A stretch of DNA of 64,000 bases, taken from Rhodospirillales bacterium (lineage in GTDB: Bacteria > Pseudomonadota > Alphaproteobacteria > Rhodospirillales > WMHbin7). Below the pieces are notes generated by a model that was not told the DNA's origin, ran no database searches, and saw only the letters and a list, made by a program, of their open reading frames with translations. The DNA lies in assembly GCA_016214125.1 (NCBI GenBank), contig JACRPC010000043.1, forward strand, positions 62,001-126,000. Direction: 5' to 3'. Of this stretch, positions 1 to 64,000 are shown in pieces; position 1 is the first letter of the stretch, and each line of letters starts with the position of its first letter. Position numbers and translations under genes: made by a program.

Positions 1-297
1 CGCAATAAAAGAGGCTACAGACGATCGAATCTGCTGCGGATTTCCCACGAAGGGGATTATTGGATGAACCATGCATGCCACCCATGCATAAACCGCATGC
101 CTCTATCTTGGTCAGACCGCCTTCACCCGACTCATCCGCTTATATAATTCCGGCCCATTCCACAATCCGGAATTGTTTCAAGATGTCATGAAAACCCTGG
201 CGGGCCGCGATTCGCGGCTTGCCCACGATCCGCAGGGTCTGAAGAAGGCAGGCAATGGCAGACTAGCCCCCTCAATTATCATTTTTTCGCTGTGATA
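1..297. other. Non-coding region upstream of the nap promoter
   Basis: I see no convincing gene here. The stretch holds an inverted repeat AATTCCGG-N13-CCGGAATT at 146-174, a cluster of ATGCATG/CATGCAT/GCATGC motifs at 71-100, and a small hairpin (GCCGCG, loop ATT, CGCGGC) at 204-218. None has the T-tract of an intrinsic terminator. They lie upstream of the FNR-type box, so they could bind a second regulator of nitrate reduction, or mark the end of a gene outside the window. The function is unknown. Confidence 0.5.
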
Positions 298-340
298 TTG
301 ATCATCATCAATGTACCCTTATCACTCATAGGGATATGCT
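298..340 (+). promoter_or_regulatory. FNR/Anr-type box and -10 element of the nap operon
   Basis: Bases 298-311 read TTGAT-CATC-ATCAA, a perfect match to the FNR consensus TTGATN4ATCAA. A -10-like TATGCT follows at 335-340. The box centre (304.5) lies about 41.5 to 42.5 bases before the start site that this -10 would give (about 346-347). That is the class II spacing of FNR-activated promoters, where the box replaces the -35 element. The operon is therefore probably switched on at low oxygen. The transcription start itself is inferred. Confidence 0.8.
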
Positions 341-429
341 GCGTTGCGTAATCGATGAAGGTTCGTGTCGAAATCTTTTCGACATTCAATGACTTCTAAA
401 TTTGTGCATCGCCTAAGGAGGGGCAGGCC

Positions 430-1005
430 GTGGACGGCGGAGTGACCCGACGCGGATTTCTTAGGGTGGGGGCCGGGGGCCGTGGTTCGGTCCATCGTCC
501 ACCCTGGGCGGTGGCCGAATCCCTGTTTCAGTCCCTGTGCTCGCGCTGCGGCACCTGCCTGTCCGTCTGTCCCAAGCGAATCCTGGTTCGCGGCGACGGC
601 ACCTTCCCGACGGTCGATTTTCGGCGCGACGGCTGCACCTTTTGCGAAAAATGCGTCGAGGCCTGCACCGAAGACGCACTCTCCAAGGCCATCGATCCGC
701 CCTGGACCCTGAAGGCTGCGATCGGCGAGGCCTGCCTCGAGCACCAGGGCGTCGTCTGCCGGGCCTGCGCCGATTTCTGCGAACCGAACGCCATCCGCTT
801 CAAACCGACGAACGGCGGGCGGGCCCTGGCCCGCGTCGAGGCCGGCGCCTGCACCGGCTGCGGCGCCTGTGTCTCGCGTTGTCCGGTCCGGGTGATCGCC
901 ATCGCCCCCGAAGCGCCGTCCCGCCGCCCCAACGCCCGCAGCCCCAACGCGCGCAGCCCCAACGAAGGAGCGATCCTTGCGGATCAACCGCTTCATCCGC
1001 TCTGA
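430..1005 (+). CDS. napF: NapF, ferredoxin-type protein of periplasmic nitrate reductase
   Basis: A 191-residue cytoplasmic iron-sulfur protein of the Nap system. It is thought to help mature or transfer electrons to NapA before export. Four cysteine clusters are visible: CSRCGTCLSVCP near residues 37-48, CTFCEKCVEAC near 70-80, CRACADFC near 109-116, and CTGCGACVSRCP near 140-151. The N-terminus has the RRGFLR stretch common in NapF. The start is GTG with an AAGGAGG ribosome binding site at 415-421; no upstream ATG is needed. It is the first gene of the operon and its end overlaps napD by 29 bases. There is no napE ahead of it. Confidence 0.9.
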   Translation: MDGGVTRRGFLRVGAGGRGSVHRPPWAVAESLFQSLCSRCGTCLSVCPKRILVRGDGTFPTVDFRRDGCTFCEKCVEACTEDALSKAIDPPWTLKAAIGEACLEHQGVVCRACADFCEPNAIRFKPTNGGRALARVEAGACTGCGACVSRCPVRVIAIAPEAPSRRPNARSPNARSPNEGAILADQPLHPL

Positions 1006-1288
1006 GGCCGAGCAGCCCCGCGCGCTGGGCGCCAACATCTGTGGCGTGCTGATCCACGCTCGGCCCGAGCGCTTGGATGCCGTGCGCCGGGCGCTGGGTG
1101 GTCTGGCCGGGGTCGAAATCCACCAGGAGGCGCCCGACGGACGCCTCGTCCTCACCGTCGAGGACACGCCCACAAGCTGGGCGGCCGAAACCATCAAGCG
1201 GTTCCACGAGATCGAGGGTGTGCTGTCGGCCGCCCTCGTCTATCACCATTGCGATGAATCCCAAGAGCGAGGGGAGGTCTCCTTATGA
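977..1288 (+). CDS. napD: NapD, chaperone for the NapA twin-arginine signal
   Basis: A 103-residue cytoplasmic protein of the NapD family, which binds the twin-arginine signal of NapA and holds it until the molybdenum cofactor is loaded. The family hallmark [11 protein letters not shown] lies near residues 20-30, and the length is normal for the family. The best start is TTG at 977, seven bases after an AAGGAG site (964-969) that lies inside napF. The next candidate starts would remove the conserved first strand. The stop overlaps the ATG of napA (ATGA), so the chaperone and its client are translationally coupled. The start codon is the least certain point. Confidence 0.85.
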
Positions 1289-3765
1289 AGCTGTCCAGGC
1301 GTGATTTCATCAAGGCCAATGCCGTTGCCGCCACCGCGGCCGCCGCCGGCCTCGCCCAACCCAAGCCCGTGCAGGCCGCCGAGAGCGACATCCGCTGGGA
1401 CAAAGGCGTCTGCCGCTTCTGCGGCACCGGCTGCGGCGTTCTGGTCGGCGTCAAGGACGGCCGCGTGGTGGCCACCCAGGGCGATCCCGACGCCCCGGTC
1501 AATCGCGGCCTCAACTGCATCAAGGGCTACTTCCTCTCCAAGATCATGTATGGGGAGGACCGCATCACCAAGCCGCTTCTGCGCATGAAGAACGGCAAGT
1601 TCGACAAGAACGGCGAATTCGCCCCCGTCACCTGGGACCAGGCCTTCGACATCATGGCCGAGAAGTGGAAGGCGGCGCTGAAAAAGCACGGCCCCACCGG
1701 CATCGGCATGTTCGGCTCGGGCCAGTGGACGATCTGGGAAGGCTACGCGGCGGCCAAGCTCTTCAAGGCCGGCTTCCGCTCGAACAACATCGATCCCAAC
1801 GCCCGGCACTGCATGGCCTCGGCGGTGGCGGGCTTCATGCGCACCTTCGGCATCGACGAGCCGATGGGCTGCTACGACGATCTCGAGCACGCCGACACCT
1901 TCGTGCTCTGGGGCTCGAACATGGCCGAGATGCACCCGATCCTCTGGTCGCGCCTGACCGACCGGCGCCTGACCCATGAGGGCTGCAAGGTCGCCGTGCT
2001 CTCGACCTTCGAGCATCGCAGCTTCGAACTGTCCGATTTGAGCATCGTCTTCGCGCCGCAGACCGATCTGGCGATCCTCAACTTCATCGCCAACTACATC
2101 ATCCAGAACAAGGCGGTGAACACCGCTTTCGTCGAGAAGAGCTGCGTGTTCCGCAAGGGCGTCACCGACATCGGCTATGGGCTTCGTCCCAACCACCCGC
2201 TGGAGAAGGACCAGGCCAACGCCGGCACCGCCGACAAGTCCGATCCGATGAGCTTCGAAGAGTACAAGGCCTTCGTCGCCGAATACACGGCGGACAAGGT
2301 GTCCAAGCTGTCCGGCGTGCCGGCCGACAAGCTGATCGAATTGGCCAAGCTCTACGCCGATCCGAAGAAGAAGGTGGTGTCCTACTGGACGATGGGCTTC
2401 AACCAGCACGTCCGCGGCACCTGGGTCAACAACATGATCTACAACGTCCATCTCTTGACGGGGAAGATCAGCGAGCCCGGCAACGGTCCCTTTTCGCTCA
2501 CCGGCCAGCCCTCGGCCTGCGGCACGGCGCGCGAGGTCGGCACCTTCGCCCATCGCCTGCCCGCCGACATGGTGGTGATGAACGACGCGCACCGCAAGAT
2601 CACCGAGGAGATCTGGAAGCTGCCCGAGGGCACGCTCAACCCGCGCATCGGCTATCACGCCGTCGTCCAGCACCGCATGCTGAAGGACGGCAAGATGAAC
2701 GCCTATTGGGTGATGTGCACCAACAACATGCAGGCGGCACCCAACCTGAACGAGGAGGGCTATCCGGGCTATCGCAATCCGGAGAACTTCATCGTCGTCT
2801 CCGATCCCTATCCGACGGTGACGGCGCTCGCCGCCGACCTTATCTTGCCCACCGCCATGTGGGTGGAGAAGGAAGGCGCCTACGGCAACGCCGAGCGGCG
2901 CGGTCAGTTCTGGCGCCAGCAGGTGAAGGCGCCGGGCGACTCGCGCTCCGACCTTTGGCAGGTCATGGAGTTTTCCAAGCGCTTCAAGATCGAGGAGGTG
3001 TGGGAGGAAGCCCTATTGGCCAAGATGCCGGCCTACAAGGGCAAGACGCTCTACGACATCCTGTTCCTGAACGGCGAGGTCAACAAATTCTCGGCCAACG
3101 AAGTGCAAAAGGGCTTCGACAACGACGAATCGAAGCATTTCGGCTACTACGTCCAGAAAGGGCTGTTCGAGGAATACGCCCGCTTCGGCCGCGGCAAGCA
3201 GCACGATCTGGCGCCCTTCGACACCTATCACAAGGTGCGCGGCCTGCGCTGGCCGGTCGTCGACGGCAAGGAGACGCTGTGGCGCTTCCGCGAGGGCTAC
3301 GATCCCTACGTCAAGGCGGGCGAGGGGGTGAAGTTCTACGGCAAGCCGGACGGCAAGGCCTGGATCTTCGCGCTGCCCTATCAGCCGGCGGCCGAGGCGC
3401 CCGACAAGGAATACGATCTGTGGCTGTCGACCGGCCGGGTGCTGGAACACTGGCATTCGGGTTCAATGACCCGCCGGGTGGCCGAGTTGCATCGCTCCTT
3501 CCCCAACGCGGTCGTCTACATGCATCCCAACGACGCCAAGAAGCGCAATTTGCGCCGGGGCGAGACGGTGAAGCTGGTCACAAGGCGCGGCGAATTGGTG
3601 ACCCGGGTGGAAACCTCGGGCCGCAACCGTCCGCCCGAGGGCCTGGTCTTCATCCCCTGGTTCGACGAGAGCCAGTTGGTCAACAAACTGACGCTGGACG
3701 CCACCTGCCCGATCTCGCGCGAGACCGACTTCAAGAAGTGCGCGGTCAAGGTGGTGAAGGCCTAG
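1285..3765 (+). CDS. napA: NapA, catalytic subunit of periplasmic nitrate reductase
   Basis: An 826-residue molybdoenzyme that reduces nitrate to nitrite in the periplasm. A twin-arginine signal (SRRDFIK) opens the protein and is cleaved near AQPKPVQA. The [4Fe-4S] ligands are C43, C46, C50 and C78. C176, in the motif NARHCMAS, is the expected molybdenum ligand of the bis-MGD cofactor. The full length and the molybdopterin dinucleotide-binding C-terminus (about residues 700-826) are present, so the enzyme looks intact. A GGGAGG site precedes the start, which overlaps the napD stop. The enzyme may serve denitrification, redox balancing or, in magnetotactic relatives, magnetite formation; the window does not decide which. 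Confidence 0.97.
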
Positions 3766-3777
3766 GCGGACGGAACC

Positions 3778-3807
3778 GGCGGGCGGCCCGGTCCGGGCCC
3801 GCCCGCC
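3778..3807 (+). promoter_or_regulatory. Strong GC hairpin between napA and napG
   Basis: A near-perfect inverted repeat fills most of the 71-base gap between napA and napG: GGCGGGCGGCCCGG pairs with CCGGGCCCGCCCGCC with one bulged G and a very short loop. No T-tract follows, so it is probably not an intrinsic terminator. Such intercistronic hairpins often protect upstream mRNA from 3' exonucleases or set the ratio of upstream to downstream expression. Here it would favour the catalytic genes over the quinol-oxidising part. Confidence 0.6.
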
Positions 3808-3836
3808 GATCCTTGCAGCGGAAACGACGAACCGAC

Positions 3837-4640
3837 ATGAGCGAAAGCCGCAACCCCGAGAAAGCCAGCCGCCGGGACTTCCTGGCCGCCACGGCGCGCA
3901 CCGCCTGCGCCGCCGGCTTTTTCGGCGCGGCTTTGGCGCTGTGGGTCAAGGAATCGCAAGCCGTGCCGGCCACCGCGCTACGCCCGCCCGGCGCGCTTCC
4001 CGAAGAGCGTTTCCTGGGCGCCTGCGCGCGTTGCGGGCTGTGCGTGCGCGACTGCCCCTACAACACGCTGAAGCTGGCCGAGCTGGGGCCGGGCCCGGCG
4101 GTGGGCACGCCCTATTTCGAGGCCCGCGCCATCCCTTGCGAAATGTGCAGCGACATTCCCTGCGTGGTGGCCTGCCCGACCGGCGCCCTGGACAAGAGCC
4201 TCACCGACATCGCCAAGGCCAAGATGGGCGTGGCCGTTCTGGTCGGGCACGAAACCTGCCTCAATTATCTCGGCCTGCGCTGCGACGTCTGCTACCGGGT
4301 CTGCCCGCTGATGGGCAAGGCGATCACCCTTGACCGGCTGCACAACGAACGCACCGGCAAGCACGCCCGCTTCATTCCGGTCGTGCACAGCGAAGCCTGC
4401 ACCGGCTGCGGAAAATGCGAAAAAGCCTGCCCGTTGGACGAGGCGGCGATCAAGGTCTTGCCGCCCAAGCTGGCGCTGGGCATGCTGGGCAGCCATTACC
4501 GGCTGGGCTGGGAAGAAAAGCTGAAGAAGGGCGAGGCTCTGGTGCCCGGCATCGAGGAGATGCCCAAGCGTCTGCCCGAAGGCGGCATGGCCCTGCCCGA
4601 AAAGAACGCTTCGGGCGGCTTCAAGGAGTTCCGGCCATGA
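3837..4640 (+). CDS. napG: NapG, exported ferredoxin-type subunit
   Basis: A 267-residue periplasmic iron-sulfur protein that, with NapH, forms a quinol dehydrogenase feeding nitrate reductase. It has a twin-arginine signal (SRRDFLAA, residues 12-19). Four cysteine clusters follow: CARCGLCVRDCP, CEMCSDIPCVVACP, the CLNYLGLRCDVC...CP region, and CTGCGKCEKACP. The start ATG at 3837 follows the napA-napG hairpin. Its stop overlaps the napH start (ATGA), consistent with the two proteins forming one complex. The open frame continues far upstream inside napA, but only this start gives the export signal. Confidence 0.93.
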   Translation: MSESRNPEKASRRDFLAATARTACAAGFFGAALALWVKESQAVPATALRPPGALPEERFLGACARCGLCVRDCPYNTLKLAELGPGPAVGTPYFEARAIPCEMCSDIPCVVACPTGALDKSLTDIAKAKMGVAVLVGHETCLNYLGLRCDVCYRVCPLMGKAITLDRLHNERTGKHARFIPVVHSEACTGCGKCEKACPLDEAAIKVLPPKLALGMLGSHYRLGWEEKLKKGEALVPGIEEMPKRLPEGGMALPEKNASGGFKEFRP

Positions 4641-5575
4641 GCGCGCCCATCGCCCGCGCCCGCCTTCCCGGCCGCGAAGCCTGGCGGCGCCACGGGTTTT
4701 TCGTCGCCTTCAAATGGCTGATCCTGCGCCGGCTGGCGCAAGTGGGATTCTTGGCGCTGTTCCTGGTCGGCCCTCTGTTCGGGCTGTGGATCGTCAAGGG
4801 CACGCTGGCCTCGAGCCTGACCCTCGGCATCCTGCCGCTCACCGACCCCTTGTTCGCGCTGCAAGCGCTGCTGGCGCGCCATGCCCTGGACGGCAAGGCC
4901 TTGATCGGCGCCGCCCTCGTGCTGGTGGCCTATGCGGTGTTGGGCGGGCGGACCTATTGCTCCTGGGTTTGCCCGGTCAATCTGGTCACCGACGCGGCCC
5001 ATTGGCTGCGCCTGCGCCTGGGCTTGTCGGAAAACACCGTCTTCAACCGCCAGGCCCGGCTGTGGATTCTGGGCGCCCTGTTGGTGGTTTCGGCGCTCAC
5101 CGGAACCGTCGCCTGGGAGTTCGTCAACCCGGTCACCATCCTGCATCGCGGCTTGGTCTTCGGCGCCCTTTATGGGTTGGGCCTCGCTTGGGCGGTGGTG
5201 GCGGCGCTGTTCCTGTTCGATCTGGCCCTAAGCGCCCGCGGCTGGTGCGGGCATCTCTGTCCGGTCGGCGCCTTCTATGGCCTGATCGGCGCCAAGAGCC
5301 TGATCCGGGTGAAGGCCGCCCAGCGCGCGGCTTGCGACGATTGCCTGGAATGCTACAAGGTTTGTCCCGAGCCGCAAGTGATCGCGCCGGCGCTCAAGGG
5401 CGCGCCGCGCGGCCTGGGACCGCTGATCCAATCCGGCGACTGCACCAATTGCGGCCGCTGCATCGATGTGTGCGCCCCCCGGGTTTTCCGCTTCGCGGCC
5501 CGTTGGGATCGGCACACGGACGACATGCCCGTTTCCGTCACGCCGACGGCGGGTGCGAACAGGCAGGCCGCCTAG
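4637..5575 (+). CDS. napH: NapH, membrane quinol dehydrogenase subunit
   Basis: A 312-residue membrane protein with about four transmembrane segments (near residues 30-55, 80-100, 135-155 and 170-195). Two CxxxCP motifs, CSWVCP and CGHLCP, lie on the cytoplasmic loops and are typical of NapH. Two ferredoxin motifs close the protein: CDDCLECYKVCP and CTNCGRCIDVCAP. The protein is thought to take electrons from the quinol pool and pass them to NapG. It starts at the ATGA overlap with napG; a longer in-frame reading upstream lies inside napG and is not expected to be used. Confidence 0.93.
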   Translation: MSAPIARARLPGREAWRRHGFFVAFKWLILRRLAQVGFLALFLVGPLFGLWIVKGTLASSLTLGILPLTDPLFALQALLARHALDGKALIGAALVLVAYAVLGGRTYCSWVCPVNLVTDAAHWLRLRLGLSENTVFNRQARLWILGALLVVSALTGTVAWEFVNPVTILHRGLVFGALYGLGLAWAVVAALFLFDLALSARGWCGHLCPVGAFYGLIGAKSLIRVKAAQRAACDDCLECYKVCPEPQVIAPALKGAPRGLGPLIQSGDCTNCGRCIDVCAPRVFRFAARWDRHTDDMPVSVTPTAGANRQAA

Positions 5576-5596
5576 GCTTGCGATCGGAGGTGTGAG

Positions 5597-6070
5597 ATGG
5601 CAAGGGGAGACAACGCCGTGAGCAACAAACCCTTCAGGACGTGGATGGCAACCCTCGTGATGGCGGCCGGACTGGCCTTGCTGGGCGCCGGCGGCGCCCT
5701 GGCCCAGGTCAAGTCGCTGGAAGCGAAGACCAAGGTCAACGAGACCAACGCCGCGCCGGAAATCTATGACGTGTTGGAAAACCAGCGCCATGGCCGTGCC
5801 TTCCGCCAGCAGCCGCCGCTCATTCCGCACCGCATCGACAAGTACGAGATCGACCTCAAGGTCAATCAGTGCATGCGTTGCCATGACTGGCCCTACAACA
5901 CCACCGAAAAGGCGCCCAAGATCAGCGAGACCCATTACGTCGATCGCGAGGGCAAGCGCCTGGACAAGGTGGCCGGCACCCGCTGGTTCTGCAATCAGTG
6001 CCATGTGCCCCAGGCCAACGCCAAACCGCTGGTCGAGAACCAGTTCAAGCCGACCCAGCCGGGCCAGTGA
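5597..6070 (+). CDS. napB: NapB, diheme cytochrome c subunit of nitrate reductase
   Basis: A 157-residue periplasmic diheme c-type cytochrome that passes electrons to NapA. The N-terminus carries a signal peptide, probably cleaved after ALA near residue 36. Two CxxCH heme sites are seen: C92-C95-H96 and C132-C135-H136. Length and heme spacing fit NapB. An ATG with a CGGAGG site (5585-5590) gives the chosen start; an in-frame GTG eight codons later is less well placed. Heme attachment needs cytochrome c maturation genes, which are not in the window. Confidence 0.95.
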   Translation: MARGDNAVSNKPFRTWMATLVMAAGLALLGAGGALAQVKSLEAKTKVNETNAAPEIYDVLENQRHGRAFRQQPPLIPHRIDKYEIDLKVNQCMRCHDWPYNTTEKAPKISETHYVDREGKRLDKVAGTRWFCNQCHVPQANAKPLVENQFKPTQPGQ

Positions 6071-6093
6071 GCCGGCGCGCATAGGGGGCGACC

Positions 6094-6735
6094 ATGAATG
6101 AACAAGCTTCGGGCAAGGCGACGCCCAATCTCTGGTGCCAGATCTGGTCGGCGTTGCGGGCGCCCACCGCCCGCTATTCGCTGGGCGGCCTTTTGTTGGT
6201 CGGCATCGTCGCCGGCGTGATGGGATGGGGCGCCTTCAACTGGGCGCTGGAAATCACCAACACCCAGACCTTCTGCGTCACCTGCCACGAGATGGAACAG
6301 AACGTCTTTCGTGAATTCACCGGCACCGTGCACGACACCAACAAGAGCGGCGTGCGCGCCACCTGTCCCGATTGCCATGTGCCGCGCGACTGGATTCACA
6401 AGGTGCGGCGCAAGATCCAGGCTTCGAACGAGTTGTTCCATCATGTCTTGGGCACCATTGACACCCGCGAGAAGTTCGAGGCCAAGCGCCTGACCATGGC
6501 CAAGAGCGTCTGGCAGTCGATGAAGGAAACCGACTCGCGCGAGTGCCGCAACTGCCACGATTTCCAGGCGATGGACATCACCCGCCAAGCCTCGCGCGCC
6601 CGTCAGCGCCATCTCGACGCGGTGGGCGAGGGCAAGACCTGCATCGATTGCCACAAGGGCATCGCCCACAAGCTGCCCAAGGGCGCCTTCGGCGCCGAGC
6701 AGGAATTGAACGAGACCTGGGGAGCGAAGAAGTAA
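6094..6735 (+). CDS. napC: NapC, membrane-anchored tetraheme cytochrome c
   Basis: A 213-residue NapC/NirT-family quinol dehydrogenase. One transmembrane helix (about residues 29-51) anchors a periplasmic domain with four CxxCH heme sites at C61, C91, C151 and C183. It oxidises membrane quinol and reduces NapB. It is the last gene of the operon, 23 bases after napB, and is followed by a clear terminator. Because napG and napH are also present, the organism has two possible routes from quinol to nitrate reductase. Confidence 0.95.
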   Translation: MNEQASGKATPNLWCQIWSALRAPTARYSLGGLLLVGIVAGVMGWGAFNWALEITNTQTFCVTCHEMEQNVFREFTGTVHDTNKSGVRATCPDCHVPRDWIHKVRRKIQASNELFHHVLGTIDTREKFEAKRLTMAKSVWQSMKETDSRECRNCHDFQAMDITRQASRARQRHLDAVGEGKTCIDCHKGIAHKLPKGAFGAEQELNETWGAKK

Positions 6736-6764
6736 CGAGGGACGAACGAGCACGCATCGCGCCT

Positions 6765-6795
6765 GGGGCGGCCGCAAAGGCCGCCCCTTTTCTTT
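6765..6795 (+). terminator. Intrinsic terminator of the nap operon
   Basis: The stem GGGGCGGCC (6765-6773) pairs perfectly with GGCCGCCCC (6779-6787) around a five-base loop. The run TTTTCTTT (6788-6795) follows directly. It lies 30 bases after the napC stop. Confidence 0.93.
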
Positions 6796-6809
6796 GGGGC
6801 GCGGCCAGC

Positions 6810-6838
6810 TTGTTCCGAGTTCGCTGGGCGGGTAGCAT
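6810..6838 (+). promoter_or_regulatory. Probable promoter of tRNA-Val
   Basis: TTGTTC (6810-6815) and TAGCAT (6833-6838) are spaced by exactly 17 bases and end 11 bases before the tRNA. It lies just after the nap terminator, so the tRNA is expected to be transcribed independently. The match is four of six bases in each hexamer. Confidence 0.55.
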
Positions 6839-6849
6839 GCGTCCGACAT

Positions 6850-6924
6850 GGGCGATTAGCTCAGCGGGAGAGCATCTCGTTTACACCGAGGGGGTCGGGG
6901 GTTCGAATCCCTCATCGCCCACCA
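6850..6924 (+). tRNA. tRNA-Val (anticodon UAC)
   Basis: A 75-base cloverleaf with encoded CCA. The acceptor GGGCGAT pairs with ATCGCCC. The D arm reads GCTCAGCGGGAGAGC. The anticodon stem TCTCG/CGAGG encloses loop TTTACAC, anticodon TAC. The T loop is TTCGAAT. A, then CCA, closes the 3' end. Confidence 0.96.
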
Positions 6925-6928
6925 TGTT

Positions 6929-7060
6929 TTATATGCCCCTCAGTCGCCGGGCGCTCGCCTTCGGCGCGCTTGGCTTTCGCGCCCCTAAGGGCGCGGGCGC
7001 TCAACGCGCCAGTCGCTCGGGCCTTGCCCTCGCTCCGAATTTATATGCCCTTCAAGCGCC
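6929..7060. repeat. Repeat-rich spacer after tRNA-Val
   Basis: The ten-base word TTATATGCCC occurs at 6929-6938 and again at 7041-7050, each followed by a similar CTCA.TCGCC or TTCAAGCGCC tail. Between them lie GC-rich inverted words such as CGCGCCC-CTAA-GGGCGCG (6978-6995). The stretch reads like decayed repeats or a scar beside a tRNA gene rather than coding sequence. The rest of the spacer to 7116 ends in a TATAAAAT-like word near 7100 that could be a -10 element for the next gene. Confidence 0.45.
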
Positions 7061-7116
7061 AGGGAAAACAAATAGTCAGGGGGCAAAGGCCGCGCCCCTT
7101 GCTATAAAATAGGGTC

Positions 7117-8262
7117 ATGGCCGCAATCGATGCCCGCCATCAGGCCCAATTCGAGGAAGCCCGCGCCCTTTGGGCGGCGGGCGAGGGGGCGCGCGCCCGG
7201 CCGATCTTCGCCGAACTGGCCCAGGCGCTGCCCGATCTGGCCGAGGTGCAGGCGGCCTATGGCGTCTGCCTTTACGAAACCGGTTCGATCGTCGAGGCGG
7301 GCCAAGCCCTGGAACGCGCCCTGGCGCTCGATCCCGATCACGCCATCGCCGCCTACAATCTGGCCCATGTCCGCCTCACCCTGGGCGATTATGCCCAGGG
7401 CTTCCGGCTTTACGAGCGCCGCTGGGCAAGTTTCCCCAGGCCCGATTGGATGGCCGATCCGGCCTTGGCCTGGGATGGCCAGGGCTTTCCGGGCACGCTG
7501 CTGGTGGTGGCCGAACAGGGTTTCGGCGACGCCCTCCAATTTGCCCGCTTTTTGCCCCTGGCCGCTGCAAGGGTGGGGCGGCTCGTCGCCGTGGTGCCCA
7601 GGGAGTTGGTAAGGCTGATCGAGGGCATTAAGGGCGTGGCGCAAGTTATCGCGGGTGGCGAGCCTTTGCCTCATTTCGATCGGCTGCTGCCGATGCTGTC
7701 CTTGCCGCACCGGCTGGGAATTGATCTGGAAACCCTTCCTGCTCCCCCTTATCTGCCAAGACCAGCCCGTGCCTTCCGGCGTGGCTTCCGTCCGGCTGTG
7801 GGCCTGGTCTGGGGCGGGCGAGCCGGCACGCCCCAGGAACGGGCCCGGGCCTGCCCCTTCGACGAGCTGGCCGCTCGTCTGGCCCCCATGCTTGGCGCCC
7901 GCTTCGCCAGCCTGCAAATGGGCGAGCCCTGGGCCGCCGATCTGGCCCGCTGGCCCGGCCCCTCGGCGATCGAGGATTGGACGGTCGGCGTCGAGGATTT
8001 CCACGACACCGCCCAGCGCCTGGGCCAGCTCGACCTCTTGGTTACCGTCGATACCGCCATCGCCCATCTGGCCGGCGCGCTCGCTTTGCCCACCTTGGTT
8101 CTTGTGGGGTCGGTGCCCCACTGGGTTTGGGGTATCGCGGGCAACCGGACGCCCTGGTATCCCTCGCTGCGCCTGTTCCGCGTTGGGCCGGAGGGTTGGG
8201 AAAGGGCGCTCGATCGGCTGGCCCAGGCGATCGAGGATTTCCTGTGGCAAGGCTTTCAGTAA
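7117..8262 (+). CDS. TPR protein with glycosyltransferase family 9-like domain
   Basis: A 381-residue soluble protein. Residues 1-110 form tetratricopeptide-type helical repeats (for example ALERALALDPDHAIAAYNLA). Residues 125-375 look like a heptosyltransferase/GT9-type fold with the late motif VTVDTAIAHLAGAL, which in that family contacts the nucleotide sugar. Such TPR-GT proteins occur in alphaproteobacterial flagellin and surface-sugar loci, but the substrate here cannot be read from the sequence. The gene stands alone between two tRNA genes. The catalytic residues of true heptosyltransferases are not clearly conserved, so activity is uncertain. Confidence 0.6.
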   Translation: MAAIDARHQAQFEEARALWAAGEGARARPIFAELAQALPDLAEVQAAYGVCLYETGSIVEAGQALERALALDPDHAIAAYNLAHVRLTLGDYAQGFRLYERRWASFPRPDWMADPALAWDGQGFPGTLLVVAEQGFGDALQFARFLPLAAARVGRLVAVVPRELVRLIEGIKGVAQVIAGGEPLPHFDRLLPMLSLPHRLGIDLETLPAPPYLPRPARAFRRGFRPAVGLVWGGRAGTPQERARACPFDELAARLAPMLGARFASLQMGEPWAADLARWPGPSAIEDWTVGVEDFHDTAQRLGQLDLLVTVDTAIAHLAGALALPTLVLVGSVPHWVWGIAGNRTPWYPSLRLFRVGPEGWERALDRLAQAIEDFLWQGFQ

Positions 8263-8304
8263 GACTCTGTCTTAATGGTCGATTTTTCATTGAACAGGGC
8301 CGGC

Positions 8305-8333
8305 TTGACACTCGTCGCCCCAGGGATTACACC
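8305..8333 (+). promoter_or_regulatory. Probable promoter of tRNA-Asp
   Basis: A perfect TTGACA (8305-8310) is followed after 17 bases by TACACC (8328-8333), 18 bases before the tRNA. The -10 match is weak (three of six), so the exact -10 may be shifted by a base. It lies in the gap after the TPR/glycosyltransferase gene. Confidence 0.5.
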
Positions 8334-8351
8334 AGCGCAACCTACCCGGAG

Positions 8352-8428
<77 letters not shown>

Positions 8429-8484
8429 CTTCGGCAAGGCCGGGAACGCACCCGAACGGGTCGGACACAGTCGAGGTCGAGATC

Positions 8485-8850
8485 ATGGACGCCCTGCTGC
8501 ACGAGTATTTTCCGATCCTGATCTTCCTCGGTATCGCCGTCGCCATTTCCGTCATCGCCGTCGCCGCCTCGTGGATCGTCGCCAGCCAGCATCCCGACCG
8601 CGAGAAGGACTCGCCCTACGAATGCGGCTTCGAGGCCTTCGGCGACGCGCGCGGCAAATTCGACGTCCGCTTTTATCTGGTCTCCATCCTCTTCATCATC
8701 TTCGACCTTGAAGTGGCCTTTCTCTTTCCCTGGGCGGTGTCGCTGGGCAAGATCGGCCTGTTCGGCTTCTGGTCGATGATGCTGTTCCTGGGCGTGCTGA
8801 CCATCGGCTTCATCTACGAATGGCGCAAGGGAGCCCTGGAATGGGAATGA
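8485..8850 (+). CDS. nuoA: NuoA, complex I membrane subunit A
   Basis: A 121-residue membrane subunit of NADH:quinone oxidoreductase with three transmembrane helices (near residues 8-28, 66-86 and 92-112). The loop with [21 protein letters not shown] is the family signature, including the conserved cysteine near the quinone site. It is the first gene of a 14-gene complex I operon. The stop overlaps the nuoB start region by ten bases. Confidence 0.95.
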
Positions 8851-9380
8851 ACCCGGCCGCGACCGCGCTTGACGCCAACGCCAGCCCCGACGCGCTGGCC
8901 CAGGTGATCGCCGACGAGGTCGGCGCCAAGGGATTCCTGCTTTCCTCGGTCGATGCGGTGGTCAACTGGGCCCGCACCGGCAGCCTGTGGCCGATGACCT
9001 TCGGGCTCGCCTGCTGCGCGGTCGAGATGATCCATGCCGGCGTGTCGCGCTACGATCTCGACCGCTTCGGCGTCGTCTTCCGCCCCAGCCCCCGCCAATC
9101 CGATCTGATGATCGTCGCCGGCACGCTCACCAACAAGATGGCGCCGGCGCTGCGCAAGGTCTACGACCAGATGGCCGAGCCGCGCTACGTGATCTCGATG
9201 GGCTCCTGCGCCAACGGCGGCGGCTATTACCACTACTCCTACTCGGTGGTGCGCGGCTGCGACCGCATCGTGCCGGTCGACGTCTACGTGCCCGGCTGCC
9301 CGCCCACCGCCGAAGCCCTGATCTACGGCATTCTGCAATTGCAGAAGAAGATTCGCCGCACCGGAACCCTCTTTCGTTGA
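8841..9380 (+). CDS. nuoB: NuoB, complex I subunit carrying cluster N2
   Basis: A 179-residue peripheral-arm subunit that carries the terminal [4Fe-4S] cluster N2 near the quinone pocket. The motifs [14 protein letters not shown] and [11 protein letters not shown] supply the four cysteine ligands. I chose ATG at 8841 because AGGGAG lies seven bases before it; ATG at 8847 is also possible and would remove two residues. A longer reading begins upstream inside nuoA and is unlikely. Confidence 0.95.
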
Positions 9381-9387
9381 CCCGCCG

Positions 9388-9990
9388 ATGACCCAAGCCG
9401 CCATCGAACTGGGCGAGTATCTCGCCGCCAATCTGAGCCAGGACCTGCTCGAGAAGCAGGTCGTCAAGGACGAGCTGGCGATCAAGGTTCTGCCCTCGGC
9501 GCTGCCGCGCGTCCTGGCCTTCCTGCGCGACGACAGCAACTGCCTGTTCAAGCAGCTTATGGACATCTGCGGCGTCGATTACCCCGAGCGCGAGAAGCGC
9601 TTCGAGGTGGTCTACAATCTGCTGTCGCTCAAGCACAACCAGCGCATCCGGGTCAAAATCGACGCCGACGAGGCCACCCCGGTGCCGACGGCGATCGGCC
9701 TGTTCAGCTCGGCCAACTGGTGGGAGCGCGAGGCCTGGGACATGTACGGCATCCTGTTTGCCGATCATCCCGATCTGCGCCGCCTGCTTACCGACTACAC
9801 CTTCGAGGGTCATCCGCTGCGCAAGGATTTCCCGCTCACCGGCCATGTCGAGGCCCGCTACGACGACGAGCAGAAGCGCATCGTCTACGAGCCGGTCAAG
9901 CTGGTGCAGGAATTCCGCAGCTTCGATTTCCTCTCGCCCTGGGAAGGCATGACGAACCTGCCCGGCGACGACAAGGCGGGGAGGTCGTGA
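9388..9990 (+). CDS. nuoC: NuoC, complex I 30 kDa subunit
   Basis: A 200-residue hydrophilic subunit of the connecting arm. The family signature ERE.WDMYGI.F..HPDLRR is visible near residues 111-130. It stays separate from NuoD, unlike the fused NuoCD of enterobacteria. The stop shares one base with the nuoD start (TGATG). Confidence 0.95.
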
Positions 9991-11168
9991 TGGGCGAGGC
10001 GAAGAGCCACAATTACACGATCAATCTGGGGCCGCAGCATCCCTCGGCGCACGGCGTGCTGCGCCTGGTGCTGGAAATGTCGGGCGAGGTGGTCGAGCGC
10101 GCCGATCCGCATATCGGCCTTCTCCATCGCGGTACCGAGAAGCTGATCGAGCACAAGACCTACCAGCAGGCGACGCCCTATTTCGACCGGCTCGACTATG
10201 TCGGCACCATGAACCAGGAGCACGCCTTCGTGCTGGCGGCCGAAAAGCTCTTGGGCGTTGTCGTGCCGCCGCGCGGCCAGATGATCCGCACGCTCTATTG
10301 CGAGATCGGCCGCGTCCTCAATCACATCTTGAACATCACCGCCTACGTCATGGACGTCGGCGGCATGACGCCGATCCTTTGGGGCTTCGAAGAGCGCGAG
10401 AAGCTGATGGCGTTCTACGAGCGGGTCTGCGGCGCCCGCCTGCACGCCAACTATTTCCGGGTCGGCGGCGTCGCCTTCGACCTGCCGGCCGGCCTCTTGG
10501 AGGACATCGCCACCTGGGCCGCCGCCTTCCCCAAGGTGCTCGACGACATCGAAACCCTGGTCACCGAGAACCGCATCTTCAAGCAGCGCACCGTCGACAT
10601 CGGCATCGTCAGCCGCGAGCAGGCGCTCGATTGGGGCTTCTCGGGGCCCAATCTGCGCGCCTCGGGCCTGGCGTGGGATTTGCGCAAGGCCCAGCCCTAC
10701 GAATGCTACGCCGATCTCGATTTCGACATTCCGGTGGGCAAGCACGGCGATTGCTACGACCGCTATCTGGTGCGCATGGCCGAGATGCGCGAAAGCGTCA
10801 AGCTGATCCGCCAATGCGCAGCCAAGATGCCGGGCGGCCCCTGCAAGGTCGAGGACCGCAAGGTGAGCCCGCCGCCGAGAGCCGAGATGAAGCGCTCGAT
10901 GGAAGCACTGATCCATCATTTCAAGCTGTTCACCGAGGGCTTCCACGTTCCGGCCGGCGAGACCTACACGGCGGTCGAGGCGCCCAAGGGCGAATTCGCC
11001 GTCTATCTGGTGAGCGACGGCACCAACAAACCCTATCGCTGCAAGATCCGCGCCCCGGGCTATGCCCATCTGCAGGCGCTGGAGATGATGACCAAGGGCC
11101 ACATGCTGGCCGACGTGGTGGCGGTGATCGGGTCCATCGACATCGTTTTCGGCGAGATCGACCGATGA
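9990..11168 (+). CDS. nuoD: NuoD, complex I 49 kDa subunit
   Basis: A 392-residue subunit that forms the quinone pocket with NuoB. It opens with the conserved [14 protein letters not shown] stretch, containing the HPSAHG loop that contacts quinone, and has [11 protein letters not shown] and a C-terminus ending in GEIDR, which is diagnostic. ATG at 9990 follows GGGGAGG by a few bases. The stop overlaps nuoE (ATGA). Confidence 0.96.
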
Positions 11169-11758
11169 GCATGCACCGCGAGGAACCGGCGAGCTTCGCC
11201 TTTTCATCCGACAACGAGGCCAGGGCCAAGGCGATCATCGCCAAATATCCGGCCGGACGCCAGCAAAGCGCGGTGATGCCGCTTCTCGATCTGGCGCAGC
11301 GCCAGATCGGCGGCTGGCTGCCCCGCATCGCCATGGATTACGTGGCCGATTATCTGGGCATGCCGCCGATCAAGGTCTACGAAGTCGCCAATTTCTACAC
11401 CATGTACAACGTCAAGCCGGTGGGCAAAAACCACGTCCAGGTCTGCACCAATCTGCCTTGCTGGCTGCGTGGCTCGGACCAGGTGGTGCACGCCTGCAAG
11501 AAGACGCTGGGCATCGGGCTGGGCGAGACCACCAAGGACGGTCAGTTCACCCTCTCCGAGGTCGAGTGCGCCGGCGCCTGCGTCAACGCCCCGGTGGTGG
11601 CGATCAATGACGATTATTACGAGGATCTCGACGAGGCCACCATCACCCGCGTGCTCGAAGCCTTGAAGCGGGGCGAGAGTCCCAAAAGCGGCCCGCAGAA
11701 CGGGCGCCTGAATTCCGCCCCCCTCGGCGGCCCCACCACCTTGAAGGGAGGGGCCTAA
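11165..11758 (+). CDS. nuoE: NuoE, complex I 24 kDa subunit
   Basis: A 197-residue subunit with a thioredoxin-like [2Fe-2S] cluster (N1a) in the NADH-dehydrogenase module. The ligand motifs are [11 protein letters not shown] and [10 protein letters not shown]. The last 30 or so residues are Gly/Pro-rich and variable, as in other alphaproteobacteria. The start is the ATG overlapping the nuoD stop; earlier in-frame starts lie inside nuoD. Confidence 0.94.
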
Positions 11759-11760
11759 GC

Positions 11761-13044
11761 ATGCTGGCCGACAAGGACCGCATCTTCACCAATCTCTACG
11801 GTCAGCACGATTGGCGTCTGGCCGGCGCCAAGACGCGCGGCGATTGGGACGGCACCAAGGACATTCTGGCCAAGGGCCGCGACGCCATCATCAACGAGAT
11901 GAAAGCCTCGGGCCTGCGCGGCCGCGGCGGCGCCGGCTTTTCCACCGGGGTCAAATGGTCGTTCATGCCCAAAGAGGTGGGAGCCCGTCCGCACTTCCTG
12001 GTCGTCAACGCCGACGAGGGCGAGCCCGGCACCTGCAAGGACCGCGAGATCATCCGCCACGATCCGCACAAGCTGATTGAGGGCTGCCTGATCGCCGGCT
12101 TCGCGGTCGGCGCCCACGCCGCCTACATCTACATCCGCGGCGAATTCTTCCGCGAGGCCGAGCGCCTGCAGACCGCCATCGACGAGGCGCGCGCCGCCGG
12201 CCTGCTGGGCGCCAACGCCTGCGGCTCGGGCTGGGATTTCGAGGTTTACGTCCATCGCGGCATGGGCGCCTATGTCTGCGGCGAGGAATCGGCCTTGATC
12301 GAAAGCCTGGAAGGCAAGAAGGGCCAGCCGCGCCTGAAGCCGCCTTTCCCGGCCGGCGTCGGTCTCTATGGCTGCCCGACCACGGTCAACAACGTCGAAT
12401 CGATCGCCGTGGGCCCCACCATCATGCGCCGGGGCGCCACCTGGTTCTCGAGCTTCGGCCGCCAGAACAACTCGGGCACCAAGCTCTTTTGTATCTCCGG
12501 CCACGTCAACAAGCCCTGCAATGTCGAGGAATCGATGAGCATCCCCCTGAAGGAGCTGATCGAGAAGCATGCCGGCGGCGTGCGCGGCGGCTGGGACAAT
12601 CTTTTGGCGGTGATTCCCGGCGGCTCCTCGGTGCCGATGATCACCAAGGAGATCTGCGAGAACGTGCTGATGGATTTCGACGCGCTGCGCGAGGTCCGGT
12701 CCGGCCTGGGCACGGCGGCGGTGATCGTCATGGACAAATCGACCGACGTGGTGCGCGCCATCACCCGGCTGTCGAAATTCTACAAGCATGAAAGTTGCGG
12801 CCAGTGCACGCCCTGCCGCGAGGGCACCGGCTGGATGTGGCGGATGATGGAGCGCCTGGCCGAGGGCAACGCCACCATCGACGAGATCGCCCTTCTGGAA
12901 GAGGTGACCAAGCAGGTCGAGGGCAACACCATCTGCGCCCTGGCCGACGCCGCCGCCTGGCCGATCCAAGGCCTGATCCGCCATTTCCGTCCCGAGCTGG
13001 AGCGGCGCGTCATCGCCCGCCAGTCCGGCGGACGGGCGGCCTAG
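11761..13044 (+). CDS. nuoF: NuoF, NADH- and FMN-binding complex I subunit
   Basis: A 427-residue subunit that oxidises NADH, binds FMN and carries cluster N3. The glycine-rich loop [13 protein letters not shown] binds FMN. The ligands of the [4Fe-4S] cluster lie in [11 protein letters not shown] and the later GNTICALAD. The start ATG is two bases after the nuoE stop. Confidence 0.97.
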
Positions 13045-13054
13045 GAGACGCGCC

Positions 13055-15118
13055 ATGCCGAAACTCACCATCGACGGACGCGAGATCGAGGTCGCCCCCG
13101 GCACCACCATCATCCAGGCCGCTGAGGTGCTGGGGATCGAGATTCCGCGCTTCTGCTACCACGAACGCCTGACCATCGCCGGCAATTGCCGGATGTGCCT
13201 GGTCGAGGTCGAGAAGGCGCCGAAGCTGGTCGCCTCCTGCTCGATGCCGGTGGGCGAGGGCATGGTGGTGAAGACCGCCACCCCCAACGTCTTGAAGGCG
13301 CGCCGGGGCGTGATGGAGCTGATGCTGATCAACCATCCGCTCGACTGCCCGATCTGCGACCAGGGCGGCGAGTGCGATCTGCAGGACCAGGCGGTGGCCT
13401 TCGGCCGCGATCGCGGCCGCTTCGCCGAGGCCAAACACGCCGTGCGTCAGAAGGATTTCGGGCCGCTGATCAAGGCCGAGATGACGCGCTGCATCCACTG
13501 CACGCGCTGCATCCGCTTCTCGACCGAAGTGGCCGGGGTGCCGCAGTTGGGCGGCATCGGGCGCGGCGAGCATATGGAGATCGACACCTACGTGACCAAG
13601 GCGCTCGAATCCGAGTTGTCGGGCAATCTGATCGATCTGTGCCCGGTGGGCGCGCTCACCAACAAGCCCTACGCCTTCAAGGCCCGGCCCTGGGAATTGA
13701 AGAAGACGGAATCGATCGACGCGCTCGACGCCCTGGGCAGCCACATCCGCATCGACGCCCGCGGCGCCGAGGTGATGCGCATCCTGCCCAGCAATTGCGA
13801 CGACCTCAACGAGGAGTGGCTGGGCGACAAGAGCCGCTTCTCCTGCGACGGCCTGGCCCGCCAACGGCTCGACCAACCCTACATCCGCGAAAACGGTAAG
13901 CTGCGCCCGGCCTCGTGGGACGAGGCGCTGGCCTTGGCCGCATCCAAGCTCAAGGGCGCCCGCCCCGATCAGGTGGCGGCGATCGCGGGCGATCTGGCCT
14001 GCGCTGAATCGATGGCGGCCTTGAAGGACCTTCTGGATGGGCTGGGTTCGCCCCACCGCGATTGCCGCCAGGATGGCGCTAGGCTCGATCCGGCGGTTCG
14101 CGCCGGCTATCTCTTCAACGCCACCATCGCCGGGATCGAGCAAGCCGACGCGCTGCTGCTGGTCGGCACCAACCCGCGCAAGGAAGCGCCGGTGCTGAAC
14201 GCCCGCATCCGCAAGCGCTGGCTGAAGGGCAAGTTCCCAGTGGCGGCGATCGGCCCCAAGGCCGATCTCACCTACCGCGTCGACCATCTGGGGACCAGCG
14301 CCGCCCTTCTCGACGCCATCGCCAAGGGCACGCACCCCTTCGCCGCCACTTTGAAGGCGGCGCAAAAGCCGATGCTGATCCTGGGCATGGGGGCGCTACG
14401 CCGCCAGGACGGCGCCCAGATCCAGGCCGCAGCCCGCGGCCTGGCCGAAGCCTGCGGTCTGGTCAAAGAGGGCTGGAACGGCTTCTCGGTCCTGCACACG
14501 GCGGCCGCCCGGGTGGGCGGCCTTGATCTCGGCTTCGTGCCGGGAGCGGGCGGCAAGGACATCCACGGCATTCTCGACGGCGCCACGAAGGGCGAGATGG
14601 CGGTGGTCTATCTGCTGGGCGCCGACGAAATCGACATGAGCCGCCTGGGCAAAGCCTTCGTCATCTATCAAGGCCATCACGGCGACGCCGGCGCGCACCG
14701 CGCCGATCTGATCCTGCCCGGCGCCGCCTACACCGAAAAGAACGCCACTTACGTCAACACCGAGGGACGGGCGCAGCGCACCACGCTGGCCGTTTTCCCG
14801 CCCGGCCAGGCCCGCGAGGATTGGAAGATCCTGCGCGCCCTGTCCGACGCGCTGGGCAAGCCCTTGCCTTACGATTCGCTCTCGCAAGTACGGGCGCGGC
14901 TGGCGGCGATCAATCCGGTCTTTGGCCAGCCGGGCAAGCGTGTTGGGGCTGCCTGGGGCGCCTTCGGCAGCCCGGGCGCGGTGGCCGATGCGGCGCTCGC
15001 CACCGCCATCGACAATTACTACATGACCGATCCGATCGGCCGGGCCTCGCCCACCATGGCGGTGTCGGTCGAGACCTTCCTTGCCGGCGCCAAGCCGAGG
15101 ACGGGCACTCATGGCTAG
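13055..15118 (+). CDS. nuoG: NuoG, complex I 75 kDa iron-sulfur subunit
   Basis: A 687-residue subunit with an N-terminal [2Fe-2S] ferredoxin domain (FCYHERL...CRMC), the His-containing cluster region ([15 protein letters not shown]) and a further [4Fe-4S] cluster ([10 protein letters not shown]...CPVGALT). Behind these is a molybdopterin-oxidoreductase-like domain that has lost its cofactor role in complex I. The length is normal for alphaproteobacteria. It overlaps nuoH by eight bases. Confidence 0.97.
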
Positions 15119-16133
15119 CCTCTTCCTGGAACTCTGGCAGGCCTATCTGTGGCCGCTTATCCTGATCATCTTGAAGATCGTGGCGATCGTGGTGCCGCTT
15201 CTGGTCGCCGTGGCCTATCTCACCTACGCCGAGCGCAAGGTGATCGCCGCCATGCAGATGCGCAAGGGGCCAAACGTGGTGGGCCCCTTCGGGCTGCTGC
15301 AACCGATCGCCGACGGCTTCAAGCTGTTTCTCAAGGAAACCATCCTGCCCACCGCCTCCAACAAGGTGGTCTATCTGATCGCGCCGATGCTCACCTTCTT
15401 CCTGGCGCTGGTCGCCTGGGCGGTGATTCCCTTCGACGAGGGCATCGTGCTGGCCGACATCAATGTCGGCGTCCTCTACCTGTTCGCCATCTCCTCGCTC
15501 GGCGTCTACGGCATCATCATGGCCGGTTGGGCGTCGAATTCGAAATACGCCTTCCTGGGCGGGCTGCGCTCGGCGGCGCAGATGGTGTCCTACGAGGTGT
15601 CGATCGGCTTCGTCCTGATCTCGATCCTGCTCACCGTGGGCTCGCTCAACCTGTCCGACGTGGTGATGGCGCAGAAGAAGATGTGGTTCATCCTGCCCCA
15701 TCTGCCGCTGTTCTTCATCTTCCTGATTTCCGGCCTGGCCGAAACCAACCGTTCGCCCTTCGACCTGCCGGAAGCCGAGGCCGAGCTGGTGGCCGGCTAC
15801 AACGTCGAATATTCGGCGATGCCCTTCGCCCTCTTCTTCCTGGGCGAATACGCCAACATGATCCTGATGTCGGCGATGACCTCGATCCTCTTCTTGGGCG
15901 GCTGGCTGCCCCCCTTCAATCTGGCGATGCTGGCTTGGATTCCGGGGCCGATCTGGTTCGCCTTGAAGATCGCCTTCGTGCTGTTCATCTTCCTGTGGGT
16001 GCGCGCCACCTTCCCCCGTTATCGCTACGACCAGCTTATGCGGCTGGGTTGGAAGGTGTTTCTGCCCTTCTCGCTCGCCTGGCTGGTGATCACGGCGGGC
16101 GTGCTTCAATTCACCGGCCTGGTGCCGAAGTGA
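15111..16133 (+). CDS. nuoH: NuoH, complex I membrane subunit H
   Basis: A 340-residue membrane subunit with about eight helices that joins the peripheral arm to the proton-pumping arm and lines the quinone channel. Conserved stretches include [16 protein letters not shown], the loop [20 protein letters not shown], and [13 protein letters not shown]. The start ATG overlaps the end of nuoG. Confidence 0.97.
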
Positions 16134-16146
16134 GGAGGGGCGCCCC

Positions 16147-16638
16147 ATGAGCTTCATCAACCGCACCGCCCGCGCCTTCCTGTTGGCCGAATTGGTCCAG
16201 GGTTTGGCCTGCACGCTGAAGTACTTCTTCTTCAAGCCGGCGGTGACCATCAACTACCCGTTCGAGAAGGGTCCCTTGAGCCCGCGCTTCCGCGGCGAGC
16301 ACGCGCTTCGGCGCTACGCCAACGGCGAGGAACGCTGCATCGCCTGCAAGCTGTGCGAAGCGGTGTGCCCGGCGCTGGCGATCACCATCGACGGCGAAAC
16401 CCGCGCCGACGGCAGCCGGCGCGCCCGGCGCTACGACATCGACATGACCAAGTGCATCTATTGTGGCTTCTGCCAGGAAGCCTGCCCGGTCGACGCCATC
16501 GTCGAGGGGCCCAATTTCGAATACGCCACCGAAAGCCGCGCCGAGCTGATGTACAACAAGGCCAAGCTTCTGGCCAACGGCGACCGCTGGGAAAGCGAAC
16601 TGGCGGCCCGCATCGAAGCCGACGCGCCGTACCGGTGA
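16147..16638 (+). CDS. nuoI: NuoI, complex I 23 kDa iron-sulfur subunit
   Basis: A 163-residue protein with two [4Fe-4S] clusters (N6a and N6b) that pass electrons to N2. The motifs [12 protein letters not shown] and [12 protein letters not shown] are complete. An amphipathic N-terminal helix should sit on the membrane. The gene lies 13 bases after nuoH with a GAGGGG-type site. Confidence 0.97.
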
Positions 16639-16648
16639 AGGGGGAACG

Positions 16649-17263
16649 ATGATCATCCAGGGGCTCGTCTTCTACCTCTTCGCCGCCTTGGCCATCGCCG
16701 GGGGCGTGCTGGTCATTTCCGCCAAGAACCCGGTCCATTCGGTGCTGTGGCTGATCGTGGTCTTCTTCAACGCCGCCGGCCTGTTCCTGTTGCAGGGCGC
16801 CGAATTCCTGGCGATGGTGCTGGTGGTGGTCTATGTCGGCGCGGTGGCGGTGCTGTTCCTGTTCGTCGTCATGATGCTCGACATCAATTTCGTCCAGTTG
16901 CGCCAGGGCTTCCTGCACTACCTGCCCTCGGGCGCGCTGGTGGGGATCGTGCTGCTCGTCGAGTTGGCGGTGGTGCTGGTCGGCTGGGCGGTGTCGGGCG
17001 AGGCGCCCAAGAGTTTGGCCGCGCCGGCCCCGGAACTGGCCAAGATGACCAACACCGAGGCCTTGGGCCACATCCTCTACACCCAGTATCTCTACCTGTT
17101 CCAGGCCTCGGGCGTGGTGCTGCTGATCGCCATGATCGGCTCCATCCTGCTCACGCTTCGCCACCGCCCGGGCACCCGCCACCAGAACATTTCCCGCCAG
17201 GTCGACCGCCACCCCAAAGACACGCTGGAGATCCGCAAGGTGCCGAGCGGAGGGGGAATCTGA
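16649..17263 (+). CDS. nuoJ: NuoJ, complex I membrane subunit J
   Basis: A 204-residue subunit with five transmembrane helices. The third helix contains the conserved [19 protein letters not shown] segment with its tyrosine and the pi-bulge region important for energy coupling. The stop shares one base with the nuoK start. Confidence 0.94.
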
Positions 17264-17574
17264 TGTTCGCCATCGGACTCACCCATTACCTGGTCGTTGC
17301 CGCCGCCCTTTTCACCCTGGGCGTGCTCGGCATCTTCCTCAACCGCAAGAACGTCATCGTCATCCTGATGTCGATCGAACTCATGCTTCTGGCGGTCAAT
17401 CTCAATCTGGTGGCCTTCTCGACCCATCTGCACGATCTGGCCGGCCAGGTGTTTTCGATGTTCATCCTGACGGTGGCGGCGGCCGAAGCCGCCATCGGGC
17501 TCGCCATCGTGGTGGTGTTCTTCCGCAATCGCGGCACCATCGCGGTCGAGGACATCAGCCAGATGAAGGGTTAG
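17263..17574 (+). CDS. nuoK: NuoK, complex I membrane subunit K
   Basis: A 103-residue subunit with three helices, homologous to Mrp antiporter subunit C. Two conserved glutamates lie in membrane helices ([14 protein letters not shown] and [12 protein letters not shown]) and form part of the proton path. The start ATG at 17263 overlaps the end of nuoJ; in-frame sequence further upstream is inside nuoJ. Confidence 0.95.
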
Positions 17575-17578
17575 CCCC

Positions 17579-19513
17579 ATGATGATGGTCCTTGCCGTCT
17601 TCCTGCCCCTGATCGGCGCCGCCGTCGCCGGCTTCTTCGGCCGTTTCTTGGGCGACAAGGGCGCGCAGTTCGTGACCTGCGCCGCCATGGGCCTGTCGGC
17701 GGTGCTGGCGATCCCGGTCTTCGTCGACGTGGCGCTCCAGCATCACGCCCAGACGGTGACCCTGTTCACCTGGATCGATTCCGGCGACCTGATGGTGAAG
17801 TGGGCGCTGAAATTCGACACCCTGACCGCCGTGATGGTGCTCACCGTCAGCCTGGTTTCCTTCATGGTGCATGTCTATTCGGTGGGCTACATGCACCACG
17901 ACCCGTCGATCCCGCGCTTCATGGCCTATCTGTCGCTCTTTACCTTCTTCATGCTGATGCTGGTGACCAGCGACAATCTGGTGCAGCTCTTCTTCGGCTG
18001 GGAAGGGGTGGGCGTCGCTTCGTACCTGCTGATCGGCTTCTGGTACGAACGGCCCAGCGCCAACGCCGCCGCCATCAAGGCCTTCCTGGTCAACCGGGTG
18101 GGCGATTTCGGCTTCGCGCTCGGCATCTTCGGCGTCTATGTGCTGTTCGGCACCGTCCATCTCGACACCATTTTCGCCGCCGCCGCCGGCAAGGCCAACG
18201 CCACCTTGTTGTTCCTGGGCTGGGAACTGCCGGCGATGACCACGCTGTGCCTGCTGCTCTTCATCGGCGCCATGGGCAAGTCGGCCCAGTTGGGCCTGCA
18301 CACCTGGCTGCCCGACGCCATGGAAGGCCCGACCCCGGTCTCGGCCCTCATCCACGCCGCCACCATGGTGACCGCCGGCGTCTTCATGGTGGCCCGCCTC
18401 TCGCCGCTCTTCGAGCAATCGGAGACCGCCTTGATGGTGGTGACCATCGTCGGCGCCACCACCGCCCTTTTCGCCGCCACGGTCGGCTGCGTGCAGAACG
18501 ACATCAAGCGGGTGATCGCCTACTCGACCTGCTCGCAGTTGGGCTACATGTTCTTCGCCTGCGGCGTTTCCGCCTATTCGGCGGGCATCTTCCACCTGAT
18601 GACCCACGCCTTCTTCAAGGCGCTCCTGTTCCTGGGCGCCGGCTCGGTCATCCACGCCATGAGCGACGAGCAGGACATCCGGCGCATGGGTGGCATCTGG
18701 AAGCACGTCAAGGTGACCTGGATTCTGATGTGGATCGGCAATCTGGCCCTGGCGGGCGTTCCCTTCTTCGCCGGCTATTTCTCCAAGGACCTGATCCTCG
18801 AGGCGGCCTATGGCGCCAACAGCCTGGTCGGCCAATACTCCTTCTGGGTCGGCTCGCTGGTCGCCTTCCTCACCGCCTTTTATTCCTGGCGGCTCCTGAT
18901 CCTCACCTTCCACGGCAAGCCGCGCGCCGACGATCACGTCATGGCGCATGTCCATGAATCCCCGCCGGTGATGATCGTGCCGCTGATCGTGCTGGCGATC
19001 GGCGCCATCTTCTCGGGCGCCGTGGCCTACGAGATGTTCGTCGGCCACGACCGCGAGGCCTTCTGGGGCACGGCCATCCTGGTCTTGAAGGCCCACGATT
19101 CGGTGGAAGCGGCGCATCACGTGCCGCAATGGGTGAAACTCTTGCCGGTGGTGGCGGCGGTGGCCGGCATCGTCATGGCCTACATCTTCTACATGCTGGC
19201 GACCGGCCTGCCCAAGGCGATGGCCACCGCCTTCCGCCCCTTCTACCTGTTCTTCCTGAACAAGTGGTACTTCGACGAGCTGTACGATTTCTTGTTCGTC
19301 CGTCCGGCGTTCTGGCTGGGCCGTGGCTTGTGGAAGGGCGGCGACGGCGCGGTCATCGACGGTTGCGGGCCCGACGGGATCGCCGCCATCACCCGCGATG
19401 TGGCGCGGCGCTTCGGGCGGATGCAGACCGGTTTTGTCTATCACTATGCCTTTGCGATGATCGTGGGCGCGGCGGTCTTCGTCACCTGGTACATGTTCAA
19501 CCGCGTGGGATGA
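17579..19513 (+). CDS. nuoL: NuoL, complex I antiporter-like subunit L
   Basis: A 644-residue membrane subunit with about 16 helices and the long lateral helix near the C-terminus. Motifs include [18 protein letters not shown] and [24 protein letters not shown], with the key lysine and glutamate of the proton channel. Two adjacent ATG codons lie at the start (17579 and 17582); either would serve. Confidence 0.97.
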
Positions 19514-19520
19514 GGCGGCG

Positions 19521-21047
19521 ATGTCGGACTGGCCCCTGCTCACCTTGGTGACCTTCCTGCCCCTGGTCGGGGCGGCGTTCATCCTTACCATTCGCGGCGA
19601 CGAGGCCGCGATGGCCGTCAACGCCCGCAACGTGGCGCTCTTGACCTCGCTCGCCACCTTCGTGCTGTCGCTGGCGCTGTGGATCAAATTCGATTCGACA
19701 ACGCCCGCCTTCCAATTCGTCGAGAAGGCTGATTGGCTGCCGGCCCTCAACATCAGCTACCACATGGGCATCGACGGCATCTCGATGCTGTTCGTCATCC
19801 TCTCCACCTTCCTCACGCCGCTGTGCATCATCCAAAGCGCCGGCTCGATCACCGTTCGGGTCAAGGAATACATGATCGCCTTCCTGGTGCTGGAGACCAT
19901 GATGGTGGGCATGTTCTGCGCGCTCGATTTCGTCCTCTTCTATTTCTTCTTCGAGGGCGTGCTAATCCCGATGTTCATCATCATCGGTGTGTGGGGCGGG
20001 GCAAGGCGGGTCTACGCCGCCTTCAAGTTCTTCCTCTACACCCTGGTCGGCTCGGTCCTGATGCTGATCGCCATGCTGGCGATGGCCTTCCACGCCGGCA
20101 CCTTCGACATTCCCAGCCTGATGGCCTTCCGCTTCCCCTTCGACCTGCAGCGCTGGCTGTGGCTGGCCTTCTTCGCCTCCTTCGCCGTCAAGGTGCCGAT
20201 GTGGCCCTTCCACACCTGGTTGCCCGACGCCCACGTCGAGGCGCCGACCGGCGGCTCGGTGATCCTGGCCGGCGTGCTCCTGAAGATGGGGGCTTACGGA
20301 TTCCTGCGCTTCTCGCTGCCGATGCTGCCCGAGGCCTCGGTGTTCTTCACCCCCTTTGTCTACACGCTCTCCATCGTGGCGGTGATCTACACCTCGCTGG
20401 TGGCGCTGGCCCAGGAGGATATGAAGAAGCTGATCGCCTATTCCTCGGTCGCCCATATGGGGTTCGTCACCATCGGCATCTTCACCCTGACGCCCCAGGG
20501 CCTGGAAGGCGCGCTGTTCCAGATGCTGTCGCACGGCGTGGTCTCGGGCGCGCTCTTCCTCTGCGTCGGCGTCGTTTATGACCGCATGCACACCCGCGAG
20601 ATCGCCCGCTATGGCGGCCTGGTCAACCGCATGCCGCTTTACGCCTTCACCTTCATGGTCTTCACCCTGGCCTCGGTGGGCCTGCCCGGCACCTCGGGCT
20701 TCGTGGGCGAGTTCCTGGTGCTGATGGGGGCCTTCAAGGTCAACACCTGGGTGTCGCTGTTGGCGGCCACCGGGGTGGTGCTGGGCGCCGCCTACATGCT
20801 CTACCTCTACCGGCGGGTGGTGTTCGGCAAGCTGGTGCGCGACGATCTCAAATCGATCCTCGACATGAACACGCGCGAAATCGTCGTCTTCGCGCCCCTG
20901 ATTCTGGTGGTGATCTGGATGGGCGTCTATCCGCATGCTGTTCTGAAGACGATGCATGTCTCGGTCGGCACGCTGATCGAGCGCCACCAGGCGGCGCTGG
21001 CCAACCCGCCCGTTGTGGCCGCCGTCAAGGGGGAGAGCGCCCGATGA
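19521..21047 (+). CDS. nuoM: NuoM, complex I antiporter-like subunit M
   Basis: A 508-residue membrane subunit with about 14 helices, paralogous to NuoL and NuoN. Conserved segments are [19 protein letters not shown] and [21 protein letters not shown]. The gene overlaps nuoN by four bases (ATGA). Confidence 0.97.
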
Positions 21048-22492
21048 GCCTCGCCATGTCCGATCTCACCCTGGCCCTGCCCGAGCTTTTTTTGGCCGGG
21101 GCGGCCATGCTGCTTCTGATGCTGGGCGTCTTCCGCAAGGAGGACAGCGCCCGTGTCGTCCTGGTGCTCGCTCTTCTGGTGCTGACCGTCACGTTGGTTC
21201 TGGCCTATGGCGTGACCCCGAAGACCGGGCGCGCCACCAGCTTCGGCGGGCTGTTCCTGGTCGACGACTTCACCCGCTTCGCCAAGGTGCTGGTGCTGGT
21301 GGCGACCGCCTTCACGCTCGCCATCTCGCGGACCTGGATGGAGAAAGAAGAGATCGCCCGCTTCGAATATCCGGTGCTGGTGCTGTTCGCCACGCTGGGC
21401 ATGTTGATGATGATCTCGGCCAACGATCTGATGGCGCTCTATCTGGGGTTGGAAACCCAGAGCCTGGCGCTCTATGTGATGGCCGCCTATCACCGCGACA
21501 ACGCCCGCTCAACCGAATCGGGGCTCAAATATTTCGTGCTGGGCGCGCTGGCCTCGGGTCTCTTGCTCTACGGCGCCTCGCTGGTCTACGGCTTCGTCGG
21601 CGCCACCAATTTCGAGACGATCGCCAAGGCCCTGGCCTCGCACCACGCGCCCCAGGGCCTGATCATCGGCCTGGCCTTCCTGGTCGCCGGTCTGGCCTTC
21701 AAGGTGGCGGCGGTGCCCTTCCATATGTGGACACCCGACGTTTACGAAGGCGCGCCCACCCCGGTCACCGCCTTCTTCGCCATCGGTCCCAAGATCGCTG
21801 CCTTCGCGCTTCTGGTGCGCGTCCTCACCGGGCCGTTCGGCCCCATGGTCGAGGCCTGGCAGCAGTTGGTGGTGTTCCTGGCGGCGGCCTCGATGATTGT
21901 CGGCGCCTTCGCGGCCATCGGCCAGACCAACATCAAACGCCTGATGGCCTACAGCTCGATCGGCCATGCCGGCTACGCCCTGGTCGGTCTGGCGGTCGGC
22001 AACCGCGAGGGGATCAGCGGCCTCTTGCTCTATCTCGCCATCTATCTGGCGATGAATCTGGGCACCTTCGGGATCATCCTGGCGATGCGGGTCAAGGGCC
22101 GCGCCGTCGAGGGCATCAGCGATCTGGCCGGCCTGGCGCGCACCAGCCCGATGATGGCCCTGATGCTGGCGGTGTTCATGTTCTCGATGGCGGGCATTCC
22201 GCCCCTGGCCGGGTTCTTCGGCAAGCTCTATGTCTTCCTGGCCGCCGTCAATGCCGGCCACATCATCCTGGCCCTGATCGGCGTGCTCTCAAGCGCGGTG
22301 GCCGCCTACTACTATCTGCGCATCGTCAAGGTGATGTATTTCGACGAACCGGCCGAGGCGCTGGACCGGCCGATCGGCCCCACCCTGGCGGTGGTGCTCG
22401 CCGGCTCGCTGGTCTTCATCGTCTTCTTCTTCCTGGTCCCCAGCCCGCTGGTGGGCGGGGCGGAACACGCGGCCTCGGTGCTGTTCCATTAG
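21044..22492 (+). CDS. nuoN: NuoN, complex I antiporter-like subunit N
   Basis: A 482-residue membrane subunit with about 14 helices, last of the nuo operon. Segments such as [18 protein letters not shown] and [22 protein letters not shown] identify it. The biotin ligase frame follows within a few bases, with no terminator in between. Confidence 0.97.
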
Positions 22493-22499
22493 CCTCGAT

Positions 22500-23234
22500 C
22501 TGCCGCCGCCCTTCCGCCTCGAGGCGCGGGACGGCGTCGGCAGCACCAATGACGAGGCGATGGCCCTGGCGCGGGCCGGAGCGCCCGAATTCACCTTGGT
22601 CTGGGCGAAGCGCCAGACCGCCGGGCGCGGCCGCCAGGGCCGGCCCTGGGACAGCCCCGCGGGCAATCTTCACAGCTCGCTGATCCTGAGACCCGAAGTG
22701 GCGCCGTCGCGCGCCCCGGAAATCGGTTTTGCCGTCGCGCTTTCGGTGGCCGACGCGGTTGGCGCCCTTCTTCCCGGTGCGGCCTCGCAATTCAAATGGC
22801 CGAACGACGTGCTGCTGGGCGGCGCCAAGCTGGCCGGCATTCTCTTGGAATCTTCGGGCATCGCCGGGGGCCGGATCGAGGCGCTGATCGTGGGCATGGG
22901 GATGAACGTGGCCCAGGCGCCCGCCGGGACGCCTTATCCGGCCGCCGCCTTGGCCGAACGCGATCCCCATGTAACCGTCGAGGCGGCGCTTGGGGCCTAT
23001 GCCGAAGCCTTTCTCGGCTGGTATCGACGCTGGCAGAGGGATGGTTTCACGCCGATCCGCGAGGCCTGGCTGGCCAAGGCCGCCGGGCTGGGTGGGCCGA
23101 TCGCCGTCAACGGACCCCAGGGGCCGATCCAGGGCATCTTCGCCGGCCTCGACGACGACGGAGCGCTGTTGCTTGATGGCGGGCGGCGGGTGCTGGCCGG
23201 CGACGTCTTTCCGATGGCTCAGAGCGAGAAATAA
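22500..23234 (+). CDS. birA: Biotin--[acetyl-CoA-carboxylase] ligase (short BirA type)
   Basis: A biotin protein ligase without the N-terminal repressor domain. It activates biotin with ATP and attaches it to carboxylase subunits. The substrate loop GRGRQGRPW and the KWPNDVLL segment are intact, and the C-terminal SH3-like domain is present. The first ATG (22560) would delete the conserved STNDEA motif that holds biotin, so translation must begin earlier. The in-frame candidates are CTG at 22500 (chosen) or ATT at 22488, just after the nuoN stop; no in-frame ATG, GTG or TTG was found. The function is firm, the start is not. The 3' end overlaps the convergent panD by 16 bases. Confidence 0.85.
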   Translation: MPPPFRLEARDGVGSTNDEAMALARAGAPEFTLVWAKRQTAGRGRQGRPWDSPAGNLHSSLILRPEVAPSRAPEIGFAVALSVADAVGALLPGAASQFKWPNDVLLGGAKLAGILLESSGIAGGRIEALIVGMGMNVAQAPAGTPYPAAALAERDPHVTVEAALGAYAEAFLGWYRRWQRDGFTPIREAWLAKAAGLGGPIAVNGPQGPIQGIFAGLDDDGALLLDGGRRVLAGDVFPMAQSEK

Positions 23235-23761
23235 TGCGCCATGAAGGCGTCGATCTCGGGCTTCGACCAGCCGCGTTCCTCGAGATCGGCGCGGATGGCG
23301 GAAATGTCGACGTTGGGCCAGGTGTGGCATTCGTCGACTGTCTGCTTGGCGGCGTCGAGGATGCGGAAATTGTAGGGCCGTTCTTCCGAAGCGTAGACGT
23401 CGTAGAGCAGGACCTGATCGACCTTGTTGTCGGGCAGGAAGGTGAGGATGCGCGGCTTGGTGTCGTAAAGCGCGCCGGGCTCGATGAAATCGCAAGCCGC
23501 GATGATCAGCTCGTCGCCCTTCTGACAGGTGCGGGCCGCCGCGCCGTTCAAGACGCAGCAGCGCGAGCCCGGTTCGCCATGAATGACGTAGGTGCTGATC
23601 CGCGCTCCGGAATTCTTGTTCCAGATCTCGACGAATTCCATCGGGTAGATGCCGGCCTGCTGGCATTGCACCGGATCGAGCGTGATCGAACCGTGGTAAT
23701 TGAGATCGGCCCCGGTGACCCGAATGCCATGCAGTTTGGCGCGTATGACCTTGATGGACAC
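23219..23761 (-). CDS. panD: Aspartate 1-decarboxylase with C-terminal extension
   Basis: A 180-residue PanD-like protein that makes beta-alanine from aspartate for pantothenate. It begins with GTG at 23761 behind a GAGGG site. The self-cleavage site G24-S25, in the context NYHGSITLD, has the same position as in E. coli and would yield the pyruvoyl group. K9 and the GSRCCVLNGAAAR stretch match the active site. Canonical PanD is near 126 residues; here about 65 further residues follow (from about 115), ending in IDAFMAHYFSL. The extension has no motif I recognise. The gene diverges from coaX. A longer reading starting near 24046 runs through coaX antisense and is rejected. Confidence 0.82.
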   Translation of the reverse strand: MSIKVIRAKLHGIRVTGADLNYHGSITLDPVQCQQAGIYPMEFVEIWNKNSGARISTYVIHGEPGSRCCVLNGAAARTCQKGDELIIAACDFIEPGALYDTKPRILTFLPDNKVDQVLLYDVYASEERPYNFRILDAAKQTVDECHTWPNVDISAIRADLEERGWSKPEIDAFMAHYFSL

Positions 23762-23802
23762 GAAAACCCTCGGAAAGCTGGTGGCGGAAAGCTCGGATTG
23801 GG

Positions 23803-23831
23803 ACTGTACCCTCGTTTTGCATTGCAGTAAA
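23803..23831 (-). promoter_or_regulatory. Possible panD promoter in the panD-coaX divergent gap
   Basis: On the minus strand TTTACT (23831-23826) and TACAGT (23808-23803) are 17 bases apart, each four of six to consensus, about 40 bases before the panD GTG. The gap of 94 bases must also hold the coaX promoter. The assignment is weak. Confidence 0.3.
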
Positions 23832-23855
23832 AGGGTCCGGTAGGGAGGCTCACCC

Positions 23856-24626
23856 ATGCTCTTGGCAATCGATTCGGGGAATACCAACATCGTTTTTGCG
23901 GTCTTTGACGGGGACAAGGTCAAAGGCGAGTGGCGGGCCTCCTCGACCACCAACCGCACCGCCGACGAATTGGGCGTCTGGCTGACCCAGCTCATGAGCC
24001 TGGAAGGGATTGACCGCAAGGCGGTCGATGCCGCCATCATCGCCACTGTGGTGCCGGCGGTTCTGTTCAGCCTGAAAACCCTGTGCCGGCGCTATTTCGG
24101 CGCCGATCCCTTGGTGGTCGGCGAAGAAGGGGTGGCGCTCGGCCTCAACATTCTGCTCGATCGGCCCGAGGAAGTGGGCGCCGACCGTCTGGTCAACGCC
24201 GTGGCGGCGCATCAGCGCTATCAAGGGCCGCTGATCGTCATCGATTTCGGCACCGCCACCACCTTCGACGTCGTCGATGCCGAAGGCAATTATTGCGGCG
24301 GCGCCATCGCGCCCGGCATCAATCTGTCGCTTGAGGCACTCCATATGGCCGCGGCCAAGCTGCCCCGGGTGGCGATCGGCCGGCCGCGCCAAGTGATCGG
24401 CAAGGCGACCGTGCCCGCCATGCGCTCGGGCGTCTATTGGGGCTATGTCGGGCTGATCGAGGGGCTGGTGAAGCGCATCCAGGAGGAATTCGGTGCCCCG
24501 ATGACCGTGGTGGCGACCGGCGGCCTCGCTCCCCTGTTCGCCGAATCGACGTCGGTGATCCAGCATCTCGATACCGATCTCACCCTGCGCGGGTTGCTTG
24601 AGATCCATCGTCGCAACCGTCCATGA
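23856..24626 (+). CDS. coaX: Type III pantothenate kinase
   Basis: A 256-residue enzyme of the ASKHA fold that phosphorylates pantothenate, the first step to coenzyme A. The N-terminal [12 protein letters not shown] is the phosphate-1 motif. The later [12 protein letters not shown] and [10 protein letters not shown] stretches bind pantothenate and nucleotide. The conserved PGI..S..AL motif is present. The gene is preceded by a GGGAGG site and overlaps rnj by four bases. The divergent panD supplies a precursor of the same pathway. Confidence 0.95.
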
Positions 24627-26278
24627 GCGATCGCGACGCCCTTTTGTTTGTGCCGTTGGGGGGTGCGGGCGAGATCGGGTGCAATCTCTATCTCTACGGT
24701 CATCGCGGCCGCTGGCTGATGGTCGATTGCGGCATCGGCTTCGGCGACGAGCGGGTGCCCGGCATCGAGATCATCATGGCCGATCCCGCCTTCATCGCCG
24801 AGCGGCGCACCGATCTGGCCGGGCTGGTGCTCACCCACGGCCACGAGGATCATCTGGGCGCCATCGCCTATTTGTGGGACCAGTTGGGCTGCCCGATCTA
24901 CGCCACCGGCTTCACCGCCGATCTCTTGCGTCCCAAGCTTAGGGACGAGGGACTGGAGAGCGAGGTCGATCTGCGCATCGTCGAGCCGGGCAAGCCCTTC
25001 TCGGTCGGGCCGTTCGGGCTGGAATTCGTCTCCATGACCCATTCGATCCCCGAGCCCAACCTGCTGGCCATCCGCACCAAGGCCGGGCTGGTGGTGCATA
25101 CCGGCGATTGGAAGCTCGATCCCGATCCGGTGATCGACGGCTTGGCCGACGAGGCGGCGCTGATCCGGCTGGGCAAGGAGGGGGTGGTGGCGCTGGTCGG
25201 CGATTCCACCAACATCTTCACCGAAGGCCGTTCGGGTTCGGAATCGGCGGTGCGCGACAGCCTGTTCACGTTGATCGCCTCTTATGCTGGGCGCAGGCTG
25301 GCGGTCACCTGCTTCGCCACCAATGTCGGGCGAGTCGACAGCATCGCCCGCGCCGCCCGGGCCGCCGGCCGCTCGGTGGCGCTGGTCGGTCGCTCGCTCT
25401 GGAAGATCGACCAGGTCGGCCGCGCCCACGGCTACTTCAAAGGTCTGCCGCCTTTCCTAAGCGATGCCGATGCGGCGAGGCTTCCGCCCGAGACCGTGCT
25501 TTACATCTGCACCGGAAGCCAAGGCGAGGCGCGCTCGGCGCTGGCCAAGGCGGCTTCGGGCGATCATCCCAACCTGTCGCTGGGTGCCGGCGATGTGGTG
25601 ATTTTCTCCTCGCGCATCATTCCCGGCAACGAGAAGGACATCTTCGCCGTCCAGAACGGGCTGGCAAGGCGCGGCGTGGAGGTGGTGACGGAAGAGGACC
25701 ATTTCGTCCATGTCTCGGGCCATCCGGCGCGCGAGGAACTGAAGCAGCTCTACGCCCTGCTCAAGCCGGCCCAGATCATTCCCATGCATGGCGAGGAGCG
25801 GCATCTATCGGCCCACGCCCTTTACGCCCGCGAGCTGGGGGTGCCCCATGCGCTGGTGGTGCGCGACGGCGATCTGGCCCGTTTGGCGCCCGGCCCGGCC
25901 GAGGTGATCGACACGGTGCCGATCGGCCGCCTGGCGCTCGACGGCACAAGGCTGATCCGCATCGATTCGGCGGTGATGAAAAGCCGCCACCGCATGATCT
26001 GGAACGGCACCGCGGTCGTCACCGTGGTTATCGACGCCAAGGGCAGGCTGGCCGCCGATCCCCGGGTCTCGGCGCTCGGGCTGCTCGATCCCGAAACCGA
26101 CGCCGACATTCTGGCCGATGTCGAGGAGGCGGTGGCCGAGGCGGTGGGGGCGCTGCCCGCCAGCGCCAAGCGCGACGACGCCCAGCTCCGCGAAGCTGCC
26201 CGCCTTGCGGTGCGCCGCGCCATCCATGACCGTTTCGACAAGAAGCCGATGACCGATGTTCATCTCATTCGTCTCTAG
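24623..26278 (+). CDS. rnj: Ribonuclease J
   Basis: A 551-residue metallo-beta-lactamase/beta-CASP ribonuclease for 5'-3' exonuclease and endonuclease processing of RNA. The zinc motif THGHEDHLG near residues 72-80 is intact. Further metal histidines appear in HTGDWKLD and in the late [11 protein letters not shown]. The C-terminal domain (about residues 450-551) is the usual one. The four-base overlap with coaX suggests co-expression. Confidence 0.95.
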
Positions 26279-26287
26279 GAGGTTCGC

Positions 26288-26692
26288 ATGATCGGCCGTT
26301 TGAACCATGTGGCAATCGCCGTTCCCGACCTGGCCGCCGCCGCCGCGTCCTACAAGGACACGCTGGGCGCCACCGTCTCGGCGCCCGAGCCCATCCCCGC
26401 CCACGGGGTGACGGTGGTGTTCGTGACCCTGCCCAACACCAAGATCGAACTCGTCCATCCCCTGGGCGAGAAATCGCCGATTGCCGGCTTCCTTGAGAAG
26501 AACCCGGCCGGCGGCATCCACCACATCTGTTACGAGGTGGCCGACATTTTGGCGGCGCGCGACCAATTGAAGGCCAAGGGGATGCGGGTGCTGGGCGATG
26601 GCGAGCCCCGGATCGGCGCGCATGGCAAGCCGATCCTCTTTCTCCATCCCAAGGACATGCAAGGCGCCTTGGTCGAGATCGAGCAGGCATGA
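26288..26692 (+). CDS. mce: Methylmalonyl-CoA epimerase
   Basis: A 134-residue glyoxalase/VOC-fold enzyme that interconverts (R)- and (S)-methylmalonyl-CoA in propionyl-CoA metabolism. The two beta-alpha modules are seen, with metal ligands in LNHVAIAVPDL, KIELVHPLG, GGIHHICYEV and GALVEIEQ. The length is typical. An AGGAGG site precedes the start. It overlaps tag by four bases. Confidence 0.93.
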   Translation: MIGRLNHVAIAVPDLAAAAASYKDTLGATVSAPEPIPAHGVTVVFVTLPNTKIELVHPLGEKSPIAGFLEKNPAGGIHHICYEVADILAARDQLKAKGMRVLGDGEPRIGAHGKPILFLHPKDMQGALVEIEQA

Positions 26693-27246
26693 GCTGGTAT
26701 TGCGACATCGCGCCCGGCCATCCGATCCACGGGCCCTATCACGATCGGGAGTACGGTTTCCCCGAGACCGACGAAACCCGCCTGTTCGAGCGCCTGGCGC
26801 TGGAGATCATGCAGGCCGGCCTGTCCTGGGAGATCGTGCTGAAGAAGCGGGCCGGGATGAACGAAGCCTTCCACGGCTTCGCCGTCGACCGGGTGGCCGC
26901 CTATGGCGAGCGCGACATCGCCCGTCTGCTGGCCGACGCCGGGATCATCCGCAACCGGCGCAAGGTCGAGGCCATCATCGAGAATGCCGGCCGAATCAAG
27001 GCGCTGCGCAAGAGCGTGGGCGGTTTCGCCCAATGGATCGAGGTCCAGCATCCCTTGTCGAAGGACGAATGGGTCAAGCGTTTCCGCCAGACCTTCGTCT
27101 TCATGGGCGGCGAGGTGGTGGGCGAGTTCCTGCTTTCCATCGGCTATCTGGCCGACGCGCACCGGGAAAGCTGCCCGGTCTACAAGACGATCGCCCGCAA
27201 GAAGCCGCGCTGGATGGATGGGGTGGGCAAGACCCCGAAACGGTAA
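26689..27246 (+). CDS. tag: DNA-3-methyladenine glycosylase I
   Basis: A 185-residue base-excision repair enzyme that removes 3-methyladenine from alkylated DNA. The zinc-binding set of Tag is visible: a cysteine in WYCDIA and a histidine in YHDREYG near the N-terminus, and AHRESC near the C-terminus. The central helix-hairpin region (LSWEIVLKKR) fits. The gene starts at an ATGA overlap with mce and ends at a strong hairpin. Confidence 0.93.
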   Translation: MSWYCDIAPGHPIHGPYHDREYGFPETDETRLFERLALEIMQAGLSWEIVLKKRAGMNEAFHGFAVDRVAAYGERDIARLLADAGIIRNRRKVEAIIENAGRIKALRKSVGGFAQWIEVQHPLSKDEWVKRFRQTFVFMGGEVVGEFLLSIGYLADAHRESCPVYKTIARKKPRWMDGVGKTPKR

Positions 27247-27277
27247 ACGGCAGAACCGGGATCCGGTTCTGCCGTTT
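27245..27277 (+). terminator. Perfect 15-base-pair hairpin after tag
   Basis: AAACGGCAGAACCGG (27245-27259) pairs with its exact complement at 27263-27277 around a three-base loop. The stem starts on the tag stop codon and ends in TTT, but the following bases are only moderately T-rich. The A-rich 5' arm and T-rich 3' arm suggest termination in both directions. From here to 27545 I see no gene, only an AT-rich patch at 27443-27475 that may hold the next promoter. Confidence 0.75.
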
Positions 27278-27545
27278 GCCTCTTCAACCCCTGCGTCACC
27301 CGAAGGGCGGCCCATGTTTGGTTCCGGGCCTGCCTGCTTCGCGTCGCCGACTACCTCCCTAAACTTGAGCCTCTTGCCGGATACCCGGTCGGGCCCCCTT
27401 TTTGGGTGGGGCAACCTTACGCAATAACCCTTCCCGGGTCACGATATTTTTTTCGATTTGCTGCTGATATATCAGGGTTCCAGAACAATTCTTAAACATG
27501 AGCCGGCTTAGCCGTTCCTTAATCCCTTGGCGCGATAATCGCGGC

Positions 27546-27950
27546 ATGAAACGAGCATTGGCGATACTCGCATTGGTCGCGGTTTGGCCGGGCAGCCTCG
27601 GCGCCCAGGACAGTGTCGTGGTCACCCGCCAGGATTGCGCCCGGCTGGTCCGTCATGCGCCCGCCGCCGATGTCGCCTACAAGCCGGGCGTCGATGCGAA
27701 GGGCAAGGCGGTGAAACCTGCCGATCTCGAGGATAGCGCCCCCATCACGCTCAAGCTGCCTGAGCAGTTCGAATTCGATCCGGCCCTGAAGCCGATCAAG
27801 AACCTGCCCAAACTGGCCGACACCGACATGAAGGTGGGCAAGATCAAATACAACATTATGAGCGGCGAATTGACCTTCAACGACCAGCCGCTGACCAGCA
27901 AACAGGCCGCCGAGCTGGCGGCGCTTTGCCAGAAGCAGGGAATCAAGTGA
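27546..27950 (+). CDS. Small exported protein of unknown function
   Basis: A 134-residue protein with a clear signal peptide (MKRALAILALVAVWPGSLGA, cleaved near AQD). The mature part is hydrophilic, with two cysteines (in RQDCARL and AALCQKQ) that could form a disulfide, and a central block of Asp, Pro and Lys (KPADLED, KLPEQFEFDP). I do not recognise a named family, though it resembles exported hypotheticals of alphaproteobacteria. An ATG 16 codons upstream (27498) would hide the signal, so 27546 is preferred. The stop overlaps the GTG of the radical SAM gene, so the two are coupled. Confidence 0.65.
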   Translation: MKRALAILALVAVWPGSLGAQDSVVVTRQDCARLVRHAPAADVAYKPGVDAKGKAVKPADLEDSAPITLKLPEQFEFDPALKPIKNLPKLADTDMKVGKIKYNIMSGELTFNDQPLTSKQAAELAALCQKQGIK

Positions 27951-28873
27951 AGGGCGATCTCGACACCATCCAGATCGAGGTCACCACCCAATGCAACCTG
28001 AAATGTCCGGGATGCCTGCGCACGGCGCGCGCCGAACGCGGCCTTTGGGCCGACCGGCACATGAGCGCCGCCAATTTCGCCCGTCTGCTCGATCATCTAC
28101 CCCCCGTTCGGGTGGGCATCCTCAACGGCACCGGCGAGCCGATGCTCAACCCCGAGATCGCCGAAATCGTCGGCTTGGCCCGGGCCTCGGGCAAGTTTCA
28201 GGGCCTTACCTTCAACACCAACGCGCTGGCCCGGGGCGTGCGGGCCTATCAGGCGGTCGCCAAGGCGGGTTTGAGTTTCCTGAGCGTCTCGGTCGATTCG
28301 CTTGATCCCCAGGTGGCGCGGGTCGTGCGGACCGGCACCAAGACCGAGAAGCTGGTCGAGAGGCTGGTCCAATTGGCCAAGACGTTGCCGATTCCCATCA
28401 CCATCACCACGGTGGTGAGCCGCGACAATCGGCACGAACTGGCCGAGACCTTGGCCAAGCTCGATGGGCTGGGCCGCTTCACCGTCTTCCTGACCGAGCA
28501 AAGCGATGTCGAGATTTTGGACGGGCTGCCCTCGAAGGGCCGGTCCCTTGATGCCCGCGAGCGCGCGCAATTGGCGGTCTGGATCGAGAAGCTGCGCCCT
28601 CAGATGCCCAATTTGGAACTCATTCTCACCCAGCCGGTGAATACCGGAGGGGTGCGCTGTCCGGCGCCTTTCCGCCATCCCTTCGTCGATGTCGAGGGGT
28701 TCCTGACGCCCTGCTGCACGCTGACCGACGCCCATCATTATGGTCGGGTGAGCCTGTTGGACCTGGACCTCGTTGCCGCCCTGGCGCTGCCCCGGGTCAA
28801 GGCTTGGTGCGACGCTTATGCCGAACGGGAACCGGCCGCCTGCGCCGGCTGCCAGCACCGGCAACGCGATTAG
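27947..28873 (+). CDS. Radical SAM protein with partial SPASM-like tail
   Basis: A 308-residue protein. The radical SAM cluster motif CNLKCPGC (CxxxCxxC) lies near residues 16-23, followed by a GTGEPMLNP motif that binds S-adenosylmethionine. The C-terminal part has CPAPFRHPFVDVEG, TPCC and CAGC, an arrangement like the auxiliary cluster of SPASM/twitch enzymes that modify peptides or cofactors. The substrate is unknown. GTG at 27947 overlaps the previous stop (GTGA); an ATG at 27926 is possible. The 3' end overlaps the convergent glycosyltransferase by four bases. Confidence 0.8.
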   Translation: MKGDLDTIQIEVTTQCNLKCPGCLRTARAERGLWADRHMSAANFARLLDHLPPVRVGILNGTGEPMLNPEIAEIVGLARASGKFQGLTFNTNALARGVRAYQAVAKAGLSFLSVSVDSLDPQVARVVRTGTKTEKLVERLVQLAKTLPIPITITTVVSRDNRHELAETLAKLDGLGRFTVFLTEQSDVEILDGLPSKGRSLDARERAQLAVWIEKLRPQMPNLELILTQPVNTGGVRCPAPFRHPFVDVEGFLTPCCTLTDAHHYGRVSLLDLDLVAALALPRVKAWCDAYAEREPAACAGCQHRQRD

Positions 28874-30000
28874 ACCAGGGTCCGTTCGATCGCTGCCAGC
28901 ATGGCCGGCCCGGCCACCTTGATGTCGTGGAAGGCCAAGGCGCGGGTGCGGGCCTTGGCGCCCTCGGCCGTCCGACGGGGGGGATCGTTGCGATAGCCAA
29001 GGATGGCGGCGCCCATTGCCGCCGCGTCGCCGTAAGGAACCGCAAGGCCCGCATCGGTGCCGACGAAGGCCGGCGCGGCGCCCGCGCCTTCGAAGCACAG
29101 CGTCGGCCGGCCGAAGGCGGCGGCCTCGATCATCACCAGACCCAAGGGCTCCTCGCGCGAGGTAAGCGCGAACAGATCGGCGGCGGAGTAGAGATCGGCC
29201 AGATCGGCCCGTTCGTCGAGGAATTGAAGGGTGTCGGTCAGGCCGTGACGCTCGACCGCATAGGCCAGGCGCTCGGCCATGTGCGGCTCGGCGGCGCGGC
29301 CGGCCCACAGAAAGCGCAGCGGCGCCTGGGGCGCCAGCGCCTTGGCATGATAGGCGGCCTGAACGAACAGGTCGGGCGCCTTTCGCCAATTGAGCGTTCC
29401 CGCCCCCAGCACCAGGAAATCGCTTTCGGCGATCCCTAGGGCCTGGCGCGCCGAGGCGCGGCGGGCGGCGATCGCTTCGGCGGTCAGGTTGGGCAGGCGG
29501 GCGGCGCAGGGCACGCAATCGACCCGATCGGCCGGTACGCCCAAGGGGCCGACCAGCTCATCGCGGATCGAGGTCGAGGCGGCAACGAATCGGTGGGCCA
29601 GCCGGCGATGCAGATCGAAGGCTTCGGCGCCGATCATGGTTTCGATCGAATGGCGCCCTTCCATCACATGCACCAGAAGTGGCTGGCCGGGCGGCACCAG
29701 AAGGGGCAGCAGGGGCGCGTTGCAGACGGTGTTGGCGAAAACCAGGCGGAAGGGCTGGGCGCGGAGGGCCTGCAGGCGCCGGGTTGCCTCGGCCCGCGCC
29801 TGGGGCGAGGGATCGGGCTGGTCGAGCAAGATGGTGGTGGGGCCGAGCGCCTGGAAATCGGGAGCCAGCGGCCCGCCGGTGCCCAGCACGATCTGGAACG
29901 ACCAGCCGCCCCGGGCCGCCAGCCAGGCCAGAAAGTCCCGAAGAAAAACCGCCGAGCCGATTCGGCTGGCCTCGTGGGCGATGAAAAGAATATCCGCCAT
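28870..30000 (-). CDS. Glycosyltransferase, GT4 family
   Basis: A 376-residue GT-B glycosyltransferase. The C-terminal domain begins near LVLGAGTLNWRKAPDLF and carries the E-x7-E motif within TSREEPLGLVMIEAAAFG, which holds the nucleotide sugar. The N-terminal domain has the HEASRIGSAVFL loop typical of retaining GT4 enzymes. Acceptor and sugar are unknown; a cell-surface polysaccharide or glycolipid is likely. It diverges from proS and converges with the radical SAM gene. Confidence 0.8.
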   Translation of the reverse strand: MADILFIAHEASRIGSAVFLRDFLAWLAARGGWSFQIVLGTGGPLAPDFQALGPTTILLDQPDPSPQARAEATRRLQALRAQPFRLVFANTVCNAPLLPLLVPPGQPLLVHVMEGRHSIETMIGAEAFDLHRRLAHRFVAASTSIRDELVGPLGVPADRVDCVPCAARLPNLTAEAIAARRASARQALGIAESDFLVLGAGTLNWRKAPDLFVQAAYHAKALAPQAPLRFLWAGRAAEPHMAERLAYAVERHGLTDTLQFLDERADLADLYSAADLFALTSREEPLGLVMIEAAAFGRPTLCFEGAGAAPAFVGTDAGLAVPYGDAAAMGAAILGYRNDPPRRTAEGAKARTRALAFHDIKVAGPAMLAAIERTLV

Positions 30001-30017
30001 AGGCCGAAGTCTAGCAG

Positions 30018-30055
30018 TTGCCCCCAGCGCTGCCAGGGCCTAAATTCCCCCTGGC
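30018..30055 (+). promoter_or_regulatory. proS promoter overlapped by an inverted repeat
   Basis: TTGCCC (30018-30023) and TAAATT (30041-30046) are spaced by 17 bases and would start transcription near 30053, about 30 bases before proS. The -10 lies inside an inverted repeat GCCAGGG-N10-CCCTGGC (30032-30055), which could be an operator or an RNA hairpin at the transcript start. Confidence 0.5.
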
Positions 30056-30083
30056 CCGAATGTTCCGCACCCTTGAGGATTCC

Positions 30084-31397
30084 ATGCTGCTGTCCCGCTT
30101 CTTCCTGCCCACCTTGAAGGAAACCCCGGCCGAGGCGCAGATCGTCTCGCACCGCCTGATGCTGCGGGCCGGCATGGTCCGCCAATCGAGCGCCGGCATC
30201 TATTCCTGGCTGCCCCTGGGCTTCAAGGTTCTAAAGAAGATCGAGCAGATCGTGCGCGAGGAGCAGGACGCCGCCGGCTGTCAGGAATTGCTGATGCCGA
30301 CCATCCAGCCGGCCGAGCTGTGGCGGGAAAGCGGGCGCTACGAGGATTACGGCAAGGAGATGCTGCGCATCAAGGATCGCCACGAGCGCGACATGCTGTT
30401 CGGCCCCACCAACGAGGAGCTGATCACCGATATTTTCCGCAAGGAGGTGAAAAGCTATCGCCAGCTTCCCAAGCTGCTCTATCACATCCAATGGAAATTC
30501 CGCGACGAGGTGCGGCCGCGCTTCGGCGTCATGCGCGGGCGCGAATTCCTGATGAAGGATTCCTATTCCTTCGATCTCGACAAGGCGGGCGCGGTGCGCG
30601 CCTACAACAAGATGTTCGTCGCCTATCTGCGCACCTTCGCCCGAATGGGTTTGAAGGCCATTCCGATGGCGGCCGACACTGGCCCGATCGGCGGCGATCT
30701 GTCGCACGAATTCATCATTCTGGCGGAAACCGGGGAAAGCCAGGTCTATTGCCACCGCGATCTGGTGGAAAAGGATTGGCTGGGTGAACGGATCGATTAC
30801 GAGGCCGATCTGCAGCCGATCGTCGATCGCTTCACCCGCCTCTATGCCGCCACCGACGAGAAGCACGACGCCACCCAGGCCACCAAGCTGGGCGAGGCGC
30901 TGGTGAGCGCGCGCGGCATCGAGGTGGGCCACATCTTCTATTTTGGCACCAAATATTCCGAACCCTTGGGGGCGGTGGTGCAGGGACCGAACGGCGAAAA
31001 CATCACGGTCGAGATGGGTTCCTACGGGATCGGCGTGTCGCGCCTGGTGGGCGCCATCATCGAAGCCCATCACGACGACAAGGGCATCATCTGGCCGGAA
31101 AGCGTGGCGCCCTTCGCGGTCGGGCTGGTCAATCTGAAGAGCGGCGACGCCGACTGCGACCGGGTGGCCGGCGATCTTTACGCCAAGCTGTCGGCCAATA
31201 GCGTGGCGGTGCTCTACGACGACCGCGACGAGCGCGCCGGCGTCAAATTCGCCGATATGGATTTGATCGGCCTGCCCTGGCAGTTGGTGGTCGGCCCCAA
31301 GGGGGTGAAGGCGGGGCAGGTGGAACTGAAGAACCGCAAGAGCGGCGAGCGCCAGGAACTGGCGGTCGAATCCGCTCTGGCGCGGCTTCTCGGCTAG
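30084..31397 (+). CDS. proS: Prolyl-tRNA synthetase, short alphaproteobacterial type
   Basis: A 437-residue class II synthetase that charges tRNA-Pro. Motif 2 lies in [19 protein letters not shown] and motif 3 in [13 protein letters not shown]; the anticodon-binding domain fills the last 100 residues. It lacks the roughly 180-residue editing domain found in E. coli ProS, as in alphaproteobacteria and mitochondria. ATG at 30084 matches the family start ([18 protein letters not shown]) and has a GAGG site; the frame opens 22 codons earlier. Confidence 0.95.
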
Positions 31398-31400
31398 ACG

Positions 31401-32645
31401 ATGATCTTTTCCGCCTTCGAGCGGCTGATGGCCATGCGCTACCTGCGGGCTCGGCGCAAGGAGGGCTTCATCTCGGTCATCGCCGCCTTCTCGTTGTTGG
31501 GCATCGGATTGGGCGTCGCCACCCTCATCATCGTCATGGCGGTGATGAACGGCTTTCGCGCCGAACTGTTGGGCCGCATCCTGGGCCTCAACGGCCATCT
31601 TGGCATCTACGGCCCGGCCAATGTGCTCACCAATTTCGATTCGCTGGCCAAGGAAGTGCGGATGGCGCCGGGCGTGGTCCGGGTGACGCCCACCCTGGAG
31701 GGCCAAGTGATGGGCTCGGCCAACGGCGTCAACAGCGGCGTCATGGTGCGCGGCGTGCGCGCCGAGGATCTGGCAACCCGCAAAGTGATCCTGGAAAAGC
31801 TGCGCGGCGATTTCGCCGATTTCCAGGGCGAGGAGGCGATCCTGATCGGCCATCGCCTGGCGCAGAAAATGGGCCTGAAATTGGGCGATTCGCTGACCCT
31901 GATTTCGCCCAAGGGCCAGGTCTCGGCCTTCGGCACCGTGCCCCGGGTGCGGGCCTACAAGGTGGCGGGCATCTTCGAGGTCGGCATGTACGAATACGAT
32001 TCGACCTTTGTCTTCATGCCGATCGAGGCCGCCCAGCTCTATTTCATGATGAAGGATGCCGTCACCCATCTCGAGGTGATGATCGAGCGCCCCGATCAGG
32101 CGCCCACGATGCGCGCCCGCTTGGGCGGTCTGGTGGGCGAGCGCGGCCGCATCTATGACTGGCAGCAGGCCAACGCCAGCTTCTTCAACGCCGTCCAGGT
32201 CGAGCGGAACGTGATGTTCCTGATCCTGACGCTCATCATCCTGGTCGCCGCCTTCAACATCATCTCGAGCCTGATCATGCTGGTGAAGGACAAGAGCCGC
32301 GACATCGCCATCCTGCGCACCATGGGCGCCACCCAGGGCATGATCCTGCGCATCTTCTTCCTGGCCGGCGCCAGCGTGGGCGTCATCGGCACCTTGTTCG
32401 GCGTCGCCCTGGGACTGGCCTTCTCGCTCAACATCGAAACCATCCGCCGCGGGCTGGAGGCGCTCACCAACACCGAATTGTTCGCGGCCGAGATCTATTT
32501 CCTGTCCCGGTTGCCCGCCCGGGTCGATCCCTTCGAGGTGATGGTGGTGGCGTTGATGGCGCTGGGCCTATCGCTGGCGGCGACCATCTATCCCTCCTGG
32601 CGGGCGGCCCGGCTCGATCCGGTCGAGGCGCTGCGCTATGAGTGA
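31401..32645 (+). CDS. lolC: Lipoprotein-releasing ABC transporter, permease subunit
   Basis: A 414-residue inner-membrane permease of the LolC/LolE family. It has an N-terminal helix, a large periplasmic domain (about residues 50-270) and three C-terminal helices (FtsX/MacB type). With LolD it detaches outer-membrane lipoproteins from the inner membrane. The single permease gene suggests the LolF-like arrangement with a homodimer. It overlaps lolD by eight bases. Confidence 0.93.
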
Positions 32646-33342
32646 GCCGGCGCTTCGCCTGGACGGCATCCGGCGCGGCTTTGCCCAGGGACGGGCGCGG
32701 CTGGAAGTGCTGATGGGCGCCGATCTTCGGCTGGAGCCGGGCGAGATGGTGGCGCTGGTCGGTCCCTCGGGGGCCGGCAAATCGACGTTGCTCCACATCG
32801 CCGGCCTGCTCGAACGCCCTGATGGCGGGCAGGTGTGGATCGGCGGCGAGGCGGCGGGCGAGCTTTCCGACGACCGTCGCACCGAACTGCGCCGGCGCCA
32901 TCTGGGCTTCGTCTATCAGTACCATCATCTGCTGCCGGAATTCTCGGCCTTGGAGAATGTCGCCATTCCGCAGATGATCGCCCGCGTGGCGCGCCGCGAA
33001 GCCGATGCGCGGGCGCGCGATCTTCTGGGCCGGCTGGGCCTGGCCGAGCGGGCCGAGCATCGGCCTGGCCAGCTTTCCGGCGGCGAGCAGCAGCGGGTGG
33101 CGATCGCCCGGGCGTTGGCCAACGAACCCAAGGTGCTGCTGGCCGACGAGCCGACCGGCAATCTCGATCCCGCCACCGCCGAGGTGGTGTTCGACGAATT
33201 GCTGGCGTTGGCGCGCTCGCGCGGGCTGGCGGCCCTGATCGCCACCCACAATCCCGAATTGGCTCGGCGCATGGACCGGGTGGTGACGCTCAAGGGCGGG
33301 GTGCTGACGGCCTTGTCGAGCGCAGCGCCAACGCCACCATGA
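32638..33342 (+). CDS. lolD: Lipoprotein-releasing ABC transporter, ATPase LolD
   Basis: A 234-residue ABC ATPase. Walker A (GPSGAGKST), signature ([15 protein letters not shown]) and Walker B ([12 protein letters not shown]) are intact. The pairing with lolC and the MacB-like sequence identify it. The 3' end overlaps the convergent MFS gene by 53 bases. dnaE, a common next gene in relatives, is absent. Confidence 0.95.
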
Positions 33343-34483
33343 CCACGCCGGCCAAGGCGAACAGGAAGGCCAGGCCGAAGGCGCTGGTGTAGCGGCCGAG
33401 CAGGCCGTAGACGGCGGTGAACATCGGCGGGCCGAAGATCACCCCCATGAAGGTGAAGAACAGCGCGCCGCCGGTGACTCGGCTCACTTGGTCGAGCGGC
33501 AGGGGCCTGGCCACTTCGGCCATGAAGACCCCGTTCCAGCCGATGGCGGTGGCGCCGAACAGCACCAGCACGGCGGCCATCAGCGGGCGCGGCCAGGCGG
33601 GGGTGAGGCTCATGGTGAGCGCAATGGCGGCCAGCATCACGATCCCCAGGATGAGCAGCACCAGCCGCCCGTTCCGAATCCGATCGGCCAACCAGCCCCA
33701 AAGAATGCGCGCCACCACGCCCACCACCTGGATGAAGGAAAGGATCACCCCGGCCTCGATCAGCGACACCCCGATTTCCGCCACCAGCATGGTGACCACG
33801 AAACCGGTGAGGCAAAGCTGGACGGCGGAGAACATGAACGCCATCAGGGAAAGCCAGCGCACCGGCGCAATTCGCCACACCACGCCGATGCCGGAAAGCG
33901 GATTCTGGCGAAGCCGGAGGGTGGGGTCGCGGTCGTCGTCCCAAACGCGATGGGCGCCTTCCAAGGCCACCGCCAGGGCAAGCAGCGCCACGCCGACGCC
34001 GGCCAGGGCCCAGGACCAGCCATAAGCCAGCGCCACCGGCGGCAGGATCAGGCCGGCCAGGGTGCCGCCGATCGGCACCCCGGTCTGCTTGAGGGAGAAG
34101 ATCAGGTTGCGGTTTCCAGGCTGGCTGAAACGCGCCAGCAAATGCGAGGCGGCCGGGTTGGTGAGGCCATAAGCGATGCCGATCAGGCCCGACCCGATTG
34201 CCGCGGTGACCAGCGAGGGCAGAGTGGCGGTCAGCATTCCGATCCCGCACAGCCCCAGCGCCGTCTGGCTGGTGCGCGCCGCGCCCCAGCGGCGCACGAA
34301 CAGCCCGCCATAGAGCGAGGAAAAGGTCGCCCCGGCATAAACCAGGCTCAATTGGTAGCCGATCATCGCCGCATCGATGCCGAAAAAGCGCGCCAATTCG
34401 GGAGCGATCGCCGGCATGGCCAGCGCCGCCAGCGAGGTAAGGGCCTGGGTGGCCGTGGTGGCGAGCAGAACCAGCCAGATCAT
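33290..34483 (-). CDS. MFS transporter
   Basis: A 397-residue membrane protein with about 12 helices of the major facilitator superfamily. The loop between helices 2 and 3 ([14 protein letters not shown]) is a degenerate family signature, and a second ([11 protein letters not shown]) follows helix 8. The substrate cannot be predicted. It begins just after the terminator of the upstream liv operon, whose T-tract ends about ten bases before its ATG. Confidence 0.85.
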
Positions 34484-34493
34484 GGCGTTCCGT

Positions 34494-34533
34494 AATAAAA
34501 GAAAAGGGCTCGGTGGAAAGGCCCACCGAGCCC
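34494..34533 (-). terminator. Intrinsic terminator of the liv operon
   Basis: Read on the minus strand, GGGCTCGGTGG (34533-34523) pairs with CCACCGAGCCC (34516-34506) around a six-base loop, followed by TTTTCTTTTATTA. It lies 22 bases after the livK-type stop and directly before the MFS start. Confidence 0.92.
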
Positions 34534-34555
34534 ATTTGTTAGCACGCGAAGAGGC

Positions 34556-35659
34556 TTATTTAAAGTAGTCGTACTTGCCGCCCTTCCAGGCGTACATGAC
34601 GTAGCCGGGTGCGGTGACGTCGCCCTTGGCGTCGAAGCCGATGTTGCCCAGCACGGTGGCGAACTTCTCCTTGCGCAGCGTGTCGGCGACTTTCTTGGTG
34701 TCGGTGGCCTTGGCTTTCTCGACCGCCATCGCCCAGGCCTGGATGGTGCCGTAGGTGTAAAGCGTGTAGGCCTCGGGCTCGTATTTCTGGTCGCGGAACC
34801 ACTTCACCAGCTCGGCGTTCTTGGCGTCCTTGCGCGGATCGGGGCTGAAGGTCATCAGGGTGCCTTCGCCGACCGCGCCGGTGATGGCCCAGAATTCCTC
34901 GGTCACCAAGGCGTCGCCCGAGATCAGCACCGCCTTCAGGCCCTGGTCGCGCGACTGGCGGACGATCAGGCCGGCCTCGGGGTGATAGCCGCCGAAATAG
35001 ATCACGTCGGCCTTGGCGCTTTTCAGCTTGGTCACCAGCGCCGAATAGTCCTTTTCCTTGGCGGTGATCGCTTCGTAGAGGACTTCCTTGACCTTCTTGG
35101 CGTTCAAGGCCTTCTGCGTCTCGTCGGCCAGGCCTTTGCCGTATTGGGTCTTGTCATGGACGATGGCGACGTTCTTACCCTTGTACTTGTCGGCAATGAA
35201 GGCGGCCGCGGTCGGACCCTGCTGATCGTCGCGCCCGCAGGTGCGGAAGACGTTGGCGAAGCCGCGCTCGGTGAATTTCGGGTTGGTCGAGGCCGGCGAA
35301 ATCTGCAGGATGTTTTCTTCCTTGTAGACCTCGGAGGCCGGGATCGACGAGCCCGAGCAGAAATGCCCGGCCACGAACACCACCTTCTTCGAGGCCATCT
35401 GGTTGGCCACCGCCACGGCTTGCTTGGGATCGCAGGCGTCGTCGCCGATCTCAAGCTTCAGCTTCTGGCCCATCACGCCGCCTTTGGCGTTGAGGTCGGC
35501 CACCGCCTTCTCGGCACCGCGCTTCATCTGCTCGCCGAAGGCAGCCAGTTCGCCGGTCATCGGTCCGGCCACCGCGATCGTGATATCGGCCTTGGCCGCG
35601 CCCGATACGAGCGCGCCCAGCGCCACCGCCGCCGCCAGCAGGTGCTTGGTCTTGAACAT
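34556..35659 (-). CDS. livK: Branched-chain amino acid ABC transporter, substrate-binding protein
   Basis: A 367-residue periplasmic binding protein with a signal peptide cleaved after AAKA near residue 24. The mature protein starts DITIAVAGPMTG, as in Leu/Ile/Val-binding proteins, and shows the family's SPASTNP motif. Two cysteines (GDDACDP and AGHFCSG) may form the usual disulfide. Leucine, isoleucine or valine is expected, but this family also takes amides and aromatic compounds. It is the last gene of the operon, with an AGGGAG site. Confidence 0.9.
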   Translation of the reverse strand: MFKTKHLLAAAVALGALVSGAAKADITIAVAGPMTGELAAFGEQMKRGAEKAVADLNAKGGVMGQKLKLEIGDDACDPKQAVAVANQMASKKVVFVAGHFCSGSSIPASEVYKEENILQISPASTNPKFTERGFANVFRTCGRDDQQGPTAAAFIADKYKGKNVAIVHDKTQYGKGLADETQKALNAKKVKEVLYEAITAKEKDYSALVTKLKSAKADVIYFGGYHPEAGLIVRQSRDQGLKAVLISGDALVTEEFWAITGAVGEGTLMTFSPDPRKDAKNAELVKWFRDQKYEPEAYTLYTYGTIQAWAMAVEKAKATDTKKVADTLRKEKFATVLGNIGFDAKGDVTAPGYVMYAWKGGKYDYFK

Positions 35660-35764
35660 TCGGTCGTCTCCCTGGTTGCGCGGGCGGGCGAGGCGTCGCT
35701 TCCGGCCCGGCCGCTTGGATTTGGAAGGCTCAGTTTAGCAAGGGTTGCATTCCGGGCAAGCCCC

Positions 35765-36093
35765 TTACCCGCCCATCTTCGTCCCCCAGGTGAACAGGCC
35801 GGTGCGCTCGTAGAGCCAGGGGTATTGGACGCACATCTGTCGGGCCCGGGTGATGCGCCAGGCGGCCAGCCCAAGGGCGATCAGAAGGGCGGTGTCGGCC
35901 AGATAACCGACCGCCGAAAGAAGCGATTCCTGGAACAGGGCGAAAGCCAGGAAGCGGTCGGCCAGACCGAGCAGCAGGCCATAACCAACCACCTGTCCCC
36001 AGGGCCGCCAGGTGCGGGCGATCGCCGCCCCGGTGGCAAAGGCGGTGGCGCCCATCAGGATCAGGGTCAGGCCAAGGAACACCAGGGGCGAAC

Positions 36094-36097
<4 letters not shown>
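35765..36097 (-). CDS. DUF6867-like small membrane protein of the liv operon
   Basis: A 110-residue protein with three predicted helices (about residues 5-25, 32-52 and 60-82). The C-terminal stretch with RQMCVQYPWLYERTG matches small proteins found next to branched-chain amino acid transporter genes in Rhizobiales (DUF6867), whose role is unknown. It starts at an ATGA overlap with livF and is followed by a 105-base gap to the binding-protein gene. It may be an accessory subunit of the transporter. Confidence 0.75.
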
Positions 36098-36806
<709 letters not shown>

Positions 36807-36810
<4 letters not shown>

Positions 36811-37610
36811 GCGGAGTCCTCGGGCTCGCCCAGATAGGCGCGGATCACCGAGGCATCGGCGCGGATGGCGGCCGGCGGTCCCTCGGCGATCTTCTGACCG
36901 TAATCGAGCACCACGATGTGGTCGGAAATGCCCATCACCACGCTCATATCGTGCTCGATCAAGAGGATGCCGATGCCTTCGGCGTCGCGGATGGCGAGCA
37001 GCAGGCGGTTGAGGTCGGCCGATTCGCGGGGGTTGAGGCCGGCCGCCGGCTCGTCGAGGCACAGCAGGACCGGCTGGGTGCAAAGGGCGCGGGCGATCTC
37101 AAGTTTGCGCTGGGCGCCGTAGGGCAAGGCGCCGGCCTCGACATCGGCGAATTCGAGCAGTTCGGCCTGATCGAGCCAGTGGCGCGCCCGGTCCACGGCC
37201 TGGCGCTCGGCTTGGCGATAGCCGGCCAGGCCGAACAGACCGCCGATCGACCACAGCGAGGCCCGCATCAGGGTATCGTGCTGGGCGACGATCAGGTTCT
37301 CCAAGGCCGTCATGTTGGGAAAGAGGCGGATGTTTTGGAAGGTGCGCGCCACCCGCGCCTTGCGGGCGATGTCGAAACCTTCCATCCGCTCCAGAAAATG
37401 GGTCTGGCCGGCATGGGCCAGCGTCAGCCGTCCGACCGAGGGCCGGTAAAAGCCGGTCAGGCAATTGAAGACCGTGGTCTTGCCGGCCCCATTGGGGCCG
37501 ATGACGGCGGTGATCGCCCGGCTGGGGGCGGTGAAGGAAAGGTCGCCCACCGCCACCAGGCCGCCGAAGCGCATCGACAGATGCTCGACGGTGAGCAAAG
37601 GCGCGCTCAT
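36807..37610 (-). CDS. livG: Branched-chain amino acid ABC transporter, ATPase LivG
   Basis: A 267-residue ABC ATPase. Walker A (GPNGAGKTT), the LivG-type VARTFQNIRLFPNMTALEN stretch, and Walker B (LLCLDEPAAGLN) are present. The signature region reads LPYGAQRKLEIARAL, the LivG variant of LSGGQ. It overlaps livM by four bases. Confidence 0.94.
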
Positions 37611-38860
37611 CGTTTCATCTCGGAAAGAAGAATGGTGGGGTCGCGGTGCGACAGCAGACCCCGTGGGCGCCAGAGCATGATCGCCACCATGGCCAGACCG
37701 AAGACCAGCATGCGGTAAAGCTGGAGATCGCGGAACCATTCCGGCAGGCCGATCAGCAGGAGCGCCGCCACCACGACGCCGATTTGGCTGCCCATGCCGC
37801 CCAAGACGACGATGGCCAAAACGATCGCCGATTCGATGAAGGTGAAGCTTTCCGGGCTCACGAAGCCCTGGCGGGTGGCGAAGAAGGAGCCGGCGAAGCC
37901 GCCGAACATGGCGCCGATGGCGAAGGCCGACAGCTTGGTGGTGGTGGGGTTGATGCCCAGAGCGCGGCAGGCGATCTCGTCCTCGCGCAGGGCCTCCCAG
38001 GCCCGCCCGATCGGCAGCCGGCGCAGGCGCAGCGTGACGAAATTGGTGAGCAGCGCCAGGGCAAGGATAAGAAAATAGAGAAACATCACCCGATGCAGCG
38101 AGGAATAATCGATCCCCAGCGCCTGATGGAAGGCCATACGGCCCTCGGGCGGATCGGCGGAAAAGACCAGGCCGAAAAAGGAAGGCCGGGCGATCGAAGT
38201 GATTCCGTTGGGGCCGCCGGTGAAGCTCTGCCAGTTGAGCAGAATGACGCGGATGATTTCGCCGAACCCCAGAGTGACGATGGCGAGATAGTCGCCGCGC
38301 AGCCGCAGCACCGGAAAGCCCAGCAGCACGCCGAAGCCGGCGGCGAAGAGGCCGGCCAGAGGCAGGCAGACCCAGAAAGACAGATCGAAATAGAGCGACA
38401 GCAGCGCGTAGGAATAGGCGCCGACGGCGTAGAAGGCGACATAGCCGAGATCGAGCAGACCGGCCAGCCCAACCACCACGTTCAGCCCCCAGCCCAGCAT
38501 GACGTAGATCAGCACCAGGGTGGCCTTGTCGATCAGATTGCGGTCGGCGAAGGGCAGGAAGGGCAGGGCAATGGCGATTGCGGCCAGGACCCAGCCCAGC
38601 CAATCCATCCGAAGGCCCTTCAGGCGATCGAAGGCCGCGATGCGGGGAACGCCGCCCAAGAGGCCGATCGTCAGACGCCCGAAGAAGACCGCCGCCACGC
38701 CGATCGCCACCCAATCGAAGCGGTAGCCGAGGCTCAGGCCGTTGACGCTGTCCTCCAGTCGATGGCCGACCAGGGGAAAGGCCAGGCCCAGCGCCACCAG
38801 CGCCGCCACGGCGGAATCCTTGAGGAGAGCCCGGGGGGCAGAGCGAGGCGGGGACGGCAC
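37607..38860 (-). CDS. livM: Branched-chain amino acid ABC transporter, permease LivM
   Basis: A 417-residue inner-membrane permease with about ten helices and an extra N-terminal region of some 100 residues, as in LivM rather than LivH. The conserved loop GRAWEALREDEIACRALGIN, which contacts the ATPase, is seen near residue 290. It lies four bases after livH. Confidence 0.93.
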   Translation of the reverse strand: MPSPPRSAPRALLKDSAVAALVALGLAFPLVGHRLEDSVNGLSLGYRFDWVAIGVAAVFFGRLTIGLLGGVPRIAAFDRLKGLRMDWLGWVLAAIAIALPFLPFADRNLIDKATLVLIYVMLGWGLNVVVGLAGLLDLGYVAFYAVGAYSYALLSLYFDLSFWVCLPLAGLFAAGFGVLLGFPVLRLRGDYLAIVTLGFGEIIRVILLNWQSFTGGPNGITSIARPSFFGLVFSADPPEGRMAFHQALGIDYSSLHRVMFLYFLILALALLTNFVTLRLRRLPIGRAWEALREDEIACRALGINPTTTKLSAFAIGAMFGGFAGSFFATRQGFVSPESFTFIESAIVLAIVVLGGMGSQIGVVVAALLLIGLPEWFRDLQLYRMLVFGLAMVAIMLWRPRGLLSHRDPTILLSEMKR

Positions 38861-38864
38861 CGCG

Positions 38865-39779
38865 CTAGACCTTCTCGATCTCAGGCCGGCCCAACAGGCC
38901 GGTGGGGCGGAAGATCAGCACCAGGATCAGGATCGCGAAGGCGGCGACATCCTTGTACTCGATGGTGAAATAGCCCGACCAGAAGGCCTCGATCAGCCCG
39001 ATCAAGAGGCCGCCCAGCATGGCGCCGGGCAGCGAGCCGATGCCGCCCAGCACGGCGGCGGTGAAGGCCTTCACCCCGGCGTGGAAGCCGATGTAGAAAT
39101 CGACGACGCCGTAATAGAGCGTCACCATCAGCCCCGCCACCGCCGCCAGGGCAGCGCCCATGACGAAGGTGGCCGAGATGGTGCGGTCGACATCGATGCC
39201 GACCAGGGCGGCCATGGTCATGTCCTGTTCGGTGGCGCGCTGGGCGCGTCCCAGCGTCGTGTTGTGGATCAGCCAGGTGAAGCCGATCATCAGGGCCAGG
39301 GTGAGCAGCATGATGATGATCTGCAAATAGCTCAAGCGAACGACGAAGCCGTCGCCCTCCATCAGCACCAGGCCGCCGGTGATCACCGGCTGCAGCGGCT
39401 TGACCCGGGCGCCCTGGAGAAGCTGGACGGTGTTCTGCAGCACGATCGACATGCCGATCGCCGAAATGAGCGGCGCCAGGCGTTGCGAGCCCCGCAAGGG
39501 GCGGTAGGCCAGCCGCTCGACCGTCCAGCCGTAAAGGGCGGCGAAGGCCATGGCGAAGAGCAAGGTGAGCGCCAAGGCGAGCGGCACGTTGGAAATGCCG
39601 AGCGCCGCTATCAGCAAGAGCGCGATCAGGGAGAGGAAGGCGCCGATCATGAAGATTTCGCCATGGGCGAAATTGATCATGCCGATGATGCCGTACACCA
39701 TCGTGTAACCGATGGCGATCAGACCGTAGATGGCCCCCAGCGCGACGCCGTTGACCAATTGCTGGAGAAAATACGCCAA
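38865..39779 (-). CDS. livH: Branched-chain amino acid ABC transporter, permease LivH
   Basis: A 304-residue permease with about eight helices. The start matches the family N-terminus (AYFLQQLVNGVALGAIYGLI) at a TTG codon (39779) behind an AGGGGGAG site. An ATG 48 codons upstream (39923) would add a Pro-rich stretch unlike any LivH and would cross the likely promoter. The ATPase-contact loop RATEQDMTMAALVGIDVDR is intact. It is the first gene of the operon. Confidence 0.92.
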   Translation of the reverse strand: MAYFLQQLVNGVALGAIYGLIAIGYTMVYGIIGMINFAHGEIFMIGAFLSLIALLLIAALGISNVPLALALTLLFAMAFAALYGWTVERLAYRPLRGSQRLAPLISAIGMSIVLQNTVQLLQGARVKPLQPVITGGLVLMEGDGFVVRLSYLQIIIMLLTLALMIGFTWLIHNTTLGRAQRATEQDMTMAALVGIDVDRTISATFVMGAALAAVAGLMVTLYYGVVDFYIGFHAGVKAFTAAVLGGIGSLPGAMLGGLLIGLIEAFWSGYFTIEYKDVAAFAILILVLIFRPTGLLGRPEIEKV

Positions 39780-39819
39780 ACGCTCCCCCTGAATCGGCGC
39801 CCTTTGCGGGTCTCTGCGC

Positions 39820-39849
39820 AAGCTAGCCCAGCCTTGAACCAAGTCAAGG
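39820..39849 (-). promoter_or_regulatory. Possible liv promoter with an overlapping operator
   Basis: On the minus strand TTGACT (39847-39842) and TAGCTT (39825-39820) are 16 bases apart, about 40 bases before the livH TTG. The -35 lies inside a perfect inverted repeat CCTTGA-N6-TCAAGG (39832-39849), a possible site for a repressor or Lrp-type regulator. The -10 match is poor. Confidence 0.4.
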
Positions 39850-40129
39850 TCGGCTTTTGGTGGGGAAGGCGGGGCAGTGGTGGCCGGCCCTGGCGCAACC
39901 GCCTGAATGAGTTTGTTTTTCAATATATAGTGGGATAGGGCGGGGTCTCGCCCACAATCCCTAGAGAAAGCCCCTTCTCTTCGGCGAATCGGATGCTATA
40001 CTGAGCAAGCCGGACCGTCCGCGCCCCGGGCAAAAAGGAAAATTGCCACGGGGACAAGGGATTAACGAAATCTTAGTCGCGCGGATGCTAGGGGAAGGAC
40101 AATAGGGCGAATGCGGCTGGCACAACGAG
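39850..40129. other. Divergent spacer between liv and the pilus locus
   Basis: Together with the livH leader this makes a 350-base stretch without a gene. It holds an AT-rich patch at 39907-39936 and the words TTAACG and AATCTTAG near 40064-40077 that may belong to the promoter of the pilus genes. I could not identify a well-spaced -35/-10 pair or a sigma-54 site. Long reading frames across it lack homology and are shadows. Confidence 0.5.
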
Positions 40130-41392
40130 ATGAGCATACTCTTCAAAGCCTTGGCCCGCGCGGCGGAGGCGAACGAGGCAAGGCGGGCCGAAGCCCTGGA
40201 ACCGCCGCCCGCCCCCATGTCTCTGCCCGAGCCGGGCGAGGGCCCGCCCGCCGAGGCCCCGCAACTGATCGCCCGCAAGAAGGTTCGTCCGCTCCGTCTG
40301 GTTCTGATTGCTTTGGTCGCTCTGTTGGGCGGAACCTTGGCTGCGTTGTTCTTCATGGGCGAGGATCTGATGCTGCTGGTCGAGGATCTGACCGGCGAGA
40401 CGCCGCCCCGCCCCGTCACCCCACCCAAACCTCCCCCGCCCAAGCCGGCAGCGCAAGTTCCGCCGGTGCCAACACCGCCGCCCGCGCCGCCACCCACCGA
40501 GTCCAAGGCGGAACCGGCGCCCGAACCGCCCTTAGCGGCCGAGACCAAAACCGTCGAGACGCGCAAGAGCGCGTCATCGGCCAAGCCCAAGCGTTCCCCG
40601 GAGGAGCTGGCGAAAGCGATCGAGGATACGCGTCGCGCCGCCAGCGCCGATCTGCCGGGCTTGCTCGAGGCGGTGCGCAAGCGCAAGGAAGCCGAAATGT
40701 TGAAGCCACCGGTCGAGCTGGCCTCGGCAAAGGCCGGCCCTTCGAGCGCGGCGGCGGCGACCTTGGCGGCGGAAGGCGCGGCGGTCGAAATGGTGTCGGT
40801 GCGCGTGCCCTCGGGCAAAGCGCGCGACGAACTCGATGCCGCCTATGCGGCCCTGATGCGCGGCCATTACGAAGCCGCGTTGCGTTTGTACCAATCGGTC
40901 TTGGCCGGCGATCCGCGCAATGTGGCGGCGATGATGGGCAAGGGCTCGGCGCTGCACAAATTACGCCGTCATGCCGAGGCCCGCGAGCTTTACGACCGGG
41001 TGCTGGAACTCGATCCCGGCAACCGCGAGGCGCTGAGCAACCTTCTCGCCCTGTTCGGAACCGAATCGCCGCGCGAAGCCATCCAGCAATTGATCAAGCT
41101 GATGCGCGACAATCCGAGCTTCAGCCCGATTCCGGCGCAGATCGCCAACCTCTACGCTCAGACCGAGGATTTGAACGCCGCCATTCGCTACCAAAGTCAG
41201 GCCCTGTCGCTGTCGCCGGAAAACCTGCTCTACCGCATCAATCTGGCGGTGCTGCAGGACCGCGCCGGCATGGCGGCCGAGGCGCTGTCGTCTTACGAGG
41301 CGGTGTTGGGCTCCCTGGGCGAGGGCAAGGGCGGCCTGCCGGTTCCGGAAGCGCAAATTCGAGAACGGGTGAAATACTTGCGCCGGAGATGA
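40130..41392 (+). CDS. MshN-like TPR protein of the pilus locus
   Basis: A 420-residue protein anchored by one transmembrane helix (about residues 55-75) after a short cytoplasmic N-terminus (MSILFKALARAAEAN). A Pro/Ala/Lys-rich linker (about 85-150) leads to tetratricopeptide repeats in the periplasm (about 235-400). This is the layout of MshN in MSHA pilus clusters, where it follows the secretin and MshM genes. It opens the plus-strand run and lies four bases before the MshM-like gene. The family call rests on architecture and context, not on a strong motif. Confidence 0.65.
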   Translation: MSILFKALARAAEANEARRAEALEPPPAPMSLPEPGEGPPAEAPQLIARKKVRPLRLVLIALVALLGGTLAALFFMGEDLMLLVEDLTGETPPRPVTPPKPPPPKPAAQVPPVPTPPPAPPPTESKAEPAPEPPLAAETKTVETRKSASSAKPKRSPEELAKAIEDTRRAASADLPGLLEAVRKRKEAEMLKPPVELASAKAGPSSAAAATLAAEGAAVEMVSVRVPSGKARDELDAAYAALMRGHYEAALRLYQSVLAGDPRNVAAMMGKGSALHKLRRHAEARELYDRVLELDPGNREALSNLLALFGTESPREAIQQLIKLMRDNPSFSPIPAQIANLYAQTEDLNAAIRYQSQALSLSPENLLYRINLAVLQDRAGMAAEALSSYEAVLGSLGEGKGGLPVPEAQIRERVKYLRRR

Positions 41393-41396
41393 GCCG

Positions 41397-42503
41397 ATGC
41401 CGTATCTAGGCCATTTCGGGCTCAAGGAACATCCCTTCGCGCTGACGCCCAATCCGGCGCTCTATTTTCCCACCGCCGATCAGGCCAATCTCGTGCAGGC
41501 GATCGTCTTCGCGCTGCGCCGCCAATGCGGCATCGTCAAGGTGGTGGGCGACATCGGCACCGGCAAGACCCTGCTCTGCCGCATTCTCTTGAACGCCCTG
41601 GTCGACAAGGAGCCGGTCGGCTACATCAACGCCCCGCCGGGCGACGAGGCGCTGCTGGTCGACAGCGTCTGCCGCGAATTCGGCATCGTGCCGGTGCCGC
41701 GCGAAAATCCCTACGAGGCGCTGCGCCGCTTCCTGCTTGCCAAGCACGCCCAAGGCAAGCGGCCGGTGCTGGTGGTCGACGAGGCGCAGGCCCTGGGCAA
41801 CGCCGGGCTGGAGACCATCCGGCTGCTTACCAATCTTGAAACCGAACGGGCCAAGCTATTGCAGATCGTGCTGTTCGGCCAGACCGAGCTGGACGAGCTG
41901 TTGAGCGGTCCGGCACTCCGCCAGCTCAACCAGCGCATCACCCACGCCTTTGCCACCCGGCCGCTCTTGGCCCTGGAAAGCCGGCGCTATGTCGATTTCC
42001 GCTTGCGGAAATGCCGCCGTCCCGATGTCGCCTTCAACGTCTTTCAAAGCGCCGCCCTCGATCAAGTGGTGCGCTCGAGCCGCGGCATTCCCCGCCTGAT
42101 CAACATCCTGTGCGACAAGGCGATGCTGGTTGCCTATGCCGAAGGCTCGCCCAAGGTGGCGCGCCATCATGTCGAGGATGCCATCAACGATTCCCGGGGC
42201 CTGTTGGCGCCGGTGCCTTTCCTCAAGCGCTACACCACCCAGCGCGTCCTTCTGGCCGCCATCACCGCCGAAACCGCGGTGGCGGCGGTTCTGGCGATGC
42301 TGCTCTTGCCCTTCGACGATCTGGGCGCCGGGCTGGGCCGCTTGTGGAACCGGCTGATGCCGCCGATGGCGACCAGCCAGATCGCCCCGCCCAAGCCGGC
42401 CGCCGAAGACGGGATGGCGGTGGCGGTGGGGGCGATCCCGGCCTTGCGGCTGCCGGAGCCGGCCGAACCGCCTGCCACCCTTGACGGGAACGCCGCCCGT
42501 TGA
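41397..42503 (+). CDS. mshM: MshM/ExeA-like AAA ATPase
   Basis: A 368-residue inner-membrane ATPase. The N-terminus (MPYLGHFGLKEHPFALTPNP) is the ExeA/MshM signature. Walker A is GDIGTGKT (residues 51-58), Walker B is PVLVVDEAQ, and the arginine finger region is LNQRIT. A transmembrane helix (about 283-306) leads to a short periplasmic tail. In relatives ExeA-type proteins help place the secretin in the cell wall. It overlaps the prepilin peptidase gene. Confidence 0.85.
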   Translation: MPYLGHFGLKEHPFALTPNPALYFPTADQANLVQAIVFALRRQCGIVKVVGDIGTGKTLLCRILLNALVDKEPVGYINAPPGDEALLVDSVCREFGIVPVPRENPYEALRRFLLAKHAQGKRPVLVVDEAQALGNAGLETIRLLTNLETERAKLLQIVLFGQTELDELLSGPALRQLNQRITHAFATRPLLALESRRYVDFRLRKCRRPDVAFNVFQSAALDQVVRSSRGIPRLINILCDKAMLVAYAEGSPKVARHHVEDAINDSRGLLAPVPFLKRYTTQRVLLAAITAETAVAAVLAMLLLPFDDLGAGLGRLWNRLMPPMATSQIAPPKPAAEDGMAVAVGAIPALRLPEPAEPPATLDGNAAR

Positions 42504-43237
42504 GTTTCGAGCGCGCCGCTCTCGCGCTCCTTCTCGGCCTGGTGTTCGGCAGTTTCGTGACCGCCCTGGTTCATCGGGTGCCGCGCGGCATGGCGCTGCT
42601 CGGCGACCGCTCGCGCTGTCCGGCCTGCGGCCATGTCTTGGGCTGGCGCGATCTGGTGCCGCTTCTCTCCTGGCTGACGAGCCGGGGGCGCTGCCGCCAT
42701 TGCGGCCAGACGATCTCGTTCCGTTATCCCATGATCGAGATCGCCAGCGCGCTTCTCGTTCTGCTGGTGGCCGCCCGCCAAGCCGAGCCGCTTGCGGCGG
42801 CCCTTCTGGCCTTGATGGCGGTTCTCTTGCTGGCGATCGCCCTCATCGATCTCGAGAAACGGATCATTCCCAACCGCCTGCTTCTGGCCCTGCTCCCCAT
42901 CGGGCTTGCCTACCGGTTGACCGTCGATGCCGATCCGCTCGACATGCTGGGGGGATTGGCGCTGGCGCTGGCGCTGGGGCTTGGGCTGGCTTTCGGCTAC
43001 GCCAAGCTGCGGGGCCGGCCGGGCCTGGGCATGGGCGATGTCAAATTCCTGGCCCTGGCCGGGCTGGTGCTGGGCTTTTCCGGCTTTCCGGTCTTTCTGT
43101 TGCTGGCTGGCCTGTTGGGTGTGGTGACCGGCCTGGGTTGGCGCCTGGCCGGGCGGGGAAGCCGTTTCCCCTTCGGTCCCGCCCTGGCAGCCACCTTGCT
43201 GATCGTTTTGCTGTTTCCGAGCTTGAGCCGCCTCTGA
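42500..43237 (+). CDS. pilD: Prepilin peptidase (leader peptidase/N-methyltransferase)
   Basis: A 245-residue membrane enzyme that cleaves type IV prepilin leaders and methylates the new N-terminus. The four cysteines of the zinc site are C40, C43, C65 and C68. The two catalytic aspartates lie in IDLEKRIIPN and GMGDVKFL, the GxGDxK motif. The start is TTG at 42500 overlapping the previous stop (TTGA). It should process all prepilins of this locus. Confidence 0.93.
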   Translation: MSFERAALALLLGLVFGSFVTALVHRVPRGMALLGDRSRCPACGHVLGWRDLVPLLSWLTSRGRCRHCGQTISFRYPMIEIASALLVLLVAARQAEPLAAALLALMAVLLLAIALIDLEKRIIPNRLLLALLPIGLAYRLTVDADPLDMLGGLALALALGLGLAFGYAKLRGRPGLGMGDVKFLALAGLVLGFSGFPVFLLLAGLLGVVTGLGWRLAGRGSRFPFGPALAATLLIVLLFPSLSRL

Positions 43238-43353
43238 GCCCGGGGTCGGGCGTTTAATCAATCTTCAATCTTTTGTGTCACAACAAGGGTCGAATCGGAT
43301 TCGATCCGCCTTCGGCATGGGCCCTGGGCGGGGCGTTCCAAGCGAGGCCATCG

Positions 43354-45399
43354 GTGGCGAACGTGGGTGGAAGCGAGGCGGGCAAGGTCAGGCGCGGACT
43401 GACCCGAACGGTGCTGGCCGGCAGCCTGACGTTCCTGCTGGTCGGATGCCCCAGCTACGACCGCTATGGCGGACTGTCCAAGGACGAGTATCAAGCGCTG
43501 ATGGACCGGCGCGGTCCCGAGGAGGCCCGCCCGCGCGAGGCGCCGCCCATTCCCGATCTGCAGCCGATCCTGGCCGCGCCGCTGTCGCCGGCCTCGCTGG
43601 AGAGCCGGCTGGTGTCGTTGCAGGTGACGGATACCGTGTCGCTGCGCGACGTGCTTCTGGAATTGACCCGCAAGGTCGGCGTCGATCTGGAGATGGACAC
43701 CGCCATTCAAGGCGGCATCATCTTTTCCGCCTACGAGCGGCCCTTCACCCAGGTCATCGACCGCATCGCCGAACTGGCGGGCTTGCGCTACCAGTTGAAG
43801 GACGGCGTGCTTCGGGTGGAAATCGACAACATGTACCACCAGTCCTATCGGGTGGACGCCATCAATCTGGTGCGGACGTCGAAGAGCAACGTCGCCACCA
43901 ACACCAATGTTTTCGCCGCGGTGAGCGGCGGCTCCGGCGGCGGCGGCGGCAACACCTCGTCGAGTTCGGTCGACGGCACCTCCGAGGCCGATCTGTGGAA
44001 GGAGCTGACGGCCAACATCCAGCAGATCGTCACCAACTCCGATCCGCGCAACCGGCCCAATCTGTCGCGGACCATCGCCACCAGCGCCGGCAGCAGTTCG
44101 TCGACCGCGGCGCCCGTGCCGGAAGCGGCGCCGCAAACGCCGGTGACCAGCGCGCCCACCGCGCTTACGCCCGCGACGACGGGCAGCATCGCCAGTCCGG
44201 TGGCGGCGGCGGCGCAGGTCGCCCAGGCCACCACGGCGGCGGTCAATCAGGCCACCGGCGCCAGCGCGACCGCCACACCCGCCAGCGGGGGCACCACCGG
44301 AAGCGGGAGCGCGACCGGCGGCACCGCCGCCCGCAGCACGACGGCCACCGCCGCGACCGCCACGCCCGCACCGGCGGCGCCAACGTCCACCACGCAAAGC
44401 TTCTTCAGCGTCAACAAGCAGGCCGGCATCATCTCGGTCTTCGGCACTCAGCGCCAGCACCGGCTGGTGCGGACTTATCTCGAGATGGTCAAGCGCTCGG
44501 TCTCCAGCCAGGTGCTGATCGAAGCCAAGGTGCTGGAGGTGACGCTCTCGGACGCCCACAAGACCGGCATCAACTGGCGTACGGTGGGCGGCTGGAACGT
44601 CAACGCCGCCCAGCCGCTGGGGATCAGTTCGACCAGCGCGACCGGCGCCACCACCACCACCTTGCCGTCCGTCGGGCCGCCTTTCACCACCTTCAATACG
44701 GCGACGTCGAACTTCCTGACCGTCGGCTTCTTGAACAAGCGGCTCGATCTCAACGTGCTGGCCAGCCTGATCCAGGAATTCGGCACCGTGCGCACGCTCT
44801 CCAGCCCGCGCCTGACGGCGATGAACAACCAGACCGCCGTCTTGAAGGTGGCGGAGAACGAGGTCTATTTCCGGGTCGACATCCAGACCACCACCAACAA
44901 CGGCGTCAGCCAAACCACCTATTCCAGCACCATGAACACGGTGCCGATCGGGCTGGTGCTTACCGTCCAGCCCTCGATCAATCTCGACACCGAGGAAATC
45001 GCGCTCGGCCTGCGGCCGACCATTTCCCGCATCGCAAGGCGGGTCAACGATCCGGCGGTCGATCTGCAGGCGGCCGCGGCAGGGTCCTCGGTGACCTCGG
45101 CGGTGCCGGTGGTCGAGGTGCGCGAGATGGATTCGGTGGTTACCGTGCCTTCGGGCCAGGTGGTGGTGATGGGCGGGCTGATGCAGGAGCGCATCCAGAA
45201 GAACACCACCGGCGTGCCCGGCGCCCAGGACCTGCCGTTGTTCGGCAACCTCTTCAAGGCCAACGCCGATCAGATCACGCTCACCGAATTGGTGATTCTC
45301 CTGCGTGCCACCGTCGTCCATGCCGGCGATTCGATCGCGCCGGCCGACCGCGATCTCTACACCCGTTTCACCCGCGATCCCCGTCCGCTCGCCTTCTAG
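43354..45399 (+). CDS. mshL: MshL/PilQ-type outer-membrane secretin lipoprotein
   Basis: A 681-residue secretin, the outer-membrane gate for the pilus. The signal ends in the lipobox LLVGC (cysteine near residue 31). An N-terminal domain (about 85-190) binds the periplasmic partners. A Ser/Thr/Ala/Gly-rich low-complexity stretch fills about residues 190-350. The beta-barrel secretin domain covers about 355-655, including VPSGQVVVMGGLM and the VPGAQDLPLFGNLFK motif. GTG at 43354 with a GAGG site gives a proper signal; a TTG 27 codons upstream is unlikely. Neighbours on both sides are pilus genes. Confidence 0.9.
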   Translation: MANVGGSEAGKVRRGLTRTVLAGSLTFLLVGCPSYDRYGGLSKDEYQALMDRRGPEEARPREAPPIPDLQPILAAPLSPASLESRLVSLQVTDTVSLRDVLLELTRKVGVDLEMDTAIQGGIIFSAYERPFTQVIDRIAELAGLRYQLKDGVLRVEIDNMYHQSYRVDAINLVRTSKSNVATNTNVFAAVSGGSGGGGGNTSSSSVDGTSEADLWKELTANIQQIVTNSDPRNRPNLSRTIATSAGSSSSTAAPVPEAAPQTPVTSAPTALTPATTGSIASPVAAAAQVAQATTAAVNQATGASATATPASGGTTGSGSATGGTAARSTTATAATATPAPAAPTSTTQSFFSVNKQAGIISVFGTQRQHRLVRTYLEMVKRSVSSQVLIEAKVLEVTLSDAHKTGINWRTVGGWNVNAAQPLGISSTSATGATTTTLPSVGPPFTTFNTATSNFLTVGFLNKRLDLNVLASLIQEFGTVRTLSSPRLTAMNNQTAVLKVAENEVYFRVDIQTTTNNGVSQTTYSSTMNTVPIGLVLTVQPSINLDTEEIALGLRPTISRIARRVNDPAVDLQAAAAGSSVTSAVPVVEVREMDSVVTVPSGQVVVMGGLMQERIQKNTTGVPGAQDLPLFGNLFKANADQITLTELVILLRATVVHAGDSIAPADRDLYTRFTRDPRPLAF

Positions 45400-45431
45400 C
45401 CGCTTGCCGGCGCCTTTGCTAGACTGGCGTC

Positions 45432-46205
45432 ATGCGCGCCACCTTCCTTTACGTGCTGCTCACCACCCTGCGCGACCGGCTGTTTCTGGCCCTCGTCCTG
45501 GTCGTCTTGCTGGCCGATCTGATTTCCGGCTATCTCGGACGTTCGGCCTTTGCCGAAGGCCAGGCGATGACGCTGGCGTTCGCCGGCACGGCGGCCCGTT
45601 TGGCCCTGGTGTTCGGGCTTCTGGTCTTTGTCGCCTATCATGTCCGGCGCCTGGCCGAATCGCGCGAGATCGAGACCATGCTGACCCGGCCGATCGGGCG
45701 CGAGGGATTCGTCCTGGCCTATGGCGGCGGGCTTGCCGTGGTGACGGTGCTGCTGGTGCTGCCCCTGGTGGTCCTTCTCGCCCTGTTCTTCCGTCCGGGC
45801 CTGGAAGGCCTGCTTGCCTGGGGGCTGTCGCTTTTGCTGGAAGGGCTGGTGGTGATGGCCTTGGCCCTGTTCGCCGCCCTGGCGCTGGAGAGCGCCATCG
45901 CCGCAGTGATGACGGGCGGCGCCATCTATGCGCTGGCCCGGCTGATGCCGGCTTTCGTCGACATCGCCAACGCCCGCGCCCATGTGGGGGCCGAGGAGAC
46001 CGCCTTCGACATTTTCGCCCGCACCGCCATCAATCTGCTTTCGATCCTGATGCCCAGGCTCGACCTTTTCAGCCAGACCGGCTGGCTGGTGCATGGGCTT
46101 CCGGCGGAAGGTGCCGCGCTGCGCCCGGTTCTCGTCCAGGCGGCAATCTATCTGCCCTTGCTTTTCCTGGCGGCGATGTTCGATCTGCGCCGCAAGCGGT
46201 TCTGA
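45432..46205 (+). CDS. ABC-2 type permease within the pilus locus
   Basis: A 257-residue membrane protein with six predicted helices in the ABC-2 pattern. After the second helix the sequence AESREIETMLTRPIGREGFV resembles the ATPase-coupling segment of ABC-2 permeases (ESREI...L..PI.R..). No ATPase gene is adjacent; the only unpaired ABC ATPase in the window is at 57969-58709, in the same locus. Together they recall PilI and PilH of the Myxococcus PilGHI transporter. The export substrate is unknown. Confidence 0.7.
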   Translation: MRATFLYVLLTTLRDRLFLALVLVVLLADLISGYLGRSAFAEGQAMTLAFAGTAARLALVFGLLVFVAYHVRRLAESREIETMLTRPIGREGFVLAYGGGLAVVTVLLVLPLVVLLALFFRPGLEGLLAWGLSLLLEGLVVMALALFAALALESAIAAVMTGGAIYALARLMPAFVDIANARAHVGAEETAFDIFARTAINLLSILMPRLDLFSQTGWLVHGLPAEGAALRPVLVQAAIYLPLLFLAAMFDLRRKRF

Positions 46206-46209
46206 AAGG

Positions 46210-46914
46210 ATGGTCGGGTTTCGCAGCCTTTTCGGCCAAATCCACGCGAGCACGCTGCTCCTGATCGGCGTCGCCCTCGCGCAATTGGTCTTCTGGTCGC
46301 TCACCCGCACCATCCGGGTCGAGCCCGAACTGGTGCCGCCCCCGCCCACGCCGAAGGCGCTCGACATCCTGGCCTTCGGCGATCGCCAGTTCCTATATCG
46401 CGCGCTGGGGCTTGAAGTGCAGAATTTCGGCGACACCGGCGGGCGCTTCACGCCGCTTCTGGACTACGACTACGCCCGCCTGGGGGAATGGTTCGACCGC
46501 CTGGACCGGCTGGACCCGGTGGCCGATTACGCCCCGGCGATCGCCGCCCAATATTACGGCCTCACCCCCACCGGCGCCGATACGGTTCACATCGTGCTCT
46601 ATTTGGCCCGCCATGCCCGGCGCGACATCACCCACAAATGGCGTTGGCTGGCCCAGGCGGCCTATATGGCGCGGCACAAGGCCAAGGATCTGCCCCTGGC
46701 GCTCGACCTGGCACGCGAACTGGCTGAACTGTCGAACCGTTATCCCGGCCTTCCGGTCTGGACCCACTCGATGCCGGCCTTTATCCTGGCCGAGATGGGC
46801 GAGACCGAGGCGGCCCGCCTCTTGCTGGGGGCCATCTTGGAAAGCGAACCCAGCCTCTCGCCCGAGGAGGTGCGCGGCATGAAAGGCCATATCCGGCGCT
46901 GGTCGAGACGATAA
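46210..46914 (+). CDS. Membrane-anchored helical protein next to the ABC permease
   Basis: A 234-residue protein. One N-terminal helix (about residues 14-32) anchors a soluble periplasmic domain rich in paired helices (for example WRWLAQAAYMARHKAKDLPLA), close to TPR repeats. There is no lipobox and no known motif. The start ATG follows the permease stop by a few bases, so the two are probably made together. It could be the accessory third component of the ABC system, as PilG is in Myxococcus. This role is inferred from position only. Confidence 0.55.
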   Translation: MVGFRSLFGQIHASTLLLIGVALAQLVFWSLTRTIRVEPELVPPPPTPKALDILAFGDRQFLYRALGLEVQNFGDTGGRFTPLLDYDYARLGEWFDRLDRLDPVADYAPAIAAQYYGLTPTGADTVHIVLYLARHARRDITHKWRWLAQAAYMARHKAKDLPLALDLARELAELSNRYPGLPVWTHSMPAFILAEMGETEAARLLLGAILESEPSLSPEEVRGMKGHIRRWSRR

Positions 46915-46929
46915 GGTGGTGGACCCCGC

Positions 46930-48063
46930 ATGAACGAGCCGGTTTTTACCATCGCGCAGGCCTTCCAGTTGATGGGGCTGGTCCAGTGCGGCATGGTGAT
47001 CCTTTATCTGGTTTTCTGCGGCGGCGACCGCCGGCGGCGCCTGATGGCGGGCGCCTTCTTCCTGGTGTTGGCCGGCGTCTTCCTGCTGCCTTTCGCCAGG
47101 ACCATCCTCTCCCCATCCTTGCGCGCCTTGCTGGCGATCGTCGCGTCGGCGGTGCCGGCGATGAGTTTTCTCTTGGCCAAACAGGTCCTGGGCGGCCAGG
47201 CGCCGCCGGCGCGCTATCTGCTGATCCTGTTGGTGCCGCTCTTGGGGGCGCCGCTCTTCGGCTACGCGGCCGTTCCCGCCGAATTGTGCCTGCCGAGGCT
47301 TGGGTGTTTCGACGCCCATCCGCTCACCATGCTGTTCCGCATCCTGGCCGGCGGCGCCGTCCTGCTGGCGACCATGGCGCTGATCGAATCGATGCTGGCC
47401 GAGGCGATGGCCAAACAGCATGGCAAGGAACGGCGAGGGTTGGCGCTTGCCTTGATCGTGGTCAACGCCGCCACCCTGCTTTCGGTGCTGGCCGAACTGT
47501 CGGGCGGGCTTGAGTCCTTCGAGGCGGTGTTCGTCGAAACCACGCTGGGTCTGGCTTTCATCTATCTCACCACCTCGATGGTCTTTCGCATCTATCCCGA
47601 ATCGCGGGAAATGCGAATCGACGACACGCCTTCGGAGCCCCTCATGCCCCAGCCGGGCGCCCGTCAGGGGCTTGACGATGAGGACCGCGCCCTGGTCGCC
47701 CGAATCGAGCAGTTTCTGACCGAAACCAAAGCTTTCAAGAAGGAAAACTTCCGGCGCGAGGATTTGGCGGCGGCGCTGGGCGTGGCCGAGCATCGGCTGT
47801 CACGAGTCGTCAACGCCGGATTCGGCAAAAGCCTCACCGATCTGTTGAACGAATATCGCGTGGACGAGGCCAAACGGTTGCTGGCGACCACCGATTTGCA
47901 GATTACTCAGATCGCCTTTGCCTCGGGCTTCAACGCGCTGGCCTCCTTCAACCGGGTTTTTCGTCGCCATGTCGGTGCCGCCCCCACTCAATTCCGCCAA
48001 TCGCAAGGCGCCAACAAAAAAACGATTCTCACTTCGCAAGATGAGAAGACGAAAGCCCTCTAA
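46930..48063 (+). CDS. Membrane-bound AraC-type transcription regulator
   Basis: A 377-residue protein. Residues 1-220 hold about seven transmembrane helices; residues 265-365 are a C-terminal AraC helix-turn-helix domain with the family stretch ITQIAFASGFNALASFNRVFRR near residue 325-345. Such seven-helix AraC regulators are thought to sense membrane or envelope signals. It sits directly before the pilin gene and a palindrome, so it may control pilin expression. It is a local regulator in an otherwise structural locus. Confidence 0.85.
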   Translation: MNEPVFTIAQAFQLMGLVQCGMVILYLVFCGGDRRRRLMAGAFFLVLAGVFLLPFARTILSPSLRALLAIVASAVPAMSFLLAKQVLGGQAPPARYLLILLVPLLGAPLFGYAAVPAELCLPRLGCFDAHPLTMLFRILAGGAVLLATMALIESMLAEAMAKQHGKERRGLALALIVVNAATLLSVLAELSGGLESFEAVFVETTLGLAFIYLTTSMVFRIYPESREMRIDDTPSEPLMPQPGARQGLDDEDRALVARIEQFLTETKAFKKENFRREDLAAALGVAEHRLSRVVNAGFGKSLTDLLNEYRVDEAKRLLATTDLQITQIAFASGFNALASFNRVFRRHVGAAPTQFRQSQGANKKTILTSQDEKTKAL

Positions 48064-48065
48064 AG

Positions 48066-48078
48066 TAAGAAATTCTTA
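48066..48078. promoter_or_regulatory. Perfect palindrome before the pilin gene
   Basis: TAAGAA-A-TTCTTA is a perfect 13-base palindrome three bases after the AraC-type gene stop and 81 bases before the pilin start. It may be an operator. It has the form of a dimer site; AraC proteins usually bind direct repeats, so the binding partner is open. An exact -35/-10 pair was not found nearby. Confidence 0.4.
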
Positions 48079-48158
48079 TCGTTTTATCCCTAGTCTGGTC
48101 AAAATTGGCCGGGATTGGGCCTTGGGCTTCGGCCCGACCAGGAAGGAAAGACGGTTTC

Positions 48159-48947
48159 ATGAAGGCTTGGCTGGAACGGAAGCGGGAGGCGCTCGAACAC
48201 CGTATGGCCGCGATGGCCGAGGACGAATCGGGCTTTACCCTGATCGAAATGTCGATCGTGCTGGTGATCATCGGCCTGATCATCGGCGGCGTGCTGAAGG
48301 GCCAGGAGCTGATCAACAGTACTCGCCTCAAGGCCACGGTTTCGCAGTGGGACGCCAGCAAGGCCGCCATCAACGGTTTCCAGGACAAGTACAATTCCCT
48401 TCCCGGCGATTATAACGACGCCAACGTCACCATTTCGGCGGCAGGAGTGTTGAATGGCGGAGCGACCGGCCTGGGCAATGGCACGGTGGGAACGCTTTAT
48501 ACCGATGGCAACGCTTTCAACACCGACGTGTCGGGCGCCACAACCGAGAATTTGAACGCCTGGGCGCATTTGGGCGCCGCCGGTCTGGTGGCTGGGATCA
48601 CCGTTTGCACCACCGCCGACACGTTGCAGGCGGCCGCCTCCGGCGGCGTGATGTCGGGTAAGATATCCGGCACCTCCTGGGCCATCGTCCACGCCACGGT
48701 CAACAATTCGACCTCGCTTTGGTCGCGGCTGCAATTCGGTACCGGCGCGCCCGCCTCGGCGGTTTCCGGCAAGGATGCGGCCGAAATCGACCGCAAATTC
48801 GACGACAACAATGCCATTCGCGGCTCGATCCAGTCCTATCCGCAAGGCGCGACCAATGTCAGCACCGGTTGCTCGGCGGATACGACCGGAACCTACAGCG
48901 CCTTGGCGACGACCCGATCCTGTACGACGGTTTTCAATCTTCAATAA
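48159..48947 (+). CDS. Type IV prepilin, probable major pilin of the locus
   Basis: A 262-residue prepilin. A 25-residue leader (MKAWLERKREALEHR...) ends in the cleavage motif G-FTLIE, with the glutamate at position 5 of the mature protein. A hydrophobic helix follows (IVLVIIGLIIGGVLKGQEL). The long C-terminal domain is Gly/Thr/Asn/Ala-rich with a few cysteines near the end (STGCSADTT, RSCTTVF) that may form a disulfide loop. PilD is expected to cleave it. It follows the AraC regulator and ends at its own terminator, which fits a highly expressed subunit; that it is the major pilin is inferred. Confidence 0.85.
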   Translation: MKAWLERKREALEHRMAAMAEDESGFTLIEMSIVLVIIGLIIGGVLKGQELINSTRLKATVSQWDASKAAINGFQDKYNSLPGDYNDANVTISAAGVLNGGATGLGNGTVGTLYTDGNAFNTDVSGATTENLNAWAHLGAAGLVAGITVCTTADTLQAAASGGVMSGKISGTSWAIVHATVNNSTSLWSRLQFGTGAPASAVSGKDAAEIDRKFDDNNAIRGSIQSYPQGATNVSTGCSADTTGTYSALATTRSCTTVFNLQ

Positions 48948-48971
48948 GCAGCGGTCCTTGGTGGGTGGGAA

Positions 48972-49002
48972 GCGGGCGGGGTTGTTCCCGCCCGTTTCTT
49001 TT
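48972..49002 (+). terminator. Intrinsic terminator after the pilin gene
   Basis: CGGGCGGG (48973-48980) pairs with CCCGCCCG (48987-48994) around a six-base loop and is followed by TTTCTTTT. It should separate pilin mRNA from the downstream genes. Confidence 0.88.
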
Positions 49003-49071
49003 GCCGTTGCCCCGAACCCGAATCTCTGATGCCCTGCCGGAGTAAAGAGGGGAATTTCAGGGATCGCCGCC

Positions 49072-51735
49072 ATGGCCGGCACGGGACGGAAAACCGGAAA
49101 AATCGAAGGACGCGCCGCAACGGGCGACGACGATTTCGAAATCGAGGAACGCCATCTCGATCGGGCCGGAACCGAATTGGATTCCGTCTCGGCCGGCCTG
49201 ATGGCGGGAGCCGAAGGGAGCTGGCGGGCCAGCGTGATGAAGGCCGGCTTGGCGCGGCGGCGTTACAGCCCGTTCGTTCGTTTTCTCATCCGTCAACTTC
49301 TTCGCCCCCGGCTGCTGAAAGGCATTAGCCAGCCGGACGCCCTGTTGTTTTTGGGTACGGTCGCCCAAAGCGTCGGCAAGGAGGCGCTGGGCGAGGAGCT
49401 GCTGCTGCGCGCCGCCGACGCCGACCCCCAACGGGCGGCGGCGCATGGACGCCTGGCCGAGGCGCTGTTGGTCCAGGGGCACCAGGCCGAAGCCGAGGCC
49501 GCCTTCCGCAAGCGTTTGGCGGTCGATCCCAAGGAGGTGGCGGCGCAACTGGGTTTGGCGATCGCGCTTCAAGGCCAGGGACGCCTAGCCGAAGCGGAAC
49601 GCACCCTTCGTTATGCCCTCAAGGAACAGCCCGACGAACCGAACCTCAGCTCGCTGCTGGGCAGCCTGCTTCTGGCGTCGGGCCGCCGGGAGGAGGCGCT
49701 GAAGCTGTGCCGCCGGCTGGTCGAACTCCGTCCTACCGACGCTTCGGCTCTTTCCAATCTTGGCAACGTGCTGACGGTGCTGGGGCGGCGCGAAGAGGCG
49801 GTGGCGGCTTGTCGGCGGGCGCTTGAGCTTGATCCCGATCTGCCCGAGGCGTTGTGCAATCTGGGCAGCCACCTCTTTGATCTGGGCCGGATCGCCGAGG
49901 CGAAGGATCATCTCGAGCGGGCGCTGGCGGCGCGGCCCGATATGGTCGAGGCGCTCTGCAATCTGGGCAACGTCCATCACAGCCTAAAGAATTTCACCGA
50001 GGCCGAGGCGCTTTTCCGCAAGGCGTTGGCCCTGGCGTCCACCCGGCCGGAATTGCTGACCAATCTCGGCAACGCCCTCTTTGGCCAGACGCGCTTTGCC
50101 GAGGCGCTCGCCTACCACCAGCGGGCCGTCGAATTGGCGCCTGCGGTTCCGATCCATCTTAACAATCTTGGCAACAGCCTGCAGAAGCTCGATCGCCTCG
50201 ACGAAGCCCTGGACGCTTACCGCAAGGCGATCGCGCTCGATGCCAAAATCCCCAACTTCCATGAAAATACCGCCAGCGTGCTTACCCGCATGGGTCTTTA
50301 CCGCGAGGCGCTGCAAGCGATCCGCCGGGCCATCCGGCTTGGCGCCCATCCGACGGCACGGATCAAGGAGGCGGTAATCCTGCCGATTATCGTGGGATCG
50401 TCCGACGAGATCGAGACGGCGCGCACCCATTTGCGCCAGGGCCTCGATCGTCTGGTGCAGGAAGGGGTTGCGCTCGACGACCCGTTAAAACGGGTCAACG
50501 CGACCACCTTCCATCTGGCCTATCACGCCAAGCCCGACCGCGAACTTCAGGAATTGGCGGCGCGCGTCTACCGGCAATCCTGCCCCGACCTGACTTGGAC
50601 GGCGGCCCATTGCCGGGGCGAGCGGCGGAAGACTCCACGGGACCGCCGCATCCGCATCGGCTTTCTTTCCGATTTCTTCCGCGAAACCCATACGGTCGGA
50701 AGGCTCTATCGCGGCCTGATCGAAACGCTGCCGCGCGACCGCTTCGAGGTCATTCTGCTGCCGATCGGGCGTGAACCCAACGAAGCCAAGGCCAAATTCG
50801 AGGCGGTGGCCGAGCGCGTCGTTCGGCTGCCCGAGGCGATCAGCGACATCCGCCAAATCGTCGGCGATCTCGAACTCGATATTCTCTATTACGCCGACAT
50901 CGGCATGACGCCCTTCACCTACTATCTGGCCTTTTCTCGCTTGGCGCCTTTGCAATGCGTGGGCTGGGGACACCCCGACACCACCGGCATTCCCACGCTC
51001 GATCTTTTCGTTTCCGCCGAGCCCCTGGAGCCGCCGGGTGCCGAGGCGCATTACAGCGAGCGGCTTTTGAAGCTGCCCCGCATCCCGCTTTTTTACACGC
51101 CGCCCAAGCCTCCGGAGGGCGGCCTGCGCGACCGCGATTACCTAAAATTGCCCAAGGACAAGCGCCTTTACATCTGCACCCAGACGCTTTTCAAGCTGCA
51201 CCCTGAATTCGACGAAGCTCTGGCGGGCATCTTGGAGGGCGATGAGCAAGGAATGCTGGTCTTCATCGGATCGCGCACCCGATCGTGGGTCGAGTTGCTG
51301 AAGGCCCGCCTCGCCAAGCGCCTTGGCGTCAACATCAACCGGGTGCTGTTCCTGCCGCCCTTGGGCCATGCCGATTTCCTGTCCTTGAACGGGGTCGCCG
51401 ACGCGCTGCTCGACACCTTCCATTTCTCCGGCGGCCACACCAGCCTGGAGGCCTTCGCCTTCGACGCGCCGGTGGTCACCTGGCCGGGCGAATTCATGCG
51501 CGGCCGGGTGACTCTGGGCTATTACCGCCAGATGGGCATGGAGGATCTGGTGGCCCGCGATCCGGCGCATTACGTCGAACTCGCCCTGCGCCTGGCCAAG
51601 GACCGCGACTGGCGCCAGGCGATGCGCGAAAAAATCCGCGAGCGCAAGGCGGCGGTGTTCGAGGACGCAGCCTCGATCGAATTTCTGGCCCGCGCCCTGG
51701 AAGACGAGCTGCGGAAAAACGGATTTAAGACCTGA
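49072..51735 (+). CDS. TPR / O-GlcNAc-transferase-like protein (GT41-like)
   Basis: An 887-residue soluble protein. About ten tetratricopeptide repeats cover residues 90-430. The C-terminal half (about 520-880) resembles the SPINDLY/OGT catalytic region: IGFLSDFFRETH, LQCVGWGHPDTTGIPTLD, a sugar-nucleotide-loop region, and LDTFHFSGGHTSLEAFAFDAPVVTW. Such enzymes attach a sugar to Ser or Thr of proteins. The gene lies between the Ser/Thr-rich pilin and mshE, so pilin glycosylation is a reasonable guess. The first 60 residues are charged and unusual. Sugar and target are unproven. Confidence 0.75.
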   Translation: MAGTGRKTGKIEGRAATGDDDFEIEERHLDRAGTELDSVSAGLMAGAEGSWRASVMKAGLARRRYSPFVRFLIRQLLRPRLLKGISQPDALLFLGTVAQSVGKEALGEELLLRAADADPQRAAAHGRLAEALLVQGHQAEAEAAFRKRLAVDPKEVAAQLGLAIALQGQGRLAEAERTLRYALKEQPDEPNLSSLLGSLLLASGRREEALKLCRRLVELRPTDASALSNLGNVLTVLGRREEAVAACRRALELDPDLPEALCNLGSHLFDLGRIAEAKDHLERALAARPDMVEALCNLGNVHHSLKNFTEAEALFRKALALASTRPELLTNLGNALFGQTRFAEALAYHQRAVELAPAVPIHLNNLGNSLQKLDRLDEALDAYRKAIALDAKIPNFHENTASVLTRMGLYREALQAIRRAIRLGAHPTARIKEAVILPIIVGSSDEIETARTHLRQGLDRLVQEGVALDDPLKRVNATTFHLAYHAKPDRELQELAARVYRQSCPDLTWTAAHCRGERRKTPRDRRIRIGFLSDFFRETHTVGRLYRGLIETLPRDRFEVILLPIGREPNEAKAKFEAVAERVVRLPEAISDIRQIVGDLELDILYYADIGMTPFTYYLAFSRLAPLQCVGWGHPDTTGIPTLDLFVSAEPLEPPGAEAHYSERLLKLPRIPLFYTPPKPPEGGLRDRDYLKLPKDKRLYICTQTLFKLHPEFDEALAGILEGDEQGMLVFIGSRTRSWVELLKARLAKRLGVNINRVLFLPPLGHADFLSLNGVADALLDTFHFSGGHTSLEAFAFDAPVVTWPGEFMRGRVTLGYYRQMGMEDLVARDPAHYVELALRLAKDRDWRQAMREKIRERKAAVFEDAASIEFLARALEDELRKNGFKT

Positions 51736-51812
51736 ATCGACCGGTCCGCCAGTTGCCGGAAGGCGGCTTTCGCCTTACTATTCCGGTTTGAATTTCTCGG
51801 TCCGGGTTGGTG

Positions 51813-54002
51813 ATGAACGTCAATGTGCCGCCGGGCGGCGCCAAGCCCTCCGGCCAACCTCAGCAGAACGCCATTCCGGCCGCGCCCCGTCCCGCCGCTC
51901 CGGCCGCCCCGGTGCGGCCAGCGGGCGCCCAGCCGCTGATGGCCAAGCCGGCGGCCCAAGCCCAAGCCGTGGCGGGCGCGCCCCGCCCGGTGGCCCAGCC
52001 CGCCCGTCCCGCCCAACCCCAACCGGCGGCTGCCAAGCCGGCGGCCAAGCTGGAATTCGGCGACCAGATCGGCGGCAAGCCCACTCAACCGGCGGCGCCA
52101 CCGGCCACCAAGCTGCAATTCGCCGAACCGGGCGCTCCGGTCGCGCCTTCGCCGGCAGCCAGGCCCGCTCCGGCTCCAGCGGCGGCCGCGGCGCCGCCCG
52201 CCGCCCGCCCAATGCAGGCCGCCCCGCCCTCTGCCCCGCCCTCCGCGCCCATCGCGCCCTCGGCCCCGCTTGCCCCTTCGTCGCCCACCCAGCCCGGCGG
52301 GGCGCCGGCCGGCGGTGGCGGCGGCTTGGCCCGCATCGGCGACAAGCTGGTCGAGATGGGCCTGATTTCCAAGGACCAGTTGCAGGTCGCCCTGTTCGAG
52401 AAGAAGCGCTCGAACAAGATGCTGGGCCAGACCCTGATCGATCTGGGGTTCATCACCGAACAGGCGCTGTCGCAGGTTCTGGCCTCAAGCTCGGGCTTCG
52501 AGCGTTTCGATCCCAAGAGCACGGTGGTCGAACCCGAACTGGTGCGAAAATTCCCCAAGGAGGTGGCGGCGCGCTACCGCGTCTTCCCGGTGGCCGCCGA
52601 CAGCCAGACCGCCCGGCTGGCGATGGCCGACATCTACGACGTGTTGGCGCTCGATCAGGCGCGGCGCTATTTCCCCTCGGGCGTCGAAATCCTGCCCCTG
52701 GTCTGCAGCGAGACCGAGATCGCCGAGGCGATCGATCAGTATTACGGCTACGAGCTGTCGATCGACGGCGTCCTGCGCGAGCTGGAAACCGGCAAGCACG
52801 ACACCTCGGCCGCCGCCTTGAGCGGCGACACCGGTTATGTCCATCCGCTGGTGCGTCTGGTCAACGCGCTCGTACTCGACGCCGTCAAGGTCGGTGCCTC
52901 CGACATCCATTTCGAGCCGGAAGGCATGTTCCTGCGCCTGCGCTACCGCATCGACGGCGTGATGACTCAGGTGCGCACCATCCACAAGAACCACTGGCCG
53001 GCGATCTCACACCGCCTGAAGATCGTGTCGGGCATGAACATCGCCGACAAGATCAACCCGCAAGACGGCCGCTTCGGCATCAATGTCGGCAACCACAAGG
53101 TCGATTTCCGCGTTTCCGCCCTGCCCACCGTGCATGGCGAGAACATCGTGCTGCGCATTCTCGATCGCAGCCGGTCGCTGCTCGGCATCGACAAGCTGGG
53201 CTTGAGCGAGGCCAACGAGGCGCTGCTCTTGCGGCTCCTGAAGCGCCCGGAGGGGATCATCATCGTCACCGGCCCCACCGGTTCCGGTAAGACGACGACG
53301 CTGTATGGCGTCCTTCACCACATCAACTCGCTCGACATCAACATCATGACGCTGGAGGACCCGGTCGAGTACGAACTGCCGCTGATCCGCCAGTCGCAGG
53401 TTCGCGAAGGCACCGGGCTCAATTTCGCCGACGGCGTGCGGGCGCTGTTGCGCCAGGACCCCGACGTGATCTTCATCGGCGAGGTGCGCGACAAGGACAC
53501 CGCCACCATGGCGCTGCGCGCCGCGATGACCGGCCACCAGGTCTTCACCACCTTGCACACCAACGACGCGCCGGGCGCCCTGCCGCGCCTGGTCGATCTT
53601 GGCATGGAAGTGACTCTGATGGCCGGCAACATCATCGGCATTCTCGCCCAGCGTCTGGCGCGCCGGCTGTGCGCCTGCCGGACGATGAGGCCGGCATCGC
53701 ACGACGAATGCCGCATCCTGGGTGCCAACCCCGCCCACCCGCCGGTCATCGGCCATCCCACCGGTTGCGAGGCCTGCCGGATGACCGGCTATAAGGGACG
53801 GATCGCCGTGCACGAGCTTCTGCCCATGAACAAGGAGCTTGACGAAATGGTGATCAACGGCGTCTCGATGAACACGCTGCGCGAGGCGGCGCGCAAATTC
53901 GGGTACATCCCGATGGCCGACGACGGCATCGCCAAGGTGTTGAAGGGGATCATCAGCATGGACAGCCTGATCGAGACCGTCGACGTCACCGACCGCCTGT
54001 AA
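51813..54002 (+). CDS. mshE: MshE/GspE-type pilus assembly ATPase
   Basis: A 729-residue hexameric ATPase that drives pilus extension. An unusual N-terminus of about 165 residues is almost all Pro and Ala. A GspE N-terminal domain follows (about 173-316), then the ATPase core with Walker A GPTGSGKTT (about 487-495), the Asp box and Walker B (DPDVIFIGEVRD), and the His box (TGHQVFTTLHT). The zinc-binding cysteines are C620, C622, C652 and C655. The start is uncertain between ATG 51813, GTG 51810 and TTG 51807. mshG follows after four bases. Confidence 0.92.
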   Translation: MNVNVPPGGAKPSGQPQQNAIPAAPRPAAPAAPVRPAGAQPLMAKPAAQAQAVAGAPRPVAQPARPAQPQPAAAKPAAKLEFGDQIGGKPTQPAAPPATKLQFAEPGAPVAPSPAARPAPAPAAAAAPPAARPMQAAPPSAPPSAPIAPSAPLAPSSPTQPGGAPAGGGGGLARIGDKLVEMGLISKDQLQVALFEKKRSNKMLGQTLIDLGFITEQALSQVLASSSGFERFDPKSTVVEPELVRKFPKEVAARYRVFPVAADSQTARLAMADIYDVLALDQARRYFPSGVEILPLVCSETEIAEAIDQYYGYELSIDGVLRELETGKHDTSAAALSGDTGYVHPLVRLVNALVLDAVKVGASDIHFEPEGMFLRLRYRIDGVMTQVRTIHKNHWPAISHRLKIVSGMNIADKINPQDGRFGINVGNHKVDFRVSALPTVHGENIVLRILDRSRSLLGIDKLGLSEANEALLLRLLKRPEGIIIVTGPTGSGKTTTLYGVLHHINSLDINIMTLEDPVEYELPLIRQSQVREGTGLNFADGVRALLRQDPDVIFIGEVRDKDTATMALRAAMTGHQVFTTLHTNDAPGALPRLVDLGMEVTLMAGNIIGILAQRLARRLCACRTMRPASHDECRILGANPAHPPVIGHPTGCEACRMTGYKGRIAVHELLPMNKELDEMVINGVSMNTLREAARKFGYIPMADDGIAKVLKGIISMDSLIETVDVTDRL

Positions 54003-54006
54003 GACG

Positions 54007-55215
54007 ATGCCGCTGTTCGCCTACCGAGCCCTCGACGCCAACGGCCGCTCGGTGCGGGGCCAGCTCAACGCCGCCAACGACGTCGACTTGTTCCAGCGCT
54101 TGAAGGACACCGGCTTCGAGCTGGTGACCGCCAGCGAGGTCAAGCCCAATAGGCTCGCCAGCCTGCTGGCGCCTGGAATCAAGGCCCGCGACCTGATCCA
54201 GATGTGCGTCCATCTCCAGCAACTGAACGCCGCCGGCGTCTCGCTGATCGAAGGCCTGGCCGATGTGCGCGATTCCACCGACCAGGCCCGGCTGCGCGAC
54301 ATCGTCGCCGAAATCCACCGCGACGTTTCCGAAGGCCGTTCGCTGTCCCAGGCCTTCGAGCGCCACCCCAAGATCTTCGGCACCGTCTTCACCTCGCTGA
54401 TTTCGGCCGGCGAGGAAAGCGGCAATTTGAGCGAATCCTTCAGCCAGCTCGTCAAGCACCTGAAATGGACCGACGCCATCACCACGAAGATCAAGAAGGC
54501 GATCCGTTACCCCTCGATCATGCTGGTGGTGATCGTTGGCCTGTTCTTCTTCATGATGATTCTGGTGGTGCCGGAAGTGGTGTCGTTCCTGCGCTCGACC
54601 GGCCAGAATCTGCCGACGGTGACCTTGGCCCTCATCGCTACCTCGGACTTCATGATCGATTTCTGGTACCTGGTGCTGACGGTGCCGATCGCGGCGGCGG
54701 TCGGGCTGCGTGCCCTGGCGGCGGCGTCCGAGGAATTCGCCTACAAGGTCGATTACCTTCTGCTGCGCCTGCCCAAACTGGGCGAGATGATCCGCAAGAT
54801 CGCCCTGTCGCGCTTCGCCCATTTCTTCGCCGTCATGTTTCAAAGCGGGGTGCCGATCTTGCAATGCATCGAGACGGCGACCAAGGTGGTCAACAACCGG
54901 GTGCTGTCGCAATCGCTCTCGGTCGTTCATCGCGGCGTCCAGCAGGGCAATTCCTTTTCGCTGGCGCTGCGCGATTCCGGCGAATTTCCAAGTCTGGTGA
55001 TCCGCATGGTCAAGATCGGCGAGGACAGCGGCAATCTTTCCGAGACGCTGGAGAACGTCACCAGCTTCTACGACAACGATGTCGACGAGGCGATCGATGC
55101 CCTGTTGGCGATGATGGAGCCGGCGCTCACCGTGGTCGCCGGCATTCTGATGACCTGGATCGTCGTGGCGGTGATCGGGCCGATCTACGAAAGCTTCAGC
55201 AAGCTGGGGATCTAG
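54007..55215 (+). CDS. mshG: MshG/GspF-type inner-membrane platform protein
   Basis: A 402-residue membrane protein with three helices that couples the assembly ATPase to pilin polymerisation. Two repeated GspF domains are seen (about residues 65-190 and 270-395), each with the ISAGEESGNLSE- or KIGEDSGNLSET-type motif. The N-terminus (MPLFAYRALDANGRSVRGQL) is characteristic of the family. It directly follows mshE. Confidence 0.95.
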   Translation: MPLFAYRALDANGRSVRGQLNAANDVDLFQRLKDTGFELVTASEVKPNRLASLLAPGIKARDLIQMCVHLQQLNAAGVSLIEGLADVRDSTDQARLRDIVAEIHRDVSEGRSLSQAFERHPKIFGTVFTSLISAGEESGNLSESFSQLVKHLKWTDAITTKIKKAIRYPSIMLVVIVGLFFFMMILVVPEVVSFLRSTGQNLPTVTLALIATSDFMIDFWYLVLTVPIAAAVGLRALAAASEEFAYKVDYLLLRLPKLGEMIRKIALSRFAHFFAVMFQSGVPILQCIETATKVVNNRVLSQSLSVVHRGVQQGNSFSLALRDSGEFPSLVIRMVKIGEDSGNLSETLENVTSFYDNDVDEAIDALLAMMEPALTVVAGILMTWIVVAVIGPIYESFSKLGI

Positions 55216-55217
55216 CG

Positions 55218-56846
55218 GTGGCGTTCGACCTTTCCCTGCATCATTTCACGCGACGCTTCATCCTGGTGCTGGGCGACGAGGGCGCCGTCCTGGTGCATGT
55301 GGTGCGGGGCGGCGTGCGCAACGCCTGGTTCGTGCCCGCCGATTCCGAGGAAGGGCCCGAGGCCTTCTCCGAGTTCTTCGCCACCGATCGCGCCGCGACG
55401 CTTTTCGTCGAGGTCGACACCATCGAACAGCTCTACCGCGAAGAGACGCTGCCCAAGGCCAACATTCTCGATCACGCCAAGGTGCTGGCGCGGCGCCTGA
55501 GCATCGCCTTTCCGTCCGAGGAGTTGCGGGCGGCGGTGCCGCTGAAAGGCAAGGACAAGGCCAGCCGCAAATACCTTTTCACCGCCTTGCCGCTGTCGCC
55601 TTGGCTCAAGCGCTGGGCGGCGTTGATCGAGAAGCTTCCCAACCCGACCATCGCCTTCTGCCTGCTGCCGATCGAGTCCCAGGCGATGGTGCGCGAACTG
55701 GCGCCCACGCCCGGCTCGGCCAAGGCGGGGGACCGGCACTGGCGCATGCTGGTGACCTTGCAAGTGACCGGCGGTTTTCGCCAGATCGTCGAGCTCAACG
55801 ATCAGCTTATCCTCACCCGCATGACCCAGCGTTCGGCCGAGGATGTCGAGCCGGCCGATCTTGCGGCGTCGATCGAGCGCGAATTCAAATCCTCGATCAG
55901 CTATCTGAAGCGCCTGGGCTTTCAAGACAGCGACCCCTTCGACTTGGTTATTCTGATCGGCGCCGACTCCCATGAAGCCGTGCGCGCCCGGGCGTTCGAC
56001 ACTTCGAGCCTCACCGTTCTCACGCCGTTTGAGGCGGGGCAGCGTTTGGGGTTCAAACGGAGCGCCGACCCCGAAAGCCCCTACAGCGATGTGCTGCACG
56101 CTCTTTGGCTCAGCCGCAAGATGGCGATGCCGCTGCGGCTGGCGACGCCCACCATCCAGCGCCAATTCTACCTGGCGCAAACGCGCCGCTTTGCGCCGAT
56201 CACCGTGGGTGCGCTCACGCTTGCCCAGCTTATGTATGCCGGGTCGGTCGGGCAGGAGATTTGGGACAGCATGGATCTGCGCGCCAACCGCCAGACGGAT
56301 CTAAGCTCGGTGCGCCAGCAACATGAACGTCAGCTTGGCGAACTGAAGAAATTGCCGGTGTCGATCGAGGAGATGCGCGCCACCTTCCAGGCGAATGCGG
56401 CGCTCGACAAGCGCGCCCTGGCCTTGGGGCCGATCTGGTCGGGATTGGATCGGGCTTTGGGGGCCGAGGCGCGTTTGCTCCGTTACAATGTCGAGGTCGA
56501 GGGCGAAAAGCCGGGTGATGCCCCCGCCGCCGGCCGCCCCGCCCGTCCGCAGCCGCCGCGCCCGGGCACTCCGGCGGCGGCGCCTGCCGATGGTCCGCCC
56601 CATAAACTCGGCCTGACCGCCGAGTTTTCGAGCGCGATCGGCCAGCCGGCCCTGGCGCTCGATCAGGCGCGGGCGCTTGCCAGCCGTTTGACGGCGGCCC
56701 TGCCCGGTTACAAGATCGAGATCGGGCGCTTGCCGGTCAGCGTTCTGCCCGGCCAGACCTTCACCGGCTCGCAGGGCGGCGCCAGCCGCGAGGAGCAGCG
56801 CCGCCAGGCCAGTGCCGACTACCTTGTGCGCAAGGGAAACCCCTGA
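55218..56846 (+). CDS. MshI-like (PilM-PilN type) pilus assembly protein
   Basis: A 542-residue protein. The N-terminal 310 residues could correspond to a PilM-type cytoplasmic domain but lack a clear actin-type nucleotide motif. A short hydrophobic segment (about 325-348) leads to a coiled coil (about 355-400), a Pro-rich linker (about 437-465) and a C-terminal domain like PilN (about 470-520, with ALASRLTAALPGYKIEIGRL). This order matches MshI of MSHA systems. The start is GTG at 55218, three bases after mshG. The call rests mainly on position between mshG and a PilO-like gene. Confidence 0.5.
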   Translation: MAFDLSLHHFTRRFILVLGDEGAVLVHVVRGGVRNAWFVPADSEEGPEAFSEFFATDRAATLFVEVDTIEQLYREETLPKANILDHAKVLARRLSIAFPSEELRAAVPLKGKDKASRKYLFTALPLSPWLKRWAALIEKLPNPTIAFCLLPIESQAMVRELAPTPGSAKAGDRHWRMLVTLQVTGGFRQIVELNDQLILTRMTQRSAEDVEPADLAASIEREFKSSISYLKRLGFQDSDPFDLVILIGADSHEAVRARAFDTSSLTVLTPFEAGQRLGFKRSADPESPYSDVLHALWLSRKMAMPLRLATPTIQRQFYLAQTRRFAPITVGALTLAQLMYAGSVGQEIWDSMDLRANRQTDLSSVRQQHERQLGELKKLPVSIEEMRATFQANAALDKRALALGPIWSGLDRALGAEARLLRYNVEVEGEKPGDAPAAGRPARPQPPRPGTPAAAPADGPPHKLGLTAEFSSAIGQPALALDQARALASRLTAALPGYKIEIGRLPVSVLPGQTFTGSQGGASREEQRRQASADYLVRKGNP

Positions 56847-57508
56847 TGGCGGCCTCGATCAACATCGACCTCAAGGATCTGGCCAAGCTTCCCCGAGCCC
56901 TGACGGTGTCGGCGGCAATTCTGATCGTCAATCTCGGCGCCTGGTTCTTCGCCGTGCCCGAGTTGGAGGGCTGGCTCGACGAGATCAAGGGCGAAACCAA
57001 GAAGATCGAGGGCGAAATCAGCGGCTTCCGCCAGCGGCTCAACACCATCCGCAACGAGCGCGCCAATCTGGCCAAGCTCGAGGAGGAGTACAAGGCGCTG
57101 CTCGAGGCGGGTTGGTTTCAGCCGCAGGACCGGTTGGAGGCCGAGCGCCGCCTGCGCGCCTTGGCCGAGGCGCATCGGTTGGTGTTGCCGCTCACTTTCC
57201 AGATCCTGGCCGAGAAGTATGAAGCCGTGCCCGGCAATGTCGGCATCGATCTGGTGGCGAGCGAGATTCAGCTAACCCTGCGCGCGGTTCAGGATGGCGA
57301 CGTGATGGCCTTTCTGGCCGAACTGGGCAAGGGGGGCTTTCCCGGTCGCGTCACCTTGGACCGGTTTGCCTTGGCGCGGGTGAAGGAACCCAGCCCGGCC
57401 CTGTTGGCCGATCTGCGCGCCGGCAAGGTCGTGGAATTGGTCGAGGGCGATGTTCGTTTTCGCTGGGTTACGCTGCGCAAGACTCCCCCCAAGGGAGACG
57501 GCAAATGA
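56846..57508 (+). CDS. PilO/MshJ-like pilus assembly protein
   Basis: A 220-residue protein with one transmembrane helix (about residues 18-40), a coiled coil (about 45-90) and a periplasmic ferredoxin-like domain (about 95-215). This is the layout of PilO, GspM and MshJ. The start shares one base with the previous stop, and the stop overlaps the next gene by four bases. It should form the inner-membrane alignment complex with the preceding protein. Confidence 0.6.
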   Translation: MAASINIDLKDLAKLPRALTVSAAILIVNLGAWFFAVPELEGWLDEIKGETKKIEGEISGFRQRLNTIRNERANLAKLEEEYKALLEAGWFQPQDRLEAERRLRALAEAHRLVLPLTFQILAEKYEAVPGNVGIDLVASEIQLTLRAVQDGDVMAFLAELGKGGFPGRVTLDRFALARVKEPSPALLADLRAGKVVELVEGDVRFRWVTLRKTPPKGDGK

Positions 57509-57972
57509 AGCGGCTGGCGATGGCGCTGTTCGGAATCGTCCTTGCCGTTCCTGGCCTGGCTCAGACCCCGGCGCCACCGAAGGTCGAGGACGCACCCGCG
57601 CCCGCCTTGCCGGCCTCGCTGATGTTCAGCCCCACCGATCTGGCCGAGATCGAAAAGGCGCGCCGGCGCCAGGCGGGCGCGTCTGGGCTTGCCCAGTGGG
57701 GAAGCGAGGCGGCGGTTCCCATGAAGGCGATGGGCAATGTCTATCTTTCCGCCCTCATGTATCTGGGCGCCAACCGCTGGACGGCCTGGATCAACGGCCA
57801 ATCCTTCGGACCGGGCGCCGCCACCGACACCATCCGCGTGCTCGGCGCGGCGCCCCATCATGTCGATCTGGAGGTGGAGGTGCCGGACCGCCCGCCCTTG
57901 CGGCTGCGTCTGGCGCCCAATCAAACCTATCTGGCCGCCGAAGGCCGGGTGATCGAGGGCATCGTGCCATGA
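57505..57972 (+). CDS. PilP/MshK-like periplasmic protein
   Basis: A 155-residue protein with a signal peptide (cleaved near GLAQT), a Pro/Ala linker and a small beta domain. The stretch VYLSALMYLGANRWTAWING resembles the HR/GspC-type domain of MshK, PilP and GspB, which links the inner-membrane complex to the secretin. No lipobox is seen. Position directly after the PilO-like gene supports the call. Confidence 0.55.
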   Translation: MKRLAMALFGIVLAVPGLAQTPAPPKVEDAPAPALPASLMFSPTDLAEIEKARRRQAGASGLAQWGSEAAVPMKAMGNVYLSALMYLGANRWTAWINGQSFGPGAATDTIRVLGAAPHHVDLEVEVPDRPPLRLRLAPNQTYLAAEGRVIEGIVP

Positions 57973-58709
57973 GCCAAATGCGCCCGCTCGCGGTCGAGGG
58001 CGTCGCGGCCGGCTATGGCGGCCAGCCGGTGTTTGCCGATCTGAGCCTTGAGGTCGAGGCGGGCGAGATCGTCGGCCTGATCGGCTTGAATGGCGTCGGC
58101 AAGACCACCCTGATCAAGGCGATTCTGGGACTGGTCGAATGCCAGGGCGCCATCCGCCTGTTCGGCGAGGATTTCCGCCGCCCCGAAAGCCGACGCCATC
58201 TGGCTTATCTGCCGGAAAAATTCCAACCCTCGCATCTGCTGAAAGGCTGGGAGTTCCTGTCGCTGACCCTGTCCTATTACGGCCGGCCGCTCGATCGCGA
58301 ACGAGCCCGCGCGATGGCCTTGGGGCTCGATCTCGATCCGGAGGTTCTGGGCAAGAGCGGGCGCAGCTATTCGAAGGGCATGGGGCAGAAGCTGGGTCTG
58401 GCCGCCACCTTGCTCACCGGCCTGCCGCTGCTCGTTCTTGACGAGCCGATGAGCGGGCTCGATCCCCGGGCGCGCATCCGTCTCAAGGATCAATTGCTCG
58501 CCACCCGCCAGGAGGGGCGATCGGTGTTTTTCAGTTCCCACATCCTGGCCGATATCGAGGAAATCTGCGACCGGATCGCCGTGCTGCATGGCGGGCGGCT
58601 GATTTATGTCGGCCCGCCGGCGCCTTTCCGCACCCGCCATGGCGGGGCGACGCTGGAGCGCGCCTTCCTGGCGGCGATCACCGCCGCCGAAGGCGGCGCT
58701 ATTCGATGA
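57969..58709 (+). CDS. ABC transporter ATPase of the pilus locus
   Basis: A 246-residue ABC ATPase of the ABC-2 exporter type. Walker A is GLNGVGKTT, Walker B is LLVLDEPMSGLDP, and the signature region is the variant YSKGMGQKLGLAATL. It starts in an ATGA overlap with the PilP-like gene, so it belongs to the pilus operon. Its likely partner is the lone ABC-2 permease at 45432-46205. The pair resembles PilH and PilI of Myxococcus type IV pili. The 3' end overlaps the convergent cupredoxin gene by 11 bases. Confidence 0.88.
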   Translation: MSQMRPLAVEGVAAGYGGQPVFADLSLEVEAGEIVGLIGLNGVGKTTLIKAILGLVECQGAIRLFGEDFRRPESRRHLAYLPEKFQPSHLLKGWEFLSLTLSYYGRPLDRERARAMALGLDLDPEVLGKSGRSYSKGMGQKLGLAATLLTGLPLLVLDEPMSGLDPRARIRLKDQLLATRQEGRSVFFSSHILADIEEICDRIAVLHGGRLIYVGPPAPFRTRHGGATLERAFLAAITAAEGGAIR

Positions 58710-59187
58710 CGAAATTGCCGGTCATGCCCCGGGTGGCGTGCAAAGGCTGGTCGCAATAGACGTCGAAGGCGCCGGTGCGCACGGCGACGAATTTGATCTC
58801 GGCGTTGGTTTCCGCTTTCAGGGTGACCTTTTCCAGCCGGGGGGTGGCGATCACCTCGCCATCCTTGCCGTAGACGATAAGATCGCGCACCGCGATCGAC
58901 TGGAAGAAGGGAATTGATTTCAGCGAATGGGTGATGGTGTCGTCGTTGCGCAGCGTCAGCACATAGGCCTTGCCGGTCTTGAAGACCCGCTGCTGCGGCG
59001 TCATTTCGTAATTGGACAGTTCAATATGGATGGCTTCGGCCTTGGTCCAGTCGACGCTGGCGGTGCGACCCTTGGGATCGGGAACATAGGCCGCGTAATT
59101 GCCGGCCAAGGTGGCGTGCTTGGCCACCGCGCAAGCGGCCAGTGCAAACGATAAAATCACGAAGGCGATAAGAGACCGCTTCGGCAT
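58699..59187 (-). CDS. Cupredoxin-like lipoprotein
   Basis: A 162-residue lipoprotein with lipobox LAAC (cysteine 19). The mature domain reads as a cupredoxin. A full type 1 copper set is present: H87, C145, H150 and M155, with four residues between C and H and four between H and M, as in azurin. It may carry electrons or handle copper in the periplasm; a link to nitrate respiration or to pili is open. ATG at 59187 gives the signal; the frame opens at 59220. It is transcribed in the same direction as the pilT/pilU genes, with a 67-base gap. Confidence 0.75.
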   Translation of the reverse strand: MPKRSLIAFVILSFALAACAVAKHATLAGNYAAYVPDPKGRTASVDWTKAEAIHIELSNYEMTPQQRVFKTGKAYVLTLRNDDTITHSLKSIPFFQSIAVRDLIVYGKDGEVIATPRLEKVTLKAETNAEIKFVAVRTGAFDVYCDQPLHATRGMTGNFVIE

Positions 59188-59254
59188 GGCCGAACCTCGC
59201 TCAACCGATTGTGCGATCATCGCTTAGCAAAGGTTAAGGAAGTCTTACGAATTC

Positions 59255-60376
59255 CTACAAAGACAGCTTCGAGGTATCGACGCCCTTCAGGCCTTCGGCG
59301 CCCCCGGTGGTGGCGCGCATGATCTGCAGCTTGAGATCGTTGGCGTTGTCGGCCTCGGCCAAGGCGGTTTCCATCTCGATCTGGCCGGCGGCGTAGAGAT
59401 TGTAGAGGTATTGGTCGAAGGTCTGCATGCCGGTGTCGGTGTTGGCGGCCATCACCGGCTTGATCTCCTTCACCTCGCCCTTGCGGATCAGATCCTTGAT
59501 CAGGCCCTGATTGAGCAGGATTTCCATCGCCAGCACCCGGCCGCCGCCCTTCTTCGCCACCAGCCGCTGCGAAACGATGCCGCGCAGATTGAGCGACAGA
59601 TTGAGCAGCACCTGATGGTGCATCTCCTTATCGAAGAAGTTCAGCACCCGCTCGATCGCCTGGTTGGCGTTGTTGGCGTGCAAGGTGGCCAGGGCCAGAT
59701 GCCCGGTCTCGGCGATGTTGATCGATTGCTGCATCGAAAAGGCGTCGCGGATTTCGCCGATCAGAATGGCGTCGGGCTTCTGGCGCAGCGTGTTTTTCAG
59801 CGCCGCTTCGAAGCTTTGGGTGTCCACGCCGACCTCGCGCTGGGTGATGATGCATTTCTTGTGGTCGTGGATGTATTCGATCGGGTCCTCGATGGTGATG
59901 ATGTGGCCGGGCTGGCTGGCGTTGCGGTGATCGATCATCGCGGCCAGCGTCGTCGATTTGCCCGAGCCGGTGCCGCCGACCAAAATCACCAAGCCCCGCT
60001 TTTCCAAGACCAGATCGCCCAGAATTTTGGGCAGACCGAGGCTGGCCATGTTGGGCACCTGGGCGGTGATGCGCCTTATCACCAGCGCCGCGTGCTGGCG
60101 CTGCTTCATGGCGTTGACGCGGAAGCGGCCCTGCTTGCCCAAATCCATCGCCATGTTGAGTTCGAGCGTGCGCTCGAATTCCTCGAGCTGGGCCGGGGTG
60201 GCGATGTCGGCCAGGATGGCGGCCAGACCGGCATCGTCGAGCGGCTCGCGCTGCAAGATGTTGAAGCCGTTGTCGCCGCGCATGGTGGGGGCGGCGCCGA
60301 AGGTGAGATAGAGGTCGGAGCCCTTGTGGGCCACCATGGTGGAAAGCCAGGTGCGGATTTTCGAGGCGTCGGGCAT
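59255..60376 (-). CDS. pilU: PilU-type retraction ATPase
   Basis: A 373-residue PilT-family ATPase. Walker A is GGTGSGKST, the Asp box is ITIEDPIEYIH, Walker B is DAILIGEIRD, and the His box is ETGHLALATLHA. The motif EIRDAFSMQQSINIAETGH and the C-terminal extension are closer to PilU than to PilT. It lies 12 bases after the pilT stop. PilU usually works with PilT to retract pili. Confidence 0.88.
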   Translation of the reverse strand: MPDASKIRTWLSTMVAHKGSDLYLTFGAAPTMRGDNGFNILQREPLDDAGLAAILADIATPAQLEEFERTLELNMAMDLGKQGRFRVNAMKQRQHAALVIRRITAQVPNMASLGLPKILGDLVLEKRGLVILVGGTGSGKSTTLAAMIDHRNASQPGHIITIEDPIEYIHDHKKCIITQREVGVDTQSFEAALKNTLRQKPDAILIGEIRDAFSMQQSINIAETGHLALATLHANNANQAIERVLNFFDKEMHHQVLLNLSLNLRGIVSQRLVAKKGGGRVLAMEILLNQGLIKDLIRKGEVKEIKPVMAANTDTGMQTFDQYLYNLYAAGQIEMETALAEADNANDLKLQIMRATTGGAEGLKGVDTSKLSL

Positions 60377-60388
60377 CGACGAACCTTC

Positions 60389-61672
60389 CTAGCGGAACAG
60401 ACTGCTCACCCCGGTCTTCTTGGGGGCGGCGGCAGGTTGAGCCGCCGCCGGCGGCGCGGCGGGCTGCGGGGGTGGCGGCGCCGGGGGCGCGGCTTGCGGC
60501 GTTGACACGGGTTGGGACGCCGGTTGGGGCGCCGGGCGGGGCGCGGCCGCTTGCGGCATGGGCTGGGCGGGCCGGGCTTGGGCCGGCGCGGCGGCAGGCG
60601 CCGGGGCTGCCGCAGCCGTGCCCGCTTCGGCCACCGGCGGCGCGCTGGGTTGGGCGAATCGCTCCAACTCTTCCTTGGCGACGATGCCCTGGGCGACCAT
60701 GGTCTTCACGCTGTCTTCCAGGGTCTGCATGCCGAAGCGCTGGCCCATCTGCATCATCGAAACGATCTGCGGCACCTTGTTCTCGCGGATCAGGTTGCGC
60801 ACCGCCGGGGTGCCGACCAGGATGTCGTGGGCGGCGATGCGCCCACCCTTGCCGTCGATGCGCTTCATCAACACCTGGCTGATCACCGCTTGCAGCGAAC
60901 CGGCTACCATGGCGCGGACCATTTCCTTATCGCCGGCCGGGAAGACGTCGATGATACGGTCGATGGTCTTGGCGGCCGAACTGGTGTGCAGCGTGCCCAT
61001 CACCAGATGCCCGGTCTCGGCCGCCGTCAGCGCCAGGCCGATGGTTTCGTGATCGCGCATTTCGCCGACCAGGATCACGTCGGGGTCTTCGCGCAACGCG
61101 CTTTTCAAGGCACGGGCAAAAGATTTGGTGTGGTTGCCCAGCTCGCGGTGATTGATCAGGCATTTGATGTTGGCGTGGACGAACTCGACCGGGTCTTCGA
61201 TGGTCAGGATGTGCTTGGCCTGGTTGCGGTTGATGTGATCGATCATCGCCGCCAGGGTGGTCGACTTGCCCGAGCCGGTGGGGCCGGTTACCAGCACCAG
61301 GCCTTTCTCCAACTCGCAGAAGCGCCGGAACATGGGGGGCGCGTTCAATTGCTCGAGCGTCGGCACCACGGTGGGAATGGTGCGGAACACCGCCGCCGCG
61401 CCCCGGTTGGTGGTGAAGGCGTTGACGCGGAAGCGGGCCGAGGCGCCGAAGGCGATGGCGAAATCAAGCTCGTGCTCCTGCTCGTACTCGGCACGCTGCT
61501 CCTCGGTCATGATCGAATAGATCATCGCCTTGGTCTCGTCCGGCGTGAGCGGCTCGACCTTCACCGGCCGCATTTCGCCATTCACCCGTAAGATCGGCGG
61601 GTTGTTGCTGGTCAGGTGGATGTCGGAAGCCTTGCTTTGCTGGGCAAAGGCAAGGATTTCGGTGATTTCCAT
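60389..61672 (-). CDS. pilT: PilT-type retraction ATPase with Pro/Ala-rich tail
   Basis: A 427-residue ATPase. The core (about residues 1-345) has Walker A GPTGSGKST, Asp box LTIEDPVEFVH, Walker B DVILVGEMRD and the His box TGHLVMGTLHT, all intact. The last 80 residues are almost only Pro, Ala and Gln, which normal PilT of about 345 residues lacks. A short conserved end (KKTGVSSLFR) follows the tail. The start has a GGAGAGGG-type site. Confidence 0.9.
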   Translation of the reverse strand: MEITEILAFAQQSKASDIHLTSNNPPILRVNGEMRPVKVEPLTPDETKAMIYSIMTEEQRAEYEQEHELDFAIAFGASARFRVNAFTTNRGAAAVFRTIPTVVPTLEQLNAPPMFRRFCELEKGLVLVTGPTGSGKSTTLAAMIDHINRNQAKHILTIEDPVEFVHANIKCLINHRELGNHTKSFARALKSALREDPDVILVGEMRDHETIGLALTAAETGHLVMGTLHTSSAAKTIDRIIDVFPAGDKEMVRAMVAGSLQAVISQVLMKRIDGKGGRIAAHDILVGTPAVRNLIRENKVPQIVSMMQMGQRFGMQTLEDSVKTMVAQGIVAKEELERFAQPSAPPVAEAGTAAAAPAPAAAPAQARPAQPMPQAAAPRPAPQPASQPVSTPQAAPPAPPPPQPAAPPAAAQPAAAPKKTGVSSLFR

Positions 61673-61720
61673 GGCCCTCTCCGCGTGACGCTCTAAAGGT
61701 GCCCGCTTGAAGGCCCTGAA

Positions 61721-62893
61721 TCAAGGGGTTCCGGGGCCGTCGCGCAGGAAGGCCAGGCGCTTGCGCACCTGTTCGATCGGCACCGACAGGGTGATGACGC
61801 CCGGCCGGTAATCGGCCAGGAAGGATTCGTAGGCGGCGATGGCCTGGGCGGCCTGGCCGGCGCGGTCGAAAAGCAGGGCCAGATTGAGCCGCCAGGCCAG
61901 ACGCTCGGGCTCGAGCGCCAGGGCCTCGGCCATCTGGCGGGCCGCCTGGCCGGGATCGCCCAATTGGGCGTGAATCTCGGCCATGCGCGCCGGCACTTCG
62001 GCCAGATGGGGGGCTTCCTCGCGCAATTGGCGGAGCGACATCAGCCGGCGCGAGGGCGGTTCGGGCTCGAACAGCGCCAAGAGTCCCTCGGCGGCGGCGC
62101 GGTTCCAGGGATCATAAAGCAGCACCCGGCGGTAGGCGACGCGGGCCTCGCCCGAACGGCCCAGCCGGTCCAGGCTCATCGCCACCCCCAGCATCGCCAG
62201 GCTGCTGTCGGGGTTTTCGGCGGCCATCTTGCGGTAGCGCTCGAGCGCCCGATCGTATTGGCCGGCCTCGAAATCGGCATGGGCCAGTTGCGCCGGCTTG
62301 GGTTGGGTGTCGATCGTCTCGGCCAGCGGCGCCAGACCCAGCCGGCTTCGCCACGCTGCCATCACCTTGGAGAGATAGGCGGCGCCGTTGGCGGCGTGGT
62401 TGGGGGCGTGATAAGCCCGAACCGCCTTCGTCCAATTGCCCAACTGGCCTTGCAGCTCGACCAGATGGCGCACCGCGTAGGCGATGTTGGCGGCGGGGTC
62501 GAAGGCCTCTTCCAAATTCTTGAAGGCGCCGGGGTGATGGCGCAGATTGACCTGCAGGCAACCGACATCGACCACATCGACATTCTCGGCCAACAGTTCG
62601 ACGGCGCGCGCCACCGCCTGGGCTTTGCTGGCGAAGAATTGGCCGCCGCCGTTGGCGTTGACCGTCCAGGGCCAGGGCGATTTCTTGCCGCTTTGCGGAT
62701 CGAGGCGGCCGCTTTCCACTTCGGCCATCGCCGCCAACAGGCCCTGGGGAATGATCTGTTCGCGCTCGAAACGGGCCAGCGGGGCGTCGCAGGCACCAAG
62801 GCCGGCGAGCGCGGTGGAGGTGGAAGGGGCCGGCTGGGCCAGGGCCGGGAAAGCGGCCAAAAGGGCAAGAAAGACCGTGGCGCCGGATCTCAT
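61721..62893 (-). CDS. Lytic transglycosylase-like protein with TPR repeats
   Basis: A 390-residue exported protein. The signal (MRSGATVFLALLAAFPALA) precedes a transglycosylase-type domain (about 30-190) with GLLAAMAEVESGRLDP, in which the first glutamate of the EVESG motif is the expected catalytic residue, and CLQVNLRHHPGAF. TPR repeats fill about residues 200-380. It could open the cell wall for the pilus machine. ATG at 62893 overlaps the preceding pilin stop (ATGA); nine codons upstream is an alternative. Confidence 0.78.
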   Translation of the reverse strand: MRSGATVFLALLAAFPALAQPAPSTSTALAGLGACDAPLARFEREQIIPQGLLAAMAEVESGRLDPQSGKKSPWPWTVNANGGGQFFASKAQAVARAVELLAENVDVVDVGCLQVNLRHHPGAFKNLEEAFDPAANIAYAVRHLVELQGQLGNWTKAVRAYHAPNHAANGAAYLSKVMAAWRSRLGLAPLAETIDTQPKPAQLAHADFEAGQYDRALERYRKMAAENPDSSLAMLGVAMSLDRLGRSGEARVAYRRVLLYDPWNRAAAEGLLALFEPEPPSRRLMSLRQLREEAPHLAEVPARMAEIHAQLGDPGQAARQMAEALALEPERLAWRLNLALLFDRAGQAAQAIAAYESFLADYRPGVITLSVPIEQVRKRLAFLRDGPGTP

Positions 62894-63813
62894 GGATTGC
62901 CGCAGGCACTTGTGCCACAAGCACTTATGATCGCGGCCGGCGTCTTCCAGCGAACGACATCATCGAAGTAACTGGTGCCAGTAATGTTGATCGTATCGTT
63001 CTGGACGAAGAGAGCCTCACCATTCGCGGCCTTGTTGTTGGTCGATTCATTGGTTCCCGCCGCTGGAACGCCGCTGATCGGCCCGGTCCCATTTGGGCCG
63101 TAAGCACCGGCCCCATTCTTGCCATGGCTGACCAGCACATAGGCGGCGCGCCCCCCCGCCTGACCGACATTTGAAGTGGTGATGGTTGCTGCGGGTTGGT
63201 CGGTGGTCAGCTCGACACTCGAGGCGTTGATCACCCGGATGTAATTGCCATAGGGATAGGAGGGTTCAATGCTTGTCGTCGGCGGATCGCAGGTATCGTT
63301 CCGAGATGTGGACGTTGCGGAGCTCTCACGGTACATGCACGTTGATGCGACAAGGGAATCAAGAGTCGTTCGCGCACCAACCGCAGGTGCGGCCAAGAGC
63401 GTTGGGTCGGCGACATGATAAGAAATACGCCGCCCCCAGCCATCCAGCGACAGCGTCTCGTCCAGCCCCAGCGTTCGCCAGGGCACCACGGCGTTGGCGG
63501 CCGAGACGGATGCCGAGGTGCAAACGCCGGTTCCCGACGTATACCGCTCAAGCCCATAATTGGCGTTGGAACTGGCGTAGCTGCCGTTGGCCGGGCAGGG
63601 AAGGCGGTTGTTGCGAATAACGAACAGCACCAGCGCATCCTCGATCTTGTTCAGGCGCTCATTGGTGGCCTTACGCTTGGCGTTTTCCAAAATCGGCGCA
63701 ATCGCCAATAACCCGCTGCCCATCAGAAGCCCGATCACCGCCAAGACAATCGCCAGCTCGATCATCGTGAAGCCTGATTGACGGCGGCAATGTCGGTGAA
63801 GCCGGTCCGTCAC
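62890..63813 (-). CDS. Minor prepilin
   Basis: A 307-residue protein with a type IV prepilin N-terminus: a 14-residue leader ending G-FTMIE with the glutamate at position 5, then a hydrophobic helix. The cysteine-containing RLPCPANG follows the helix, and the body is Ser/Thr/Asn/Gly-rich with several further cysteines (e.g. VCTSA, TCMYR, DTCDP, ACGTSACGNP). The start is GTG at 63813 overlapping the stop of the gene before it (GTGA). The reading frame opens 60 codons further upstream, but that part is the upstream gene in another frame. It is probably a tip or minor pilin. Confidence 0.78.
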   Translation of the reverse strand: MTDRLHRHCRRQSGFTMIELAIVLAVIGLLMGSGLLAIAPILENAKRKATNERLNKIEDALVLFVIRNNRLPCPANGSYASSNANYGLERYTSGTGVCTSASVSAANAVVPWRTLGLDETLSLDGWGRRISYHVADPTLLAAPAVGARTTLDSLVASTCMYRESSATSTSRNDTCDPPTTSIEPSYPYGNYIRVINASSVELTTDQPAATITTSNVGQAGGRAAYVLVSHGKNGAGAYGPNGTGPISGVPAAGTNESTNNKAANGEALFVQNDTINITGTSYFDDVVRWKTPAAIISACGTSACGNP

Positions 63814-64000
63814 TGGAAAACCCGCAAGGTCAAATTGCTGAAGACGATTTGGGAACCGTTGGCGCCGCTGGCCGAGGTGAAGCCGAACTTCACCGTATTG
63901 AAGGCGGAGGCGATGGTGAGTGTATGATTTACCGACGAAGAAGGATCGCTGCCCGTATAGTCGGTGCTGAGATCGGTAAAGCTGGTGCCGCAACTGGTGC
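63810..64000 (-). CDS. 3' end of a secreted or pilin-like protein (cut by the window)
   Basis: The last 62 codons of a gene that begins outside the window. The visible part is Ser/Thr/Asn-rich with a beta pattern (VNHTLTIASAFNTVKFGF, QIVFSNLTLRVF) and one cysteine. It is coupled to the minor pilin by a GTGA overlap. It may be a further minor pilin or a pilus-associated adhesin. The rest is needed to say. Confidence 0.55.
   Translation of the reverse strand, partial: TSCGTSFTDLSTDYTGSDPSSSVNHTLTIASAFNTVKFGFTSASGANGSQIVFSNLTLRVFQ

Follow-up and report, generated by a model that had tools for sequence, protein, structure and literature searches.

Why does a type IV pilus locus code for the parts of an ABC transporter, and do these parts, which lie in two separate places, make up one machine that works for the pilus? 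The locus in question lies in a 64,000-nucleotide stretch of a Rhodospirillales genome, which we call the window (Table 1). A preliminary description had reported an ABC-2 permease with a membrane-anchored helical protein at 45432-46914, a lone ABC ATPase at 57969-58709, and pilus genes flanking both parts. These observations hold. Open reading frames, a weak ABC2_membrane_4 match and predicted structures agree for the first pair, the ATPase has a clear match to ABC_tran, and pilus genes do stand around both. The reported separation is also real, and the distance given as 12 kb measures 11.1 kb from the helical protein (hereafter the helper) to the ATPase and 11.8 kb from the permease to the ATPase. 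The four-base overlap of the ATPase with the PilP/MshK-like gene was likewise read correctly: the mshK gene ends at 57972 and the ATG of the ATPase begins at 57969, giving the overlap ATGA. The helper starts at 46210, the first ATG 3' of the permease.

Table 1. Genes of the pilus locus in the window, with their positions, strands and the basis of each assignment.
Feature	Position	Strand	Basis
mshN-like TPR protein	40130..41392	+	TPR families (Pfam), relatives
mshM/ExeA-like AAA ATPase	41397..42503	+	AAA_22
pilD prepilin peptidase	42500..43237	+	A24_N_bact, Peptidase_A24
mshL-like secretin, immediately 5' of permease	43273..45399	+	TIGR02519 226.9 bits, cut-off 250.2
ABC-2 (type V) permease, 257 aa, 6 predicted TM helices	45432..46205	+	weak Pfam ABC2_membrane_4, fold, orthologues in pilus loci
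Helper, 234 aa, N-terminal TM helix and all-helical TPR-like domain	46210..46914	+	predicted structure, neighbour conservation
AraC-type regulator; a common, not universal, neighbour of the helper	46930..48063	+	HTH_18 E 9.2e-23
Major pilin-like prepilin	48153..48947	+	N_methyl E 4e-6
TPR and GT41 glycosyltransferase-like protein	49072..51735	+	Glyco_transf_41 E 7.6e-18
mshE assembly ATPase with MshEN c-di-GMP-binding domain	51807..54002	+	MshEN and T2SSE matches
mshG platform protein	54007..55215	+	T2SSF; MshG tree
mshI-like	55245..56846	+	position, weak similarity only
mshJ/pilO-like	56846..57508	+	position, weak similarity only
mshK/pilP-like, 5' of ATPase (likewise in alphaproteobacterial loci)	57505..57972	+	no Pfam match; named by position and relatives
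ABC ATPase, 246 aa	57969..58709	+	ABC_tran E 3.2e-23
Lipoprotein-like cupredoxin	58699..59220	-	possible type 1 copper site (H, C, H, M)
pilU-like retraction ATPase	59255..60376	-	TIGR01420 415 bits
pilT retraction ATPase	60389..61672	-	TIGR01420 473 bits
Lytic transglycosylase-TPR protein	61721..62920	-	SLT and TPR
Prepilin; another prepilin just beyond the window edge	62890..63993	-	N_methyl

Three other genes of the locus deserve mention. The TPR-GT41 gene, whose product resembles O-GlcNAc transferase, lies directly 3' of the pilin gene; it is present in the family of the window locus, not in all loci or relatives, and possibly codes for a pilin glycosyltransferase. The TPR part of the lytic transglycosylase-TPR protein (61721-62920, minus strand) resembles the MshN-like protein at 40130. 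NosDFY handles copper, which gave the idea that the cupredoxin might have a role with the ATPase; we rejected it, as no relative of the cupredoxin occurs in the loci of other family members.

The permease matches the Pfam family ABC2_membrane_4 with an E value of 7.9e-5, below the gathering score. Its AF2 model (mean pLDDT 87.5) shows six long helices in the membrane and short ones ahead of the last. When this fold was compared with the PDB by Foldseek, the best matches were NosY chains (E 9.3e-6, TM 0.62-0.73); lipid and peptide exporters, for example ABCG and PmtCD, are also similar. The coupling region L-x-x-P-x-x-R (residues 84-90) is conserved among 50 sequences. Just before the last TM helix, P208 is invariant and L210 and D211 are conserved, in a region that the model would place on the periplasmic side. 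The ATPase has a Walker A motif, a YSKGM signature, an LDEP Walker B motif and an H-loop, all conserved among 52 sequences; judged by sequence, these are the motifs of an active enzyme. Its nearest solved relatives are ABCA transporters and, on the prokaryotic side, 1vpl and NosF. Thus, a NosF-type ATPase and a NosY-type permease independently indicate the same ABC type, as is expected of partners. Within its own genome the ATPase has 104 ABC matches, the best at about 34% identity, and orthologues in the order share 66-70% identity, with one divergent at 43%. A permease profile search of the same genome gave no second permease orthologue.

The helper points to an undescribed protein family, without a model in Pfam or NCBIfam, neither of which gave a match. 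Its AF2 model (mean pLDDT 91.5) consists of a TM helix (residues 13-32), a proline-rich linker and a TPR-type alpha solenoid that is probably periplasmic. Compared with the PDB, the fold gave weak TPR matches only (best E 0.04), and NosD was absent among the matches listed. In the helper alignment, a single glutamine and several tryptophans hardly vary.

The preliminary description had further linked the three genes with one another and with the pilus, and this is supported by co-occurrence, by fixed neighbours and by contiguity in other groups. The conserved co-occurrence with pilus genes that it suggested looking for is found in dozens of genomes, and homologues do not mostly stand with other partners away from pilus genes. 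Among 160 genomes of the order, the permease and the helper occur in an identical set of six. Orthologues of the ATPase (E<1e-38) occur in the same six and in one incomplete genome (G063), whose locus, truncated by a contig end after the pilin, retains pilin-OGT-E-G-I-J-K-ATPase. Every genome of the order with an MshG match above 300 bits has the ATPase, or else its locus is truncated at a contig end (G024, G098). Across the class (289 genomes), the permease profile found nine further genomes with one gene each. The permease and helper are adjacent in all nine, and MshL precedes the pair except in G208, where pilD does, and in G161, where the pair is on a 12.8-kb contig without other pilus genes. 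The ATPases that were located in the class always stand at the end of an E-G-I-J-K block; mshJ and mshK were not detected in the block of G208.

Gene order around the trio varies. The usual alphaproteobacterial arrangement is MshL followed by permease-helper, and MshK followed by the ATPase. Micavibrio-type genomes are rearranged, with the order E-G-I-J-K-ATPase-N-D-T-U-L-permease-helper-AraC-pilin. In G268, the two halves are 70 kb apart on one contig, each with its own pilus genes, and the halves are likewise in separate places in four more genomes (G161, G208, G387 and G769). Because the pilus neighbours persist across these rearranged and split loci, there is strong evidence that function, not an accident of operon structure, keeps the trio. 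Dozens of independent genomes share these neighbours, far more than chance would give.

The trio is also found beyond the Alphaproteobacteria. A helper profile matched 33 of 398 phylum genomes, 30 of them outside this class. Many loci of other classes have the order E-G-I-J-minor pilins-permease-helper-pilin-ATPase, with the trio nearly contiguous around the pilin. Scanning named genomes with a narrowed version of the helper alignment yielded 56 loci, mostly from alphaproteobacterial MAGs and including Rhodospirillaceae LM-1, Telmatospirillum siberiense and Micavibrio. Gammaproteobacterial MAGs and one Burkholderiales MAG are among the further hosts, so a pilus class confined to alphaproteobacteria, as first suggested, does not stand. 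The permease adjoins the helper in 55 of the 56 loci and pilus genes are present in 54, the exceptions being L115 (the G161 contig) and L163, with the helper alone near a contig end. L163 comes from a MAG labelled Rickettsia typhi, a label that looks doubtful, and its helper relative has no permease. Another of the named loci (L147, Micavibrio sp. UBA6929) has six consecutive pilin-like genes after the AraC regulator (12030-16271).

The ATPase is present in 32 of 40 helper-positive genomes, and in 20 of the 22 that are of good quality. Counting the nearest annotated neighbour and skipping unannotated ORFs, the helper directly follows the permease in 50 of 50 cases, and the ATPase is preceded by mshK in 32 of 52 and by a pilin in 17. 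Permease matches of at least 72 bits among 229 phylum genomes fell only in helper-bearing genomes, mostly beside the helper; the few strong matches without an adjacent helper were in multi-copy genomes, and those of 38 bits or less look like generic permeases. A plasmid search with the helper gave no match, and nor did a scan of the named-genome contigs with a single permease sequence. Mirror-tree correlations are 0.86 for permease and helper and 0.82 for permease and ATPase, values not clearly above those among other pilus genes and hence not specific to the trio. We consider it very likely that the three genes code for one ABC complex serving the pilus.

Which pilus does it serve? In the window, MshE has MshEN and T2SSE domains, MshG has T2SSF and MshM an AAA domain, and MshI, MshJ and MshK are named by position and weak similarity only. 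TIGR02519 is the best secretin family for its MshL, with a score below the curated cut-off (Table 1). An MshL-family secretin (E<1e-40) occurs in 169 of 398 phylum genomes, 93 of them above this cut-off. In a maximum-likelihood tree of MshG, all ABC-bearing loci fall in one group (support 98/97), apart from the classical loci. Sixteen loci, most with the order L-M-N-E-G, were taken as classical MSHA controls, and these 16 had no orthologue of the permease, helper or ATPase. Because its MshL is below the cut-off and its MshG is in a separate clade, we place the window pilus beside the classical MSHA pilus, as a sister lineage, and not within MSHA itself. The ABC-bearing MshG group also contains two undecided loci and two that are free of the ABC genes (G692 and G775; loci L258 and L264). 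The pilus machine can do without the trio, since these last two belong to the same clade and have none. Thus, the trio marks the sister lineage of MSHA pili and is not indispensable in it.

How might the complex act? We infer a complex of two ATPases, two six-helix permeases and the membrane-anchored TPR-like subunit on the periplasmic side. One lineage of the MSHA-related type IV pili would have this complex as its dedicated accessory. By hydrolysing ATP in the cytoplasm, the ATPases would set the permease dimer in motion, and this motion would pass through the periplasmic surface of the permease to the TPR arm. The arm would in turn handle a periplasmic part of the pilus, which may be pilin, the alignment proteins MshK and MshJ, or the MshL secretin. 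The model for this mechanism, which we derive from the fold and the gene neighbours, is NosDFY, whose ABC motor works on a partner in the periplasm. We give this explanation as a whole (a type V ABC complex whose TPR arm is in the periplasm and which acts as a pilus accessory in a NosDFY-like way) a probability of roughly 0.8. The mechanical role by itself, which is argued from analogy, has slightly less than an even chance, and the remainder is split between substrate export and pilin handling. This pilus lineage very probably carries its own additional energy-using accessory. More speculatively, the ABC motor might provide an energy input beyond that of the assembly and retraction ATPases, with its TPR arm working on the secretin, the alignment proteins or the pilin, and might have an origin separate from that of PilGHI.

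A pilus-dedicated complex could also be a true exporter, moving a lipid, glycan or peptide for pilus decoration or assembly. The permease fold resembles the ABCG and PmtCD exporters, the ATPase resembles ABCA lipid transporters, and a GT41-type glycosyltransferase adjoins the pilin in the family of the window locus. However, this glycosyltransferase is missing from most loci, and enzymes of the GT41 type draw on cytoplasmic nucleotide sugars and require no exporter. Furthermore, our profiling, which covered pilus families, showed no conserved biosynthesis gene accompanying the trio from locus to locus. Export is a tentative alternative, no more likely than a mechanical role like that of NosDFY. 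Less likely again is that the complex inserts, extracts or stages pilin in the inner membrane, along the lines proposed for PilGHI. In either gene order the trio adjoins the gene of the major pilin, as such a role would suggest, but Sec/SRP and YidC are the usual route of pilin insertion, and classical MSHA loci are without the trio.

Two other explanations deny that there is a pilus-dedicated complex at all. The permease and helper might use another ATPase, and the ATPase another permease, as their distance in the window (11 kb) and in G268 (70 kb) would allow. Against this are the contiguity of the trio in other bacterial groups, its common phyletic pattern, the resemblance of both parts to the NosF/NosY type and the lack of a second permease orthologue in the genome itself, which make separate machines highly improbable. 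It is slightly harder still to believe that the function of the trio is independent of the pilus and that shared operons are all that links the two. The two related pilus loci without the trio would fit such hitch-hiking, but the trio is rarely found elsewhere and has kept specific pilus neighbours through repeated rearrangement and splitting. One pilus-dedicated ABC complex remains our favoured explanation.

An ABC module tied to the pilus of an MSHA-related lineage seems to be previously undescribed. In our literature searches, MshL, MshK and an ABC transporter did not occur together in any paper, and neither did type IV filament, MSHA, secretin and evolution with an ABC transporter; both results are weak evidence, as subscription journals were mostly outside the search. 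The module is a second conserved case of a pilus-linked ABC transporter, found across many species and in a pilus of another type. Trio-bearing species, including the cultured Telmatospirillum siberiense and relatives of Micavibrio, are an independent system for asking why some pili need an ABC transporter, and the ABC-free G692 and G775 are useful for asking what the module adds.

Three known systems bear comparison. Classical MSHA loci share homologues of MshL, M, N, E and G and pilins with the window locus, but have no ABC genes (16 loci), another gene order and a separate MshG clade. Among MSHA-related pili, at least two kinds can thus be told apart, one having the ABC module and one lacking it. 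PilGHI consists of an ATPase, a permease and an accessory protein. Compared by composition and context, PilG-PilH-PilI of Myxococcus xanthus and the window trio both combine an ATPase, a permease and a membrane accessory within a type IV pilus cluster; PilGHI differs in its T4aP machine, its phylum and its contiguous genes. These ABC-type genes lie in the type IV pilus cluster of M. xanthus, and deletion mutants have no pili (PMC3724824; PMC6060248). Pilin handling has been proposed for PilGHI (PMC3724824), and the same paper cites a 1998 description of pilH in Myxococcus. PilGHI is a functional precedent for a pilus-linked ABC module. NosDFY, which serves nitrous oxide reductase maturation, shares the NosY permease fold and the NosF ATPase type with the window trio, and an ABC motor with a periplasmic partner with the complex that we propose. 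In contrast to NosD, the helper is TPR-like, all-helical and anchored in the membrane, and its context is a pilus.
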